NCBI GenBank assembly: GCA_003158855.1
Contig: PMLJ01000023.1
Coordinates: 1 to 51,941, forward strand
DNA: 51,941 bases
Source of the DNA: Acidimicrobiaceae bacterium
GTDB lineage: Bacteria > Actinomycetota > Acidimicrobiia > Acidimicrobiales > RAAP-2
Direction: 5' to 3'
Positions 1 through 51,941 of this stretch are shown one piece after another. The notes beneath the pieces were generated by a model. It was not told the DNA's origin. It saw nothing but the letters and a program-made list of their open reading frames with translations, and did no database searches. The position numbers and the translations under genes were made by a program. Each line of letters starts with the position of its first letter. Position 1 is the first letter of the stretch.

Positions 1-677
1 AAGGCGATCTCGTTCGGCGTCTTCTGCCGGTTCGCCCCCTCGACCAATGAGATCATCCGATCGATGAACGTGTGTCCGCGCTCGGCGGTTATCCGCACCA
101 CAATCCGGTCGGAGAGGACCTTAGTGCCGCCCGTGACCGCCGAGCGGTCACCTCCAGACTCGCGTATCACGGGTGCCGACTCCCCGGTGATCGCGGACTC
201 GTCAACCGACGCGATCCCTTCGATGATCTCTCCGTCCGAGGGAATGATGTCATTGGCCTCGCAGACGACCAGGTCGCCCATCGAAAGATCCGCCGCCGGC
301 ACCAACTCCTCAGTCCCGTCGGCGCGCAGTCGGCGAGCCTCGGTTTCGGACCGCATCTTTCGAAGCGTGTCAGCTTGCGCCTTGCCGCGCCCTTCGGCCA
401 TTGCTTCGGCGAAGTTGGCAAAGATCACGGTGAGGAAGAGCCACACGGTGATCGACCACGTGAACGTGCTCGGGTGAGCGAAGGCCTCGATCAGGGTGAT
501 GACCGAACCCACGAGCACGACGAACATCACCGGGTTGCGGACTTGAATCCGAGGATCCATCTTCTTGAATGAATCCTTGAACGCCTGACGCAGGATCTGG
601 CGGTCAAAGAGGCCTCGAGCTTGCGCAACGCCGTGTGGAGTCGACTCAGAAGTTGGCTGAGTAAGGACAGTAGACAT
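1..677 (-). CDS. kdpB: KdpB, catalytic P-type ATPase subunit of the potassium pump (partial, N-terminal ~225 residues)
   Basis: This is the ATP-hydrolysing subunit of the high-affinity KdpFABC potassium uptake complex in the cytoplasmic membrane. The minus strand reads open from the ATG at 677 to the left edge, so the phosphorylation-site half lies outside the window. Visible are an N-terminal amphipathic region, a first membrane pair around residues 48-90, and the actuator domain with its TGES motif (context AITGESAPV). The ATG shares one base with the kdpA stop (TAATG), which indicates translational coupling and supports this start. kdpC would be expected beyond the left edge. The assignment is firm from sequence and order. 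Confidence 0.95.
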
Positions 678-2365
678 TAAAAGAACCTCGCGTGGCTAAG
701 TTGTTCGACAATTGGTCCGAGAGAGATGGCCGGGAAGAAGGTCAGCCCGCCAATGATGAGGATCACGCCAATGGTGAGTCCCACGAACATCCCGTTGTCT
801 GTTCGGAAGGTACCGAGGGACTCGGGAACCACGTTCTTCTGAGCGAGCGCACCTCCGAGGGCGAGCACCGGGATCATGATCGCGAAGCGGCCGACCAACA
901 TGTCGATGGCGCCGACGATGTTGTAGAAGGGCGTGTTGCCCGTGAGCCCGCCAAAGGCGGAGCCATTGTTGTTGCCCTGCGAAGTGAGTCCGTAGAGGAT
1001 CTCAGTGAATCCGTGGGGGCCGGCATTGAGCGGACCGGCCTTACCCGCAGCGAGCGATACGGCGAGCCCGGTGATGATCAATACCGCGATCGGCATCACG
1101 AGGGCCCCGAGGCCCGCGAGTTTCACCTCTCTGGCTTGGATCTTCTTGCCTAGATACTCCGGCGTGCGCCCAATCATGAGCCCACCGATGAACACCGCGA
1201 TGATGGCGTAGAGCAGCAAGGTGTAGAGGCCGCTGCCCGTCCCGCCCGGGGTGACTTCGCCCAACATCATTCCCGTGAGCAGCCCCATTCCACCGACGGG
1301 AGTGAACGAGTCGTAGGAAGCGTCGGCAGACCCCGTCGACGTACTGGTCGAAGCGACGCCGAACAAGGCCGTCGTGGTGTCGCCAAAACGAACTTCCTTG
1401 CCCTCGGTGTTTCCGACGGTCGAGTGAATGCCGGCGGCCGCAACGGCTGGGTTGTTCTGGTGCTCGCCGTAGCTCGTGAAACCAACCCACACGCCAAACA
1501 GGATCACCATCACCGACAGCAGCGCCACACCGTGGCGAATACTTCCCACCATCTTTCCGAAGGTGTAGGTGAGCGCCACCGGTATGGCGAGCAGCAGGTA
1601 GATGGAGAGGAAGTTGGTGAGGCCGGTCGGGTTCTCAAAGGTCGTGGCGGAGTTCGTATTAAGGAAACCACCGCCATTCGTACCGAGTTGCTTGATCGTC
1701 TCCATGAAGGCTATGGGTCCACGTGCCATGGTCTGGGTCACCTGATTGAGCACGTCGTGGATCGTCGCCGTTCCCGCCAAGGTCTCGACAGCGCCCTGGG
1801 CGACGAAGATGATGCCGAAGAAGAACGCAATCGGCAGCATGATGTAGAACAAACAACGGGTGATGTCGACCCAGAAGTTGCCTATGGTCGACGAGTTGCG
1901 ACGTGAGAAACCACGGACCACCACCATCGCAACGGATATGCCGACCGCGGGCGACACGAACTGCTGGACCGAGAGCGCCCCTATCTGGGAGAAGTACGAC
2001 ATCGTCGTCTCACCGCCGTAGTTCTGCCAGTTGGTGTTCGTGACGAAGGATGAAGCAGTGTTGAAGCTCAACGCCGAGCCGACTCCGCCCAGGTGCTGCG
2101 GGTTAAGTGGCAGCGAGCCCTGGATTCGAAGGATCACGTACGTGAAAAGAATCGAAACCCCCGAGAAGATGATCACCGCACCGGCGTAGCGCTTCCACGT
2201 CTGCTCCTGCTCGGGGCTCGTCCCGAGCAGTCGGTACACAGGCCGCTCGATGAATTTGAGAAAATGGACCCGGCCGTCGAAGACTGCCGCCATGTAGGAA
2301 CCTAGGTACCGCCACGTGAGCCCGAGGGTGACGACGAGCAGGACGAGTGTGAGAAGGAAGGACAT
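677..2365 (-). CDS. kdpA: KdpA, potassium-binding and translocating subunit
   Basis: A 562-residue polytopic membrane protein of the SKT (Trk/Ktr/KdpA) channel-like superfamily, the subunit that selects potassium in the KdpFABC pump. Length matches the family (about 557 residues in E. coli). Selectivity-filter-like loops are visible: NWQNYGGET near residues 112-120 and [11 protein letters not shown] near 229-239. Many hydrophobic segments span the chain, starting with residues 3-20. The start is the ATG directly after kdpF; kdpF stop and kdpA start abut. Kdp expression is classically induced by potassium limitation through KdpDE, whose genes lie divergently just upstream. Confidence 0.97.
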
Positions 2366-2455
2366 TTAGAATTTCTCCGGCTTGAACATGGCGTAGCCGA
2401 GGTACAAGAACATGACTGCGGCCACTGCTAAAAGGATGTCTTGGGTGAGCGTCAT
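2366..2455 (-). CDS. kdpF: KdpF, small stabilising subunit of the Kdp pump
   Basis: A 29-residue single-span membrane peptide ending in the FKPEKF-type tail common to KdpF proteins (MTLTQDILLA at the N-terminus, then LYLGYAMFKPEKF). KdpF binds KdpA and stabilises the complex; E. coli KdpF is also 29 residues. It sits directly in front of kdpA and its ATG overlaps the stop of the upstream small ORF in an ATGA arrangement, so it is translated as part of the same operon. It is too short for most gene callers, but position, length and sequence agree. Confidence 0.88.
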   Translation of the reverse strand: MTLTQDILLAVAAVMFLYLGYAMFKPEKF

Positions 2456-2535
2456 ACGCGGTCCAAGACCCAAACAAGTCCGAGCATCGCGAGGGTAAAC
2501 CCAACGATGCCCAGTAGTGAATAGATATCTGCCAT
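2452..2535 (-). CDS. 27-residue membrane peptide leading the kdp operon
   Basis: A tiny ORF starting MADIYSLLGI and ending VWVLDRV, with one hydrophobic span of about 18 residues. A good ribosome binding site (AAGGAG, nine bases before the ATG) lies at about 2545-2550, and the stop overlaps the kdpF start (ATGA). This site and the coupling imply it is really translated. From memory, similar short membrane peptides ending in a charged arginine/aspartate tail precede kdpF in other actinobacteria, but I know no established function. It could be a second accessory peptide of the Kdp complex or a leader that sets expression of kdpFABC. Confidence 0.7.
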   Translation of the reverse strand: MADIYSLLGIVGFTLAMLGLVWVLDRV

Positions 2536-2568
2536 GAAGTAAGTCTCCTTGTTAGATTCTCAACACAT

Positions 2569-2596
2569 TCTTAATAGCCGGAGCGTAGTCTTAATA
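2569..2596 (-). promoter_or_regulatory. Direct repeat in the kdp control region, candidate KdpE operator
   Basis: The octamer TCTTAATA (plus strand) occurs at 2569-2576 and again at 2589-2596, exactly 20 bp apart, so both copies face the same side of the helix. The repeat lies in the 118-bp region between the divergent kdpFAB operon and the kinase/regulator pair. It is AT-rich against a GC-rich background. OmpR-family regulators such as KdpE bind tandem direct repeats, so this is a reasonable operator candidate. The role is inferred, the repeat is seen. Confidence 0.45.
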
Positions 2597-2653
2597 ATTC
2601 CTTCATTCCCGTCCCAGTCGTCGTCACGCGATTATTAGTGGAACAATGGGAGA

Positions 2654-4126
2654 GTGCGTGGACGCCTAGTTGGTCTGACTCTGGGGATGTCCAGCGCCTT
2701 GGTGCTAGCGCTCATCCTTCTCCCCCTGCGCGACCACGTCGCCGTCGCCACGGTGACCCTGATATTCATCATCCCGGTGATCCTCGGGGTCGTCACGGGT
2801 GGTCTCGCAGCCGGTCTGGCAACCGTCGTCTTCAGCGCGCTTCTTCTGGACTTCAACTTCATCCGTCCCTACGGCACGCTTTCGATTGGATCGACCCAGG
2901 ACTGGGTTGGACTCGGCGTCTACCTGGTCGTGCTGGCGCTGGTCGCTCACGTGGTCTCAGATCTCAAGGCCGCGCGAGTCGAAGCTCACCGCAGTGCAGA
3001 GAATATGCGGCGCGTCTACGAGCTGTCGGAGCTGCTCGTCCAGGAGAGGTCGGTCGAAGACTTGTTGATTACCGTCGTTCGCGCGCTCCAGAACGTCTTT
3101 GGATTCGACGGGGTCTCCCTATTCGTCCTCGAAGACGAGGAACTGAAGGTCGCCGCTTCGGTGGGCAACGCCCTGACGACCGAAGAGCTGAGTCAGCTCG
3201 ACCCCCACTCCGGACTGTCAGTGAGCATCTCAACTGCCCTCGGTACGACCGGGAGCCTGCGAACAGTGGCGCTCTCATCGTCGGGTCGGCCAACGGGTCT
3301 CCTCGTGCTCAAGGGTCGACCGATTTCTGACGCCGATCGGACCGTGCTTATCACCTTTGCCAACGACGCGGCCCTCGCCATGGAGAGGGCTCATCTTCGC
3401 GAGCAAGCCTTGAGAACCCAGTTTCTTGAGGAGGTAGACCGGCTGCGCCACGCGCTCATGGGTGCCGTCTCACACGACCTTCGCACACCTCTCGCCACCA
3501 TCAAGGTCGCCTCATCGACATTGGTCAACCGAGCAAATCTGCTTTCAACGGAGGACACTCAAGAACTGCACGAATTGATCGAGATCGAATCGGATCGTCT
3601 CACGCGACTGGTCACCAACCTGCTCGACATGACCCGAATTGAGGCTGGCGTCCTGAAGATCAACCGCACCTCGACGCCGGTGAAGGACTTGATTGATGAG
3701 GCGGTATCCGTGATGGGATCGAGCCTTAAGCGCGACCGGGTTCGCGCGTGCGTTGAAGGTTCGCTGCCAGATGTGAGCGTCGACCGCGTGCTCATCGTCC
3801 AGGTGCTCGTCAACCTTCTCGACAACGCGCTTCGCCATTCTCCCCAGGACGGCGTCATCACGATTGAGAGCGAGCTTCGAGGCGGGCGGGTCATCATTTC
3901 GGTGTCGGACAAAGGCACGGGTGTTCCACTAGAGGATCGCGAATCTATCTTCAACCGATTTGTGAAGTTCGACACGGGCGGCAGGGCCGGGCTGGGACTC
4001 ACCATCGCCAAGACCTTCGTCGAGGCCCACGGGGAGAGGATTTGGTGCGACGACGCCCCCGGTGGAGGCGCCAAGTTCATGTTCTCCATGCTTCCAGATG
4101 GCAGCACTGATTCGAAGCACTTCTGA
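2654..4126 (+). CDS. kdpD: KdpD-like sensor histidine kinase lacking the N-terminal KdpD/Usp region
   Basis: A 490-residue membrane kinase. It begins with a DUF4118-type membrane module (hydrophobic spans about residues 10-25, 30-45, 45-65 and 85-100), then a GAF-like domain (about 115-245), a HisKA domain with phospho-accepting H274 in AVSHDLRTPLA, and a C-terminal HATPase with DNALRHS, DKGTGVP and GLGLTIAK motifs. Full-length KdpD proteins carry about 370 further residues at the N-terminus (KdpD and Usp-like domains); these are absent. It is paired with kdpE two bases downstream and divergent from kdpFAB, so potassium-pump control is the obvious role. The GTG start at 2654 is uncertain; ATG at 2687 is an alternative. 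Confidence 0.88.
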   Translation: MRGRLVGLTLGMSSALVLALILLPLRDHVAVATVTLIFIIPVILGVVTGGLAAGLATVVFSALLLDFNFIRPYGTLSIGSTQDWVGLGVYLVVLALVAHVVSDLKAARVEAHRSAENMRRVYELSELLVQERSVEDLLITVVRALQNVFGFDGVSLFVLEDEELKVAASVGNALTTEELSQLDPHSGLSVSISTALGTTGSLRTVALSSSGRPTGLLVLKGRPISDADRTVLITFANDAALAMERAHLREQALRTQFLEEVDRLRHALMGAVSHDLRTPLATIKVASSTLVNRANLLSTEDTQELHELIEIESDRLTRLVTNLLDMTRIEAGVLKINRTSTPVKDLIDEAVSVMGSSLKRDRVRACVEGSLPDVSVDRVLIVQVLVNLLDNALRHSPQDGVITIESELRGGRVIISVSDKGTGVPLEDRESIFNRFVKFDTGGRAGLGLTIAKTFVEAHGERIWCDDAPGGGAKFMFSMLPDGSTDSKHF

Positions 4127-4128
4127 TT

Positions 4129-4827
4129 ATGGCGAAGGTATTAGTCATTGACGACGACAAGTCACTCCTACGGGCGCTGCGCCTTGGACTCAAGGCGGGC
4201 GGGCACGAGGTCGTAACTGCCGAGACGGGCGAACACGGGATATCTCAAACGGCCTTGGTTTCGCCTGACGTGGTCATCTTGGACATCGGCCTTCCAGATA
4301 TCGATGGCTTGACCGTGTGCAAGAGGATTCGCCAATGGAGCGACGTCCCCATCATCATCCTCTCCGCCACTGGGGCGGAGAATCGAAAGGTTGCCGCGCT
4401 CGACGGCGGCGCCAACGACTACGTGACCAAGCCGTTCAGCATGGCCGAGCTCGAGGCTCGGATACGAGTCGTGGTACGGAACCGAATCCCCGATTCTGAA
4501 ATAGCCGGTCCCGCGCTCCTGCGATGCGGACCTTTGGAACTCGACTTGGTTCACCACGAGGTGAATCTCCGGGGCGAAAAAGTTCAATTGACCGCGAAAG
4601 AGTTCGAAGTCTTGTCCTTCCTCGCGCGCCACGCCGGGCGCACGTGCACCCACCAGATGATTCTCAGCGCCGTCTGGGGCGTTGGATACGGCAAGGAGGC
4701 CCAGTACGTTCACGCCTACGTCCACCGCTTGCGCCAGAAACTGAACGACGAGACGGGAGAGATCATCCGAACGGTGCCCGGCGTGGGCTACTACGTGCTC
4801 CCTAATGAGGACGTCGAGAGTTCGTGA
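4129..4827 (+). CDS. kdpE: KdpE-type response regulator (OmpR family)
   Basis: A 232-residue two-domain regulator. The receiver domain shows the acidic pocket (IDDD, residues 7-10), phospho-acceptor D52 in VILDIGLPD, and the conserved lysine in DYVTKPF. The C-terminal winged helix has the OmpR/PhoB pattern (LTAKEFEVLSFLARH, then RLRQKL and VPGVGYYV). Only two bases separate it from the kinase gene, so the two form one operon. It most likely activates the divergent kdpFAB operon when phosphorylated by the adjacent kinase. Confidence 0.93.
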   Translation: MAKVLVIDDDKSLLRALRLGLKAGGHEVVTAETGEHGISQTALVSPDVVILDIGLPDIDGLTVCKRIRQWSDVPIIILSATGAENRKVAALDGGANDYVTKPFSMAELEARIRVVVRNRIPDSEIAGPALLRCGPLELDLVHHEVNLRGEKVQLTAKEFEVLSFLARHAGRTCTHQMILSAVWGVGYGKEAQYVHAYVHRLRQKLNDETGEIIRTVPGVGYYVLPNEDVESS

Positions 4828-4923
4828 CCCTCCTTCAGCGTTTCGCCAAGGAGTATCTGCAGCACCCGACGAGAACCACGTGTCAACTCTGCGCGACCAG
4901 ACGTCGGACCTCCCCAGGGGTGA

Positions 4924-5781
4924 TCACGACAACTTCGTGATTTCGACCGTCACGCCGAGCGCCCTCGACGGTGCGCCGTGATAGATGCCCTTCAGCGGAG
5001 GAACGTCGCCGTAGTCTCGTCCCTTCGCGACGACCACGTGCTGAAGTCCGATGTCGTTCCCGTTCGTCGGATCGACTCCGACCCACTCGCCGCAGAAGTA
5101 CTCGACCCAGGCGTGGCTTTGACCGAGCACCGTCTCGCCGATGGTCGGATCCGCCTGGGGGTGGAGGTAACCGCTCACGTATCGCGCGGGAATCCTCCGG
5201 CCACGCAGGAATGAGATCATGAGGTGCGACAGATCCTGGCAGACCCCGGACTTCTGGGTCCACGACTCAAGGGCGGTGGTGGTGACGTGGGTCGAGCCCG
5301 TGACGTAGGCGACCCGGTCGCGCACGAAGGATGACACGCGCGCCACGACATCGTCCACATCGTCGTTCCTGATCTCGGCGGCGAGTTCGGCGTGGAGATC
5401 GTCCGGCAGGAACGTGCGGGCCCCGGCCTTCAGGTATTCCGAGTACCGGTCCATCACCGAGGCCGTTCCCAACTCCTCGAGCGAGAGGGAAGCCGACGAA
5501 CGCTCGGCCCTCACGACCTCGACCAGGGCCCCGGCGGTCACTTCCAATTGACTGTGACGCTCGTGCAGGTCAAAGGCCGTCACCGCGGATCCGAAGTAGT
5601 CGAGATACGTCAGCTGGGACGCGACCGGCGACGTTCGAAGCGTCGCTTCGAGGACGTGCTGGCGCGATGAGCTGAGCGGCGTCATGCGCGCCTCGTTGTA
5701 CGAGGACTCCGCCAAACCGTCGTAGACGAATCCGGTGACGTGTCGGATGGACAGGCGCGACGATCGGGGGGCCGCGGTCAC
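4924..5781 (-). CDS. Transglutaminase-like cysteine peptidase-fold protein
   Basis: A 285-residue cytosolic protein with an N-terminal beta region common to this subfamily (SIRHVTGFVYDG) and a C-terminal transglutaminase-like core. The catalytic triad is readable: C181 in KSGVCQDLSH, H223 in GQSHAWVEY and D238 in VGVDPTNGND. The GTG at 5781 overlaps the stop of the alpha-E gene (GTGA) and is preferred to a GTG seven codons upstream. It is the last gene of a three-gene unit with alpha-E and ATP-grasp proteins. This trio recurs in many bacteria and is predicted from comparative genomics to form or process a peptide; the substrate is unknown. Confidence 0.85.
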   Translation of the reverse strand: MTAAPRSSRLSIRHVTGFVYDGLAESSYNEARMTPLSSSRQHVLEATLRTSPVASQLTYLDYFGSAVTAFDLHERHSQLEVTAGALVEVVRAERSSASLSLEELGTASVMDRYSEYLKAGARTFLPDDLHAELAAEIRNDDVDDVVARVSSFVRDRVAYVTGSTHVTTTALESWTQKSGVCQDLSHLMISFLRGRRIPARYVSGYLHPQADPTIGETVLGQSHAWVEYFCGEWVGVDPTNGNDIGLQHVVVAKGRDYGDVPPLKGIYHGAPSRALGVTVEITKLS

Positions 5782-6734
5782 AGGCCCTGCTCGGTCGCCC
5801 ACGGCTCGGCGATGACGTGGCGAAAGTAGCGGCTGGTGATCTCGTCGTTGGCCGACGCGCAGGTCCTCTCCAGGAACTCCAGGAGCTCCGGCAGCTCCTC
5901 CACGAGCGTGCGCGGATCGGAGAACTCCAGCCGGTTCCTCGCACGGCCAATGGTGCGCCGGGCATTGGACGTGTCGCCCACCCGGCTGTGCGAGGTCGTC
6001 AGGAGATCGAGCGAAGAGTCCGCCACGTTGAGGGCGTGGAAGGCCGAGCGGGGAAAGAGCCGGTCGAGCAGCAGGAACGAAGCCAGTGACTCGGCGGTCG
6101 CGTTGCCCCTCGACTCACGCAGGTACGACTCCATCGCGCCCGCGGCGCGGAGCAGCGTCAGCCAGTCCGGCGGACTGTCGAGGCCAACGAGCTGGGCGTC
6201 GAGCAGGCGGCACGTCATGTCGATCCTCTCGATGCTCCTGCCGAGCACCAGGAAGTGCCAGCCTTCGTCGTGGCTGATGGTGGCGTCGCTCAGCCCGGCG
6301 AAGAGCGCCGCGCGGTCCGAGACGAACTTGAAGTAGCTCGCGGCGCCGACACCGCGCGCCTGGCGCTGACGGGCGGCGACCTCTTCATTGGTGCCGTTGA
6401 GGCACACCCACATCTCGGAGGAAATGACCTCGCGCGAACGTCGGGCGTTCTCGTAGGCCGCGCGCAGCGCTCCGGTGATGGCGCTCGGACTCTCGCGCGA
6501 GAAGACCAGGTCCTCGAGCACGATCTCGGTCGTCGCGGGGCGGTCCTCGTCGAGTTCCACCCCGAGAATCGCGAACAGCGAGCGGCACGCGTTCTCGGGA
6601 TCCCCGAAAGGATCTTCGGCGATGCGGTGGATGTAGGCGTTGATGATCCGGGAGGTGCCGTCGGCCCGCTCGACGTATCGGCCAATCCAGTAGAGCGATT
6701 CGGCGATCCTCGAGAGCAGCCGCTGCTCGCTCAC
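5778..6734 (-). CDS. Alpha-E domain protein
   Basis: A 318-residue, largely alpha-helical protein recognisable from its opening (LLSRIAESLYWIGRYVERAD) and internal FLVLGRSIERIDMTCRLL as the alpha-E family. The family has no established biochemical activity but is nearly always encoded between a circularly permuted ATP-grasp enzyme and a transglutaminase-like protein, as here. The GTG at 6734 overlaps the upstream ATP-grasp stop (GTGA); the reading frame stays open for 700 bases further upstream without similarity, so this start is chosen on coupling and on where the family begins. Its stop overlaps the next gene in the same way. Confidence 0.85.
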   Translation of the reverse strand: MSEQRLLSRIAESLYWIGRYVERADGTSRIINAYIHRIAEDPFGDPENACRSLFAILGVELDEDRPATTEIVLEDLVFSRESPSAITGALRAAYENARRSREVISSEMWVCLNGTNEEVAARQRQARGVGAASYFKFVSDRAALFAGLSDATISHDEGWHFLVLGRSIERIDMTCRLLDAQLVGLDSPPDWLTLLRAAGAMESYLRESRGNATAESLASFLLLDRLFPRSAFHALNVADSSLDLLTTSHSRVGDTSNARRTIGRARNRLEFSDPRTLVEELPELLEFLERTCASANDEITSRYFRHVIAEPWATEQGL

Positions 6735-8278
6735 TGCTCGGCCTCGCTGACGTGCGACGGGCCGCGTTGGCGCACGATGGCGTTCGCCGGAGGTCGCACG
6801 CGGACCACGTTCGAGGTGGCACCCGTCGACTGGTCCAACGCCGAGTCGCGATCGGCCAGGACCCACGTATCCTTCGAGCCGCCGCCCTGGCTGGAGTTGA
6901 CGACCAGGGCGCCCTCGGGCAACGCCACGCGGGTAAGCCCGCCGGGCAGCACCCAGACCTCGCGGCCGTCGTTGATGGCGAAGGGACGCAGGTCCACGTG
7001 GCGAGGGGCGATCTTGCCGTCGACGTAGGTAGGCAGCGTGGAGAGGGCGACGGGACGTTGCGCGATGAATCCACGAGGATTCGCCTCGACATCCTTTCGA
7101 AGGTTGTGCAAGACCTTCGCATCGGCTTGGGGCCCGATGACGATCCCCTTGCCGCCGGAGCCGTCGACGGGCTTCACCACGAAATCGCGCAGCCGGGTGA
7201 TGACGTCGGCGAAGATCTCCGGGTCGTCCAGGCGGTACGTCTCGACGTTCTGCAGTATCGGCTCTTCGTTTCGGTAGTAGCGAATCAGGTCCGGCACGAA
7301 CGTGTAGATCAACTTGTCGTCCGCGACCCCGTTGCCGAGCGCGTTTGCAATGGTGACCGTGTTTGCGCGCGCAGCGTTCACCACGCCCGCGACGCCGATC
7401 AACGAATCCGGTCGGAAGTGGACGGGGTCCAGCCACTCGTCGTCGACGCGGCGATAGATCACGTGCACCGGCCGCTCGCCCTCGGTCGTGCGGAGCATCA
7501 CCCGGTTCCCGACGGTCACGAGGTCGCTTCCCTCGACAAGTTCGACGCCCATCAACCTCGCCAGGAGGACGTGCTCGAAGTAGGCGGCGTTATGGACACC
7601 GGGGGTCAGCACCACGACGGTCGGGTCACGGACCTCCTCGGGAGCCGAGAACCTCAAGGCGGCGAGCAGTCGCTGCGGGTACTCGTCAACGGGGTGCACC
7701 CGCTGGTTCGTGAAGAGCGATCCGAAACTCTGGGTCATGGCCCTGCGGTTCTCGATCACGTAGGACACGCCTGACGGGATGCGCAGGTTGTCTTCGAGGA
7801 CGCGGAAACGCCCCAACTCGTCGCGGATCAGGTCGACTCCCGACACCGTGATCCTGGGGGCGTGCGAGGGGACGATGCCCACGGCTTCTCGACAGAAGTG
7901 CTCGCTCGAGGTGATGAGGCTCCTCGGAATGACGTCGTCGTCGAAGCACTGGCCATGTTGGTACACGTCGCTCAGGAAGTTCTCGAGGGCCACGACGCGC
8001 TGCTGGATGCCGCTGGAAAGGATGTCCCACTCAACGGCGCTGATGATCCGGGGGATCAGGTCGAGGGGGAACGGGCGCTCTTCGCCGTCGTGGGCGAAGG
8101 TCACTCCCCTTTCGCGAAAGGTGCGGCCGAGTTGATCGAATCGGGTCTGCAGTTCGCCCTCGCCGTAGCGTTCGATCTCGGCGACCACATCTCGGTAGAC
8201 GGGCCGCGGCTTTCCGGGCTCGCTGAACACTTCGTCCCACGCCTGCTTGGGATCAATCTCGACGTATGACTGTCCCAT
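6731..8278 (-). CDS. Circularly permuted ATP-grasp protein
   Basis: A 515-residue protein of the circularly permuted ATP-grasp type (formerly DUF404/DUF407), a fold that joins carboxylates to amines using ATP. Visible features are the glycine-rich nucleotide loop VKPVDGSGGKGIVIGP, the VALEN/LSDVYQHG segment in the N-terminal half and the QRPVALSTLPTY motif. The ATG at 8278 gives the usual family length; the frame is open further upstream but without recognisable sequence. It leads the three-gene unit with alpha-E and the transglutaminase-like protein, all joined by 4-nt overlaps. The product is inferred to be a small peptide or modified amino acid and is not known. Confidence 0.88.
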   Translation of the reverse strand: MGQSYVEIDPKQAWDEVFSEPGKPRPVYRDVVAEIERYGEGELQTRFDQLGRTFRERGVTFAHDGEERPFPLDLIPRIISAVEWDILSSGIQQRVVALENFLSDVYQHGQCFDDDVIPRSLITSSEHFCREAVGIVPSHAPRITVSGVDLIRDELGRFRVLEDNLRIPSGVSYVIENRRAMTQSFGSLFTNQRVHPVDEYPQRLLAALRFSAPEEVRDPTVVVLTPGVHNAAYFEHVLLARLMGVELVEGSDLVTVGNRVMLRTTEGERPVHVIYRRVDDEWLDPVHFRPDSLIGVAGVVNAARANTVTIANALGNGVADDKLIYTFVPDLIRYYRNEEPILQNVETYRLDDPEIFADVITRLRDFVVKPVDGSGGKGIVIGPQADAKVLHNLRKDVEANPRGFIAQRPVALSTLPTYVDGKIAPRHVDLRPFAINDGREVWVLPGGLTRVALPEGALVVNSSQGGGSKDTWVLADRDSALDQSTGATSNVVRVRPPANAIVRQRGPSHVSEAEQ

Positions 8279-8360
8279 ACCCAAAGTTATCCCCGCAATG
8301 TTTCGAAAGTATTTCTCGACGACCGTTCGTGAGAAGTTTCCTCTCCCTTTGTTGGCCGAG

Positions 8361-8372
8361 TACGTTGGCCGG
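8361..8372 (+). promoter_or_regulatory. Leaderless-type -10 element for the MDMPI-fold gene
   Basis: TACGTT at 8361-8366 fits the actinobacterial TANNNT -10 consensus and is followed by six bases and the ATG at 8373. That spacing places the transcription start at the start codon. No Shine-Dalgarno sequence precedes the ATG, which supports leaderless initiation. The element is inferred from pattern only. Confidence 0.5.
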
Positions 8373-8939
8373 ATGGATCTCAACGAAGCCCTCACGCTCA
8401 GCACAACGAACTTCCTTTCCCTGCTCGAACACGTCGGGCCCAACGACTTGGCGCTGGCAACCCCGTGCGAAGGGTGGGCGGTGCGTGACTTGGTGGCCCA
8501 CGTGGCGCGCGGCTCTGACATGTCCGTGTCCCTGCTCAACGGCGCGTCCCAATCCGAGGCATCGGAACTCCTCATGGCCGCGGCGCCCGACGACGTGCTG
8601 GGCGAATGCCGTCGCGCCCTCGCCGCCCAGCTCGCGGCGATGACGAACGCCGTCGACCTCGAACGGATCGTTCACCACACCATGGGCGACATTTCCACGC
8701 GCCAACTGTTCGACTTTCGAATTGGCGATCTCACTCTTCACGCGTGGGACCTCGCGCGGGCGCTTTCCATCCCCGACGAGCTCCCCGACGAGCTCGTCGA
8801 GCACGTCTACGACGTCCTTCTGCCCATGGAGGCGTTCATCGGGGATATTGGCGTCTTTGGCAGGGGCCCGTCGGGGGCCGTCGAAGTCGACTCCACCACC
8901 CAAGCCAAGTTGCTCGATCTGACCGGACGACGTCCGTAA
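8373..8939 (+). CDS. Maleylpyruvate isomerase N-terminal domain (DinB-fold) protein
   Basis: A 188-residue protein of the mycothiol-dependent maleylpyruvate isomerase / TIGR03086 type, a DinB-like four-helix fold. The typical pattern TPCEGWAVRDLVAHVARG occurs near residues 32-49, containing the first metal-ligand histidine, with later HTMGDIS and DLTLHAWDLARAL blocks matching the family. Members use mycothiol or act as metal-dependent enzymes; many are uncharacterised. It stands alone, divergent from the ATP-grasp unit, with its own leaderless-type promoter. A specific substrate cannot be assigned. Confidence 0.8.
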   Translation: MDLNEALTLSTTNFLSLLEHVGPNDLALATPCEGWAVRDLVAHVARGSDMSVSLLNGASQSEASELLMAAAPDDVLGECRRALAAQLAAMTNAVDLERIVHHTMGDISTRQLFDFRIGDLTLHAWDLARALSIPDELPDELVEHVYDVLLPMEAFIGDIGVFGRGPSGAVEVDSTTQAKLLDLTGRRP

Positions 8940-9008
8940 CCTCCGCCGAGGCGTGGCATCGACGCGGCGCCGCCCGTTCCCTGAGCCACGGTCAAGGCTG
9001 CGTGACGA

Positions 9009-10094
9009 TCAAGCGGCGGAGGCCAACGACTCGCGGGCGGCCTGGTAGGTCATCCACCGGCCCTCTTCGAAGTCATAGAGCTTGCACGCCTTGGTCGCCC
9101 TTCGAAAGTCCCCGAATCGCCAGGGCTCATCATGCACGACGCCGGGAAAGGCCTTCTCGATCGCCTTGGCGGCCTTTGCGAGGTTGTACATCGGGATGCG
9201 CATGTCCACGTGATGCGGGGTGTGGATCATGATCCAGTGGAAGAAGAAGTTGAGGCCCTTGGGCACCCGCAGCACCGTCGTGCCCTCCATCTGACCACGG
9301 AACTTCGTCCACTCGCCACGCTTCCACCAGCGGATGTCGGTCTGAACGTGGTGGACGTGAACGACCGAGCCGATCATGACCGAGAAGCCGAGGAACGGAA
9401 TGATCTCGACGCGGAGAATCATCCACACGACGCCCCACACCGAATGCGTGCGGACGTAGCCGAGAGTTCCAAAGCCCACCGCCATCGCGAGGATGAACGC
9501 GCCGACCAAGAAGCGATCCCGGCGAATCGCCTTCACCCAGCGCGCCGGCGGCTTGAAGGCGATCATCTTGTGCCACCAGACTTCCTTCAGGTAGTAGAGG
9601 CCGGTTCCCATCCACGACCACTCAATCCGGTGCAGCAACCTCGACATCCGGCTCTTGTCCTCGTACTCTTGGGCGGTCACTGGATGCCACACAAAGTCGT
9701 ACCCCTGGCGGACCGTGAAGGCGTGATGGATCCGGTTGTGGCCGAGGACCCACGCTTCGAAGACGTGCCACGAGGGAAGCATCGCCAACTTCCCGATGAC
9801 GATGTTCTTTCGCTTCGTATTGAACAATGCGCCGTGCGCCGAGTCGTGCGCCACCACGAAGAGCGCGGTGACGGCGAGAATCAGGACGATTTCGACCGGC
9901 AGGACGAGGAGAGGATTCGTGACGAATACGAGCAGCACCAACAGCCCCACGTAGATTGCTAGATCACGGAAGAAGTACACGAGACCCTTCCAAGTGGGGT
10001 TCTCGTAGAGCTCGGACGGAATTGCGTCGATGACGGGCTTCAGCGAACCCTCTCGGGCCACTTCGGTACGTTCTTCTAGCGAATCATTGGACAC
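9009..10094 (-). CDS. Membrane fatty acid desaturase-family protein
   Basis: A 361-residue membrane di-iron enzyme. The histidine boxes are seen as HDSAHG (residues 83-88), HNRIHH (119-124), HVHHV (246-250) and HTPHHVD (291-297), separated by hydrophobic segments at about 36-80 and 195-245. This family inserts double bonds into acyl chains or hydroxylates related lipids using oxygen and an electron donor. No ferredoxin or reductase gene is adjacent. The GTG start has a good ribosome binding site (GAGGAG, four bases upstream). A carotenoid or sterol-type hydroxylase is a less likely alternative. Confidence 0.85.
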   Translation of the reverse strand: MSNDSLEERTEVAREGSLKPVIDAIPSELYENPTWKGLVYFFRDLAIYVGLLVLLVFVTNPLLVLPVEIVLILAVTALFVVAHDSAHGALFNTKRKNIVIGKLAMLPSWHVFEAWVLGHNRIHHAFTVRQGYDFVWHPVTAQEYEDKSRMSRLLHRIEWSWMGTGLYYLKEVWWHKMIAFKPPARWVKAIRRDRFLVGAFILAMAVGFGTLGYVRTHSVWGVVWMILRVEIIPFLGFSVMIGSVVHVHHVQTDIRWWKRGEWTKFRGQMEGTTVLRVPKGLNFFFHWIMIHTPHHVDMRIPMYNLAKAAKAIEKAFPGVVHDEPWRFGDFRRATKACKLYDFEEGRWMTYQAARESLASAA

Positions 10095-10660
10095 GTGACT
10101 CCTCTGCGCCTTCTTGTTTCAACATACGTCAAAACTCGCGTGAAGCCTCGCCAGGTACAACTTCGATGACTCAAGTCTAGATGCCGGGTCGCTCGGAACC
10201 TCAGGGGATTTGGTCACACCAGGCGTCACGGCCGCCGTCAGAACCGCAAGGACCGCAACGAAACCCCCGACACCGACCTCGTGGACGATTTCACAAGCCT
10301 CCGTATCCGACTCCGTCGTATTTCGATTGAGAACCATGGACCTTCGAGCGAGGCTGGAAGCCCAGGAGTCTCGAGGGCAAAATAACCCCCACCCGGCTCT
10401 CGACTGGCGCTCCTGGAGACCATGGACTCCTCTGGAGGCGTTCGAGCTGCAAGCACCGCCAGTCGTGGCGCGACTTCGAAAACCACAGACCGAAGCCGAC
10501 GGCGACCTCTCCATCGAGCGAACCATAGCCACCAACGCCGACGGGCCTGCCGGTCGCCGGGGGTTCTCACAACCACCTGACAACCGGCAGACCCGTCCAA
10601 CGCGATCGACGTCTAACTTCAGCGGCGCCGCAACTACGCCACGTACCGGCGGTTCAAGGA
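10095..10660. other. 566-bp stretch without a convincing gene
   Basis: Reading frames are open on both strands, but none has a recognisable protein pattern or supported start. The nonamer ACCATGGAC occurs at 10333-10341 and again at 10419-10427, and the second copy is centred in a near-palindrome (GGAGACCATGGACTCC, 10415-10430). These may be operator or remnant sequences; no function is assigned. The region lies between the start of the desaturase gene and the end of hsp20, so any regulatory signal would serve the desaturase. Confidence 0.4.
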
Positions 10661-11113
10661 CTAGGCGTGCTTCACCGCGATCCGACGCGTCGCGTCACGC
10701 GGTGAACTCTTCGGCAGCGCCATTCGAACCTCCAAGACGCCATCCTTGTACGTCGCCTCGATCATCGACGGATCAACCCCGGTCGGGATCGGAACGCTCC
10801 TCGTCAGGGATCCGTACCGGAACTCACTGCGGTGGAAGTGATGATCACCCTTCTCGTGGCTCTCGGTCTTCTCCGCCGATATCACCAGCGCACCGTCGAT
10901 TACCTCGACCTCGATGTCCTTGTCAGGGTCCACTCCGGGCAACTCTGCTCGAACCACCATCGCGTCGCCTTCTCGGCATTCCTCGATCTTGATCATCTGG
11001 TGCATTTCGCCCTCGTGGAAAAACTCGTCCAGCCACCTCCAGGATGGCCACGAAGTCCCAGCCCAACTGGCGGGCAGATTGCGTTGCTTGCTTGAAACTT
11101 CAGTGTTTACCAT
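10661..11113 (-). CDS. Hsp20/alpha-crystallin small heat-shock protein
   Basis: A 150-residue small heat-shock chaperone. The alpha-crystallin core spans roughly residues 45-140: it opens at IEECREGDAMVVRAELPGV, includes the GALVISAEK strand, and ends with the conserved ATYKDGVLEVRMALPK segment. The ATG at 11113 has a clear GGAGG five bases upstream, which decides the start over an upstream in-frame ATG at 11152. Small Hsps hold unfolding proteins in an ATP-independent manner. It lies near TrkA/P-type ATPase and nitroreductase genes, a neighbourhood reminiscent of stress and dormancy regulons in actinobacteria, though that link is inferred. Confidence 0.93.
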   Translation of the reverse strand: MVNTEVSSKQRNLPASWAGTSWPSWRWLDEFFHEGEMHQMIKIEECREGDAMVVRAELPGVDPDKDIEVEVIDGALVISAEKTESHEKGDHHFHRSEFRYGSLTRSVPIPTGVDPSMIEATYKDGVLEVRMALPKSSPRDATRRIAVKHA

Positions 11114-11327
11114 GTCAACCTCCGCATCGCGGAAAGGCCACCGCCCCGCCATGAGACGGCGACGCTACTTCCAATCCCCACGGTACGCCCCTTAGCACGG
11201 TGCGGTGACCGAGAACGTAGGGCACATTGTCACAACCTCGGACCGCCAACATCATCCGAATTCGATACGTGCCTTCACGCTCATCGAAGGGAGTCGCACG
11301 CGACACGTCGCTACGAATGGCCGGTCC

Positions 11328-11726
11328 TCAGTTCCCCGTCTGCTCGACCAAGGCGACGAGCGCTCCGGCCGACGAGATTGCGGCGTCGACGCCCCAGGAC
11401 CCGTCAAAGAGCCAGCGGTTGGCATCATCATTGATCCGCGCCACGACCCGCGGGATTTCGAGGTGGCGCTTGGCCATGACCGAGATGACGAGGTTCTCCG
11501 AGTCACGCTCCGTGCAGGCGACGAGTACGTCCGCGCGCAGGGCACCCGCCGCCTCGAGCGAAGTGGCGACACTCGCATTCCCCGTCACGATCTCGAGCCC
11601 CTCGGCCTTGAGGATCGCGGCACGCGCACTTTCGTTCTCGATCACGATGACCTGGTGATCCGAGGCAACCAACGCCCGGGCGATCTGGGCGCCAACCACA
11701 CCTCCCCCGGCAACGATGACCCTCAT
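11328..11726 (-). CDS. Short TrkA-N (RCK) NAD-binding regulatory protein
   Basis: A 132-residue protein consisting essentially of one RCK N-terminal Rossmann domain. The dinucleotide motif is VAGGGVVGAQIAR near residues 5-17, with the acidic end of the second strand at VIVIEN. No TrkA-C domain follows. Such proteins are cytosolic gating subunits of Trk/Ktr potassium transporters. Its ATG overlaps the stop of the longer TrkA protein (ATGA), so the two are co-translated, probably as a heteromeric pair. No TrkH/KtrB channel gene is present in the window. Confidence 0.85.
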   Translation of the reverse strand: MRVIVAGGGVVGAQIARALVASDHQVIVIENESARAAILKAEGLEIVTGNASVATSLEAAGALRADVLVACTERDSENLVISVMAKRHLEIPRVVARINDDANRWLFDGSWGVDAAISSAGALVALVEQTGN

Positions 11727-12382
11727 TGTTTCCAGCTCCCTCCGAGGAAGTTCCTCAGTCGTTCAAGCGAGCCCGACGAGACGACGAAGCTCACCAGGTC
11801 TCCTTCGCGCAACGTTGCTGCGGTCCCCGGGATCGTCGAGTGTCCTCCTCGACCGATTTCCACAACCTGAATCTCACCCTCGACATTGAATTCGGCCACG
11901 CGTCGTCCCGCCAGGTAGTCAGGCACCGACGACCGAACCAGCAGCGACTCCCCGTTGCCGAAGACCATCTCGGGGTCGAGTGGCCGGTGCTGCAACAGTA
12001 GGTGGATCCGGTCGACCGTCATCTGGACCGTGGTAACCATTTGGAGCCCGAGGTGCGCGCTGATCGGATGCCACTCGACGTTGTGCAGCCGACCGAGGAC
12101 GTGCGGCACGCGGAACGTGTCACGAGCCACGCGGGCGGCGACGATATTGAGGCTGTCACTCGAACTCAGGCTGACGAACGCGTCGGCCTGAGCGATGTGC
12201 GCTTCTTCAAGAACCGCTCGCCGCATGGCGTCGCCTGCGACGAAACCGCCCCTGAACGAGACCGGCAGTCGAGCGCGCGTGGCGCCGTCGACGTCGATGA
12301 CATGCACCGCCTCACCCTCGGAATCGAGACGGGCCGCAAGGGCCGCGCCCGAGCGTCCACAGCCAACGATCACGACGTGCAT
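11723..12382 (-). CDS. TrkA-family regulator with RCK-N and RCK-C domains
   Basis: A 219-residue protein with an N-terminal Rossmann RCK domain (VIVGCGRSGAALAARL, residues 4-19; VHVIDVD ends strand two) and a C-terminal TrkA-C domain from about residue 145 (SSVPDYLAGRRVAEF, GTAATLREGDLVSFV). The family binds NAD(H), ATP or cyclic dinucleotides and gates cation channels. The ATG at 12382 is chosen because the domain begins there; the upstream open frame runs into the ATPase gene. It lies 11 bases after the P-type ATPase stop and overlaps the short TrkA protein by four bases, making a three-gene unit without a channel subunit. Confidence 0.88.
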   Translation of the reverse strand: MHVVIVGCGRSGAALAARLDSEGEAVHVIDVDGATRARLPVSFRGGFVAGDAMRRAVLEEAHIAQADAFVSLSSSDSLNIVAARVARDTFRVPHVLGRLHNVEWHPISAHLGLQMVTTVQMTVDRIHLLLQHRPLDPEMVFGNGESLLVRSSVPDYLAGRRVAEFNVEGEIQVVEIGRGGHSTIPGTAATLREGDLVSFVVSSGSLERLRNFLGGSWKQ

Positions 12383-12393
12383 AGCCGCTCCTC

Positions 12394-15204
12394 TCACGAG
12401 CGTCCCGGCGAAATCACCGATTGGCGCCGCCGGTCCGCACGGCGACCTAACGCCTTTCGAGTTTCGTCCGCTCCCAGCAACAGTACCCCGAAGCCAAAGA
12501 GGATTAGCCAATCCGACAGTCGCAACGGGGCGGTATTGAAAACCCGCTGGAGGAGAGGAACGTAGCTCACGCATGACACGAATCCGAGTCCAATAAGCCC
12601 AGCTCCGATGAGGGGGGGATTGGAGAACAGGCCGATCCGCAGGACGCTCTCGCGATCGGTTCGCACGGCGAAGCTGTTGAAGAACTGACTCACGACGATG
12701 CCGGCCTGGGTCATCGTCAGCGCCTCGCGGTAGGTGTGGTTCGACGACGTAAACGCCGAGAAGGGCAAGTGGGCGGTGTGGATGCGCCAAAAGAAGGCGA
12801 ACACGACGCCGACGGATTCAATGGTGCCGAGGAAGACGAAACGACGCACCAACTCCCACGAGAAGAGGTGCTCATCGGGCGACCGAGGCGGGCGCGCCAT
12901 CGTGTCGGGTTCGGGTCGTTCGGCGCCGAGGGCCAAGGCCGGCAGGACATCGGATCCGAGGTCAATGGCGAGGACCTGGAGCGCCGAGAGGGGAACGAGC
13001 GGGAAGCCAACGAGCGTCGCCGCGAGGATCGGCGCGAGTTCGGCGAGGTTGTGACTGAAGAGGTAGACGAGGAAGTGCCGGATGTTCTGATAGACGCCGC
13101 GGCCCAGCTCCACCGCCGCGGCGATCGAGGCGAAGGAGTCATCGAGCAGCAGCATCTGCGCCGCGGCCCTCGCCACGTCGGTACCCCCTTCACTCATCGC
13201 GACGCCGACGCTGGCTCGCTTGAGGGCTGGGGCGTCGTTGGCCCCGTCCCCGGTGACCGCCACAATCTCTCCGAGTCCTTCCAAGGCCAGCACGATGCGA
13301 AGCTTGTGCTCGGGTCGAACCCTGGCGAAGATGATCTGATCGCCTCCGCGCAGCGCCGTCGCGAGCTCCCCCTCGTCCAAGGCATCGAGATCGGTCCCGG
13401 TCACCACACGGGCGGCGCCGCTTCGCACGATCCCAACGCGACGCGCAATCGCCTCGGCCGTCAGGCCGTAGTCACCGGTGACCATGAGGATGGCGATTCC
13501 CGCCCTCCGGCAGGCCTTGACCGCGTCGGTCACCTCGGGGCGAGGCGGGTCAACCATGCCCACCAGGCCCAGCAACGTGAGCTCGTGCTCCGACTCCTCC
13601 TGGCTCGCCCGGTCGGAGGTAACGGACCTCGTCGCGATCGCCAGCACCCGCAGGGCCGAGCTCGCCATGGCGTCGTTGGCTCGCTCCAACTCGTGGCGAA
13701 GCTCCGGATCCAAAGGGAGATCCTCGCCATTCCATCGAACCTTGGAGCAGCGTTCGATGACGCTCTGGGGCGAGCCCTTCATGAACGCCTCGACGTGGTC
13801 GCCAACCTGATGCAGCGTGGTCATGAGCTTGCGGTCGGAGTCGAAGGGGAACACCCCCACTCTCGGGGTGGACGAGGACTCGGCGGCGAGATCGATCCCG
13901 GCCTTCGCCGCGGCGACGAGGATCGCTCCCTCGGTCGTGTCACCAAGCACCTGCCATCCCCGGTCGTCGATCGGAGACACCAGGCGCGCGTCGCAGCACA
14001 GGGCCCCCACCCTCAGCACCTCGGTGACGTCCGCCCGATCCTCGACGTCGCCTCCGGGGCCGTAACCCACCCCAGTGACGGCGCGCGCCCGCCCCGACAC
14101 GAAGATTTGCTGCAGCGTCATCTCACCCTTGGTGAGCGTCCCGGTCTTGTCGGTGCAGATCACCGTCGTCGACCCGAGCGTCTCCACCGCCACCAAGCGC
14201 TTTATGAGTGCGTGTCGCCGGGCCATTCGTCGCACGCCGATGGCGAGCGATACCGACAGGGTCGCCGGCAGTCCTTCGGGGACCAGCGCGACCATCACGC
14301 CGAGCGCGAACACGAAGGACAGGGACGCGGGATTGCCCGTCATGAGCCGCACCGCGAACAACAAGGCTCCGGCCACTATGGCGACGATCGCAACCCGGCG
14401 GGCCATCTCGCTCACTTGACGCTGCAACGGACTCGTTTCGCGCGGCAAGTCGGCCGTGAGGCGGTAGATGCGGCCGAACTCGGTCCCGAGCCCCGTGGCG
14501 AACACCACCGCTTTGCCGGTGCCGTTCGTCACCGAGGTTCCCATGAACACGCAGTTGCGCGCCTCGAGGGGTTCGAGGCCGCCGCCGACCGGCTCGTCGC
14601 TGCGGGTGACGGGCTGACTCTCGCCGGTGAGCGCGGCCATCTCGACGGAGAGTCCGTGCGATTCGATCACGCGACAGTCCGCCGATACGGCGTCACCCGC
14701 CTCGAGCACCACCACGTCGCCCGTGACCAACTGCTCGGCGCTGATCTCCGTCAATTCGCCGGCGCGCAGAACGCGAGCGGCGTGCGGGACCATGGCCTGG
14801 AGCGCTTGAGCGGTGCGCTCGGCGGAGTGCTCCTGGAAGAAGCCGATGAGGGCGTTGAGCAGGACCACACCAAGGATTGCGAAGGCGAGTTCCAGATTCG
14901 CGGAGTTGCGCGGCGTCGTGAGCAGGTACGTCGCGAACGTCAAGCCGGACGCCACCACCAACAAGATGGCAAACATGTTGGCGAACTGGGCGAGAAACTC
15001 GAGGACTACCGATTGCCGGCGCGGCGCTGGCAGTGCGTTCGGACCCTCGACGCCAAGTCGTCGGAACGCTTCAGCCGCGTCGAGACCCCGGCGCGAACTG
15101 CTCAACGACGCCAAGGCATCTGACGCCTCGAGGGTGAGAACCGACGGCGCCGCCCTCGCCACTTCGGGGCTGCGAGACACCGGCGATCGAGCTTTCTTAG
15201 CCAC
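12394..15204 (-). CDS. P2A-type cation-transporting P-type ATPase
   Basis: A 936-residue P-type ATPase. Domains in order: cation ATPase N-terminal domain (DALASLSSSRRGLDAAEAF), first membrane pair, actuator domain with TGES (ALTGESQPV), PEGLP motif in membrane segment four, phosphorylation site DKTGTLTKGEMT, hinge VTGDGANDAPALK, and a six-helix C-terminal membrane domain. PEGLP and overall layout match calcium/sodium-type P2A pumps; the ion cannot be fixed by eye. The GTG at 15204 begins just before the conserved N-terminal region; a start up to 39 codons upstream is possible. Two TrkA-type proteins follow in the same operon, which hints at linkage to monovalent-cation homeostasis. Confidence 0.88.
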   Translation of the reverse strand: MAKKARSPVSRSPEVARAAPSVLTLEASDALASLSSSRRGLDAAEAFRRLGVEGPNALPAPRRQSVVLEFLAQFANMFAILLVVASGLTFATYLLTTPRNSANLELAFAILGVVLLNALIGFFQEHSAERTAQALQAMVPHAARVLRAGELTEISAEQLVTGDVVVLEAGDAVSADCRVIESHGLSVEMAALTGESQPVTRSDEPVGGGLEPLEARNCVFMGTSVTNGTGKAVVFATGLGTEFGRIYRLTADLPRETSPLQRQVSEMARRVAIVAIVAGALLFAVRLMTGNPASLSFVFALGVMVALVPEGLPATLSVSLAIGVRRMARRHALIKRLVAVETLGSTTVICTDKTGTLTKGEMTLQQIFVSGRARAVTGVGYGPGGDVEDRADVTEVLRVGALCCDARLVSPIDDRGWQVLGDTTEGAILVAAAKAGIDLAAESSSTPRVGVFPFDSDRKLMTTLHQVGDHVEAFMKGSPQSVIERCSKVRWNGEDLPLDPELRHELERANDAMASSALRVLAIATRSVTSDRASQEESEHELTLLGLVGMVDPPRPEVTDAVKACRRAGIAILMVTGDYGLTAEAIARRVGIVRSGAARVVTGTDLDALDEGELATALRGGDQIIFARVRPEHKLRIVLALEGLGEIVAVTGDGANDAPALKRASVGVAMSEGGTDVARAAAQMLLLDDSFASIAAAVELGRGVYQNIRHFLVYLFSHNLAELAPILAATLVGFPLVPLSALQVLAIDLGSDVLPALALGAERPEPDTMARPPRSPDEHLFSWELVRRFVFLGTIESVGVVFAFFWRIHTAHLPFSAFTSSNHTYREALTMTQAGIVVSQFFNSFAVRTDRESVLRIGLFSNPPLIGAGLIGLGFVSCVSYVPLLQRVFNTAPLRLSDWLILFGFGVLLLGADETRKALGRRADRRRQSVISPGRS

Positions 15205-15659
15205 GAGCCTCAGTATCACAGATACCTGGAACGAGGCTCCGGGTCTTGAGAATCCGAACGTGGATCTGACCGGGGTGTTTGCCTCACTGGCGCGAGGTGA
15301 TCTCGATGCCGGCCTCGCCATCGCGCGTGGGCAAGAAACCCCGCCAAGCGGACGGTTCGAAGTGCGTCACTCTTGGAACACACGCGCTGGTCCTTGCCAC
15401 GCCCTCGCCAGCGATCGGTCACCCGTTCGCCGCCGTCACTGATGATGGAATCCTCGATGACAATGGATCCAACGACTGCCCTTCCTGGCAAAGGACCAAT
15501 GGCCCTAGCCACAGTGGCCGCCGGGGTGCCACGGTCGTGATTGGGCGGGCAGAGCGGCCGTGATGCTGCATGCACCCGTCAACCAAGAGGTGCACGCAAG
15601 GGCCGCTTTGATTCGACGAAGGACCCATGGCCGACAACCATCCGATGAAAGGAGAGTTC
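15205..15659. promoter_or_regulatory. Divergent control region with a repeated 14-bp motif
   Basis: This 455-bp region separates the P-type ATPase operon (minus) from the nitroreductase operon (plus) and contains no convincing gene. AAGGACCAATGGCC occurs at 15491-15504 and AAGGACCCATGGCC at 15619-15632, differing in one base and 128 bp apart. The first copy extends to an imperfect palindrome (AGGACCA-A-TGGCCCT). The spacing and partial dyad symmetry suggest a binding site for a dimeric regulator that could control both operons. The regulator is not identified. Confidence 0.45.
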
Positions 15660-16307
15660 GTGACTGCAGCCCAATCAAACGCCGACGTCGCTGAGACCCG
15701 AAGTCCTCTGGGAGCGGGCCCGCCTGGAGCCGAGGGCGCGCTAAAAGCGATCTACCAGCGCCGCGCCGTTCGGGCCTACACCGGCGATCCCGTGCCCCGC
15801 GAAGAGATTGAACAACTGCTCGACGCCGCTATTCACGCCCCCAGCGCCGTCAATCTGCAACCGTGGGGATTCGTCGTGATCCAGGATCGCGAGACCCTCG
15901 CCCGCTACGCCGAGGAGGCAAGGATGCTCCTGCTCGGTGATCCCCCAAGCGAAGGGGTGGTGGAGAGCGGGTTCTCCGGTAACGACTGGCTTCGCCAGAT
16001 GGCCGCCAGCGCAGACTTCGCGATCTTCCACGGTGCTCCCGCTTTGGTGGTGATCTACGCCACGAATAGCGGGGGCACGCCGGACTGCTTCCTCGCCGCC
16101 GAGAACCTGATGCTGGCCGCGTGGATGCTCGGTCTCGGAACCTGCCCAATCGGCTTGGCTCTCCCTTTCTTCAATCAAGAGGAAGTGAAGGCGGATCTCA
16201 ACGTGCCGTCCGATTGGGTCGCCGCGCTGCCAATCACGGTCGGGCGGCCCGCCGGCGAGACGCCGCCCACGACGAGGCGCCCAGTCCAGATCGTCGCCTG
16301 GAGATGA
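15660..16307 (+). CDS. Nitroreductase-family FMN oxidoreductase
   Basis: A 215-residue nitroreductase-fold enzyme. Family signatures are IYQRRAVRAYTGDPVP (FMN-binding arginines), IHAPSAVNLQPWGFVV (the APSAxNxQPW motif) and GLGTCPIGLALPF near the C-terminus. Members are cytosolic FMN enzymes reducing nitro compounds, quinones or related substrates with NAD(P)H. The GTG at 15660 has a strong GGAGAG five bases upstream and is preferred to ATGs at 15627 and 15645. It overlaps the downstream flavin-reductase-like gene by four bases (ATGA), suggesting the two act on linked redox steps. Confidence 0.87.
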   Translation: MTAAQSNADVAETRSPLGAGPPGAEGALKAIYQRRAVRAYTGDPVPREEIEQLLDAAIHAPSAVNLQPWGFVVIQDRETLARYAEEARMLLLGDPPSEGVVESGFSGNDWLRQMAASADFAIFHGAPALVVIYATNSGGTPDCFLAAENLMLAAWMLGLGTCPIGLALPFFNQEEVKADLNVPSDWVAALPITVGRPAGETPPTTRRPVQIVAWR

Positions 16308-16903
16308 CCGGATCACCGAAGCCCGGAGACGATCGCAAGGTTGAGGTTGCCGTCTCCCGGGGCGCGTCAATCATGAAGGAACTTCCGCTGTCCGACGTGT
16401 ACCAGCTTCTCGAACCGGGGCCCGTGGTGCTCTTGACCACGCAGCAGAATGCTCGGCCCAACGTCATGACGATGTCGTGGCACATGATGGTCGACTTTGC
16501 GCCACCACTGGTTGCCTGCGTCGTCAGCAGCGCGGACTTCAGCTTTGCGGCGTTGCTGGCCGAGCAGGAGTGCGTCATCGCCATTCCCGCTGTCGAACTT
16601 GCGTCCACCGTGGTGAGGGTCGGGAATTCGTCGGGCCGCGCCGTCGACAAGTTCAAGAGCTTGGGGCTGACGCCACTTCCGGCCGAGTCGGTTTCAGCGC
16701 CCCTCGTTGGCGAGTGCTTCGCCAACCTCGAATGCCGGGTTGTGGATACGGGCATGGTGGACAAGTACGACATCTTCATCCTGGAAGTGGTCAAAGCCTG
16801 GATTGACCCCGCTCAGAAGCAACCGAGAACCATTCATCATCACGGGTACGGGAACTTCGTGGTGGACGGCGAGACCATCGTGCTGGACTCGAAGATGCCG
16901 TAG
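16304..16903 (+). CDS. Flavin reductase-like (FMN-binding split-barrel) protein
   Basis: A 199-residue protein of the flavin reductase / DIM6-NTAB split-barrel family. Typical blocks are PVVLLTTQQNARPNVMTMSW and PPLVACVVSSADFSF, followed by ECVIAIPAVELASTV and a region equivalent to GxxSGRxxDKF. These enzymes bind FMN and reduce it or use it on small substrates. The ATG at 16304 overlaps the nitroreductase stop; an internal ATG at 16373 would remove a poorly conserved N-terminus and is possible. Its pairing with the nitroreductase suggests a two-component flavin system. Confidence 0.83.
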   Translation: MTGSPKPGDDRKVEVAVSRGASIMKELPLSDVYQLLEPGPVVLLTTQQNARPNVMTMSWHMMVDFAPPLVACVVSSADFSFAALLAEQECVIAIPAVELASTVVRVGNSSGRAVDKFKSLGLTPLPAESVSAPLVGECFANLECRVVDTGMVDKYDIFILEVVKAWIDPAQKQPRTIHHHGYGNFVVDGETIVLDSKMP

Positions 16904-17080
16904 CCTCACGGCTCAAGAGACTCATTCCTCAGTCCGCGACAGGTCGAGAACGGTTTATGAACTCTCCATCAGGGATTCTTGAATCGCTAGAGGCCGATGG
17001 ACGCCCGGACACTTACGCGGTGCGCGATCAACTGTGGCAATGTCGCAGGTGCGGCCGAGATCAGAAACGAGGATGCGCCG

Positions 17081-18253
17081 ATGACTGAAGTTCACTCACG
17101 CCGGCCTGCATTCGGGGCCGTGATCGACCAACTGGGACTGCCGGGGTCACTGCGGCTCATCCCCACCCCTGCACTCGTCTGCGACATTGACCTTCTGACG
17201 GCCAACCTTGCACGCATGGCTGACACGGCGGCGTCCGCCGCCATCGCGCTGCGGCCGCACGTGAAATCGCACAAGTCGGCCTACGTCGCCAGGCGCCAGC
17301 TCGAAGGTGGAGCCGTCGGACTTGCGTGCGCCAAACTCTCCGAGGCGGAGGTCCTCGTCGAGCGGTTGCTCGCCGACGGCTACGAGCCCCGGATCTCGGT
17401 CCTTCTCACCTCGCCCATCGCGGGCGCTGCGTCGGCGAAGAGAGCGTCCCTTCTCGCCGAGCGCTGCGACCTGACGGTAGTTGTCGACCACCCGCAGGGC
17501 GTCGATGAGCTCTCGGCTGCCTTGGGGATCTCCGGCAACCCCCTTTCGGTGCTCTGCGACGTCGACGTGGGGCTAGGGCGCACGGGCGTGGTCGGCCCTC
17601 ACGAGGCGCTGGCCGTCGTGGAGCGGATAGGACAGAGCGCTTCGCTCCGTTTCGCCGGTGTCCAGGGCTACGGGGGCCATCTCCAGCACATCGCCGGGCG
17701 CGACGAACGGCGATCGGCCGCCGGCGAATCCGCGCACCGCCTCCGGGCCGTCATTGAAACCCTGGAGTCGAACGGCCACAGAATTCCCCTGCGCACCGGA
17801 GGGGGCACCGGCACCTCGAGCCTGGATATCGAGCTTGGCGTCCTCAATGAACTGCAGCCCGGGAGCTACGTCTTCATGGACCGCGAGTACCGCGACGCGC
17901 TCGGCGACGACGTAGAGGGAGGCTTCGCCCAGAGCCTGACGATCGCCACCACGGTGATCTCGGCGAATCGACGGGACTTCGTGACCGTCGACGCTGGATT
18001 GAAGGCCATGGCCACCGACGCCGGCAGCCCCCTCGTCGTCGGGCACGAGCAAGAGTCGCAGTACCACTTCTTCGGCGACGAGCACGGACTTGTCTCGACC
18101 GGACCCCACGTGACGTTGGGTCGAGGTGACCGACTTGAACTCGTGCCGCCGCATTGCGACCCGACCGTAGATCGTTATGACTTCATGTGGCTCGTTCGAG
18201 GCGACGTGGTCGTCGGGGTGGCCGACGTCGACGCGCGAGGTTGCTCCCAGTAG
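17081..18253 (+). CDS. D-serine dehydratase / D-threonine aldolase-like PLP enzyme
   Basis: A 390-residue fold-III PLP enzyme of the alanine racemase N-terminal / DSD1 group. The pyridoxal-phosphate lysine is K62 within LRPHVKSHKS. The C-terminal beta domain carries PPHCDPTVDRYD, the histidine-cysteine zinc-ligand pair typical of eukaryotic-type D-serine dehydratases. It therefore probably removes ammonia from D-serine, or cleaves D-threonine or a related beta-hydroxy D-amino acid. The ATG at 17081 has GAGG eight bases upstream and starts near the conserved region. It leads a small catabolic run with an isochorismatase-like hydrolase and a broken aminotransferase. Confidence 0.82.
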   Translation: MTEVHSRRPAFGAVIDQLGLPGSLRLIPTPALVCDIDLLTANLARMADTAASAAIALRPHVKSHKSAYVARRQLEGGAVGLACAKLSEAEVLVERLLADGYEPRISVLLTSPIAGAASAKRASLLAERCDLTVVVDHPQGVDELSAALGISGNPLSVLCDVDVGLGRTGVVGPHEALAVVERIGQSASLRFAGVQGYGGHLQHIAGRDERRSAAGESAHRLRAVIETLESNGHRIPLRTGGGTGTSSLDIELGVLNELQPGSYVFMDREYRDALGDDVEGGFAQSLTIATTVISANRRDFVTVDAGLKAMATDAGSPLVVGHEQESQYHFFGDEHGLVSTGPHVTLGRGDRLELVPPHCDPTVDRYDFMWLVRGDVVVGVADVDARGCSQ

Positions 18254-18434
18254 CACCAATCTCGCGAGGCCCGCCGCGCGATCCACCACCCCAAGGACCG
18301 ATCGATGCCGCCGTTCGGATCTTCGGCGACTCGATGGCCTGCGCATCGCGGTCGTTGTATGGTCACTCAGTAGGACGAATCCCGGTAGGCGCCAGCAGAC
18401 CGGTCGGTTCCATGACAATGAGGAGATTCGAAAG

Positions 18435-19046
18435 ATGCCGATCGACCCAACGACCACAGCGGTAGTGCTGATTGAGTACCAGAACGACTTCACGTCTGAA
18501 GGCGGCGCGCTCCACGGAGCCGTCGAAGGGGTCATGACCAAGAACGGCATGCTGAGTAACACCGCCGGCGTGGTGGACGCGGCGCGTCGCGCCGGGGTCA
18601 CCGTTATGCACGCTCCCATCACGTTCCACGAGGGGTACAACGAGATCAGTTCACATCCCTACGGCATTCTCAAAGGTGTGGTAGACGGCAACGCGTTCGT
18701 CAAGGGAACCTGGGGCGCGGCGATTGTGGACGAGCTGGCCCCTCAGGAGGGCGACATTGTCATCGAGGGCAAGCGAGGCCTGGACACCTTCGCCAGCACG
18801 AATCTTGACTTCATCCTTCGCAGCAAAGGAATCAGCACCATTGTTCTGGGCGGCTTCCTCACGAACTGCTGCGTCGAATCGACCATGCGTTCGGGCTACG
18901 AGAACGGCTACCAAGTCATCACCCTGAACGACTGCGTCGCCGCCACGTCGATCGAGGAGCACGACAACGCGCTCGCCTACGACTATCCGATGTTCTCGCG
19001 GCCAATGAGTTCCGCCGAGTTCATCTACGAGCTCGAGGCGTCGTAG
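18435..19046 (+). CDS. Isochorismatase-family cysteine hydrolase
   Basis: A 203-residue hydrolase of the cysteine-hydrolase (isochorismatase/nicotinamidase) superfamily. The triad is readable as D18 in IEYQNDF, K113 in IEGKRGLDTF and C146 in FLTNCCVEST. Substrates in the family include isochorismate, nicotinamide, ureidoacrylate and N-carbamoyl compounds; none can be chosen here. An AGGAG ribosome binding site at 18421-18425 decides the ATG. About 180 bases separate it from the D-serine dehydratase-like gene, so co-transcription is possible but not certain. Confidence 0.85.
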   Translation: MPIDPTTTAVVLIEYQNDFTSEGGALHGAVEGVMTKNGMLSNTAGVVDAARRAGVTVMHAPITFHEGYNEISSHPYGILKGVVDGNAFVKGTWGAAIVDELAPQEGDIVIEGKRGLDTFASTNLDFILRSKGISTIVLGGFLTNCCVESTMRSGYENGYQVITLNDCVAATSIEEHDNALAYDYPMFSRPMSSAEFIYELEAS

Positions 19047-19301
19047 ATCCCAGCGACTGCCTCCCAGGTCGCGCCACCTTGCGGGCCAGCTCAACGAACG
19101 CTGACGCTTTCGCCGTCGTCATCCACCGCGCCATGGTGGCCTTGCGCCACCCAGCAAGAATCAAGATCTCGCGTACGGCGCGGACGTGACCAATCCCATC
19201 TCGATGAGACGCGCTGGCCCATGGAACTCTTCTGGAGCGGCTCGTCACGCCCGACCGACCGCCGCCAAGGGTGCGAAACATGGTTGGCAGTAGCGTGAGA
19301 C

Positions 19302-20546
19302 GTGGGCGAATTCAACTATCCATCCATCGGCGGCACCCAGGACGTCTTCTTCGATCGAAGGAGCTCGTCACTCCTTCCCAGGATCGTGGCTGGGCAGGGC
19401 ACGCACCTCATTGACGAATACGGACGCCGGCTTCTCGATGCCTGTTCGGGCCCGTTTCTGGCGTCGCTCGCCGGCCCCGGGTTCGAGCGCGCGCACCTCA
19501 CCTCGGGGGGCTCTGAGGCCGTCGAGATGGCCCTCAAGTTTCTACGAGCCCACGCGGTCGCGACGGGCCAGTCCCAGCGTTCACACGTAATTTCGCTCGT
19601 GCCCGGCTATCACGGGGCGACTCTTCAGACGATTGGCCTCAACGGCGACGTGAGTGCGCCATTCCTGTGAGGGGAAATGACGGTGTACTCCGCGAAAATC
19701 CCCGCGCCACTCACGTTTCGCGCCCCAAGCCCGTGCGCTGCGGCGTCCACGAGCCTCGCCGCTCCCGAGGAGACAGTTGCCCGCCTCGGTGAAGATCGGG
19801 TACTCGCGTTCGTGATGGAGCCTGTCGGGGGGCAATCCTCAGGAGCCAACATCCCGCACCCTTCGTTTGCGCGCGGTGTTCGAACGATGTGTGATCGATA
19901 CGGCATTGGCCTCGTCTTCGACGAATGCGTCAGTGCGTTTAGGACCGGGTACTTCTTGTCGGCGCACGCCGACCTCGAAGCGCTTCCCGACGTCGCCGTG
20001 CTCGCGAAGGGCCTGGGCGCTGGCTACGCCCCGCTCGGTGCGACGCTCTACTCGGCAGCGCTGGTCGAAGAGCTCGCGGCAACTTCGGGCTTTGTCGTCT
20101 CGCACTCCTACGACGCCAACCCGATCGCGTGCGCCGCCGGGACCGAAGTGCTGGACGAGATCGTCGAGCGAGACTTGATTCCCCACGCCACACGGATGGG
20201 TGATTCCTTGCGCCTCGGACTCGACGAGATCGCGCGCGAGTCGCCGCTCGTTGGCGACGTGCGAGGAAGAGGACTGCTCCTTGCGATCGAGCTCGTCGCG
20301 GACAAGGAGACGCTCGAGAAGTTTCCGGCGGAGATCGACCCGGGAGCAGTGGTCCTTCGCCACGGCCTCGACCACGGGCTACTCTTGTATTCACGTCGCC
20401 AAAACGGGGGCCGATTCGGAGACTGGTTGATGATCGCCCCGCCTCTCGTGGCGGACGATGATGATTGCATCGAGCTTTTGGAAGGGCTTGCCGCGTCGCT
20501 CACCGCCGCCACCGATGACCTGCTCTCGCGACGCCCCGCTTCGTAA
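19302..20546 (+). pseudogene. Class III PLP aminotransferase, broken by an in-frame TGA and a probable internal deletion
   Basis: Two collinear open segments in one frame (19302-19670, 122 residues; then from 19671) make a 415-codon class III aminotransferase interrupted by TGA at 19668-19670. The context PFL-stop-GEMTVYSAKIPAP fits a former TGG tryptophan, one base away. The catalytic lysine is in VLAKGLGAGYAPLG, and cofactor blocks LTSGGSEAVEMALK and FDECVSAFRTG are visible. In addition, LLDACSGPFLASL runs straight into AGPGFERAHLTSGG; family members normally have about 45-60 residues there (the YTYS-type segment), so an in-frame deletion is likely. Downstream ATG 19677 could express a 289-residue C-terminal piece lacking part of the PLP site. 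Recoding of the TGA is much less likely given the second lesion. Confidence 0.82.
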
Positions 20547-20600
20547 AGTCGCACGCTAGGTGTTCTGAGCGGCCCTGACAGTTCACACGAGCAAGTTTGG

Positions 20601-20642
20601 TGGGCGCTGAGGGACTCGAACCCCCGACCTGCTGAGTGTAAA
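20601..20642 (-). repeat. Left attachment-site repeat: 42-bp copy of the tRNA-Val 3' end
   Basis: These 42 bases are identical to 21938-21979, the T-arm, acceptor 3' strand and part of the anticodon arm of the tRNA-Val gene. Identity stops abruptly at 20643. Copies of a tRNA 3' end flanking a short segment are the hallmark of site-specific integration by a tyrosine recombinase. The flank on the tRNA sense strand after the discriminator reads CCA here (20598-20600), unlike the intact gene, which reads CTA. Confidence 0.85.
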
Positions 20643-20747
20643 CGGGAATCGCTCCGTTGTCATATGTCGTCGATGGTCGATTTTGTCGATGTTTACTGGG
20701 TTCTCCGTCGTCCCTCGTCGGTTCTGTCGTGCGCCGTCGGATCTTTG

Positions 20748-20768
20748 TGAGGGATGTTTTGAGGGATG
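20748..20768 (+). repeat. Tandem TGAGGGATG repeats, candidate integrase arm sites
   Basis: TGAGGGATG occurs at 20748-20756 and 20760-20768, 12 bp apart. A third copy lies in inverted orientation at 21832-21840 near the other end of the island. Short repeats just inside both attachment sites, pointing toward each other, resemble arm-type binding sites of lambda-type integrases. No integrase gene remains, so the role is inferred. Confidence 0.4.
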
Positions 20769-20794
20769 GCGCGTGCCCAAAAACATTGACGAGA

Positions 20795-20823
20795 TGTACA
20801 AATGGATGCTGTCGTGTTGTACA
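20795..20823 (+). promoter_or_regulatory. Inverted repeat and -10 box of the toxin-antitoxin operon
   Basis: TGTACAA (20795-20801) and TTGTACA (20817-20823) form a perfect 7-bp inverted repeat with a 15-bp spacer. The right arm overlaps TACACT (20820-20825), a TANNNT -10 box placed six bases before the antitoxin ATG. This is the arrangement expected for an operator at which the antitoxin or toxin-antitoxin complex represses its own promoter. Confidence 0.55.
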
Positions 20824-20831
20824 CTAAAGGG

Positions 20832-21095
20832 ATGAACGTAACTGTGAGCAACCTAAGAGCCCACCTCAGCGAATGGGTCGATCGCGCCAGCTCCGGAGAG
20901 GAAATTCTCGTCACCGATCGCGGTGTTCCAGTTGCTCGTCTTCTTGGCGTGGACGCCGCTCCCCTCCTGGAACGACTCGCCGCCGAGGGTGTCATTGGTC
21001 GAGTTGACCGTATATCGCGACCGAAAGCCACTAATCACCGACGAGTTCCCAGCACCGCGTCGGTAGCCGACCTCGTCACTGAGCAACGTCGGTAA
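20832..21095 (+). CDS. Phd/YefM-type (VapB) antitoxin
   Basis: An 87-residue antitoxin. The N-terminal half has the Phd fold pattern (VTVSNLRAHLSEWVDRA, then EEILVTDRGVPVARL), which dimerises and binds operator DNA. The C-terminal third (ADLVTEQRR) is the usual toxin-wrapping tail. The ATG at 20832 is chosen because the conserved domain begins there and a TACACT -10 box precedes it by six bases; a longer in-frame ATG at 20802 would lie in the operator. It is followed six bases later by a PIN-domain toxin. Confidence 0.87.
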   Translation: MNVTVSNLRAHLSEWVDRASSGEEILVTDRGVPVARLLGVDAAPLLERLAAEGVIGRVDRISRPKATNHRRVPSTASVADLVTEQRR

Positions 21096-21101
21096 CGACT
21101 A

Positions 21102-21524
21102 GTGACAGTGGTCTACTTCGACGCCAGCGCGCTGGTGAAGCTCGTCGTCGGTGAGGAAGGCAGCGACCTCGCCGCCGCTCTCTGGGATGGGTGCGACAGT
21201 GCGCTGTCAAGCCGCCTCTCGTACCCCGAGGTTCGGTCCGCGCTCGCCGCTGCCGCACGAGATCACCGAATCGACACTCGTTCTTTGGGGAAGGTTCAGC
21301 GAGACTGGGAGCGGTTCTGGTCGGCGATCCAACCAGTGGAACTCACCGCTGCAGTCGAGCGTCACGCCGGCGAACTGGCGAGTGCGTACTCTCTGCGAGG
21401 AGCCGACGCCGTTCATTTGGCCAGCGCCCTTGCCATCGAACTCCCTGATCTCATCGTGGCCGTATGGGATCACCGGCTCAGAGAAGGCGTGCTTTCAGCC
21501 GGCCTACGCGTCGCTCCAGCTTGA
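21102..21524 (+). CDS. PIN-domain ribonuclease toxin (VapC family)
   Basis: A 140-residue PIN-domain protein with the four acidic residues of the family: D7 (VYFDASALVK), E43 (SYPEVRSAL), D102 (RGADAVHLASAL) and D123 (VAVWDHRLREG). VapC toxins are magnesium-dependent endoribonucleases that typically cut tRNA or rRNA and are neutralised by the adjacent antitoxin. The GTG at 21102 is used; GTG at 21108 is an equally plausible start. It is the only evident functional cargo, with its antitoxin, of the tRNA-Val mini-island. Confidence 0.9.
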   Translation: MTVVYFDASALVKLVVGEEGSDLAAALWDGCDSALSSRLSYPEVRSALAAAARDHRIDTRSLGKVQRDWERFWSAIQPVELTAAVERHAGELASAYSLRGADAVHLASALAIELPDLIVAVWDHRLREGVLSAGLRVAPA

Positions 21525-21937
21525 CGAAGTTGTTGTCTCGCATTTTTGGGTTGCACTCCCACGCTCGTGGCGAATGGGTGGTCCCAGGCTCGTGGCGTGT
21601 GACACATTGCGGCACCCACCAATGCTTGGCGAAAGGTCAATTCAATTGTGGCCGAATACGACGTTCGTACCAAATTGCCATTGGCGTCCTTGGCCCAAGG
21701 GGCAGCAATAGTTCCATACTGAACAGCCACGTCATTCGAAGCCAATAAGCAAAAACTGCTCCAACGAATCAGCAGGCCAACCTCACTCGTTTCGTTGGCT
21801 TTTCAGGGGTACTCCACTCGCGTAGACAAATCATCCCTCAAGAAAACCTCACTCGTGAGGGTTCCTTTGAGGGAAAGTGCGAATCCATATCGTTGTCCTA
21901 TAGACCAAAAGCCAACAATCACTTGGCCTCTGGTTAG
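21525..21937. other. 413-bp island segment with no confident gene
   Basis: No supported gene is seen between the toxin and the tRNA. On the minus strand a frame around 21640-21745 reads VAVQYGTIAAPWAKDANGNL, which recalls a motif found in secreted actinobacterial proteins, but it has no signal peptide and loses resemblance after about 30 residues, so it may be a gene scrap. An imperfect inverted repeat lies at 21834-21874 (TCCCTCAA ... TTGAGGGA with an inner CCTCAC/GTGAGG stem), containing the inverted copy of the TGAGGGATG motif. Confidence 0.4.
21834..21874. repeat. Imperfect inverted repeat near the right end of the island
   Basis: Arms of about 19-20 bases match with one gap and few mismatches around a TC centre (outer TCCCTCAA/TTGAGGGA, inner CCTCAC/GTGAGG). 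There is no following T-run, so it is not a typical terminator. Its position 60-100 bp inside the attachment site suits a recombinase-binding arm or a hairpin of the former element. Confidence 0.4.
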
Positions 21938-22011
21938 TGGGCGCTGAGGGACTCGAACCCCCGACCTGCTGAGTGTAAATCAGCTGCTCTAACCAACTGA
22001 GCTAAGCGCCC
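21938..22011 (-). tRNA. tRNA-Val (anticodon UAC)
   Basis: On the minus strand, a 74-base cloverleaf: acceptor GGGCGCT/AGCGCCC, D-arm GCTC/GAGC, anticodon stem GCTGA/TCAGC with loop TTTACAC (anticodon TAC), T-arm GGGGG-TTCGAGT-CCCTC (one mismatch tolerated), discriminator A. It reads GUA-type valine codons. The 3' CCA is not encoded (the genomic sequence is CTA). Bases 21938-21979 are duplicated at 20601-20642, marking this gene as an integration site; the gene is still intact because the inserted element restored its 3' end. Confidence 0.95.
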
Positions 22012-22503
22012 GCAGCCAGCAAGCCTAGTTCGCAACCATGGCTGCACCCCTTGAATGCCCTCCACCCCTGAGGTTGACCAACTTCAGATCAAGTACGTCA
22101 TTTCAATCATTCGAAACCAGCGAGGCGCGACGTCAGTCGTCGAGAAGCCGTTGAAGCCAACTTTTCGAGAACCACCAGCCACGTTGGCGGCAACGGGGAT
22201 ATATTCGAAACGTGTGAGAGAAAAGAGGAATATGTCGAAATTCAAACTCTCCAGATGGATACCCTCCACCAGAAAGACCAGGGGCCGGTCGCACGAAGAA
22301 CTTCAGTCCGCCTCTCATCACCCGCGCCACCGGGCTAATCGCTATTGGTCGCGCACACGGTAGTGCCTCGCTCGTCCGCCAATGAGCATTCTTCAGATGA
22401 CGTCGCGCCACGACGGTTCGCAACGCGAACGGGGACGGCCGTGCATTACGGGTGACCAGGACTCGATTAGAGATCGGTGCCAGGAGTGCGCAATGATGCT
22501 TCT
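22012..22503. other. Intergenic stretch upstream of tRNA-Val and the CHAD gene
   Basis: About 490 bp with no recognisable gene. It must contain the tRNA-Val promoter (minus strand) and that of the CHAD gene (plus). A 43-codon plus-strand ORF from ATG 22232, with GAGG four bases upstream, is basic and resembles nothing I know; it is not called. Base composition is less GC-rich than the flanking genes in parts (22080-22250). Confidence 0.4.
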
Positions 22504-23448
22504 ATGAGTAGGAAAACGTCAAAGGAACCTAAGGGGCCCCAAAGCGCGGACGAGTTCGTGCGGTCGCTCTTGAGCTTCGAGGTGGGAAACCTGCTGAAGT
22601 TCGATCCCGTCGCGCGTCAGGGTCATGACCCTGAAGGAATCCATCAGTTACGCGTGAGCGCACGACGCCTGCGATCGGAGCTCAAGATCGTCGCCCCGGT
22701 GTGGAGATCGGCGCCGTTGAAGGACCTTCAGCGAGAGCTCCAGTGGTTCGGCCAGGTGCTCGGAGAACAGCGCGATTTGGATGTGCTTCGCGGTGTGTTG
22801 AGTTCAGTCAACGAGAAGATCTCGCCCCGGATGGACAGTTCGGTCTTCGATCGACTCGATAGAGAGCAGATCGAGAAGAGCAGGCGCGTGGTCGAACTTC
22901 TAGAATCGCAGCGGTATCGTCAGCTGATCGGAACCCTCTCCGAATCGGTGATCCGCCCCCCTCTTCGATCCGTGGCGTGCGAGCCAATGGTTCTCATCTT
23001 GCGCCCGGCGCTCAACGCCGCCCTGACGAAGATCTTCAGCACCGTGGATGACCTCGGACCGGCTCCGTCGAACGAAGACCTCCATCGAATCCGGATCCTA
23101 GCCAAGCGGGGTCGCTACAGCGCCGAAATCTCGAGTCCCCTCTTGGGCAGCGTCGCGAAAGACGTGGGTAAGTCTCTCGAACTCGTCCAGACCGTCCTTG
23201 GGGACTTGCACGACTGCTTGGCAGCGGTGAGCTATCTCGAAGAAGAGAGATCCAGGCTGAACGAGAGAGAGTACGACCCGGGAAAGGCTCTGTCACTTCC
23301 TCCGGCATTGAGGCGACTGGGCGAGTCGATTGAAAGACTGAAGACGCAGTGGCGCGAGCCCCTGGGAGCGGCGCGCGAGCTCAGCGGTTCGATCTCGATG
23401 AGTTCCGTGGAAGGCCTAGATGGTTCCGGCGTTCAACATGAAATCTAG
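22504..23448 (+). CDS. CHAD domain protein
   Basis: A 314-residue, all-helical CHAD domain protein. Conserved basic patches are visible: IHQLRVSARRLRSELK near residues 49-64, a central segment with QRDLDVL, and HRIRILAKRGRYSAE in the C-terminal half, followed by LGDLHD. CHAD domains bind inorganic polyphosphate through these conserved histidine/lysine/arginine residues and are often found with polyphosphate-handling enzymes; none is adjacent here. The start at ATG 22504 is preferred, with GTG 22477 possible. The 3' end overlaps the convergent phosphatase gene by 33 bases. Confidence 0.88.
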   Translation: MSRKTSKEPKGPQSADEFVRSLLSFEVGNLLKFDPVARQGHDPEGIHQLRVSARRLRSELKIVAPVWRSAPLKDLQRELQWFGQVLGEQRDLDVLRGVLSSVNEKISPRMDSSVFDRLDREQIEKSRRVVELLESQRYRQLIGTLSESVIRPPLRSVACEPMVLILRPALNAALTKIFSTVDDLGPAPSNEDLHRIRILAKRGRYSAEISSPLLGSVAKDVGKSLELVQTVLGDLHDCLAAVSYLEEERSRLNEREYDPGKALSLPPALRRLGESIERLKTQWREPLGAARELSGSISMSSVEGLDGSGVQHEI

Positions 23449-24147
23449 GAGCGCTTGGGAAGCGCAAAAGACCGGTCGGCGCAGAACGCTGGAAGAAGTC
23501 ACCAACTCATCGCCCAGGTAGTCCCGCGCCACGGCGCCGGCCTCGCGAACCATGAGAAGTCCGGCGAGGTAGTCCCAGGGATTCAGCGTCGAGTGCTGGG
23601 CGACCCCGTAGACGTCGAGTGAACCGTCGGCAACCAGGCAGATCTCCAGACTCGCCGCACCGAGCGACCGCACCTGTGCCCAACCCAGATGACGCGAGGG
23701 GATGCCCGAGAAACTCATGATTGACTTTCCCACCTCGGTCTGACCACTGCCGCGGATCAACTCGCCGTCGCGGGTGGCGCCGCTCCCCTTCTCCGCCTCA
23801 AAGACCGTCCCCGTCGCTTGGTTCATCACCAGTCCCGCCACGAGCTCGCCCTTACGCATCACCGCCAGACTGGTCGCGAAGAACGGGATGCCGCGGTCGC
23901 AGTTCGTGGAGCCGTCGATCGGGTCGACGACCACCGTCGTCTCTCCGTCGCCGGTGGTGCCGGATTCTTCGCTGACCACCCGATAGCCCGCGCCTCCGAG
24001 AATTCGAAGCGCCACCTCGTCCGCCACGACGTCCAGGTGGTACTGCGTGTCCCTCACCCCGGAGAATCCGCGTCCCTGGTGGGCTTTCACCGCCTCGCCG
24101 ATCTCCAGGGCACACTCGCGAAGGGGGTTGAATATGGAATCGGTCAC
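23416..24147 (-). CDS. Inositol monophosphatase-family phosphatase
   Basis: A 243-residue magnesium-dependent phosphatase of the IMPase/FBPase/CysQ superfamily. The metal-binding motifs are present: EESG (the usual GEE/EE site), DPIDGSTN and, near the C-terminus, NPWDYLAGLLMVREAGA. Possible substrates are inositol phosphates, 3'-phosphoadenosine 5'-phosphate or histidinol phosphate; sequence inspection does not decide. The GTG start follows a leaderless-type TACCGT box and no ribosome binding site. It is divergent from the unknown gene at 24188 and convergent with the CHAD gene. Confidence 0.88.
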   Translation of the reverse strand: MTDSIFNPLRECALEIGEAVKAHQGRGFSGVRDTQYHLDVVADEVALRILGGAGYRVVSEESGTTGDGETTVVVDPIDGSTNCDRGIPFFATSLAVMRKGELVAGLVMNQATGTVFEAEKGSGATRDGELIRGSGQTEVGKSIMSFSGIPSRHLGWAQVRSLGAASLEICLVADGSLDVYGVAQHSTLNPWDYLAGLLMVREAGAVARDYLGDELVTSSSVLRRPVFCASQALLDFMLNAGTI

Positions 24148-24187
24148 GTATTCACGGTAGTTGTATTGGGGACTAACCTAAGTAGTA
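24148..24187. promoter_or_regulatory. Divergent pair of leaderless-type promoters
   Basis: On the minus strand TACCGT (24154-24159) lies six bases before the phosphatase GTG; on the plus strand TAACCT (24174-24179) lies eight bases before the ATG at 24188. Both fit TANNNT and place transcription starts at or next to the start codons. The entire intergenic space is 40 bp, which leaves no room for longer leaders if the two promoters do not overlap. Confidence 0.5.
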
Positions 24188-24745
24188 ATGGCCGCCATCG
24201 ATGTAGCTGGGTTCGTTGCAGACCTCAAAGACCACGCGGTAACCCACGGTTTCCACGTCCACGATGAACGGCATTTCGTCGAGACGTACTCGCTTCGCCA
24301 GGCTTGGGAGGTCGACCTGCACCCCGAGGACGGGTGCGGCGGACCGGTCGATCTTCACATTGAACTCGACGTGGACCCAAGGACGCTGCTGGCGTTCGAA
24401 GACGCCGTGCTTGGTCTGCCCGACGAAGTCGATCCTCCGGACGAGTTTCACTTCCCCCTAGTGTTGACCTGGACGCTTCCGCCCATGCCCCACGGACCGG
24501 ATCTTCTGCGCCTGGCCATCGATCTCGCGCCGATCGGAGGAATTGAGATGCCGCTCGAAGTGACGGCGACCGACTCGTTCGCCTCGCCCACCGAAAGCAG
24601 CGAACGCCGCATATCGATCGTGGCTCGCCGGGCGATCTCGCTGAGTCAGGTCGCGAGGGGCGAGGATCCGCTCTGCGACGTATTTGAACGGGGACGCAGC
24701 GTCAGCGACTTCCTGTTACAGGCCGCCGACTCGTGGCTCGGCTAA
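24188..24745 (+). CDS. Conserved-looking hypothetical protein, acidic, cytosolic
   Basis: A 185-residue protein I do not recognise. It is rich in aspartate and glutamate, with no signal peptide or membrane span. Alternating hydrophobic stretches (VDLHIELDVDPRTLLAFED, FPLVLTWTLPP) suggest a mostly beta or alpha/beta fold. A tail around residues 135-185 is more helical (SIVARRAISLSQVARGE). It has its own leaderless-type start and overlaps the next gene, a putative lipoprotein, by 13 bases, so the two are probably co-expressed. No function is proposed. Confidence 0.65.
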   Translation: MAAIDVAGFVADLKDHAVTHGFHVHDERHFVETYSLRQAWEVDLHPEDGCGGPVDLHIELDVDPRTLLAFEDAVLGLPDEVDPPDEFHFPLVLTWTLPPMPHGPDLLRLAIDLAPIGGIEMPLEVTATDSFASPTESSERRISIVARRAISLSQVARGEDPLCDVFERGRSVSDFLLQAADSWLG

Positions 24746-25107
24746 CGCGCGCGGTCGCGGTCGCTACCCCACTCTTGGTCGCGAGCCTGGCGCTCAGTTC
24801 GTGTGGCACCGGCACAGCCGTCGCCGACGCTCGCGCCTCATGCGTCTTCGTGCACAAGGCCCTCGTGCTGCAGACAAGGAGCGAAGCGGCCGGCGTCTCG
24901 TCTGCTGAGCAGGCAACACTGCAGGCGAATGCCCTCAGCGAACTGTTGAAGGGAACCCAGCTCGCCGCCGACGCGACGTCCGCCGACGGAAGCTGGAATC
25001 CGTTGGAGACGACCGTCAACGAGGCCGAACGGGTCCCCTTGGCGAATCTGGTCCCGGCTCTGACACGACTCTGCCGGGTCGCGAACTCCACATCGCCCTA
25101 TCTCTAG
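24733..25107 (+). CDS. Small putative lipoprotein
   Basis: A 124-residue protein with a signal peptide and lipobox: basic start MARLTRAV, hydrophobic core, then LALSSC with the cysteine at about residue 24. The mature part is mainly helical with two further cysteines (SCVFVHK and RLCRVAN), which could form a disulfide. It would be anchored to the outer face of the membrane. The GTG start lies within the end of the preceding gene. I do not recognise the family. Confidence 0.65.
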   Translation: MARLTRAVAVATPLLVASLALSSCGTGTAVADARASCVFVHKALVLQTRSEAAGVSSAEQATLQANALSELLKGTQLAADATSADGSWNPLETTVNEAERVPLANLVPALTRLCRVANSTSPYL

Positions 25108-25114
25108 CTAGGGG

Positions 25115-25453
25115 CTAGCGGGGAAAGCGCTCGTACAGCCAGGCGAGCGAATCCTCTTCGAGCATGGCGTCTTCCCAGCCCTGCAGCTTGTCCTCGAGCC
25201 CGGCCAGCGAGGGGACTTTTCCGATGACCACCACCGTCAGGTCGCTGATCAACTCGTCGGACACCAGGAAGTCACCGAAGATGTCCTCATTGACGACGGC
25301 CTCGGGCTCGACCATCAGGTAGAGCTCGCCAGTCGCTTCCACCCAGGAAAGTTCGTACTCGTTGTCCGAGGCGTCGGTCCACTCCGAGCCAAATTCAAAC
25401 TCTGCGCTTTCGCGGCGAGCTTCGTTCTGTTCGTAAAAGGCTTCGATGTCCAT
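25115..25453 (-). CDS. Small acidic hypothetical protein
   Basis: A 112-residue, very acidic soluble protein beginning MDIEAFYEQNEARRES. The pattern (FGSEWTDASDNEYELSWVEATGELY, in which beta strands alternate with turns, then a helical C-terminus with DSLAWLYERFPR) suggests a small alpha/beta fold. It recalls short actinobacterial proteins of unknown function, but I cannot name a family. It is encoded opposite to both neighbours and lies eight bases from the stop of the lipoprotein gene. Confidence 0.65.
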   Translation of the reverse strand: MDIEAFYEQNEARRESAEFEFGSEWTDASDNEYELSWVEATGELYLMVEPEAVVNEDIFGDFLVSDELISDLTVVVIGKVPSLAGLEDKLQGWEDAMLEEDSLAWLYERFPR

Positions 25454-25589
25454 GTCCCAAGACTACGTCGCGGCTATGTGCGCCGTGAAGTGCGCGCCCG
25501 AGGGCACGCTGACGGTAATGAGAAAAGGACTCAAACGATGCGCCGCGTGGGTAGTCGTCCGGTGCGCGCTCGGCCCTGTACTGGGCGCC

Positions 25590-26291
25590 ATGACAACCAA
25601 GACAGATCTCCTAGGACAGCTACGACGTGAGTGGGAACGAGCAGGACGGACCAGCGAGGCGAGGGAGGCGCTCGCTATCCTGCACCAACGGCACCAATCT
25701 CTCGGCCTTGACGCCTTGAGCGACCTTTGCGACGTCGTGAATGTGCTCGAGGCAGGCGGGGGCAGAGGCGTCCTGGAGAGGGCCGAGATCGTCCGGGCGC
25801 TGCTCGAAGAGGCGGCGAACACGATGCTCCACCGGACCCTGCTGCAGACGATGATCCCGGGCATTGTGAGCGTGTGCCGCCAGCTTCGTTTCGGCGACGG
25901 CATCATCAGGGATCCGAGCGAGACGCTCGCCATGGCACTCGGCCTCGCGAGTGAGCTGCTCGTGGACTGGGCCGGCCAATCGCGCCAGTACGCCGCGCCC
26001 GACATTCTCTCGGCGCTGCGCGGACGCCTGCGCCGCTGGCTGTTGAAAGAGAAGGCCGCCCTCTGCGCGGTGTCGTACTTCGAGCAAGGCGACGAGCCGG
26101 CCACCGAGGACTCTCCGCTCCTCGCGCGTCTCACCAGCTTCCGAGGCAGCCAGTACGACCGGCTCGCTCGTCTGACGTACGCGCGGGTCTTCGAGGGAAG
26201 GTCGTTGCGCGAACTCGCCAGCGAGGACTGCTCCTCCCAAGGTTCGTTGCAAGCCGAGCTCCAGCACTTTGCAGTTCGCCATCTCATCTAG
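25590..26291 (+). CDS. Hypothetical helical protein with a possible C-terminal helix-turn-helix
   Basis: A 233-residue cytosolic protein, predicted all-helical. The last 60 residues (QYDRLARLTYARVFEGRSLRELA followed by a charged helix) look like a sigma-region-4 or helix-turn-helix module, though without a clear family match. The N-terminus (REALAILHQRHQSLGLDAL) is also helical. The start is not certain: ATG 25590 lacks a clear ribosome binding site and the frame is open from 25446. It precedes two genes for a secreted protein and a membrane BTAD regulator on the same strand, so it may belong to that unit. Confidence 0.6.
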   Translation: MTTKTDLLGQLRREWERAGRTSEAREALAILHQRHQSLGLDALSDLCDVVNVLEAGGGRGVLERAEIVRALLEEAANTMLHRTLLQTMIPGIVSVCRQLRFGDGIIRDPSETLAMALGLASELLVDWAGQSRQYAAPDILSALRGRLRRWLLKEKAALCAVSYFEQGDEPATEDSPLLARLTSFRGSQYDRLARLTYARVFEGRSLRELASEDCSSQGSLQAELQHFAVRHLI

Positions 26292-26356
26292 ACCACGCGA
26301 AGGGCTTTTACCCGTGAATAGCAATTTGTCATCAATACCCCTAACCTGCGAGAACC

Positions 26357-26908
26357 ATGGTGAGCCACCGTTATTCCTTTCGAAGCGCCCACCTCGTGAT
26401 GTGGTCGAGTCCCTTGCTGCTGCTCGTGCTGGTCTTCACGCTGACGAATTCGACGAAAACCCCGGCCAGCTCCGCACCGGCGCACCACACCTCGCAGCCA
26501 ACGAGTCCGACTACCTCAGTCCCGGTCGCGACCACGAGCAGAGCGACAATGACCACGGTGGCCAAGAGCACGACGACAACGACGAGCGCAGCCAGCGTCG
26601 CGCCCTACGCCAACACGACAAGCTCGATCGCGAGGTCAGTCGCGCTCGCGCCCAGCGCGAACGCCTCGAGCGGGGCGCTCGAAGGAATCCTCGATCGCTC
26701 CTTCCCAGTAGCCGACGTGCCGCTCCAAGGGCCGGGGTCCTGGACGCTCACGACGAGCGCAGCAACGCGAAGCCTGCTCGCGTGCAGCGCAGCAAGCTCG
26801 CCGGTCGCCACCCGCGTCGTGATCAAGATCAGTCAGAGTTGCCAACTCGAAATCACCTCATCCAGTCCAGGGGTGTCGCAAACGTGGCAACTTATTCCAA
26901 CTCCGTAA
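26357..26908 (+). CDS. Threonine/serine-rich exported or membrane-anchored protein
   Basis: A 183-residue protein with an N-terminal signal anchor (about residues 14-30, MWSSPLLLLVLVFTL), a threonine/serine/alanine-rich linker (about 32-100) and a small C-terminal domain with two cysteines (LLACSAAS and ISQSCQLEIT) able to form a disulfide. The linker type is typical of extracytoplasmic spacer regions. The gene overlaps the downstream BTAD gene by 25 bases. No family was recognised. The role may be as an external partner of the membrane regulator encoded next. Confidence 0.65.
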   Translation: MVSHRYSFRSAHLVMWSSPLLLLVLVFTLTNSTKTPASSAPAHHTSQPTSPTTSVPVATTSRATMTTVAKSTTTTTSAASVAPYANTTSSIARSVALAPSANASSGALEGILDRSFPVADVPLQGPGSWTLTTSAATRSLLACSAASSPVATRVVIKISQSCQLEITSSSPGVSQTWQLIPTP

Positions 26909-28662
26909 GGCGATTTTCCACCGGCCCCCTGCACGGAACGGCGCTCGCGCTGTACTTCGTCCTGCTGCCCTACGTGGTGATCACGAAGTGGACTCTCACC
27001 CAGAACGAGGCCAACGGGACGCTGGTTCGGGTTCTGCTCGTGGCGCTAGGCGTCTTCTGGCTGGCCTTCCTCTTTCAAGTTGGCCACAACGTCGTGCGGC
27101 TGCGCAACGGCGTCGGACTCGGCGCGGGCGGCGCCGCGTGGCTTGCGGGACTCGTCGTTGCGATGCTCCCCTTCCTGATTCCGGCGCCGGCCTCCGCAGC
27201 CCCATCCAACGTCCACGGGCAGTCTGCGTTCAGCGCCCGGGCGTCGGACTCACCCTGGCTTGTCCACGCCAACGCAGCGGCGTCACGCCCGTCGAAAGAT
27301 CCGTCCCATGATCCCCTGCCGTCGCCCGCGCCGCTTTCATCAATCAGCGCGGTGCCGATGGCGCTGATGGCCAAGCGTCGCCACGACCTGCTTCGCCAGC
27401 AGCAGTTCGATACCGCAGAAGACCAGATTGACGACGTCGTCGAACTCTTGCGGGCCTACAACCCTGAATTGGTCGCCCGCGTCCGCTTTCTCACCGGCGT
27501 CGAGCGCAGTGGCGTCGTCCACGTGCCGAGCGACGTCGAACAGGGCGAGCGCTCCTACGACACTGACCCGTTGGTGGCGTGCGCGCTGGCCCAGGACGAC
27601 GACGGACTCTTCGTCGCCTTTTCGCGCGAGGGCGGTCAACTCAGCGTCGAGGCCAGTTGGAACAGCGACGACGTCACCGCGTCAGTGGTCGCGATGCACG
27701 AAGGACGGCTCGTCTTCGTCGCGAACGAGACCGAGTTGCTGCGGGCGCTAGCGACGCGGGTGCTGCGAAACACCATGGTCGTGTACCTCGGTTCGGCGAC
27801 TGACCTCGATGACGAGCTTCGAGCGTGCTGTGTCACCCTCAATCCGCTGCTACGGGCTGAGCCCGCCGCCCGCTTCGACTTCTCCCGGGTCGGCACTCAG
27901 GCCGTCGCGCCGAGCACCCCGACGAGCGACGTTCGGGTTGAACTGCTGCGCGCCGACCCCCAGATCAGCGGACTCGGTGAACCGTTCACGCCCACACTTC
28001 GTCGGCGGTGCATTGAAATGGTCGCGTACCTGGCCCTTCATAGGGGCGAGCCCGTCACTGGAGAGCGCCTACGTTCGCGGGTACTCACCCACGCCGACGT
28101 TGAGGCGTCCAACCGGACCCTAGCCAACACCGCGAGCGCAGTGAGGCGAAGCCTGGGGGCGAGCGCCAAGGGCCCGCGACTTCATGCGGTCACGTCCTCG
28201 GGGCTCTACGCCACCCACGGCGTGACGAGCGACGTGGAGATCTTCCACACTCTCGTGTCCAGGGCCCGCGGCCTCGGCGTCACAGAGGCTGCACCGCTCG
28301 TGCACGAGGCTCTCCTGCTCGTGCACGGCGAACCGTTGGCGAGCGCCCTTCGAGGATTCGAGTGGTTCCTCGCCGAAGGGCACAACGCCAGCCTGCAGCG
28401 CGACGGCGAGTGGGCGGCTCTCGTGCTGCACCACGACGCGATGAACCACGAGAGCTACGAATTGGCGTTCTGGTCGCTGCAGCAGGGTCTGCTCATCGAC
28501 CCGTACAGCGATGTGCTGCTCGAAGCGCTCGCCCGGGTCCCGCGCCTACGCCAGTTTGGCGGCGATCGAACCGGCGGTGCGAAGGACGAGGCCGTCGGCT
28601 CCGGCGGCGCTGTAGCGGTGAGCTGGTCGTTCAATCGCCTCGGTAATCAAATCAGCCAATAA
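26884..28662 (+). CDS. Membrane-anchored BTAD-domain protein
   Basis: A 592-residue protein with three hydrophobic segments near the N-terminus (about residues 17-33, 40-62 and 75-98), a proline/serine/alanine-rich linker, a middle alpha/beta region, and a C-terminal winged-helix plus bacterial transcriptional activator (BTAD) helical repeat region (SNRTLANTASAVRRSLGA; then LLVHGEPLASALRGFEW and YELAFWSLQQGLLIDPYSD). Similar membrane BTAD proteins, often with LysM domains, occur in actinobacterial pilus and secretion loci; no LysM is visible here. The GTG start at 26884 is inferred. Its last 117 bases overlap the convergent ddl gene. Confidence 0.75.
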   Translation: MATYSNSVRRFSTGPLHGTALALYFVLLPYVVITKWTLTQNEANGTLVRVLLVALGVFWLAFLFQVGHNVVRLRNGVGLGAGGAAWLAGLVVAMLPFLIPAPASAAPSNVHGQSAFSARASDSPWLVHANAAASRPSKDPSHDPLPSPAPLSSISAVPMALMAKRRHDLLRQQQFDTAEDQIDDVVELLRAYNPELVARVRFLTGVERSGVVHVPSDVEQGERSYDTDPLVACALAQDDDGLFVAFSREGGQLSVEASWNSDDVTASVVAMHEGRLVFVANETELLRALATRVLRNTMVVYLGSATDLDDELRACCVTLNPLLRAEPAARFDFSRVGTQAVAPSTPTSDVRVELLRADPQISGLGEPFTPTLRRRCIEMVAYLALHRGEPVTGERLRSRVLTHADVEASNRTLANTASAVRRSLGASAKGPRLHAVTSSGLYATHGVTSDVEIFHTLVSRARGLGVTEAAPLVHEALLLVHGEPLASALRGFEWFLAEGHNASLQRDGEWAALVLHHDAMNHESYELAFWSLQQGLLIDPYSDVLLEALARVPRLRQFGGDRTGGAKDEAVGSGGAVAVSWSFNRLGNQISQ

Positions 28663-29652
28663 TTGGGAGAAGTCCAGGGGCGGCTCGACGAAGAGGTGCT
28701 TCGAGAGCGAGCCGGGAATCGTGTTGATCTCGTTGACGAACAGTTCGGTCTCGTTGGCGAGGAAGTCAATGCGGGCGACGCCACGAACCGACGCCAACTC
28801 GGCGATGATTCTCGCGCTCGATGCAATCGCCTCAGCTTGCCCCTCGGCCAGCACCGCGGGGAGCTCGCGCGGGGCGGACACCATCCCCTCGCCGCCGACG
28901 TACTTGTCGCGGTAGTCGAGGATCTCTGCGGCGTCGGACCTGCGAATCGGCTTCTCGATGGAGGACAGCGACAGCGTGGGATATGTGCGCAGGGCAATCT
29001 GCACGTCGGTGAGGTCCCGTCGAAACGGCTCGACGACACAGCCGCGCGACATGTGCACGTTGGCGTTGAGTCGGGCCTTCGCCGTCGCAAGGTCGGTGAC
29101 GACATCAATACCAATCGACGAACCACCGAAACGAGGCTTCAAGATGTACGGGCCGTCAAAGGGCAGCGACGTCGTGTCGGGGGTCAGAAGCGCCCGGGGC
29201 AAGGTCGCAAGCCCGGCGCTCGCGATAACCGCGCCGAACGCCCACTTGTCCATCCCGAGCGCAGCTCCTGCGACGGTGGGCCCGCTGTAGTTCACGCCCG
29301 CCAGGTCGAGAGCCGCCTGCAGCGATCCATCCTCACCCGGCCCGCCGTGCGTGCAAAGAATCACCGCTTCGAGGTCCGTACGACGGTCCTTGCCCATCCG
29401 CCCGCCCGCCGAAAAGAACCCGCCCTGGTCTCCCACGCGCAGGCTCAGTTCGCTCGAACCCTTGGGCAGCCCGTCGAGAAACGACTCGGCTTCGGCGTCC
29501 GCGGGGACGCTGAAGAACGCGCCGGTCTTGGTCCAGTAGATACCGAGCGGGTCCTTCTTCGTCTTTTGCAGCTCTCGCAGGGCCAGCAGACCCGTCAGGA
29601 TAGAAATATCATGCTCGGGAGTCGGTCCCCCGAAGAGCACTCCAATAGTCAC
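28546..29652 (-). CDS. ddl: D-alanine--D-alanine ligase
   Basis: A 368-residue ATP-grasp ligase that makes D-Ala-D-Ala for peptidoglycan precursors in the cytosol. It opens with VLFGGPTPEHDISILTG (the family GGxSxEHxVS loop), followed by CTHGGPGEDGSLQAALDLAG, ILKPRFGGSSIGI (ATP lysine) and FVNEINTIPGSL (metal and substrate site). The GTG start has GAGG six bases upstream. It follows murF by 30 bases in the same operon, a logical pairing because MurF uses the Ddl product. D-lactate-type resistance specificity is not evident by eye. Confidence 0.93.
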   Translation of the reverse strand: MTIGVLFGGPTPEHDISILTGLLALRELQKTKKDPLGIYWTKTGAFFSVPADAEAESFLDGLPKGSSELSLRVGDQGGFFSAGGRMGKDRRTDLEAVILCTHGGPGEDGSLQAALDLAGVNYSGPTVAGAALGMDKWAFGAVIASAGLATLPRALLTPDTTSLPFDGPYILKPRFGGSSIGIDVVTDLATAKARLNANVHMSRGCVVEPFRRDLTDVQIALRTYPTLSLSSIEKPIRRSDAAEILDYRDKYVGGEGMVSAPRELPAVLAEGQAEAIASSARIIAELASVRGVARIDFLANETELFVNEINTIPGSLSKHLFVEPPLDFSQLLADLITEAIERPAHRYSAAGADGLVLRTAGSIAAKLA

Positions 29653-29682
29653 CGAACACCTCGCAACAACGCCATCAAGAAA

Positions 29683-31266
29683 TCAAGAGTAGTGGTCGGG
29701 CAGGTCGTTGAGGTACAGCACCCCGTCTCCCGCGACGAGCGACGAGCGCACCCAGGCCACCGCCTCGTCACGTGTGTCGAAGCGCCGGACCGGCTCTTCG
29801 TAGCCAATTTGCAGGGCTTTCGCGTTGGTGCGGCCCACCACCACGAGCTCCGCGCCGTTCGCCGCGACCTTCTGGGCGAGCGAGATATTCTCGCCGTGCT
29901 GGTCACTACCGAGCTCGATCAGCCCCGGGGTCACCACCACGCGCCGCCCGCTCAGCGGCAACGACCGCAGAAGAGCGATCGCCGAGGCGGCACTCGCGGG
30001 ATTCGCGTTGAAGGTGTCATCGATCACCATCACGCCCGACGCCGCGGTCACCACGTTGGAACGGTTCGCCACCGGGGTCACCCTCTCGAGCCTGGCGGCG
30101 ATGTCGTCGGGTCCGACGCCCAATTCGAGCGCCGCCGCGATGGCGCACGCCAGATTCGTTGGCTGAACGCCCTGGATCTGACGCATCGTCGCCGTCTTCA
30201 ACCCGTCGACCAACACCTCCCATTCGCCGTCCTGCCCGCGCACCCGTACCTGCACCGAGGCCGACGGGTTCGTGGAGCCGGCGGTGCGAACCCGCTTGTC
30301 CGCACCCTGGAGCTTCTCGGGCCATCGCGCGAGCCGTGAATCGTCGATGTTCACGATCACCGTCCTCGCCTTCTCAGTGATCTCGAACTTCGCCCTCTCG
30401 ATGACGTCCAGGGATTTCATCCGTTCAAGATGGACCGGCCCGATCGCGGTCACGACCGCGATCTCCGGGGGGCACCACGAGCAGAGCTCGGCGATCTCTC
30501 CCGGACCGTAGGTACCCATCTCGGCAATGAAGACACGGGTGCCGTCGGCGAGATTCTCATTAATCGCTCGAGAAAGCCCGGCCCGGTTGTTGAAGCTTCG
30601 CGGCGATGCGACGACGCCGTCGCTGCCACCGAGCAGGTCCGCCAGATGGTTCTTGGTGGAGGTCTTGCCGTAGGAGCCGGTGATCGCGACGATGCGGGGA
30701 CGAACGCGGCCAAGCCGCTCGACGGCTTGATCGACAAAGTTCTGAGACCGGCGGTGTTCATAGGGCTTCAGTACCCGCGCGCCGAGGTCCAGCAGGACCG
30801 GCACCGCCCAGACCGTCGCGAGCGCCAACAGCCAGGGACGCGACGTGAAGACGCCGCCCACGCCAATGAAAACCGCCGCTACCGTCACCAGGACTGACAC
30901 TGTCGTGAGCCGACGCGTCCACCGGAGCTTGCTGGTTCGTCCCCTTATCGAAAGACCGACCGGACAGAAGACGCCGTAGACGATCGAAATCAACACCGCC
31001 GCGACGTCGGATCGAAGAGCCACGGAGACCGCCAGCGCCAGCACGAGCAGATGAGTGAGGGTGACCGGCCGACTCTTCTTCGAACGCTCGACCGACTTGG
31101 CGGAGCTCACCTGGGGTGAGGACCAGCGGCCGAGGAATCGGCTCATGGAACCCGGCTCGTAGTGCTCTCGCTGCAGGACACGAAGCCAACGAAGCATCTG
31201 CGCGATGAACGCGACCCCTATGCCCAGCGCGAGAACGACGTCGAAGACAACGCTGCCCACGCTCAC
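29683..31266 (-). CDS. murF: MurF-type Mur ligase with an N-terminal membrane domain
   Basis: A 527-residue protein. The C-terminal two thirds is a Mur ligase: ATP loop ITGSYGKTSTKNHL near residue 180, FNNRAGLSRAINE, AEMGTYGPGEIAEL, and the middle-domain VIDDTFNANPASA block, matching MurF (UDP-MurNAc-tripeptide:D-Ala-D-Ala ligase). The N-terminal 170 residues carry about four hydrophobic spans (about 8-26, 70-90, 112-130, 135-152), which ordinary cytosolic MurF lacks. It therefore seems tethered to the membrane where lipid I is made. Its GTG overlaps the stop of the alpha/beta hydrolase gene (GTGA); ddl follows. It is known that a few lineages carry such extended MurF proteins, but I cannot name them with certainty. 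Confidence 0.85.
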   Translation of the reverse strand: MSVGSVVFDVVLALGIGVAFIAQMLRWLRVLQREHYEPGSMSRFLGRWSSPQVSSAKSVERSKKSRPVTLTHLLVLALAVSVALRSDVAAVLISIVYGVFCPVGLSIRGRTSKLRWTRRLTTVSVLVTVAAVFIGVGGVFTSRPWLLALATVWAVPVLLDLGARVLKPYEHRRSQNFVDQAVERLGRVRPRIVAITGSYGKTSTKNHLADLLGGSDGVVASPRSFNNRAGLSRAINENLADGTRVFIAEMGTYGPGEIAELCSWCPPEIAVVTAIGPVHLERMKSLDVIERAKFEITEKARTVIVNIDDSRLARWPEKLQGADKRVRTAGSTNPSASVQVRVRGQDGEWEVLVDGLKTATMRQIQGVQPTNLACAIAAALELGVGPDDIAARLERVTPVANRSNVVTAASGVMVIDDTFNANPASAASAIALLRSLPLSGRRVVVTPGLIELGSDQHGENISLAQKVAANGAELVVVGRTNAKALQIGYEEPVRRFDTRDEAVAWVRSSLVAGDGVLYLNDLPDHYS

Positions 31267-32036
31267 GAAAGCGCCTCCCTTACCACAGACGCCAGCTCAC
31301 GAGGGGCCTCGGTGGGCAGCAGATGGCCGACTCCCGCGACGACGCGCAAGGTGTGGGGGCTGCTGATCAGCGCGCTGGCCCGCTCGGCGACCTCGATCGG
31401 CACGTCTACGTCGTTCGAGCCCCACACCATCAGCACCGGCGCTCGGAGCTGAGCGAGTTCGGGCTCGTAGCTTTCGTTCACCATCGCAACCAGCACGTCG
31501 CGAAGGATGCCGCTGGCGTTGCGATAGTCAGTGGAACCGAAGCGCTGGCGGGCGCTCTCCATCCTCTCGTCGCTCACGAGGCGCTTCGCGTGAAGGGCCC
31601 GAGCCATCCGGTAGCGAAGCGGCGGCTTAGCCGGAGAGTTTCGCCGCACGAGCGGCACCCCGGTCAGGACAATCGCCTTCACCAGTTCGGGATGGGTGGC
31701 GCCGATCACCGTCGCGATGCGACCGCCGAACGAGTGCCCCACGAGGGTCAGGGGCTCGTCGGAGATCTCGCGCAGGGCTCTGATCAAGAGGTCCGCGTAG
31801 GTTCGAGCCCCGCCCGCGACCGTTGGTAGCGGTGATGATCCAAAGCCCGGAAGGTCGAACGCCACGGATCCGACGCCCTCGGACGCCAGTTGCGCGGCGC
31901 TGGCTGAGAAGTCCTCGCCCCGGCGAGCCCAGCCGTGGAGCCACACTACCCGGATCGGGCCTTCGCCGTATAGCTCACCAAAGAGATTCCCGTCGCCGTA
32001 GGCACGCAGCACGTCCTTCAGGTTACTGACATGCAA
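31263..32036 (-). CDS. Alpha/beta hydrolase-fold enzyme
   Basis: A hydrolase of about 250 residues with nucleophile serine in VGHSFGGRI, acid in VWGSNDVDVP and histidine in GVGHLLPTE, and the oxyanion HGW motif in VVWLHGWARRG. Substrate is unknown. The longest frame starts at a TTG (32036); a GTG at 32012, preceded at seven bases by TAACCT (a leaderless-type -10), starts just before the conserved domain and may be the real start. It is the first gene of an operon with murF and ddl, so a role in cell-envelope metabolism is possible. Confidence 0.85.
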   Translation of the reverse strand: MHVSNLKDVLRAYGDGNLFGELYGEGPIRVVWLHGWARRGEDFSASAAQLASEGVGSVAFDLPGFGSSPLPTVAGGARTYADLLIRALREISDEPLTLVGHSFGGRIATVIGATHPELVKAIVLTGVPLVRRNSPAKPPLRYRMARALHAKRLVSDERMESARQRFGSTDYRNASGILRDVLVAMVNESYEPELAQLRAPVLMVWGSNDVDVPIEVAERASALISSPHTLRVVAGVGHLLPTEAPRELASVVREALS

Positions 32037-32084
32037 ACACCCACTAGGAACGCGTCACGCCGTGCCGGTAGCGTCAAGAGAACT

Positions 32085-33683
32085 ATGACCGACCAGTTGG
32101 CCTACTCCGACAACATGCTCGTGGGTCTCACGCCCGAGCAGCGTGAAGCCGTCACGTCGCCGGCGAGGCGTCTCTTGGTGCGCGCGACTGCCGGATCGGG
32201 CAAGACCCACGTCCTCACCCTTCGCATCCAGCGACGGATCGCCGTGGGCGAGGTCGACGCGGACCAGGTCCTCGCAATGACCTTCACGAGAAGAGCCGGC
32301 GATGAACTGCGCCGCAGGCTCTTTCGCGCGGGAATCCGCGACATCAGAGCCGGCACCTTCCACCGAGCCGCGTTGTCGCTAGTCAACCAATACCGCGAGG
32401 ACCATCACCTGAAACCTCTCGTCATTGAGTCGAACCGTCGAAGGTTGGTGGCGGCACTCGCGGCGCAGCTGAGGCAGAGCGGCGACCTGCACCTGGAGGA
32501 TTGGCAGCTGCCGCGACTGGAGCAGGAGATCGGCTGGGCCCTGAGCCAGGGTTTCAATGGCGCGCTCTACGCCAAGAGCGCCAAAAGGCTTCGCCGCGAT
32601 GCCCCGCTGCCGCCCGCGCAGTTCGCCGATGTGCTCGACCGCTACGTCGGGCTCTGTCGAAGTCGCGGGGTCCTCGACTTCGACCTGCTGCTGAGCGAAG
32701 CCATTGCGCTGCTGCGCGACGATCCCAACGTGCTCGCCTCGTTCCGCCACCGCAACAAGTCGATCTACGTGGACGAAACCCAGGACATGAACCCCCTCCA
32801 GTTCATGCTGCTGCGTCACATGGCCGGCGACGATCCCGACCTGTTCTGCGTGGGCGACCCCAACCAGTCGATCTACGGATTCAACGGGGCGAATCCTCAA
32901 CTCCTGAGTGAGATCATCCGAACGTGGCCCGACACGGTGGTCCTCGACCTCACCCGCAACCACCGTTCGACCGCGAACATCATCGCGGTCGCCAACACGC
33001 TGCTCGAAGAGGGCGCCCAGGGAATCATCCCGGCAAAGGATGAGGGCGACGTGCCAATGGTGCGGAGCTACAACACCGACGAGCAAGAGGCCGAGCACGT
33101 GGCGACCTGGCTGAGCGCCAAGCATCAGCCCGGGAGCCCGTGGAGATCGATGGCGGTGCTCGCTCGCACCAACACCCAGCTCGAGCTCATCGCCAGTTAC
33201 CTCGAGGCACACGGCGTCCCTTGCGAACGCCGCGGGCCCGAACACTCGCCGGCCTCTGACGTTCTCGCCGCTTCCGAGACGTGGCGGCGCATCGACCATG
33301 ACCACAAGGACGCGGTCGCCTTGTCGACGATCCACCGCGCCAAGGGCCTCGAGTTCCAGCACGTCGCCGCGATCGGCTGGGCCGAGGGTCAACTGCCGAA
33401 CTACAACGCGACAACCGGCGCCCAGCTCGCCGAGGAGCAACGGTTGGCCTACGTGGCGCTCAGCCGGGCCGAGGACTCCCTCCTCATCACCTGGAGCCGG
33501 GGGCGAAACGACCCCCGCTACCCCGACCGGGCTCCCTCGAGGTTTCTCGCGCCGATCGAGAAGGTCATCAGCGAAATCGAGCAGCGAAACGCTCCGCTCA
33601 CGGGTGAAGCTCGCAAGGCGCGCCTCACCGCGATCCGGCGCGAACTCGAGCAGGCGCTCGACGAAGGTAACGTGACGCTGTAG
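32085..33683 (+). CDS. UvrD/PcrA-type superfamily 1 helicase
   Basis: A 532-residue DNA helicase with all core motifs: Walker A ATAGSGKTHVL, Ia MTFTRRAGDELR, II VDETQDMNPLQF, III CVGDPNQSIYGFNGAN, IV LTRNHRSTANII, V STIHRAKGLEFQHV and VI YVALSRAEDSLL. It is shorter than full UvrD/PcrA (about 720-780 residues), with reduced 2B and C-terminal regions and no HRDC domain. The ATG at 32085 is preceded by AAGAGA. It unwinds DNA in repair or recombination. The stop overlaps the next gene (TAGTG), joining it to metabolic genes, which is unexpected for a helicase. Confidence 0.9.
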   Translation: MTDQLAYSDNMLVGLTPEQREAVTSPARRLLVRATAGSGKTHVLTLRIQRRIAVGEVDADQVLAMTFTRRAGDELRRRLFRAGIRDIRAGTFHRAALSLVNQYREDHHLKPLVIESNRRRLVAALAAQLRQSGDLHLEDWQLPRLEQEIGWALSQGFNGALYAKSAKRLRRDAPLPPAQFADVLDRYVGLCRSRGVLDFDLLLSEAIALLRDDPNVLASFRHRNKSIYVDETQDMNPLQFMLLRHMAGDDPDLFCVGDPNQSIYGFNGANPQLLSEIIRTWPDTVVLDLTRNHRSTANIIAVANTLLEEGAQGIIPAKDEGDVPMVRSYNTDEQEAEHVATWLSAKHQPGSPWRSMAVLARTNTQLELIASYLEAHGVPCERRGPEHSPASDVLAASETWRRIDHDHKDAVALSTIHRAKGLEFQHVAAIGWAEGQLPNYNATTGAQLAEEQRLAYVALSRAEDSLLITWSRGRNDPRYPDRAPSRFLAPIEKVISEIEQRNAPLTGEARKARLTAIRRELEQALDEGNVTL

Positions 33684-35077
33684 TGGAACCTGCGGACCTT
33701 CGAAACGAACTCATCGCCATCGTCGGCGCCGACGCCGTCACCTTCTCGCCTGGGCACCACCCCGACGATCTGCACGATGAGACGCTGCATCCCGAGCACA
33801 GCGAACCCTTTGCGGTGGTGCGGCCACTGACGACGCAGCAGGTGAGCGACATCGCCAAGGTGGCGGGCAAGTACGGTGTGCCGCTCACCCCTCGAGGATC
33901 GGGCACCGGACTGTCGGGTGGCGCCACGCCGGTGCCGGGCGGCATCGTCGTGAGCTTCTCGAGGATGAACCAGATCTTGCGCCTCGACCTCAACGATCAC
34001 GTGGCCGTCGTCCAGCCGGGCATCACGCTTCGCGAATTGGGCGAGGCGCTCCACGAAAGCGGGCTGCGCTACCCCGTCTATCCGGGCGAGCTCTCCGGAT
34101 CGCTCGGGGGCAACGTGAACACCAATGCCGGCGGCATGCGCGCCGTGCGCCACGGGGTCACCCGTAATCACGTGCTGGGGCTGGAACTCGTACTCGTGGA
34201 TGGGACGATCCTTCGAACCGGTGGTCCGGTGATGAAATCCTCGTCGGGCTACGACCTCACTCAGCTCGTGGTGGGCAGCGAGGGGACCCTGGCGCTGGTG
34301 TGCGAAGTGACGCTCAGGCTGTCGCCCGCCATGGCCAACTCGGCAACGGTGCTGGTGCCATTTCGCTCACTCGACCACGTCACGCGGATCGTTCCGAAGA
34401 TCGTGGCGTCGGGACTCGAGCCGTCGATGTTGGAGTACCTTGACGTGGTCACGATGAGCGCCATCACGAAGGCCGCCGAACTCGAACTCGGCGTCGACGC
34501 CGCGGTCGCGAGCGAGACCGCCGCCTACCTCGTCATCGTGCTCGAGACGCGCACCTCCCAGCAGCTCGACGATGACGTCATGGCGCTCGCCGAGCTCGTG
34601 GAAGGGGCCGGGGCGATCGACGTCTACGTCTTGCCCCAGGGCGCCGGGACCCGGCTTGTCGAGGCCCGCGAGCGCGCCTTCTGGGTGGGCAAGGCGGCCG
34701 GAGCGAATGAAATCATCGACATTGTCGTGCCCCGCTCGAGCGTCCCCGTCTTCCTCGAAGAGGCCACGGCCATCGCGCAACGTCACGGAGCGTTTATTTC
34801 GGGTTGCGGGCACGTGGGCGACGGCAACATCCACCTGTCGGTGTTCCTGCCCGATGACGAGCGCAGGGCCGCGATGCTGCTCGAGCTCTTCTCCTACGGC
34901 CTAGGACTCGGAGGCCAGATCTCGGGCGAGCACGGCATTGGCCGCGACAAACAAGGACCGTACCTCTCGCTCACCGACCCGGCGCTCCTTGAACTGCAAC
35001 GCAGAATCAAGGCAGCGTTCGATCCGCGGCAGCTTCTCAACCCCTACCGCCTGCTGGACGAAAGACCAATGCCGTGA
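33683..35077 (+). CDS. GlcD-type FAD-linked 2-hydroxyacid oxidase/dehydrogenase
   Basis: A 464-residue flavoprotein of the FAD_binding_4 / FAD-oxidase C family (glycolate, D-lactate and related 2-hydroxyacid oxidation). The FAD-binding segment includes TPRGSGTGLSGGATPV and GELSGSLGGNVNTNAGG; the C-terminal domain ends with the family motif ISGEHGIGRDKQ, and CGHVGDGNIHLSV carries the metal/substrate histidines. GTG overlaps the helicase stop by one base. It probably converts a 2-hydroxyacid to a 2-oxoacid, which the adjacent ThDP enzyme could decarboxylate. Confidence 0.9.
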   Translation: MEPADLRNELIAIVGADAVTFSPGHHPDDLHDETLHPEHSEPFAVVRPLTTQQVSDIAKVAGKYGVPLTPRGSGTGLSGGATPVPGGIVVSFSRMNQILRLDLNDHVAVVQPGITLRELGEALHESGLRYPVYPGELSGSLGGNVNTNAGGMRAVRHGVTRNHVLGLELVLVDGTILRTGGPVMKSSSGYDLTQLVVGSEGTLALVCEVTLRLSPAMANSATVLVPFRSLDHVTRIVPKIVASGLEPSMLEYLDVVTMSAITKAAELELGVDAAVASETAAYLVIVLETRTSQQLDDDVMALAELVEGAGAIDVYVLPQGAGTRLVEARERAFWVGKAAGANEIIDIVVPRSSVPVFLEEATAIAQRHGAFISGCGHVGDGNIHLSVFLPDDERRAAMLLELFSYGLGLGGQISGEHGIGRDKQGPYLSLTDPALLELQRRIKAAFDPRQLLNPYRLLDERPMP

Positions 35078-36630
35078 ACGGCGCGCACGCCCTGCTCGCC
35101 ACGCTGCGCGCGAACAAGGTCACCACCTGTTTCGCCAATCCCGGCACCTCCGAGATGCACTTCGTCGCAGGGCTCGACGACGTCGCCGAGATGAGAGCCA
35201 TCCTCTGCCTCTTCGAAGGTGTGGCGACGGGTGCCGCTGACGGCTTCGCCCGCGTCACCGGCACACCGGCGGCGACGCTGCTCCACTTGGGGCCGGGACT
35301 CGCCAACGGGTGGGCCAACCTGCACAACGCCCGACGCGCCCGGGTGCCCCTTGTCAACATCGTCGGAGACCACGCGACCTACCACGCCCAGTACGACGCG
35401 CCGCTCCAGAGCGACATTTCGTCTGTCGCCGCCGCGCTCAACGGGTGGCAGCGTCGAACCATGAGGCCCAACGACGTCGCGAACGACACCGCCGAGGCGA
35501 TCACCGCATCGTTCGGACCCCCGGGGCAGATCGCCACGCTGATTCTCCCGGCGGACGCCTCGTGGGGTGTCCTCGACAGCGTCCCCTCGTCCTGGCCGGT
35601 CGCCCACCGGGCGGCGCCCTTCTCCATCGACGAAGCTGAACTTCGCCGGGCCGTCGGCGCGCTTCGCTCGAAGCGCTCGGCAATCTTTCTGGGTGGTTCA
35701 GCCGTTGACGCGCAGCAGCTCGCCTTCGCTCAGCAAGTCGCGGCCGCGACCGAGTCACGGGTGATCACCGAGACGTTCCCCGCGATCATCGACCGCGGGG
35801 CCGGCGTTGCGAGCCCCGAACGGCTCATCTACCTGAGCGAATTCGCCATCGCCCAACTTCGAGACCTGGAGGCGCTCATCCTGATCGGGTCCATCGAACC
35901 AGTCGGGTTCTTCGCCTATCCCGATGTGGCCAGCCGGCTGCTTCCTGAAGGCTGCGAGTTGATCGCGCTCGCCCCACCGGGATCCAATACCCTCGAGGCA
36001 TTAGAAGCGCTCGCCGACGAGCTCGGCGCGCCGGCGCGCAGCATCCTCGCGGGCGATCCGCCGGACGCCCCGACCGGAACTCTCACCAGCCAGAGCTTCG
36101 CCGCAGCAGTCGGAGCAACGATGCCCGAGGGGGTCATTGTCGCTGACGAGTCCAACACAAGCGGCGTGCACCTCTTCGGGGCCACGCAGTTCTCGCCCGC
36201 CCACCAGTGGATGACGCTCACGGGTGGGGCCATCGGCTACGGGCTTCCCGTTGCCTTGGGCGCGGCGGTCGGCAGCGGACGCAGGATCCTCGCCCTCGAG
36301 TCCGACGGTTCGATGCTCTACACGCCCCAGGCTCTTTGGACCATGGCCCGCGAAGGACTCGACGTGACGGTGGTCGCGCTCAGCAACCGCAGCTACGCGA
36401 TCCTCAACCTCGAGCGCCAGCGCGTTGGCGCGGTGTCCGAGGGCGCGACGAGCCAACGCATGCTCGAGCTCGACAATCCCGCGATGGATCTCTGCGCCAT
36501 CGCGACGGGACTAGGTGTGGAGAGCGTGAAGGCCACCACGGCGGACGAACTCGTGCACGCGCTCGCTCGTTCGTACGCGACGCCGGGACCGATGTTCATC
36601 GAGGCCATGCTGCCGAAGGGTCTGAGCTAG
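35074..36630 (+). CDS. Thiamine-diphosphate enzyme, benzoylformate decarboxylase/acetolactate synthase-like
   Basis: A 518-residue ThDP enzyme. The N-terminal domain carries the catalytic glutamate in LFEGVATGAADGFAR and an active-site histidine in LLHLGPGLANGWAN, at the position of H70 in benzoylformate decarboxylase; the ThDP-binding motif is SDGSMLYTPQAL ... VVALSNRSY. It is shorter than acetolactate synthase and lacks an adjacent regulatory subunit, so a 2-oxoacid decarboxylase is favoured. The GTG overlaps the glcD-like stop (GTGA), indicating that both act in one pathway: hydroxyacid to oxoacid to aldehyde. It overlaps the convergent xthA by four bases. Confidence 0.82.
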   Translation: MNGAHALLATLRANKVTTCFANPGTSEMHFVAGLDDVAEMRAILCLFEGVATGAADGFARVTGTPAATLLHLGPGLANGWANLHNARRARVPLVNIVGDHATYHAQYDAPLQSDISSVAAALNGWQRRTMRPNDVANDTAEAITASFGPPGQIATLILPADASWGVLDSVPSSWPVAHRAAPFSIDEAELRRAVGALRSKRSAIFLGGSAVDAQQLAFAQQVAAATESRVITETFPAIIDRGAGVASPERLIYLSEFAIAQLRDLEALILIGSIEPVGFFAYPDVASRLLPEGCELIALAPPGSNTLEALEALADELGAPARSILAGDPPDAPTGTLTSQSFAAAVGATMPEGVIVADESNTSGVHLFGATQFSPAHQWMTLTGGAIGYGLPVALGAAVGSGRRILALESDGSMLYTPQALWTMAREGLDVTVVALSNRSYAILNLERQRVGAVSEGATSQRMLELDNPAMDLCAIATGLGVESVKATTADELVHALARSYATPGPMFIEAMLPKGLS

Positions 36631-37388
36631 AGATCGAACTCGCCGATCACCGGCGCGTGATCCGACGGTTTCTCGCCCTTTCGCGCTTCGCGGTCGACGT
36701 AGCTGTCGGTGGCCCCGGCGAGAAGGGCCGAATCGACGAGCAAGAGATCGATCCGCAGGCCCCATCCCCGGTGGAACGCGCCGTTTCGGTAGTCCCACCA
36801 CGAGTAGCAGGGCTCGTTGGGGCGAAGGGCCCGTGTGAGGTCTACGAGTCCGGCGCTCTCCAGGGCGCGGATGGCGCGGCGCTCCGGCTCGCTCACGTGC
36901 GTGGCGCCCTCGAAGGCGCTCGGGTCGTAACAGTCGAGGTCAGCGGGCGCGACGTTGAAGTCGCCGCCCACCGCGAAGGGCTGCGCAGGGTCGCGGTTCT
37001 CGACCAACTCCGCGAGCTTCGCGAGCCACTGGAGCTTGTAGACGTAGTGCGGGTCGTCAAGCGCGCGTCCGTTGGGCACGTAACACGAGTAGACGCGCAC
37101 GCCGGCGCACGTCGCGCCGATGATCCGTGCCTCGGGGTCGTCGTCGCCGAAGCCCCTGGTGACGCCCTCAAGACCGACTCTGGACAGGATCGCCACACCA
37201 TTCCACTGACTCTGTCCGTAATGGGCGGACTGGTAACCCAGCCGCGCCAACTCGGTGAAGGGAAACTTCGCGTCGGTTTGCTTGGTCTCTTGGATGAGCA
37301 CAACGTCGGGGTTCTTCTCGACCAGCCACGCCTCGACGCGGGGCCACCGGGCCGTCAACGAATTGACGTTCCAGGTCGCAACGATCAC
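36627..37388 (-). CDS. xthA: Exodeoxyribonuclease III / AP endonuclease
   Basis: A 253-residue enzyme of the exonuclease III family acting on abasic sites and 3' ends in base-excision repair. Motifs: ATWNVNSLTARWPRV, QETKQTD with the metal-binding glutamate, YVPNGRALDD, GGDFNVAPADLDCYD, RIDLLLVDSAL, and SDHAPVIGEF at the C-terminus. The GTG start overlaps the fabZ-like stop (GTGA). It is the last gene of the four-gene chain starting at kgd. Confidence 0.95.
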   Translation of the reverse strand: MIVATWNVNSLTARWPRVEAWLVEKNPDVVLIQETKQTDAKFPFTELARLGYQSAHYGQSQWNGVAILSRVGLEGVTRGFGDDDPEARIIGATCAGVRVYSCYVPNGRALDDPHYVYKLQWLAKLAELVENRDPAQPFAVGGDFNVAPADLDCYDPSAFEGATHVSEPERRAIRALESAGLVDLTRALRPNEPCYSWWDYRNGAFHRGWGLRIDLLLVDSALLAGATDSYVDREARKGEKPSDHAPVIGEFDL

Positions 37389-37819
37389 GAGACGTCAGCG
37401 AGGATGAACAGCAGATCTGCCTCCACTGCCACCTGGCCATCCACCGTCGCACGACCGTGCCCCTTGCCGCCACGCGCCGAGAGACGGGACATCTCGCATT
37501 CGAGCAGCACCGTTTCGCCGGGAACCACTTGACGGCGGAAGCGAGCGTGCTCAACGCCGCCGAAGAGCGGAAGCCGCCCGGTGTACCTCTCGTCGGCGAG
37601 TACTGCGACACCGCCGCACTGGGCGATCGATTCGAGCAGCAAGACACCCGGGGTCGTCGGACGCCCCGGGAAGTGTCCCGGGAAGAACCATTCGTCGCCG
37701 GTGAGAGTCCACAGGCCGCTCGCCCGCAGGCCCGGTTCGATGCTCACCATCGTGTCGATAAGGAGGAACGGCGGGCGGTGCGGCAGCCAGTCCGCAGGGT
37801 TCATCGAGAGTTCGCTCAC
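37385..37819 (-). CDS. FabZ-like 3-hydroxyacyl-ACP dehydratase
   Basis: A 144-residue hotdog-fold protein. The catalytic histidine H49 and glutamate E63 lie in FFPGHFPGRPTTPGVLLLES, the standard FabZ/FabA signature, followed by AQCGG. FabZ dehydrates beta-hydroxyacyl-ACP in fatty acid elongation. No other fatty-acid-synthesis gene is adjacent, so it may work on a specialised acyl chain instead. It overlaps the NYN-S1 gene (GTGA) and xthA by four bases each. Confidence 0.87.
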   Translation of the reverse strand: MSELSMNPADWLPHRPPFLLIDTMVSIEPGLRASGLWTLTGDEWFFPGHFPGRPTTPGVLLLESIAQCGGVAVLADERYTGRLPLFGGVEHARFRRQVVPGETVLLECEMSRLSARGGKGHGRATVDGQVAVEADLLFILADVS

Positions 37820-38895
37820 GCCAGCCCCAATTCCGCGATTCGTCGCTCGCTGTCCACCGTGATCAGCTGGAAGACCTTGATGTCGCCTCGCTTCAAGACG
37901 TCACGGGCCCTGGCGGGCGCGGGATCACCGAGCGAGGTCGTCGGGGCGTAACACTCGACGTGCTTGCCGCTCTTCAACTTCACGGTGATGATCGCGCCGT
38001 GGGAGGTGAAGGCCGCCACCTCGCCCTCGACCTTCGCGCCGATCTTGAAGGAGTGCTTGAATGAGTCGAACTCCGCCTCTGGATTCACGGGCTGGCGCCC
38101 GCGGCGTAGCGCCGGCGCCGGAGCCGGAGTCTCCTGGACAAGTACTTTCTCGACCAGCGGAGCAGGTGCTTTCGCGGCCTTCCTCACGGATCGAGCCGCG
38201 GCCTTCACGGGTGCGGCCTTCTTCACCGCGGCGGATCTCTTCGAGGCCTTCTTCACCGGCGCCTCGATCGGCTTGGTCACGATCTCGACCGGCTTGGCGA
38301 CCTTCTTCGCAGCCTTCGTCGGCGGTTTCGTGGCCTTCGCCGCCGCCTTCTTCACGGGCACCTTCTGCGACTTCACCGGCGTCAGCGTGGTGCCAATGGT
38401 CGGCTTCGCGCCATCGGAGAGAGTGACCGTCAGCTTCTTCACCGGCCGCGACGTCTTGATGCCCCTCACGGGAATGCGCGGCGTGAACACCCAGCCCACG
38501 CCCTTCACCGGCTTGCCGCCCACGAGCCGATCGACATCGAAGAGCCACGGATACTCGTCGTGGAACTCTTGGAACGAGTCGTTGCTCAGCACCACTGCAT
38601 TGATGCGCTGGGCGATCTTCAAGATGAAGGCGTCGCCTCGGCCGATTGCCCCGGCGGGAGGCGTCACGATCTCACCCGCGAGCTCGGCCTCCTTGAAGCG
38701 GGCCCGCTCCGCGGGAGCGACCCGGTGCTCGAAACTCGCGTCCACGACCACAATCACCTCGGACGCCGGATTCTCCTCGAGGAACGAACGCACCGCCTCG
38801 TCGAGCTGAACGAGGCTCGGAATCGTCCTTCCTTCGGTAGCGAGGTTCGAGCCGTCGACGACAACGCGATGCCGAGCGGACTTGGCGGCGCTCAT
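37816..38895 (-). CDS. NYN/PIN-like ribonuclease domain with lysine/alanine-rich linker and S1-type domain
   Basis: A 359-residue three-part protein. Residues 1-140 form an NYN domain of the Zc3h12a ribonuclease type (VVVDGSNLATEG, VIVVVDASFEHR, RGDAFILKIAQR, VVLSNDSFQEF), giving the acidic residues of a PIN-fold nuclease. Residues about 150-250 are histone-H1-like, rich in K, A and P repeats such as KKAAAKATKPPTK. Residues about 275-359 look like an S1 RNA-binding barrel (GAKVEGEVAAFTSHGAIITV). It probably binds and cleaves RNA. It is translated with kgd (ATGA overlap), an unexplained partnership. Confidence 0.8.
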   Translation of the reverse strand: MSAAKSARHRVVVDGSNLATEGRTIPSLVQLDEAVRSFLEENPASEVIVVVDASFEHRVAPAERARFKEAELAGEIVTPPAGAIGRGDAFILKIAQRINAVVLSNDSFQEFHDEYPWLFDVDRLVGGKPVKGVGWVFTPRIPVRGIKTSRPVKKLTVTLSDGAKPTIGTTLTPVKSQKVPVKKAAAKATKPPTKAAKKVAKPVEIVTKPIEAPVKKASKRSAAVKKAAPVKAAARSVRKAAKAPAPLVEKVLVQETPAPAPALRRGRQPVNPEAEFDSFKHSFKIGAKVEGEVAAFTSHGAIITVKLKSGKHVECYAPTTSLGDPAPARARDVLKRGDIKVFQLITVDSERRIAELGLA

Positions 38896-41800
38896 CCTAT
38901 GGCTCGCTGCAAGAGGTCGGCCTGTTCGGCCGCGTGCACGAGGCCGCTTCCGGTCGCGGGACTCGCCGACTCGGCCCTCGCGACGTGGGCGACTTTCGTG
39001 TCACGCAACTGCGAGTGCATCTGGAGGTGGACGAACGGCCACGCGCCCATGTTCTCGGGCTCCTCTTGCAGCCACACGACCTCTTCGAGCTTCGGATACG
39101 AGCCGAGGACCTTCTCGATCCTTTCGACGGGCCAGGGATAGAGCTGCTCGACGCGGACCACCGCCACGTTCGACGCCCCGATCTCGTTGCGGCGAGCAAT
39201 CGCCTCGTGAGCGATCTTGCCGGTCGCGAGCACCACGCGCGACACCGAGGGCACGTCCGCCGACTCGTCGTCGAGGACCGTCTGGAACGAACCGTGCTCG
39301 AACTGCGCGAGCGGCGACCGGGTCTGCACGGCTCGAAGCATCGACTTCGGGGTGAAGACAATCAACGGCGTGATGTTCTCTCGAAGCACCTGGCTTCGCA
39401 GGAGATGAAAGTACTGTGACGACGACGTCGGCTGGGCGACCCGGATGTTGTTGCGCGCGCACAGTGACAGGAATCGCTCGATCCGTCCGCTCGAATGCTC
39501 AGGCCCTTGACCTTCGTATCCGTGCGGCAGCAGCATCACGAGACTCGCGTGCTGACCCCACTTATCCTCGGCGGCGACGAGGAAGTTGTCGATGATGATC
39601 TCGGCGCCGTTCATGAAGTCGCCGAACTGGGCTTCCCACGCGACGAGCGTGTTCAGTGCCTCGACCGAATAGCCGTACTCGAAGCCCAGAGCCGCGTACT
39701 CGCTCAGGTACGAGTCTCGAACCGTGAAGAAGGCATCGGAGCCAAGGTTCGCGAGCGGCACGTACTGGTCACCGTTCTCGTAGTCGATCAGTGCCGCGTG
39801 GCGGTGCGAGAACGTGCCGCGGCGCGAGTCCTGGCCCATGAGCCGAACACTCGAGCCACCCTTTACGAGCGAACCGAAGGCCAGCGCCTCGCCCAGTGCC
39901 CAGTCGACTTCTCCGGCTTCGAGCATGGCTCGGCGCTGGGCGAACTGGCGTTCGAGCTTCGGATGGATCGTGAAGCCCTCGGGGGCCGACGTGGTCGCGG
40001 CGGCGATCTCCAGCAACGTCGCCCGCGCGACGCCGGTCTCGGGCGCCACCAGATCAGCGGGGATCTCGGCAACGGGAACGCCTTCGAGCGTCGGCACCGG
40101 AACGGTGCGAACTTCGTCGAGCACGCTCTGCAGGCGAGCGTTGAACTGGTCGAGCTCCGACTCGGCTTGCTCGATCGAGAGGTCGGCGCGGCGAACCAGG
40201 GTCTCGGTGTAGACCTTTCGCACCGAACGCATCTGATCGATGATCTTGTACATCTGGGGCTGCGTGTAACTCGGGTCGTCGCCCTCGTTGTGGCCGTGCC
40301 GTCGGTAGCAGACGATGTCGAGCACGACATCGCGGTGGAACGTCTCGCGGTAGTCGTAGGCGAGGCGGGTGGCCCGCGCGCACGCCTCGGGATCGTCGCC
40401 GTTCACGTGGAAGATCGGCGCCTGGATCATCTTGGCGACGTCGGTTGGATAGACGCTGCTTCTCGCCGATTCGGGTGCAGTGGTGAAGCCCACCTGGTTG
40501 TTGATCACGATGTGTATCGCGCCGCCCACGCGGTACCCGGAGAGCTGGGAGAGGTTGAGCGTCTCGGCGACGACGCCCTGGCCCGCGAAGGCCGCGTCGC
40601 CGTGGATAAGAATCGGCAGGTACGGGAAGTGGTCGGCCATTTCCAGCCACTGGGTGCCGTCGCTCGGTCGAATCACGAGGTCCTGCTTGGCTCGCACGAT
40701 GCCCTCCACGACCGGGCTCACCGCTTCGAGATGCGAGGGGTTCGACGCCATGGAGACGTCAATGGTCGCTCCACGCGGGTTCTTGAAGACCCCGCGGGCA
40801 CCCTTGTGGTACTTGACATCGCCACTGCCCTGGACGCTCTCGGGATCGAGGTTTCCTTCGAACTCCGAAAAGATGTCGCTGTAGGACTTTCCCACGATGT
40901 TCGCAAGCACGTTCAAGCGTCCGCGGTGGGCCATGCCGATGACCACTTCCTTGACGCCCTGATCGGCGGCTACGTCCAGAATCGTCTGCAGCGCCACGAT
41001 GGTGGACTCACCGCCCTCCAGGCCGAAACGCTTCTGGCCCACGTAGCGAGAGTGCAGGAACCGTTCGAACACTTCGGCTTCATTGAGCGCCTCGAGGACG
41101 CGGTGCTGCTGCTCGACCGTCATTGACTGCTTGACGCCTTCGACCCGCTCCTGGATCCAGCGCTTCTGCACCGGGTCCATGATGTGGCCGTACTCGATGC
41201 CGATCGTGCGACAGTAGGCGTCTCTCAGGATGCTGAGGACCTCTTCGAGGGTTGCTTCGCGCTTTCCCGCGAGGCCGTTGACGACGAAGGTGCGTTGTAG
41301 GTCCCAAATCGTGAGGCCGTACGTCGCGAGGTCGAGCTCCGAGTGCAACGGCGGCGGCTCGCTGCTCAACGGGTCGAGGTGGGCGTTCAGGTGACCACGC
41401 ACGCGGTACATGTTGATGAGTTCTTGAACACGAATCTGTTTCAAGATCCGCTCGGTGTCGCCCTCGCCCCCCACTGGATTCTTGTCTTTTGCCCACCGCG
41501 AGGGCTCGTAGGGAACTCCGAGGGAAGCGAAGATCTCGTCGTAGAAGTCGTGGCCACCGGTGAGGCACTCGGCGACGAACTTCAAGAACAGACCCGACTC
41601 GGCCCCTTGGATGATGCGGTGGTCGTACGTGGAGGTGAGCGTCATGATCTTTCCGACGCCCAGCTCAGCCAGGGCGCGCGGATCCGCCGCCTCGAAGCCG
41701 GCGGGCCAGGCGAGGGCGCCCACGCCGAAGATTGCGCCCTGGCCGGGCATGAGGCGCGGCACCGATTGAACCGTTCCGAGCGTGCCGGGGTTAGTGAGCG

Positions 41801-42494
41801 ACACGGTCGCGCCGACGAAGTCATCGGCGCCGAACGTCGCGCTGTGAACCTTTCGAACGAGATTCTCGTACGCCAAGAGAAACTCACGGAAGTCCATGGT
41901 GTCGGCATCGCGAATGACCGGCACCAGGAGGTTGCGGGTACCGTCGGGGCGCTGCACGTCGACGGCGAGGCCGAGCCCCACGTGTTCGTGCCGGCGCACT
42001 CCGGGAGTGCCCTTCGCGTCGACGGCGTCGACGAACGAGGCGTTCATTGACGGAATCTCGGCGAGTCCCTTCACGATCGCGAAGGCAATGAAGTGGGTGA
42101 ACGAAACCTTGGCTCCGCTGGAGCGCGACAACGATTCATTGAGCGCGATCCGGTTGATCTCGAGCAAACGGGCCGATGCGGTGCGCACGCTCGTCGCCGT
42201 TGGCACCGCCAGGCTGGCGTTCATGTTGGTGACGATCCGCGCCGCCGCGCCGCGAAGAGGCGTCGCCTCCTCGTCGATCATCGTCGCGGGCTTTACGGGA
42301 GCGGCGTGCGCCGTTGCGCTCGCGACCGTCGGAACGGTCGAACGCTGGTAGTCAGCAAAGAACTCCTTCCAACTGGTCGACACCGATTCCGGGTCGGCGA
42401 GAAATCGGTCGTACATGTCATCGACGAGCCACGCATTGGGTCCGAAGGACCCTTTGTTCGTGCGAGATGACGAGGAGTCGGGGGGCGTAGTCAC
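38892..42494 (-). CDS. kgd: Multifunctional 2-oxoglutarate dehydrogenase E1/decarboxylase with fused E2 succinyltransferase
   Basis: A 1200-residue TCA-cycle enzyme of the Kgd/OdhA type. An N-terminal region (GPNAWLVDDMYDRFLADPESV, as in other E1o proteins) is followed by an E2 acyltransferase catalytic domain (about 110-330, with TSTYDHRIIQGAESG), then the ThDP-dependent E1 part (about 370-1200; GMAHRGRLNVL, GDAAFAGQGVV, YRRHGHNEGDDPSYTQP). No lipoyl domain is seen, as in mycobacterial and corynebacterial homologues (about 1220-1230 residues). The GTG start follows TAGGCT at six bases, a leaderless-type arrangement. In mycobacteria the protein is controlled by an FHA regulator, not found in this window. 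Confidence 0.95.
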   Translation of the reverse strand: MTTPPDSSSSRTNKGSFGPNAWLVDDMYDRFLADPESVSTSWKEFFADYQRSTVPTVASATAHAAPVKPATMIDEEATPLRGAAARIVTNMNASLAVPTATSVRTASARLLEINRIALNESLSRSSGAKVSFTHFIAFAIVKGLAEIPSMNASFVDAVDAKGTPGVRRHEHVGLGLAVDVQRPDGTRNLLVPVIRDADTMDFREFLLAYENLVRKVHSATFGADDFVGATVSLTNPGTLGTVQSVPRLMPGQGAIFGVGALAWPAGFEAADPRALAELGVGKIMTLTSTYDHRIIQGAESGLFLKFVAECLTGGHDFYDEIFASLGVPYEPSRWAKDKNPVGGEGDTERILKQIRVQELINMYRVRGHLNAHLDPLSSEPPPLHSELDLATYGLTIWDLQRTFVVNGLAGKREATLEEVLSILRDAYCRTIGIEYGHIMDPVQKRWIQERVEGVKQSMTVEQQHRVLEALNEAEVFERFLHSRYVGQKRFGLEGGESTIVALQTILDVAADQGVKEVVIGMAHRGRLNVLANIVGKSYSDIFSEFEGNLDPESVQGSGDVKYHKGARGVFKNPRGATIDVSMASNPSHLEAVSPVVEGIVRAKQDLVIRPSDGTQWLEMADHFPYLPILIHGDAAFAGQGVVAETLNLSQLSGYRVGGAIHIVINNQVGFTTAPESARSSVYPTDVAKMIQAPIFHVNGDDPEACARATRLAYDYRETFHRDVVLDIVCYRRHGHNEGDDPSYTQPQMYKIIDQMRSVRKVYTETLVRRADLSIEQAESELDQFNARLQSVLDEVRTVPVPTLEGVPVAEIPADLVAPETGVARATLLEIAAATTSAPEGFTIHPKLERQFAQRRAMLEAGEVDWALGEALAFGSLVKGGSSVRLMGQDSRRGTFSHRHAALIDYENGDQYVPLANLGSDAFFTVRDSYLSEYAALGFEYGYSVEALNTLVAWEAQFGDFMNGAEIIIDNFLVAAEDKWGQHASLVMLLPHGYEGQGPEHSSGRIERFLSLCARNNIRVAQPTSSSQYFHLLRSQVLRENITPLIVFTPKSMLRAVQTRSPLAQFEHGSFQTVLDDESADVPSVSRVVLATGKIAHEAIARRNEIGASNVAVVRVEQLYPWPVERIEKVLGSYPKLEEVVWLQEEPENMGAWPFVHLQMHSQLRDTKVAHVARAESASPATGSGLVHAAEQADLLQRAIG

Positions 42495-42566
42495 CCCTCC
42501 AGCCTAGGGGCGATAACCATGAAGTTGTATGGAAGGGCATTCAGCAATTACCGGTAGGTTTCCGGT
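42495..42566. promoter_or_regulatory. Divergent leaderless-type promoters of kgd and the alpha/beta hydrolase
   Basis: Minus strand: TAGGCT (42501-42506) lies six bases before the kgd GTG; the GGAGGG that follows directly abuts GTG and is too close to act as a ribosome binding site. Plus strand: TAGGTT (42555-42560) lies six bases before the hydrolase ATG. The plus-strand box sits inside an inverted repeat, TACCGG-TAGGTTT-CCGGTA (42549-42567), which could be an operator covering the promoter. Confidence 0.5.
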
Positions 42567-43379
42567 ATGAGTTCTGGCCCAATCGTCCCAACAGGCCTCC
42601 ACTTCGTTGAAGATTCGCCGGTTCCAGGACTCGCCGTCGCCGAACGCCGCGTGCACAATCCCCTTGCGACCGTGATCTGCATCCACGGAGGGCTTGATCG
42701 AGGCGGATCATTTGCTCGCCTTGCCCGCAGGGCCAAGGCCTTCGACATCATCGCCTACGACCGGCGCGGCTATCAGGGCTCGCGAAGCCTGCAACCGCTC
42801 TCCCTCGAGCACCACGTGCAGGACCTCCTCGCCCTTGCCCGTCGCGAGTCGCAACGCGGTCCCGTAATCTACTTCGGCCACAGTTTCGGAGGTGTTGTTG
42901 CCTTCGGCGCCGCAATCGAAGATCCGTCGCCGGTGCAGCTCGTCATCAACTACGAGAGCCCCCTACCGTGGATTCTGTCGCGCGAGAATTCAAGACCACA
43001 ACTCGGCGACGACCCGGAGTTCGAGGCCGAATCCTTCTTCCGTCGAATGGTCTCCAACAGTGCTTGGGAGCGTCTCAGCGAGTCGGAACGCCAGTCGCGG
43101 CGTATGGACGGACCCGCGTTGTTCAGCGACCTCGCGTTGCTGCGAACTGGCGCCATGCCCTTTGATCTGGTCGATCTGAAGACTCCGACGCTGTACGCGC
43201 ACGGCGACTGGGTGGTTGCGGACTACTACCGTCGGCTCAGCGCGCTACTATCGACGATCAACCCTCTGATAGCGATCCGCGAGATCCACAACGCCCGCCA
43301 CGGTGCCCATCTCTCCAGTCCCGATCAGCTCGCAACACTTATTCTTGAGACCTGGAACAGACCATGCAAGTCGGAGTAA
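42567..43379 (+). CDS. Alpha/beta hydrolase-fold enzyme
   Basis: A 270-residue hydrolase. The HGG oxyanion motif is in ICIHGGLDRGGSF, the nucleophile serine in YFGHSFGGVVAF, a likely acid in YAHGDWVVADYY and the histidine in NARHGAHLSSP. Substrate unknown. It overlaps the SDR39U1-like gene by 16 bases, so the pair is co-expressed from the leaderless-type promoter and possible operator at 42549-42567. Confidence 0.85.
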   Translation: MSSGPIVPTGLHFVEDSPVPGLAVAERRVHNPLATVICIHGGLDRGGSFARLARRAKAFDIIAYDRRGYQGSRSLQPLSLEHHVQDLLALARRESQRGPVIYFGHSFGGVVAFGAAIEDPSPVQLVINYESPLPWILSRENSRPQLGDDPEFEAESFFRRMVSNSAWERLSESERQSRRMDGPALFSDLALLRTGAMPFDLVDLKTPTLYAHGDWVVADYYRRLSALLSTINPLIAIREIHNARHGAHLSSPDQLATLILETWNRPCKSE

Positions 43380-44269
43380 CCGGTTCCTCGGGGTTTATCG
43401 GCACCGCCCTCGTCGAGGCTTTGCGTGAACGCGGCGACGACGTGGTGCGCTTCGTGCGCCCGACCGGACCACCGGACACGAAGGAGGCGGTTCGCTGGGA
43501 TCCCTCTCGTCAACTCATCGACGAAGGTGACCTGCGCCGAGTCGGCGGCTTCGACGCCGTCGTTCACCTCGCGGGTGCGGGAATCGCGGACAAGCGCTGG
43601 ACCGAGGCGCGTAAGCGGGAGATTCTCCTCTCGCGCACTAGTTCGACCTCGCTACTCGTGCACGCTCTCCAGTCAGCGGGCACCGCTGTTCTCGCCAGCG
43701 GGTCGGCGATTGGCTACTACGGCTCACGTGGCGACGAGGTGCTCGATGAAGCCTCTGGCCAAGGCAATGACTTCCTCGCCGGAGTCTGCCGTGCGTGGGA
43801 AGACGCCGCTCTCGAGCTCGCCGCGCATGGCTCGACTGTCGCCCTGCTGCGCACCGGCATCGTGATGAGCCGCCACGGGGGCGCCTTGAAGAAGCAGCTG
43901 CCGCTCTTTCGCCTAGGTTTGGGCGGAGCACTCGCCACCGGACAGCAGTGGCTGAGCCCGATTTCGTTGCGCGATGAGATACGCGCCATTCTTTGGATCA
44001 TCGATCAACGCATCGCCGGTCCGGTGAATCTGGTTTCCCCGGAACCTCTGAAGAACTGTGACTTCACAAGGGTTCTCGCCCACGAACTACGTCGCCCGGC
44101 GTTGGCTCGGGCTCCCGCGTTCGCCCTCAAGATTGCCCTCGGGAGTGATCTGGCCACCGGGGCGGTACTCGCGAGCCAACGAGTTCTTCCAAGAATCCTT
44201 GGAGAAACCGGCTTTTCATTCGAACAGCCGACTGCAGCATCGATAATCTCCTCAGCGCTCACGGCCTGA
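43364..44269 (+). CDS. SDR39U1/TIGR01777-type NAD-dependent epimerase-family protein
   Basis: A 301-residue extended short-chain dehydrogenase of the YfcH/SDR39U1 group. The dinucleotide motif is VTGSSGFIGTALVEAL at residues 5-20; VVHLAGAGIADKRW and the family signature ASGSAIGYYGSRGDEVLDE follow, as does the DUF1731 C-terminal region (GPVNLVSPEPLKNCDFTRVLA). The family is widespread but its reaction is not firmly known. It shares 16 bases with the upstream hydrolase. Confidence 0.88.
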   Translation: MQVGVTGSSGFIGTALVEALRERGDDVVRFVRPTGPPDTKEAVRWDPSRQLIDEGDLRRVGGFDAVVHLAGAGIADKRWTEARKREILLSRTSSTSLLVHALQSAGTAVLASGSAIGYYGSRGDEVLDEASGQGNDFLAGVCRAWEDAALELAAHGSTVALLRTGIVMSRHGGALKKQLPLFRLGLGGALATGQQWLSPISLRDEIRAILWIIDQRIAGPVNLVSPEPLKNCDFTRVLAHELRRPALARAPAFALKIALGSDLATGAVLASQRVLPRILGETGFSFEQPTAASIISSALTA

Positions 44270-44452
44270 GGAAACCAGAATTCGGGGCCGGCTGACATTG
44301 ATTCAAGGATTCTTATATTATTTTTCCCTTTTCTTAATTTCACGCTTACAACTTGTATCCCCTGATAGCCCCCGATACAGTGGCCGGTAATCCATCTTTT
44401 GGATGGGCAAATTGAAGGTGACCACTTCGTGGTTCAGGGAGGCAATATCAAT
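44270..44452 (+). promoter_or_regulatory. Promoter and leader of the peptide-transporter operon
   Basis: This 183-bp region precedes the substrate-binding protein. CTGACA (44292-44297) and TATATT (44314-44319) with a 16-bp spacer make a good housekeeping-type promoter, followed by an unusually AT-rich run to about 44340. Transcription from there gives a leader of about 125 bases containing a short hairpin (CCATC-TTTTG-GATGG, 44391-44405). AGGGAGG lies ten bases before the ATG at 44453. Confidence 0.55.
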
Positions 44453-46300
44453 ATGCAATTTAAGAACAAGCTGAGGCTTGCGGTGACGATCGGCGCAGTA
44501 GCCGGTACGTTGTCGCTGGGCCTCATAGTTCCGAGCGTGAGTGGTGCGAGTTCGGCAAGTACTGCGTCGAACACGATCACCTTTGCCGAAGGTCCGGGCG
44601 CAAGCCCTAATTATATATTGCCTTACATGTCTTGTGCCACCTTTTCAGTGAGCACAATCAACGCGTTCATCCTCGAAATGTATCGACCGGTCTACTGGTT
44701 CGGACTTGGCTCTTCGGCGGCCGTCGTACCCAAGCTGTCCACCGCTGACATGCCGGTCATGAGCAACGGCAACAAGACCGTCACCATCAAGATGAAGGGC
44801 TGGAAGTTCTCCGACGGTCAGACCGTCAACGCCGAATCAGTCATGTTCAACTTGAACATGTACAAGGCGGACCCGACGGCGTACTGTGGCTACAACGCCG
44901 GGTACGGTATCCCGGACCAGGTGGCGTCGGCGAGCGGTTCAGGCAACACCGTGACCATCAAATTCAAGGTGAGCGTGAACCCGAACTGGATTCTCTACAA
45001 CTACCTCTCCGAGTTGACCCCAATGCCCAACACTTGGGACATCACGGCTCCCGGCAAGCCCTCGACCTGCGCGTCGGGTGCGTACGGTGCCGCTTCGACG
45101 AAGACAGCGTGCAACGCCGTGTTGAAGTACCTTTCGGCACAAGCGGCCAAGACCTCTACCTACACCGACGCCCTGTGGCAGTCCGGTGTCGATGGTCCTT
45201 GGAAGTTGTCGGCATTCGACAACCTCGGCAATGTCACGTTCGTACCGAACCCGACCTACTCTGGCCCCCAGAAGGCCCAGGTCAAGTACGTGAAGGAACT
45301 GGCCTACGCGTCAGCCACGGCTGAGCAGACAGCGCTTCGAGCGGGAACTATCGACCTGGGTTACGTCGACAACTCGGTGCTGACGAGCCAGGGAACGGCC
45401 ACGAAGCCGGGAGCGAACTGGTCGGCGGTCGCGAGCAACTACAACCTTGAGGTTGGTGCGCCGTGGTCGGTCGACTACGCCGCCTACAACTTCAACAAGA
45501 AGAGCCCGGAGGCCGTCTTCCTTAACCAGCTCTACATCCGCCAGGCAGTCCAAATGACCGTAGACCAGAAGACGATGATCAAGAAGATCTTCAAGGGCTA
45601 CGGCTACGTCCAGATCAACCCACTTCCACCGGTGACGCCTTCGTCAATCTCGGGTGGCGCATCGACGACGAATCCGTATCCGTACAACCCGACCAAGGCC
45701 GCAGCTCTTCTGAAGAGCCATGGCTGGGTCGTGACCGGCGGCAACGCGACGTGTCAGAAGGTCGGCACCGGTTCATCCGACTGTGGCGCCGGGATCACCA
45801 AGGGTGAGAAGTTGACGTTGTCGCTGGAGTACGGAAGTGGCAGCCCCGCCTTGACCCTGCAGGTCAACACCGAGGTCTCCGAGTGGAAGACCCTCGGCAT
45901 CACCACCAAGATCCTCACGGTGCCCTTCAACAGCGTCGTCAGTGACTGTGTTGGCAACTCAGCGAACTGGAGCATCTGTCTGTGGGGTGCGGGCTGGATC
46001 TACGCGCCCGACTACTACCCATCAGGCGAGTCACTGTACGTGCCGGGTGCCAGTTTCAACATCGGTGCATTCAGCGATCCTGCGTTGACCACAGCCGTCA
46101 AGGCCTCGACCTTTGGGACCGCATCGCTGAAGCAGTTCGCGAACATCGCGGCGAAGGACCTTCCGGATCTCTACCAGCCGAACACCACGAACAACTACAC
46201 GGGTAGCGGCATCGGTGAAGTCATCAAGACGTTGAAGAGCAAGATCGGCTTCGTTCCGAACTCGCTCGAGAACTTCATGCCGGAGTACTACTCGTACTAA
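44453..46300 (+). CDS. ABC transporter substrate-binding protein, peptide/nickel family (SBP family 5)
   Basis: A 615-residue extracytoplasmic solute-binding protein. A signal peptide (KNKLRLAVTIGAVAGTLSLG, then VPSVSGASSAS) is followed by family 5 features: WKFSDGQTVNAESVMFNLNMY near residue 125 and QLYIRQAVQMTVDQ near 365. The hydrophobic start has no lipobox cysteine, so the protein may be released or held otherwise than by lipid, unusual for a Gram-positive solute receptor. It heads an operon with DppB/DppC-type permeases. Peptides are the likely substrate, but family members also take nickel or sugars. Confidence 0.88.
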   Translation: MQFKNKLRLAVTIGAVAGTLSLGLIVPSVSGASSASTASNTITFAEGPGASPNYILPYMSCATFSVSTINAFILEMYRPVYWFGLGSSAAVVPKLSTADMPVMSNGNKTVTIKMKGWKFSDGQTVNAESVMFNLNMYKADPTAYCGYNAGYGIPDQVASASGSGNTVTIKFKVSVNPNWILYNYLSELTPMPNTWDITAPGKPSTCASGAYGAASTKTACNAVLKYLSAQAAKTSTYTDALWQSGVDGPWKLSAFDNLGNVTFVPNPTYSGPQKAQVKYVKELAYASATAEQTALRAGTIDLGYVDNSVLTSQGTATKPGANWSAVASNYNLEVGAPWSVDYAAYNFNKKSPEAVFLNQLYIRQAVQMTVDQKTMIKKIFKGYGYVQINPLPPVTPSSISGGASTTNPYPYNPTKAAALLKSHGWVVTGGNATCQKVGTGSSDCGAGITKGEKLTLSLEYGSGSPALTLQVNTEVSEWKTLGITTKILTVPFNSVVSDCVGNSANWSICLWGAGWIYAPDYYPSGESLYVPGASFNIGAFSDPALTTAVKASTFGTASLKQFANIAAKDLPDLYQPNTTNNYTGSGIGEVIKTLKSKIGFVPNSLENFMPEYYSY

Positions 46301-46326
46301 CCAAGCAGTTCAACTGGAAGTCTCAG

Positions 46327-46373
46327 CTACAGCAACAAACGGTTCCCCAGGCGGGAGCCGTTTGTTGCTGTAG
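46327..46373 (+). terminator. Long perfect hairpin between the substrate-binding protein and permease genes
   Basis: Bases 46327-46347 and 46353-46373 form a 21-bp stem (one G-U pair in RNA) closed by a five-base loop (CAGGC). No T-run follows. It lies 27 bases after the binding-protein stop and 86 before the permease start. Such structures usually stabilise the upstream mRNA and reduce read-through, giving a large excess of binding protein over permease. Confidence 0.75.
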
Positions 46374-46458
46374 TGGGCCATGGAATCGCTTGGCTCGAGG
46401 CGCAATCAACGGTTATGCGCCAACGATTTCACGGGAACCTCGCTGATAAACTGCCGCC

Positions 46459-47430
46459 ATGCTGAACTATGTGCTCCGGCGACTGGTGCAATCCTTCGTC
46501 GTACTGCTCATCGTGATGCTGATCATCTTCACGCTTCCTTACTTCGAAACCAACGGCATATTGGCCCCGGCGTACATTGTTCTCGGTACCCACGCGACCC
46601 CTAATGCGGTGCACCTCTGGGGAGTCCAGAACGGGATGTTCCACCCCTATTTCGTGCGGTTCTGGAACTACCTCGACCAAGTCTTCGTCCACTTCAACCT
46701 GGGGCACTCGTACAAGCAGAACCTGTCGGTCTGGGGAATCATCTCTCTGTATGTTCCACGCACCATCTGGCTGGCCCTCACCTCGCTCATCTTGACGGTG
46801 TTGATCGCCCTTCCCCTGGGAATCTTCCAGGCCTCCCGGCGAAACACTGCCTTCGACTACGTCGCGACGAGCACTGCCTTCGTTCTCTACGGCATACCGG
46901 CCTTCCTGCTAGGCATCTTGGTGCTGCAGTTCTTCAGCTTCGGTTGGCCCCACCTGCCGGCGTCACCGCCCGGAGGTGTCGCCGCGTGGGCGATGTTCAC
47001 CGACCCCGCAGGCTTCGTCCTGCCGGTCCTGACGCTGACCCTGCTCAGCATCGCCTTCCTCAGCCGTTTCATGCGCAGCGCCGTCCTGGAGGTGCTGGTC
47101 CAGGACTACGTGCGCACCGCCAAAGCGAAGGGCTGCAGCACAACCCGGGTGCTCTTTCGCCATTCGCTTCGCAACGCACTCGGCCCCATCGTGATCATTC
47201 TCGGCCTCTACTTCCCCGGGCTCTTGGGAGGAGCGGTCGTCATCGAGAGCGTCTTCAACTACAGCGGACTCGGAATCCAGACTATCAACGCCGCTTCCAC
47301 CCTCGACATCCCCACAGTGCTCGGCATCACCCTGTTGGTGGCGATACTGACGCTGCTGGGCAACTTCATAGCCGACATCATGCTTGGCGTCGTGAACCCG
47401 CGGATTCGAATTGAGAGGTCCGGTCAATGA
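46459..47430 (+). CDS. ABC transporter permease, DppB/OppB type
   Basis: A 323-residue inner membrane permease. The opening MLNYVLRRLVQSFVVLLIVM is the family N-terminal span; later blocks are IFQASRRNTAFDYVAT, FLLGILVLQFFSFGW and the cytoplasmic EAA-type loop DYVRTAKAKGCSTTRVLFRHSLRNA. The C-terminal FNYSGLGIQTINAAS is also typical. It overlaps the DppC gene by four bases (ATGA). An unusually long external segment occurs between spans one and two (about residues 35-95), common in this subfamily. Confidence 0.93.
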   Translation: MLNYVLRRLVQSFVVLLIVMLIIFTLPYFETNGILAPAYIVLGTHATPNAVHLWGVQNGMFHPYFVRFWNYLDQVFVHFNLGHSYKQNLSVWGIISLYVPRTIWLALTSLILTVLIALPLGIFQASRRNTAFDYVATSTAFVLYGIPAFLLGILVLQFFSFGWPHLPASPPGGVAAWAMFTDPAGFVLPVLTLTLLSIAFLSRFMRSAVLEVLVQDYVRTAKAKGCSTTRVLFRHSLRNALGPIVIILGLYFPGLLGGAVVIESVFNYSGLGIQTINAASTLDIPTVLGITLLVAILTLLGNFIADIMLGVVNPRIRIERSGQ

Positions 47431-48365
47431 GCGATCCCTACGACGTCCCGCCGGCTGACACCGGCGTCGAGACTGCTGAGGGCTTGGACACCAACTTGGG
47501 CGACGTCATCGTGCCGATGTGGCAACAGCGCCTGCGCATCTTCGCTCACAACAAGCTGGCTATCGCTTCGGTCATCTTTCTCGTCGCATTGGTCATCTTC
47601 TGTTACCTAGGCCCGATCCTGTATCACACCAACCAGACCGATCAGGCAATAGCCCTCAATAATCCATTCAACGCAGCTCCATCTGCGCGCCACCTGCTGG
47701 GAACGGACAGTTCGGGATTCGATGAGTTGGGACGGATCATGTTCGGTGGTGAGTATTCGCTCAGCCTTGGCATGCTCGCGGGAATCATCACCATTGTGGT
47801 CGGGACGATTTACGGGATGATTTCCGGGTTCTTGGGCGGGATCGTGGACACCGTCATGATGCGCATCCTCGACGCGCTCCTCTCAATTCCCCTGCTCTTC
47901 CTCTTGATCACGCTCATCGCAGTCTTCACGAGGTCGACGCTCTTCCTTATCATCATCATCGGGGTGACCGGATGGTTCGGGAATGCGCGCATAATTAGGG
48001 GCGATGCCCTGCTCATAAAAAAGCTCGAGTACTCTCAAGCCGCCACCGCCATGGGCGCCAGCAAATGGCACATCATCACCCGCCACGTCTTTCCCAACTC
48101 GATGAGCAACATCGTCACCGTCGCGACGTTCTCGGTGGCGGACGCGATCCTCTTCCTTTCCACGTTGGGGTTCCTCGGTCTTGGAATCCCCGCTCCCCAA
48201 ACCGACTGGGGAACCATGCTGCAAGAAGGCTCCGTGCAGCAGTCCAATGGATTCTGGTGGGAGATCTACCCGACGGCGCTGCTCTTCGTGTTGCTCATCG
48301 TGGCCATCACCTACGTGGGCGAAGCCCTTCGCGACGCGTTCGAAGTTCGCCTCCTCGAACGTTAG
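47427..48365 (+). CDS. ABC transporter permease, DppC/OppC type
   Basis: A 312-residue permease with a cytoplasmic N-terminus, six or so membrane spans, and signatures HLLGTDSSGFDELGRIMFGG, ADAILFLSTLGFLGLGIPAP and the EAA loop EYSQAATAMGASKWHIITRH. With the DppB-type gene it forms the heterodimeric channel of the importer. ATP-binding subunits are supplied by the convergent fused gene at 48428-50452. Confidence 0.93.
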   Translation: MSDPYDVPPADTGVETAEGLDTNLGDVIVPMWQQRLRIFAHNKLAIASVIFLVALVIFCYLGPILYHTNQTDQAIALNNPFNAAPSARHLLGTDSSGFDELGRIMFGGEYSLSLGMLAGIITIVVGTIYGMISGFLGGIVDTVMMRILDALLSIPLLFLLITLIAVFTRSTLFLIIIIGVTGWFGNARIIRGDALLIKKLEYSQAATAMGASKWHIITRHVFPNSMSNIVTVATFSVADAILFLSTLGFLGLGIPAPQTDWGTMLQEGSVQQSNGFWWEIYPTALLFVLLIVAITYVGEALRDAFEVRLLER

Positions 48366-48427
48366 GTCTCGTCATCGAGTCCTCACCGAGCCAGGTGACG
48401 TTCGAACTCAACACCGTCAAACGAACG

Positions 48428-50452
48428 TTAGAAGCGCTCGCCCAACGTCACCGGCGTCTTCAAGGGAAAGTGGCACGCCGCCCGCTGGGTTTCACCGAAA
48501 TCTTGGTACTTGGGTTCCTCGTTTGCGCAGACGTCCTGCGCTTTCGGGCAGCGGGTCCTGAAGCGGCAACCTGACGGTGGGTTTACGGGCGAGGGAAGCT
48601 CCCCTCTGACCTGGCTGCCGCGGCGTTTGTGGGCCTGCTCGGGATCGGGCACCGGCACCGCGTCCAGGAGGCCTTGGGTGTATGGGTGCGCCGGGGAGCG
48701 AAACACCGACTCCGCGTCACCCAGCTCAACGATCTTACCCAAGTACATGACGGCAATCGTGTTGGCCATGTAGTAGACGACCGCGAGGTCATGGCTTACC
48801 ATCACGTAGGTGAGGTTGTGCTCGCGCTGGAGTTCCTTCATCAGATTCAGAATCTGCGCCTGGATAGAGACATCGAGCGCGGATACGGGCTCGTCGGCGA
48901 CGATCAGACGGGGGTTGAGCGCCAGGGCCCGGGCGAATCCGATACGCTGACGCTGTCCGCCCGAGAACTCGTGCGGGTAACGGTCCGCAGCCATCCGGTC
49001 GAGGCCCACGGAGAGCAGGAGTTCGCTCACGCGTTCCTTCTGCTGAGCCTTCGTGCCCGCTCCCTGGATCAACAGTGGCTCTCCCAGAATCTGGGCGACC
49101 TTCATACGCGGGTCAAGCGAAGAATACGGGTCCTGGAACATCATCTGACGATCTCGACGGTCGGCGCGCGACGGCTTGTGCCCCTTCGCTGACACGAGTT
49201 TTCCGTCGAAATGGACGGTGCCGGCAGTCACCGGCTCGAGACCCACCAGCATGCGCCCGATGGTCGTCTTGCCGCAGCCTGATTCACCCACGAGTCCCAA
49301 GGTCTCGCCTTGATTGAGCGTGAAGCTAACGCTCGATACCGCTTGGATGGCCCCGGTCTTGTGGCGAATCAACCCGCTCCGGATCGGATACTCCTTCACC
49401 AGCCCCTCGACTCGCATCAGCTCATTGGCCGGCTCGCCGAGCGCCGCCGCGACCTCTTCTCTCGAGCGCACGACGAGGGGCTTGGGACCAGAAGTCGGAT
49501 GGAAGCACGCGTACGCGTGGTTACCCTCGACGGCCAACTGGGGCTCCTCGATTCGGCATTGATCGGTGGCGAATGAGCATCTCGGCGCAAAACGGCATGC
49601 CACTATCACCTTGCTCAGATTGGGGGGCATGCCGGCGATCGAGGAGAGCTCGTGCTTGGTCGTGTTCTCCATGTTAGGCATGGAAGCGAGGAGCGCCTGG
49701 GTGTAGGGGTGGCGCATCGACCGAAAGAGCTCCGGCGTCGCCGCCTCCTCGGCCTTCTTGCCGCCGTACATGACGATCACCCGATCGGTGCGGCCCGCGA
49801 TCACGCCCATATCGTGGGTAATCAAGAGTACCGCCATGTCCAGTTCCCTGCGCAAGTTATCGAGGATGTCAAGAATCTGGGCTTGGATGGTGACGTCAAG
49901 CGCCGTCGTAGGCTCGTCGGCGATCAACAACTTCGGACTGCACACCAGACCCATTGCGATAATGACGCGTTGACGCAGGCCACCGGAAAGCTCGAACGGG
50001 TACTGGTTGAGCCGCTCGGCGGGACGCGGCATCTCAACCATTTCGAGAACTTCCAAAGCGCGCTTGCGGGCGTCAGCTTCGCTCGCGCCAGTATGAATTC
50101 GCAGGCCTTCACCGATCTGACGACCGATCTTGGTGGTGGGATTTAGCGAACTCATGGGGTCTTGAGGGATGAGCGCGATGGTTCGACCCCGCTGGCTTTG
50201 CATCTCCTTCTCCGAAAGCGACGCAAGGTCCACGCCGTTGAGCAGGACGTTACCGCTCGCGATCTTCCCGTTACCGGGCAGGAGTCGCATGATGGCCAGT
50301 CCGGAGGTCGTCTTGCCGCAGCCCGACTCGCCCACGAGACCCACGCACTCTCCGGGATCGATCGAGAGCGAAAAATCATCCACTGCGGTCGCAAACTTGT
50401 CACGCGACAAAAACTGAACCTTCAAGTTGTTGACGGTGAGCAAAGTTGACAT
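48428..50452 (-). CDS. Fused double ABC ATPase (DppD-DppF type) of the peptide importer
   Basis: A 674-residue protein carrying two nucleotide-binding domains. Domain one: Walker A GESGCGKTTSGLAI near residue 40, signature LSGGLRQRV, Walker B LLIADEPTTALD; domain two: Walker A GESGCGKTTIGRML, signature FSGGQRQRIGFARAL, Walker B LIVADEPVSALD. Each ends with the oligopeptide-transporter C-terminal cysteine region (CRFAPRCSFATDQC and CRFRTRCPKAQDVC). DppD and DppF are usually separate; here they are fused. It is convergent with the permease genes rather than in their operon, so expression is under separate control. Confidence 0.92.
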   Translation of the reverse strand: MSTLLTVNNLKVQFLSRDKFATAVDDFSLSIDPGECVGLVGESGCGKTTSGLAIMRLLPGNGKIASGNVLLNGVDLASLSEKEMQSQRGRTIALIPQDPMSSLNPTTKIGRQIGEGLRIHTGASEADARKRALEVLEMVEMPRPAERLNQYPFELSGGLRQRVIIAMGLVCSPKLLIADEPTTALDVTIQAQILDILDNLRRELDMAVLLITHDMGVIAGRTDRVIVMYGGKKAEEAATPELFRSMRHPYTQALLASMPNMENTTKHELSSIAGMPPNLSKVIVACRFAPRCSFATDQCRIEEPQLAVEGNHAYACFHPTSGPKPLVVRSREEVAAALGEPANELMRVEGLVKEYPIRSGLIRHKTGAIQAVSSVSFTLNQGETLGLVGESGCGKTTIGRMLVGLEPVTAGTVHFDGKLVSAKGHKPSRADRRDRQMMFQDPYSSLDPRMKVAQILGEPLLIQGAGTKAQQKERVSELLLSVGLDRMAADRYPHEFSGGQRQRIGFARALALNPRLIVADEPVSALDVSIQAQILNLMKELQREHNLTYVMVSHDLAVVYYMANTIAVMYLGKIVELGDAESVFRSPAHPYTQGLLDAVPVPDPEQAHKRRGSQVRGELPSPVNPPSGCRFRTRCPKAQDVCANEEPKYQDFGETQRAACHFPLKTPVTLGERF

Positions 50453-50529
50453 GGTTACGCGATCTTACTCGTCGACGTTGGTTTCCCAGGTCTCAAGATT
50501 CGCGGAGAATCCAATCCAGGCGCGGGTGA

Positions 50530-51201
50530 TCAGTGCTGCCATTGAGGCAGTCTCCATGACTGGCGATGTTGAAGGGTTGGACCCTGCTCTCGAATTGCCG
50601 CGAGATGTTGCGGTGCCCCGTAACCCTTGTTCGACGACCAGCCAAATTCCGGACATGCCTCGTGCAGTTGGACCATCAACTGATCGCGACTGACCTTGGC
50701 GAGGACTGCCGCGGCGGCGATGGCGGCGCTACGTTGATCCCCTTTCACAATGGTGGTGTAGGGCAATCGCGCGTACGCCAGCCGCGGCGGCGGATCCACA
50801 CCGAATCCGACGTCGAGAGGCGCCGTCAAGAAATTGAACGATCCATCAATCAAGGCGTGGGTCGGGCAGATCCTCAGTCCATCGAGGGCCCTCGTCGCGG
50901 CTACCGCGAGGGCCAGTCGAAGCCCCCACGCATCTATCTCGCGCGCGCTCACCGAACCGAGGGACCAGTCGGCCGACCACGCCCTCAACGGTTCGACGAG
51001 CGCTTCGCGCTGCGATACCGTCAAGAGCTTCGAGTCGTTGAGTCCCGCGGGCGCGGGCGCGTCATTCACGACAACAACGGCGCCGACGGTCAGAGGTCCA
51101 GCCAGGGCGCCTCGACCCACCTCGTCGATCCCGACCACCACTTGACCCCGGGCGACCAACGGGCGCTCGTGGGAAAGCAGGTCGGCATCGGTTGAGGTCA
51201 C
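50530..51201 (-). CDS. rnhB: Ribonuclease HII
   Basis: A 223-residue endonuclease that cuts the RNA strand at ribonucleotides in DNA. Signature blocks: GIDEVGRGALAGPL (catalytic aspartate and glutamate), LNDSKLLTVSQRE, HALIDGSFNF (third aspartate), TIVKGDQRSAAIAAAAVLAKVSRD and GWSSNKGYGAPQHLAAI. The GTG at 51201 is seven bases after TACCCT, a leaderless-type start; GGAGG directly touches the GTG and cannot serve as a normal ribosome binding site. An in-frame ATG at 51237 would leave only eight bases to divergent cofC and is less likely. Confidence 0.95.
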   Translation of the reverse strand: MTSTDADLLSHERPLVARGQVVVGIDEVGRGALAGPLTVGAVVVVNDAPAPAGLNDSKLLTVSQREALVEPLRAWSADWSLGSVSAREIDAWGLRLALAVAATRALDGLRICPTHALIDGSFNFLTAPLDVGFGVDPPPRLAYARLPYTTIVKGDQRSAAIAAAAVLAKVSRDQLMVQLHEACPEFGWSSNKGYGAPQHLAAIREQGPTLQHRQSWRLPQWQH

Positions 51202-51245
51202 CCTCCTAAGGGTACCGATGGTCGTTGCCCCTAGCATTCACACTC
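51202..51245. promoter_or_regulatory. Divergent leaderless-type promoters of rnhB and cofC
   Basis: TACCCT on the minus strand (51209-51214) lies seven bases before the rnhB GTG, and TAGCAT on the plus strand (51232-51237) eight bases before the cofC ATG. Both genes appear to start transcription at or beside the start codon within a 44-bp interval. Confidence 0.5.
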
Positions 51246-51794
51246 ATGAACAACCTCGCCGTCGTCGTGCCTCTCAAACGATTCGACGTCGCGAAGAAGC
51301 GCCTTCGCCAAGGTGGCGCCGAGGAGGTCACCGCGCTCGCGAGAAAGCTCGCCGAGGGCGTCCTGTTTAACTGCTCGCCGCGCCACGTGATCGTTCTCAG
51401 CGAGTCAGAGGGGGTTTCCGACTTCGCCCGCGAGAAGGGAATCGAAGTCTTCGAGTCCGGCGCGAGGAGCCTCAACGAGGCGGTGCAACTCGCCTACGAA
51501 GCATTGGGAGAACGTTTCGACCAACTCATCGTCGTGCACGGTGACCTGAAGCACCCCGAAGGGCTCGGGACTCTCGATCCCGGCGACGGCGTCACCATCA
51601 TCACCGACCATCACCGAAGGGGCACCAACGTTCTCGCGCTGCCAACGCGGACGGAGTTCCGGTTCTTCTACGGTCCCGATTCGAGGACCCTGCACGAGCA
51701 AGAGGCCGAGCGGCTCGGACTCGCCTGCCGAGTCATCACCGACAGTCCCTGGGCCCTCGACGTCGACGAACCCGGCGACCTGGAGGAGACCTAG
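51246..51794 (+). CDS. cofC: CofC/FbiD, phospholactate or phosphoenolpyruvate guanylyltransferase
   Basis: A 182-residue nucleotidyltransferase of coenzyme F420 biosynthesis. The opening VVPLKRFDVAKKRL is the family signature; the C-terminal half has GDGVTIITDHHRRGTNVLALP (substrate-binding block) and DVDEPGDLEE. It couples GTP to 2-phospholactate, or to phosphoenolpyruvate in mycobacteria, giving the side-chain precursor. In Mycobacterium, the homologous fbiD gene is also found near hupB, which supports the assignment. Presence implies the organism makes F420. Confidence 0.92.
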   Translation: MNNLAVVVPLKRFDVAKKRLRQGGAEEVTALARKLAEGVLFNCSPRHVIVLSESEGVSDFAREKGIEVFESGARSLNEAVQLAYEALGERFDQLIVVHGDLKHPEGLGTLDPGDGVTIITDHHRRGTNVLALPTRTEFRFFYGPDSRTLHEQEAERLGLACRVITDSPWALDVDEPGDLEET

Positions 51795-51802
51795 AAAGCA
51801 TC

Positions 51803-51826
51803 CGAGGGGGCCCGAAGGCCCCCTCG
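51803..51826. terminator. Stem-loop between cofC and hupB
   Basis: CGAGGGGGCC (51803-51812) and GGCCCCCTCG (51817-51826) form a perfect 10-bp GC-rich stem with loop CGAA. It lies between the convergent ends of cofC and hupB and is symmetric, so it can stop transcription from both sides. No T-run is present. Confidence 0.75.
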
Positions 51827-51852
51827 AACTCAAATCCCAAAAGGGACTGGAA

Positions 51853-51941
51853 CTACTTACGCTTAGCTACGCGCTTCACAGCCTTCTTTGCAGGGGCCTT
51901 CTTCGCGACCCTCTTGGCGGCAGCCTTCTTGGCTGGAGCCT
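51853..51941 (-). CDS. hupB: HU-type nucleoid protein, C-terminal tail (partial)
   Basis: The last 28 codons of a minus-strand gene that runs off the right edge. The residues read APAKKAAAKRVAKK, then APAKKAVKRVAKRK and a stop: the histone-H1-like PAKK/AKR repeat tail that extends HU (HupB/Hlp) in actinobacteria and binds DNA. The DNA-binding HU core itself lies outside the window. Adjacency to cofC/fbiD parallels mycobacterial gene order. Another KA-rich protein is possible but less likely. Confidence 0.75.
   Translation of the reverse strand, partial: APAKKAAAKRVAKKAPAKKAVKRVAKRK

Follow-up and report, generated by a model that had tools for sequence, protein, structure and literature searches.

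What does a P-type ATPase do with two TrkA-type proteins encoded directly beside it? The question is raised by a three-gene operon of an Acidimicrobiaceae bacterium, found in a stretch of 51,941 nucleotides (contig PMLJ01000023.1) that was analysed as a whole and is called the window here. The operon bears on the role of P2C-like pumps in prokaryotes, an open question; one section of a 2023 review is titled "P2C ATPases: what do they do in archaea?" (PMC10654040). Our preferred reading, to which we give a probability of about 0.5, is that the operon encodes a P2C-like ion pump and, dedicated to it, an RCK regulator of two subunits, with the contact between them, the ligand and the transported ion as its putative elements.

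The operon and its surroundings

The following features of the window were considered:
12394..15321, reverse strand: P2C-like cation-transporting P-type ATPase, 975 aa from the longest start
11723..12382, reverse strand: TrkA1, two-domain RCK protein, 219 aa, PF02254 (TrkA_N) and PF02080 (TrkA_C)
11328..11726, reverse strand: TrkA2, one-domain RCK protein, 132 aa, PF02254 (TrkA_N)
10661..11152, reverse strand: Hsp20 family gene (PF00011), downstream on the strand of the operon; context gene, candidate operon member only
15627..16307, forward strand: nitroreductase family gene (PF00881), divergent from the ATPase; context
677..2365, reverse strand: kdpA, K+-transporting ATPase A subunit (PF03814, 706 bits); context
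3-677, reverse strand: start of kdpB, cut by the contig end (PF00122, 94 bits); context

The ATPase carried the Pfam domains PF00122, PF00689, PF13246, PF00702 and PF00690. TrkA1 begins with an ATG at 12382 and its stop codon ends at 11723, leaving a gap of 11 bases to the ATPase stop. Its TrkA_N (64.4 bits) and TrkA_C (35.5 bits) domains both scored above their cut-offs, and it has a GxGxxG motif and an acidic residue following the second strand. TrkA2 overlaps TrkA1 by 4 bases (ATGA) and scored 88.3 bits for TrkA_N (cut-off 23.8), whereas the TrkA_C domain of TrkA1 had no counterpart in it by Pfam. Coordinates and domains thus agreed with the original prediction, which had described an ATPase followed at 11 bases by a TrkA-N/C gene overlapping a TrkA-N gene. 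Because ATPase residues 1-58 had a pLDDT below 50, and the longest ATPase ORFs of relatives L033 and L035 begin at the residue aligned with window residue 35, the ATPase start lies more likely at ~15219, close to the 15204 first proposed.

In 23 linked loci of the order, measured with script-chosen gene starts, the TrkA1-TrkA2 junction was always a 1- or 4-base overlap. The ATPase-TrkA1 junction was abutting or overlapping in 19 of them, with at most 19 bases in the others. Judged by length, 12 of the 23 TrkA2 proteins have two domains and 11 have one. In a comparison of 8 locus pairs, some of which shared members, dN/dS of every one of the three genes was in the range 0.10-0.30. Given these tight junctions and dN/dS values, the arrangement exceeds chance, and within the order the three genes constitute a compact unit under selection.

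Beyond the operon, the only neighbours shared by four or more of the 27 loci compared were ABC-type proteins (6/27) and an antisense ORF (5/27). An Hsp20 gene was near the operon in 3/27, and also near the operon on plasmid p1 of Streptomyces fungicidicus. Stress genes (Hsp20, nitroreductase, universal stress proteins) neighbour the operon in the window or in S. fungicidicus. A scan of the window for a DosR-like box, using what we take to be a suitable pattern, yielded nothing: 32 matches with up to two mismatches, against 50.9 expected by chance. The kdpA and kdpB genes lie ~9 kb from the operon and had gone unmentioned in the original prediction.

Linkage of the TrkA pair to the pump

The conservation survey that had been proposed for the three-gene unit tied the pair to the ATPase. 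Six of 61 relatives and 8 of 397 genomes from the order carried a window-type TrkA pair, and the ATPase was adjacent in every one (6/6 and 8/8). The contrary case named in the original prediction, this pair with a TrkH and no ATPase, was encountered in none of the order genomes examined. A contig scan gave 29 loci with an ATPase of at least 64% identity; six end before the 3' side of the ATPase (L062, L065, L067, L072, L077, L078), and the pair was found in 19 of the 23 that could be judged. At more distant ATPase loci the pair was found in 0/14.

The ATPase can also occur alone, as in six order loci (L047, L048, L063, L060, L104, L105) and in 14 further P2C-like rows of the ATPase tree described below. 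ATPases without the pair had no excess of changed conserved sites. Pump residues R78 and A211, which differ in every pair-less order relative, were considered as a candidate interface and rejected; the two columns are unremarkable, since control pairs of linked clades gave 0-4.

Across the phylum, 43 of the 44 higher-ranked ATPase loci that were fetched had flanking TrkA genes, against none of the 25 that ranked lower. The tally comprises L150-L218, i.e., the 29 best-scoring non-own loci plus 40 hand-picked down the same list with others skipped; there is a slight overlap in bit score between the two groups (linked L188 at 620; unlinked L194 and L195 at 640 and 647). Counted as flanked were L166, with one TrkA gene in the 1 kb available, and L152, with the pair upstream, between two ATPases. 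Loci L141-L149 were reached via TrkA1 and stand outside the tally, serving mostly as rows in trees. In one phylum sample, 13 of 15 non-own genomes had the ATPase beside the pair; of the other two, G470 had none beside it in the fetched 7 kb, and the only ATPase of G754 among the matches listed was on another contig.

The junctions of 39 phylum loci, at -4 to 434 bases and at -4 to 83 bases, were less compact than those of the order. Gene order was kept in many phylum families, at TrkA1 identities down to ~35%, and the three genes are thus a recurring neighbourhood across the phylum. Confinement of the unit to Acidimicrobiia, considered at one stage, was ruled out by these loci. On plasmid p1 of S. 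fungicidicus the operon is annotated as CNQ36_RS31595-31605, has 4-base overlaps at both junctions and adjoins a nitroreductase gene. Its occurrence in Streptomyces offers a cultivable test organism.

Other candidate partners of the TrkA pair

The absence of a Trk channel had been noted as a peculiarity of the locus. The absence itself extended to the window's genome, where TrkH had no match (96.5% complete, 50 contigs). As an anomaly it did not hold up, because none of 37 sampled genus genomes, the window's own included, had a TrkH/KtrB membrane subunit, and the usual TrkA pair of the genus adjoins a KimA-like K+ permease. By coordinates, such a separate pair, presumably of the CeoB/CeoC type, stood beside the permease in 33/37 genus genomes. 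In the window's genome, permease and pair are on another contig (C19), and the membrane gene adjacent to the operon is the ATPase. The permease matched KimA (6s3k) at 1.3e-96.

An alternative we regard as improbable, yet the strongest of those weighed, is that the window pair acts in trans to control a different K+ transporter, KimA-like or TrkH, and that the pump is merely co-expressed in the same K+ programme. Potential targets are common: 35/37 genus genomes have a KimA-like match, the kdp genes lie 9 kb away in the window, and the near relatives of the pair include the KimA-linked one. What keeps this explanation alive is the occurrence of TrkH: a search of 44 linked phylum genomes (of 47; G476, G518 and G722 were left out) found it in 31, within ~5 kb of the ATPase in 5. 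However, the KimA-like permease already has its own adjacent pair, 30 of the 35 genus genomes with a KimA-like match have no window-type pair, and in the 61 relatives and 397 order genomes that pair never occurred away from the ATPase. TrkH loci L225, L187 and L227 likewise carry further TrkA genes beside TrkH, and 13 of the 44 linked genomes, including one single-contig genome of 9.2 Mb, have no TrkH, in a search that covered TrkH but not KimA.

In TrkA trees, whose KimA-linked pairs come from the order only, the window pair was distinct from both the TrkH-adjacent TrkA genes and the KimA-linked pair. The TrkH-adjacent rows formed a long branch, which grouped with the TrkA1 half in the small tree (based on 5 of 6 TrkH loci, as L116 yielded no TrkA row) and with the TrkA2 half in the phylum-wide tree (48 TrkA1 and 41 TrkA2 rows, TrkA2 genes cut by locus ends being omitted). 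An origin of the window pair by duplication of the KimA-linked pair, hinted at by the small tree, was set aside: phylum-wide, KimA-linked rows nest within the ATPase-linked spread, and the copying may have run either way.

Class of the pump

The original prediction had assigned the pump to type P2A. It is instead P2C-like (Na,K/H,K-ATPase-type) rather than a plain P2A Ca2+ pump, as seen from an Asp in M6 and from structural matches. The top 27 Foldseek matches of the window pump model were Na,K- or H,K-ATPase chains (30-33% identity), and Na,K-ATPase chains were the best sequence matches of relative L177. The ion-site residues of the window pump are L346, E349, H757, N758, E761, D787, S790 and D791. 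At the M6 site occupied by E820 in H,K-ATPase and by Asp in Na,K-ATPase, the window pump likewise has an acidic residue, D787.

In a tree of 93 ATPases, the residue aligned with D787 was Asp in 68/68 rows of the P2C-like clade (SH-aLRT 100) and in 0/25 rows outside it (Asn 24, Lys 1). All 51 TrkA-linked rows fell inside this clade and none of the 25 outside was linked, where unlinked means, for most rows, no TrkA within 1.5 to 3 kb. The sampled TrkA-linked pumps are thus all P2C-like. Left out of the tree were L156 and L171 (copies of L143 and L144), L150 and L151 (same loci as L141 and L142), and L145, whose ATPase is in two pieces.

The window pump stayed below the NCBIfam cut-offs of the IIC model TIGR01106 (549.3 against 946.1 bits) and of the Ca2+-pump models TIGR01522 (604.1 against 798.3) and TIGR01116 (555.8 against 703.4). 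For relatives L177 and L169, TIGR01106 was the best model (666.4 and 672.2 bits), again below 946.1. The Na,K-like set of M4, M5 and M6 residues, which we assume to be Asn, Glu, Ser, Asn, Glu, Asp, Asp, was complete (N346, E349, S757, N758, E761, D787, D791) in 23/43 rows of the main linked clade. In the window pump it is incomplete, L346 and H757 replacing Asn346 and Ser757. H757 (M5) aligns with Lys791 of gastric H,K-ATPase; going by the alignment, it suggests that pumps of the window's own clade carry a built-in positive charge and are coupled differently from their Na,K-type relatives.

These substitutions, and a best NCBIfam score with a PMR1-type Ca2+ model (604.1 bits, under its cut-off), would fit a second alternative, in which the RCK pair is truly coupled to a pump that exports Ca2+, Na+ or H+ without importing K+, and protects the cell against that ion or saves energy under stress. 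The stress genes near the operon point the same way, as does CtpF of Mycobacterium tuberculosis, which is named a Ca2+ pump in titles and abstracts and is described in the literature as hypoxia/DosR-regulated. CtpF is perhaps a relative of the window pump. Against this explanation speak D787, where 24 of 25 non-P2C rows have Asn, the seven Na,K-type residues kept by 23/43 linked relatives, and Na,K-ATPase as best sequence match of L177 and best structural match of the window model. We hold it to be quite unlikely. Some clade pumps do lack the pair without visible consequence, as would fit a neighbourhood that reflects hitch-hiking or chance without a functional link. This is very improbable, since gene order is conserved in many phylum families and, in the order, each of the three genes has a dN/dS well below 1.

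Proposed function

In the preferred reading of a pump with a dedicated RCK regulator, TrkA1 and TrkA2 would assemble into a hetero-octameric ring like that of TM1088A/TM1088B. The ring may bind NAD(H) or adenine nucleotides in its Rossmann clefts and could act as a switch on the pump through contact with the pump's cytoplasmic domains. In this way K+ uptake or Na+/H+ export would track cellular energy or redox state. The recurrence of the operon with K+-type RCK proteins points to K+ as the relevant ion. Sensing of c-di-AMP via RCK_C was rejected, as the signature (I/L)(I/L)x2DxRx5N(I/L)(I/L), used for KhtT/CpeA in PMC10117811, and a looser form of it were absent from 23 TrkA1 and 23 TrkA2 proteins.

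More tentatively, Na,K-ATPase-like pumps of this kind may form a class widespread in Actinomycetota, in which a hetero-oligomeric RCK ring dedicated to the pump reads NAD(H) or adenine nucleotides and gates it. Such gating would take over the role that beta/FXYD and terminal regulation has in animal P2C pumps. Many Actinomycetota encode pumps akin to the animal sodium-potassium pump next to a TrkA sensor pair of their own, an arrangement that suggests a putative mode of pump regulation. If the coupling is true, RCK control would extend from channels and antiporters to ATP-driven pumps. The original prediction had considered an RCK-regulated P-type ATPase to be new, and no paper on one was found in the literature searched.

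Comparison with known systems

KdpFABC is likewise a P-type ATPase in K+ transport, and kdpA and part of kdpB are present in the same window; we know of no RCK protein that is a KdpFABC subunit. Unlike the window pump, it is of P1A type with a channel-like subunit, KdpA, as stated in PMC10654040.

The alpha subunits of Na+,K+-ATPase and gastric H+,K+-ATPase (P2C) share the acidic site residues of the window pump, including D787. They differ from it in overall sequence (30-33% identity), at H757 in M5 and L346 in M4, and in the unreached IIC cut-off. In the alignment, H,K-ATPase has a Glu in M8 where the window pump has V876.

RCK domains on a non-channel transporter are found in KhtTU and CpeAB, described in PMC10117811 as RCK_C-regulated K+/H+ antiporters, and in KefC, which was among the sequence matches. 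These are secondary antiporters, whereas the window system is a P-type pump. The KimA-linked pair resembles the window pair in having two TrkA genes in the same order, but shows 34% and 41% identity to it, forms its own tree groups and has a permease as partner.

A match in gene architecture is offered by TM1088A/TM1088B of Thermotoga maritima, a two-subunit TrkA octamer (PDB 3l4b) whose partner, in the account given in PMC4380455, is the TrkH TM1089. In both systems overlapping genes encode an N-only RCK protein and an N+C one, and the T. maritima proteins were sequence matches of the window pair. The partner there is TrkH, whereas the window pair, with the N+C gene first, adjoins a P-type pump.

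Gene arrangement in the window

Three consecutive minus-strand genes (15321 to 11328) encoded, in this order, a P-type ATPase, TrkA1 and TrkA2. These genes and their neighbours were:

within 1-4827, at the contig end: kdpA and the start of kdpB, divergent from the kinase and regulator genes
2654-4827: histidine kinase with a DUF4118 domain, and response regulator
10661-11152: Hsp20 gene, downstream of the operon
down to 11328, minus strand: TrkA2, third gene of the operon, 132 aa, TrkA_N alone
minus strand: TrkA1, second gene, 219 aa, TrkA_N and TrkA_C
up to 15321, minus strand: P-type ATPase, first gene, 975 aa from the longest start
15627-16307: nitroreductase gene, divergent, upstream of the ATPase

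The ATPase and TrkA1 were separated by 11 bases, with a purine-rich stretch ahead of the TrkA1 ATG, and TrkA1 and TrkA2 overlapped by ATGA. The open reading frames, Pfam domains and overlap bore out the original prediction of an ATPase followed at 11 bases by a TrkA-N/C gene and an overlapping TrkA-N gene. The true ATPase start is probably around 15219, because pLDDT stayed below 50 for residues 1-58 of the longest frame and because, in two other loci (L033, L035), the longest ATPase ORF began at a position matching residue 35 of the window ATPase in the alignment.

The kdp genes represent a second K+-uptake system near the operon, and a sister genome locus (L032) kept the same order. A row of transglutaminase-like, Alpha-E and circularly permuted ATP-grasp genes occupied 4924-8575, a gene set common in bacteria and little understood. 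An identical 14-base string at 20611-20624 and 21948-21961 looks like the T-arm of tRNA genes.

Pump type

In an ATPase tree of 93 rows (quick method, LG+G4), all 51 TrkA-linked rows fell inside one 68-row clade (SH-aLRT 100). Unlinked rows, which for the lower rows means no TrkA within 1.5 kb or ~3 kb, made up all 25 rows outside this clade and 17 within it. Asp was found at window position 787 in 68/68 clade rows, and Asn (24) or Lys (1) outside. By HMMER alignment to gastric H,K-ATPase (2xzb), H757, D787, V876 and L346 aligned with K791, E820, E936 and Y340 (residue names as in the 7efn title; chain and title numbering are off by one). The complete set N346, E349, S757, N758, E761, D787 and D791, which we take to be a Na,K-type site, was present in 23 of 43 linked main-clade rows. 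The window clade departed from it, with Leu at 346 in 9/10 and His at 757 in 7/10.

The 27 top-ranked Foldseek matches of the window model were all Na,K- or H,K-ATPase chains, and the best solved relative of the pump at locus L177 was Na,K-ATPase. The best sequence match of the window pump was a Listeria Ca2+ pump, narrowly ahead of H,K- and Na,K-ATPase, and no NCBIfam cut-off for an ion-specific type was reached. Because of these missed cut-offs and mixed matches, P2C-like (Na,K/H,K-ATPase-type) is a description of the pump and not a membership. As a description, it replaces the P2A type originally assigned, given the 68-row clade with Asp787 and the top Foldseek chains.

In other P-type families a positive M5 residue is thought to provide a built-in counter-ion (PMC10654040), and H757 could do so in the window clade. 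Mycobacterial CtpF, described as hypoxia- and DosR-regulated (PMC3573892) and called a Ca2+ pump, may be a relative.

Conservation and spread of the unit

The survey supported the three-gene unit: TrkA1 of the window type (>=60% identity) occurred in 6 of the 61 relatives and in 8 of the 397 genomes searched in the order, and the ATPase adjoined it every time. The G335 ATPase was missed by the ATPase search of the order genomes and seen in the locus DNA. A contig scan gave 29 loci with an ATPase of at least 64% identity, and the pair was present in 19 of the 23 that could be judged and in none of 14 more distant ATPase loci. TrkA1 and TrkA2 overlapped by 1 or 4 bases in 23/23 linked loci, and ATPase and TrkA1 overlapped or abutted in 19/23. 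For each of the three genes, dN/dS was 0.10 to 0.30 (8 locus pairs). TrkA2 was one-domain by length in 11 of the 23 linked loci, needing 3 changes on the ATPase tree; the pair-less ATPases (n = 6) likewise needed 3.

The unit is spread across Actinomycetota. A TrkA1 search of 396 genomes of the phylum found 15 other genomes at 1e-42, and the ATPase adjoined the pair in 13. The ATPase search at 1e-150 found 172 of the 396; among 69 loci from its list, TrkA genes flanked the ATPase in 43/44 higher-ranked and 0/25 lower-ranked loci. Junctions were looser than in the order (39 loci; ATPase-TrkA1 -4 to 434 bases, TrkA1-TrkA2 -4 to 83 bases). A short TrkA2 (133-139 aa) recurred in L164, L165, L175, L176 and L184.

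Plasmid p1 of Streptomyces fungicidicus TXX3120 (L219) carried one gene annotated as 'cation-transporting P-type ATPase' and two annotated as 'TrkA family potassium uptake protein'. The three overlapped by 4 bases at each junction and were surrounded by genes for universal stress protein, nitroreductase, Hsp20 and DUF1876 proteins. Partly from an OsdR paper, we take these flanks, and the Hsp20 and nitroreductase genes of the window, to resemble dormancy/hypoxia clusters. Five other plasmid records (ATPases of 40-43% identity) had no annotated TrkA near the ATPase in their incomplete gene tables.

Coordinates placed two P2C-like ATPases in tandem or flanking one TrkA pair at G476:C7:69384-76408 and G431:C22:34997-40576. 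Four to seven TrkA-like matches clustered around one ATPase in L225/L146, L180, L187, L227, L179 and L181, some with TrkH; some extra matches in such clusters covered only ~180 aa. Pumps in two 'Acidobacteria bacterium' records, L060 (JAGXBH010000008) and L077 (JABBOA010000068), grouped with Acidimicrobiia. The label of L060 is probably wrong; its likely counterpart is L038 (G031:C52), from a genome of the window's genus.

TrkH and other TrkA pairs

The predicted lack of a Trk channel held, with no TrkH match in the window's genome; it is not unusual, as none of the 37 genus genomes sampled had a match either. TrkA_N proteins were present in 61/61 relatives. By coordinates, 33 of the 37 genus genomes had a TrkA pair that immediately adjoined an APC permease gene and was transcribed divergently from it (exceptions G002, G003, G019 and G024; a few permeases are fragments at a contig end). 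Having a TrkA pair but no TrkH is thus normal for this genus. The permease of the window's genome (792 aa, its TrkA pair on contig C19) matched KimA (PDB 6s3k, E = 1.3e-96). S. venezuelae was also reported to be without TrkH, and the locus tags of an RCK_C protein and a KimA-like permease in that species are consecutive, from which adjacency of the two genes was read (PMC10117811).

In TrkA trees, the KimA-linked and TrkH-adjacent rows each formed a group apart from the ATPase-linked rows. TrkA1 clustered with the CeoB-like protein, and the CeoC-like one fell with TrkA2; the pairs thus travel as pairs. In the wider tree, KimA-linked rows lay inside the spread of ATPase-linked rows; the position of TrkH-adjacent rows differed between the two trees.

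Proposed regulation and known systems

Trk/Ktr channels, as well as some antiporters, are gated by rings of RCK proteins, which bind nucleotides or ions. The simplest reading of the operon is that TrkA1 and TrkA2 would form a ring dedicated to the pump, which would read nucleotides and set pump activity. Against a dedicated regulator, the pump was kept without the pair in six order loci and 14 other P2C-like rows, and the pair-less order pumps showed no excess of altered sites. Across the phylum, TrkH was found in 31 of the 44 linked genomes covered by the search. In five of them (G484, G506, G516, G605, G626) it lay within ~5 kb of the ATPase, and in four of the five the mapped cluster held additional TrkA genes; a shared K+ island explains the arrangement in these lineages equally well. 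However, 13 of the 44, including the single-contig 9.2 Mb G452, had no TrkH match.

No RCK-regulated P-type ATPase was described in the titles and abstract openings of the literature searched, which left out most subscription journals, and no paper there combined a P-type ATPase and TrkA in Acidimicrobi-. The proposed dedicated ring can be compared with Thermotoga maritima TM1088A/B, an N-only and an N+C subunit from overlapping genes that form a hetero-octamer; TM1088A holds AMP and the partner is the TrkH protein TM1089 (PMC4380455). Like TM1088A/B, the window pair consists of one N-only and one N+C protein. Unlike them, it begins with the N+C gene, and a pump takes the place of TrkH.
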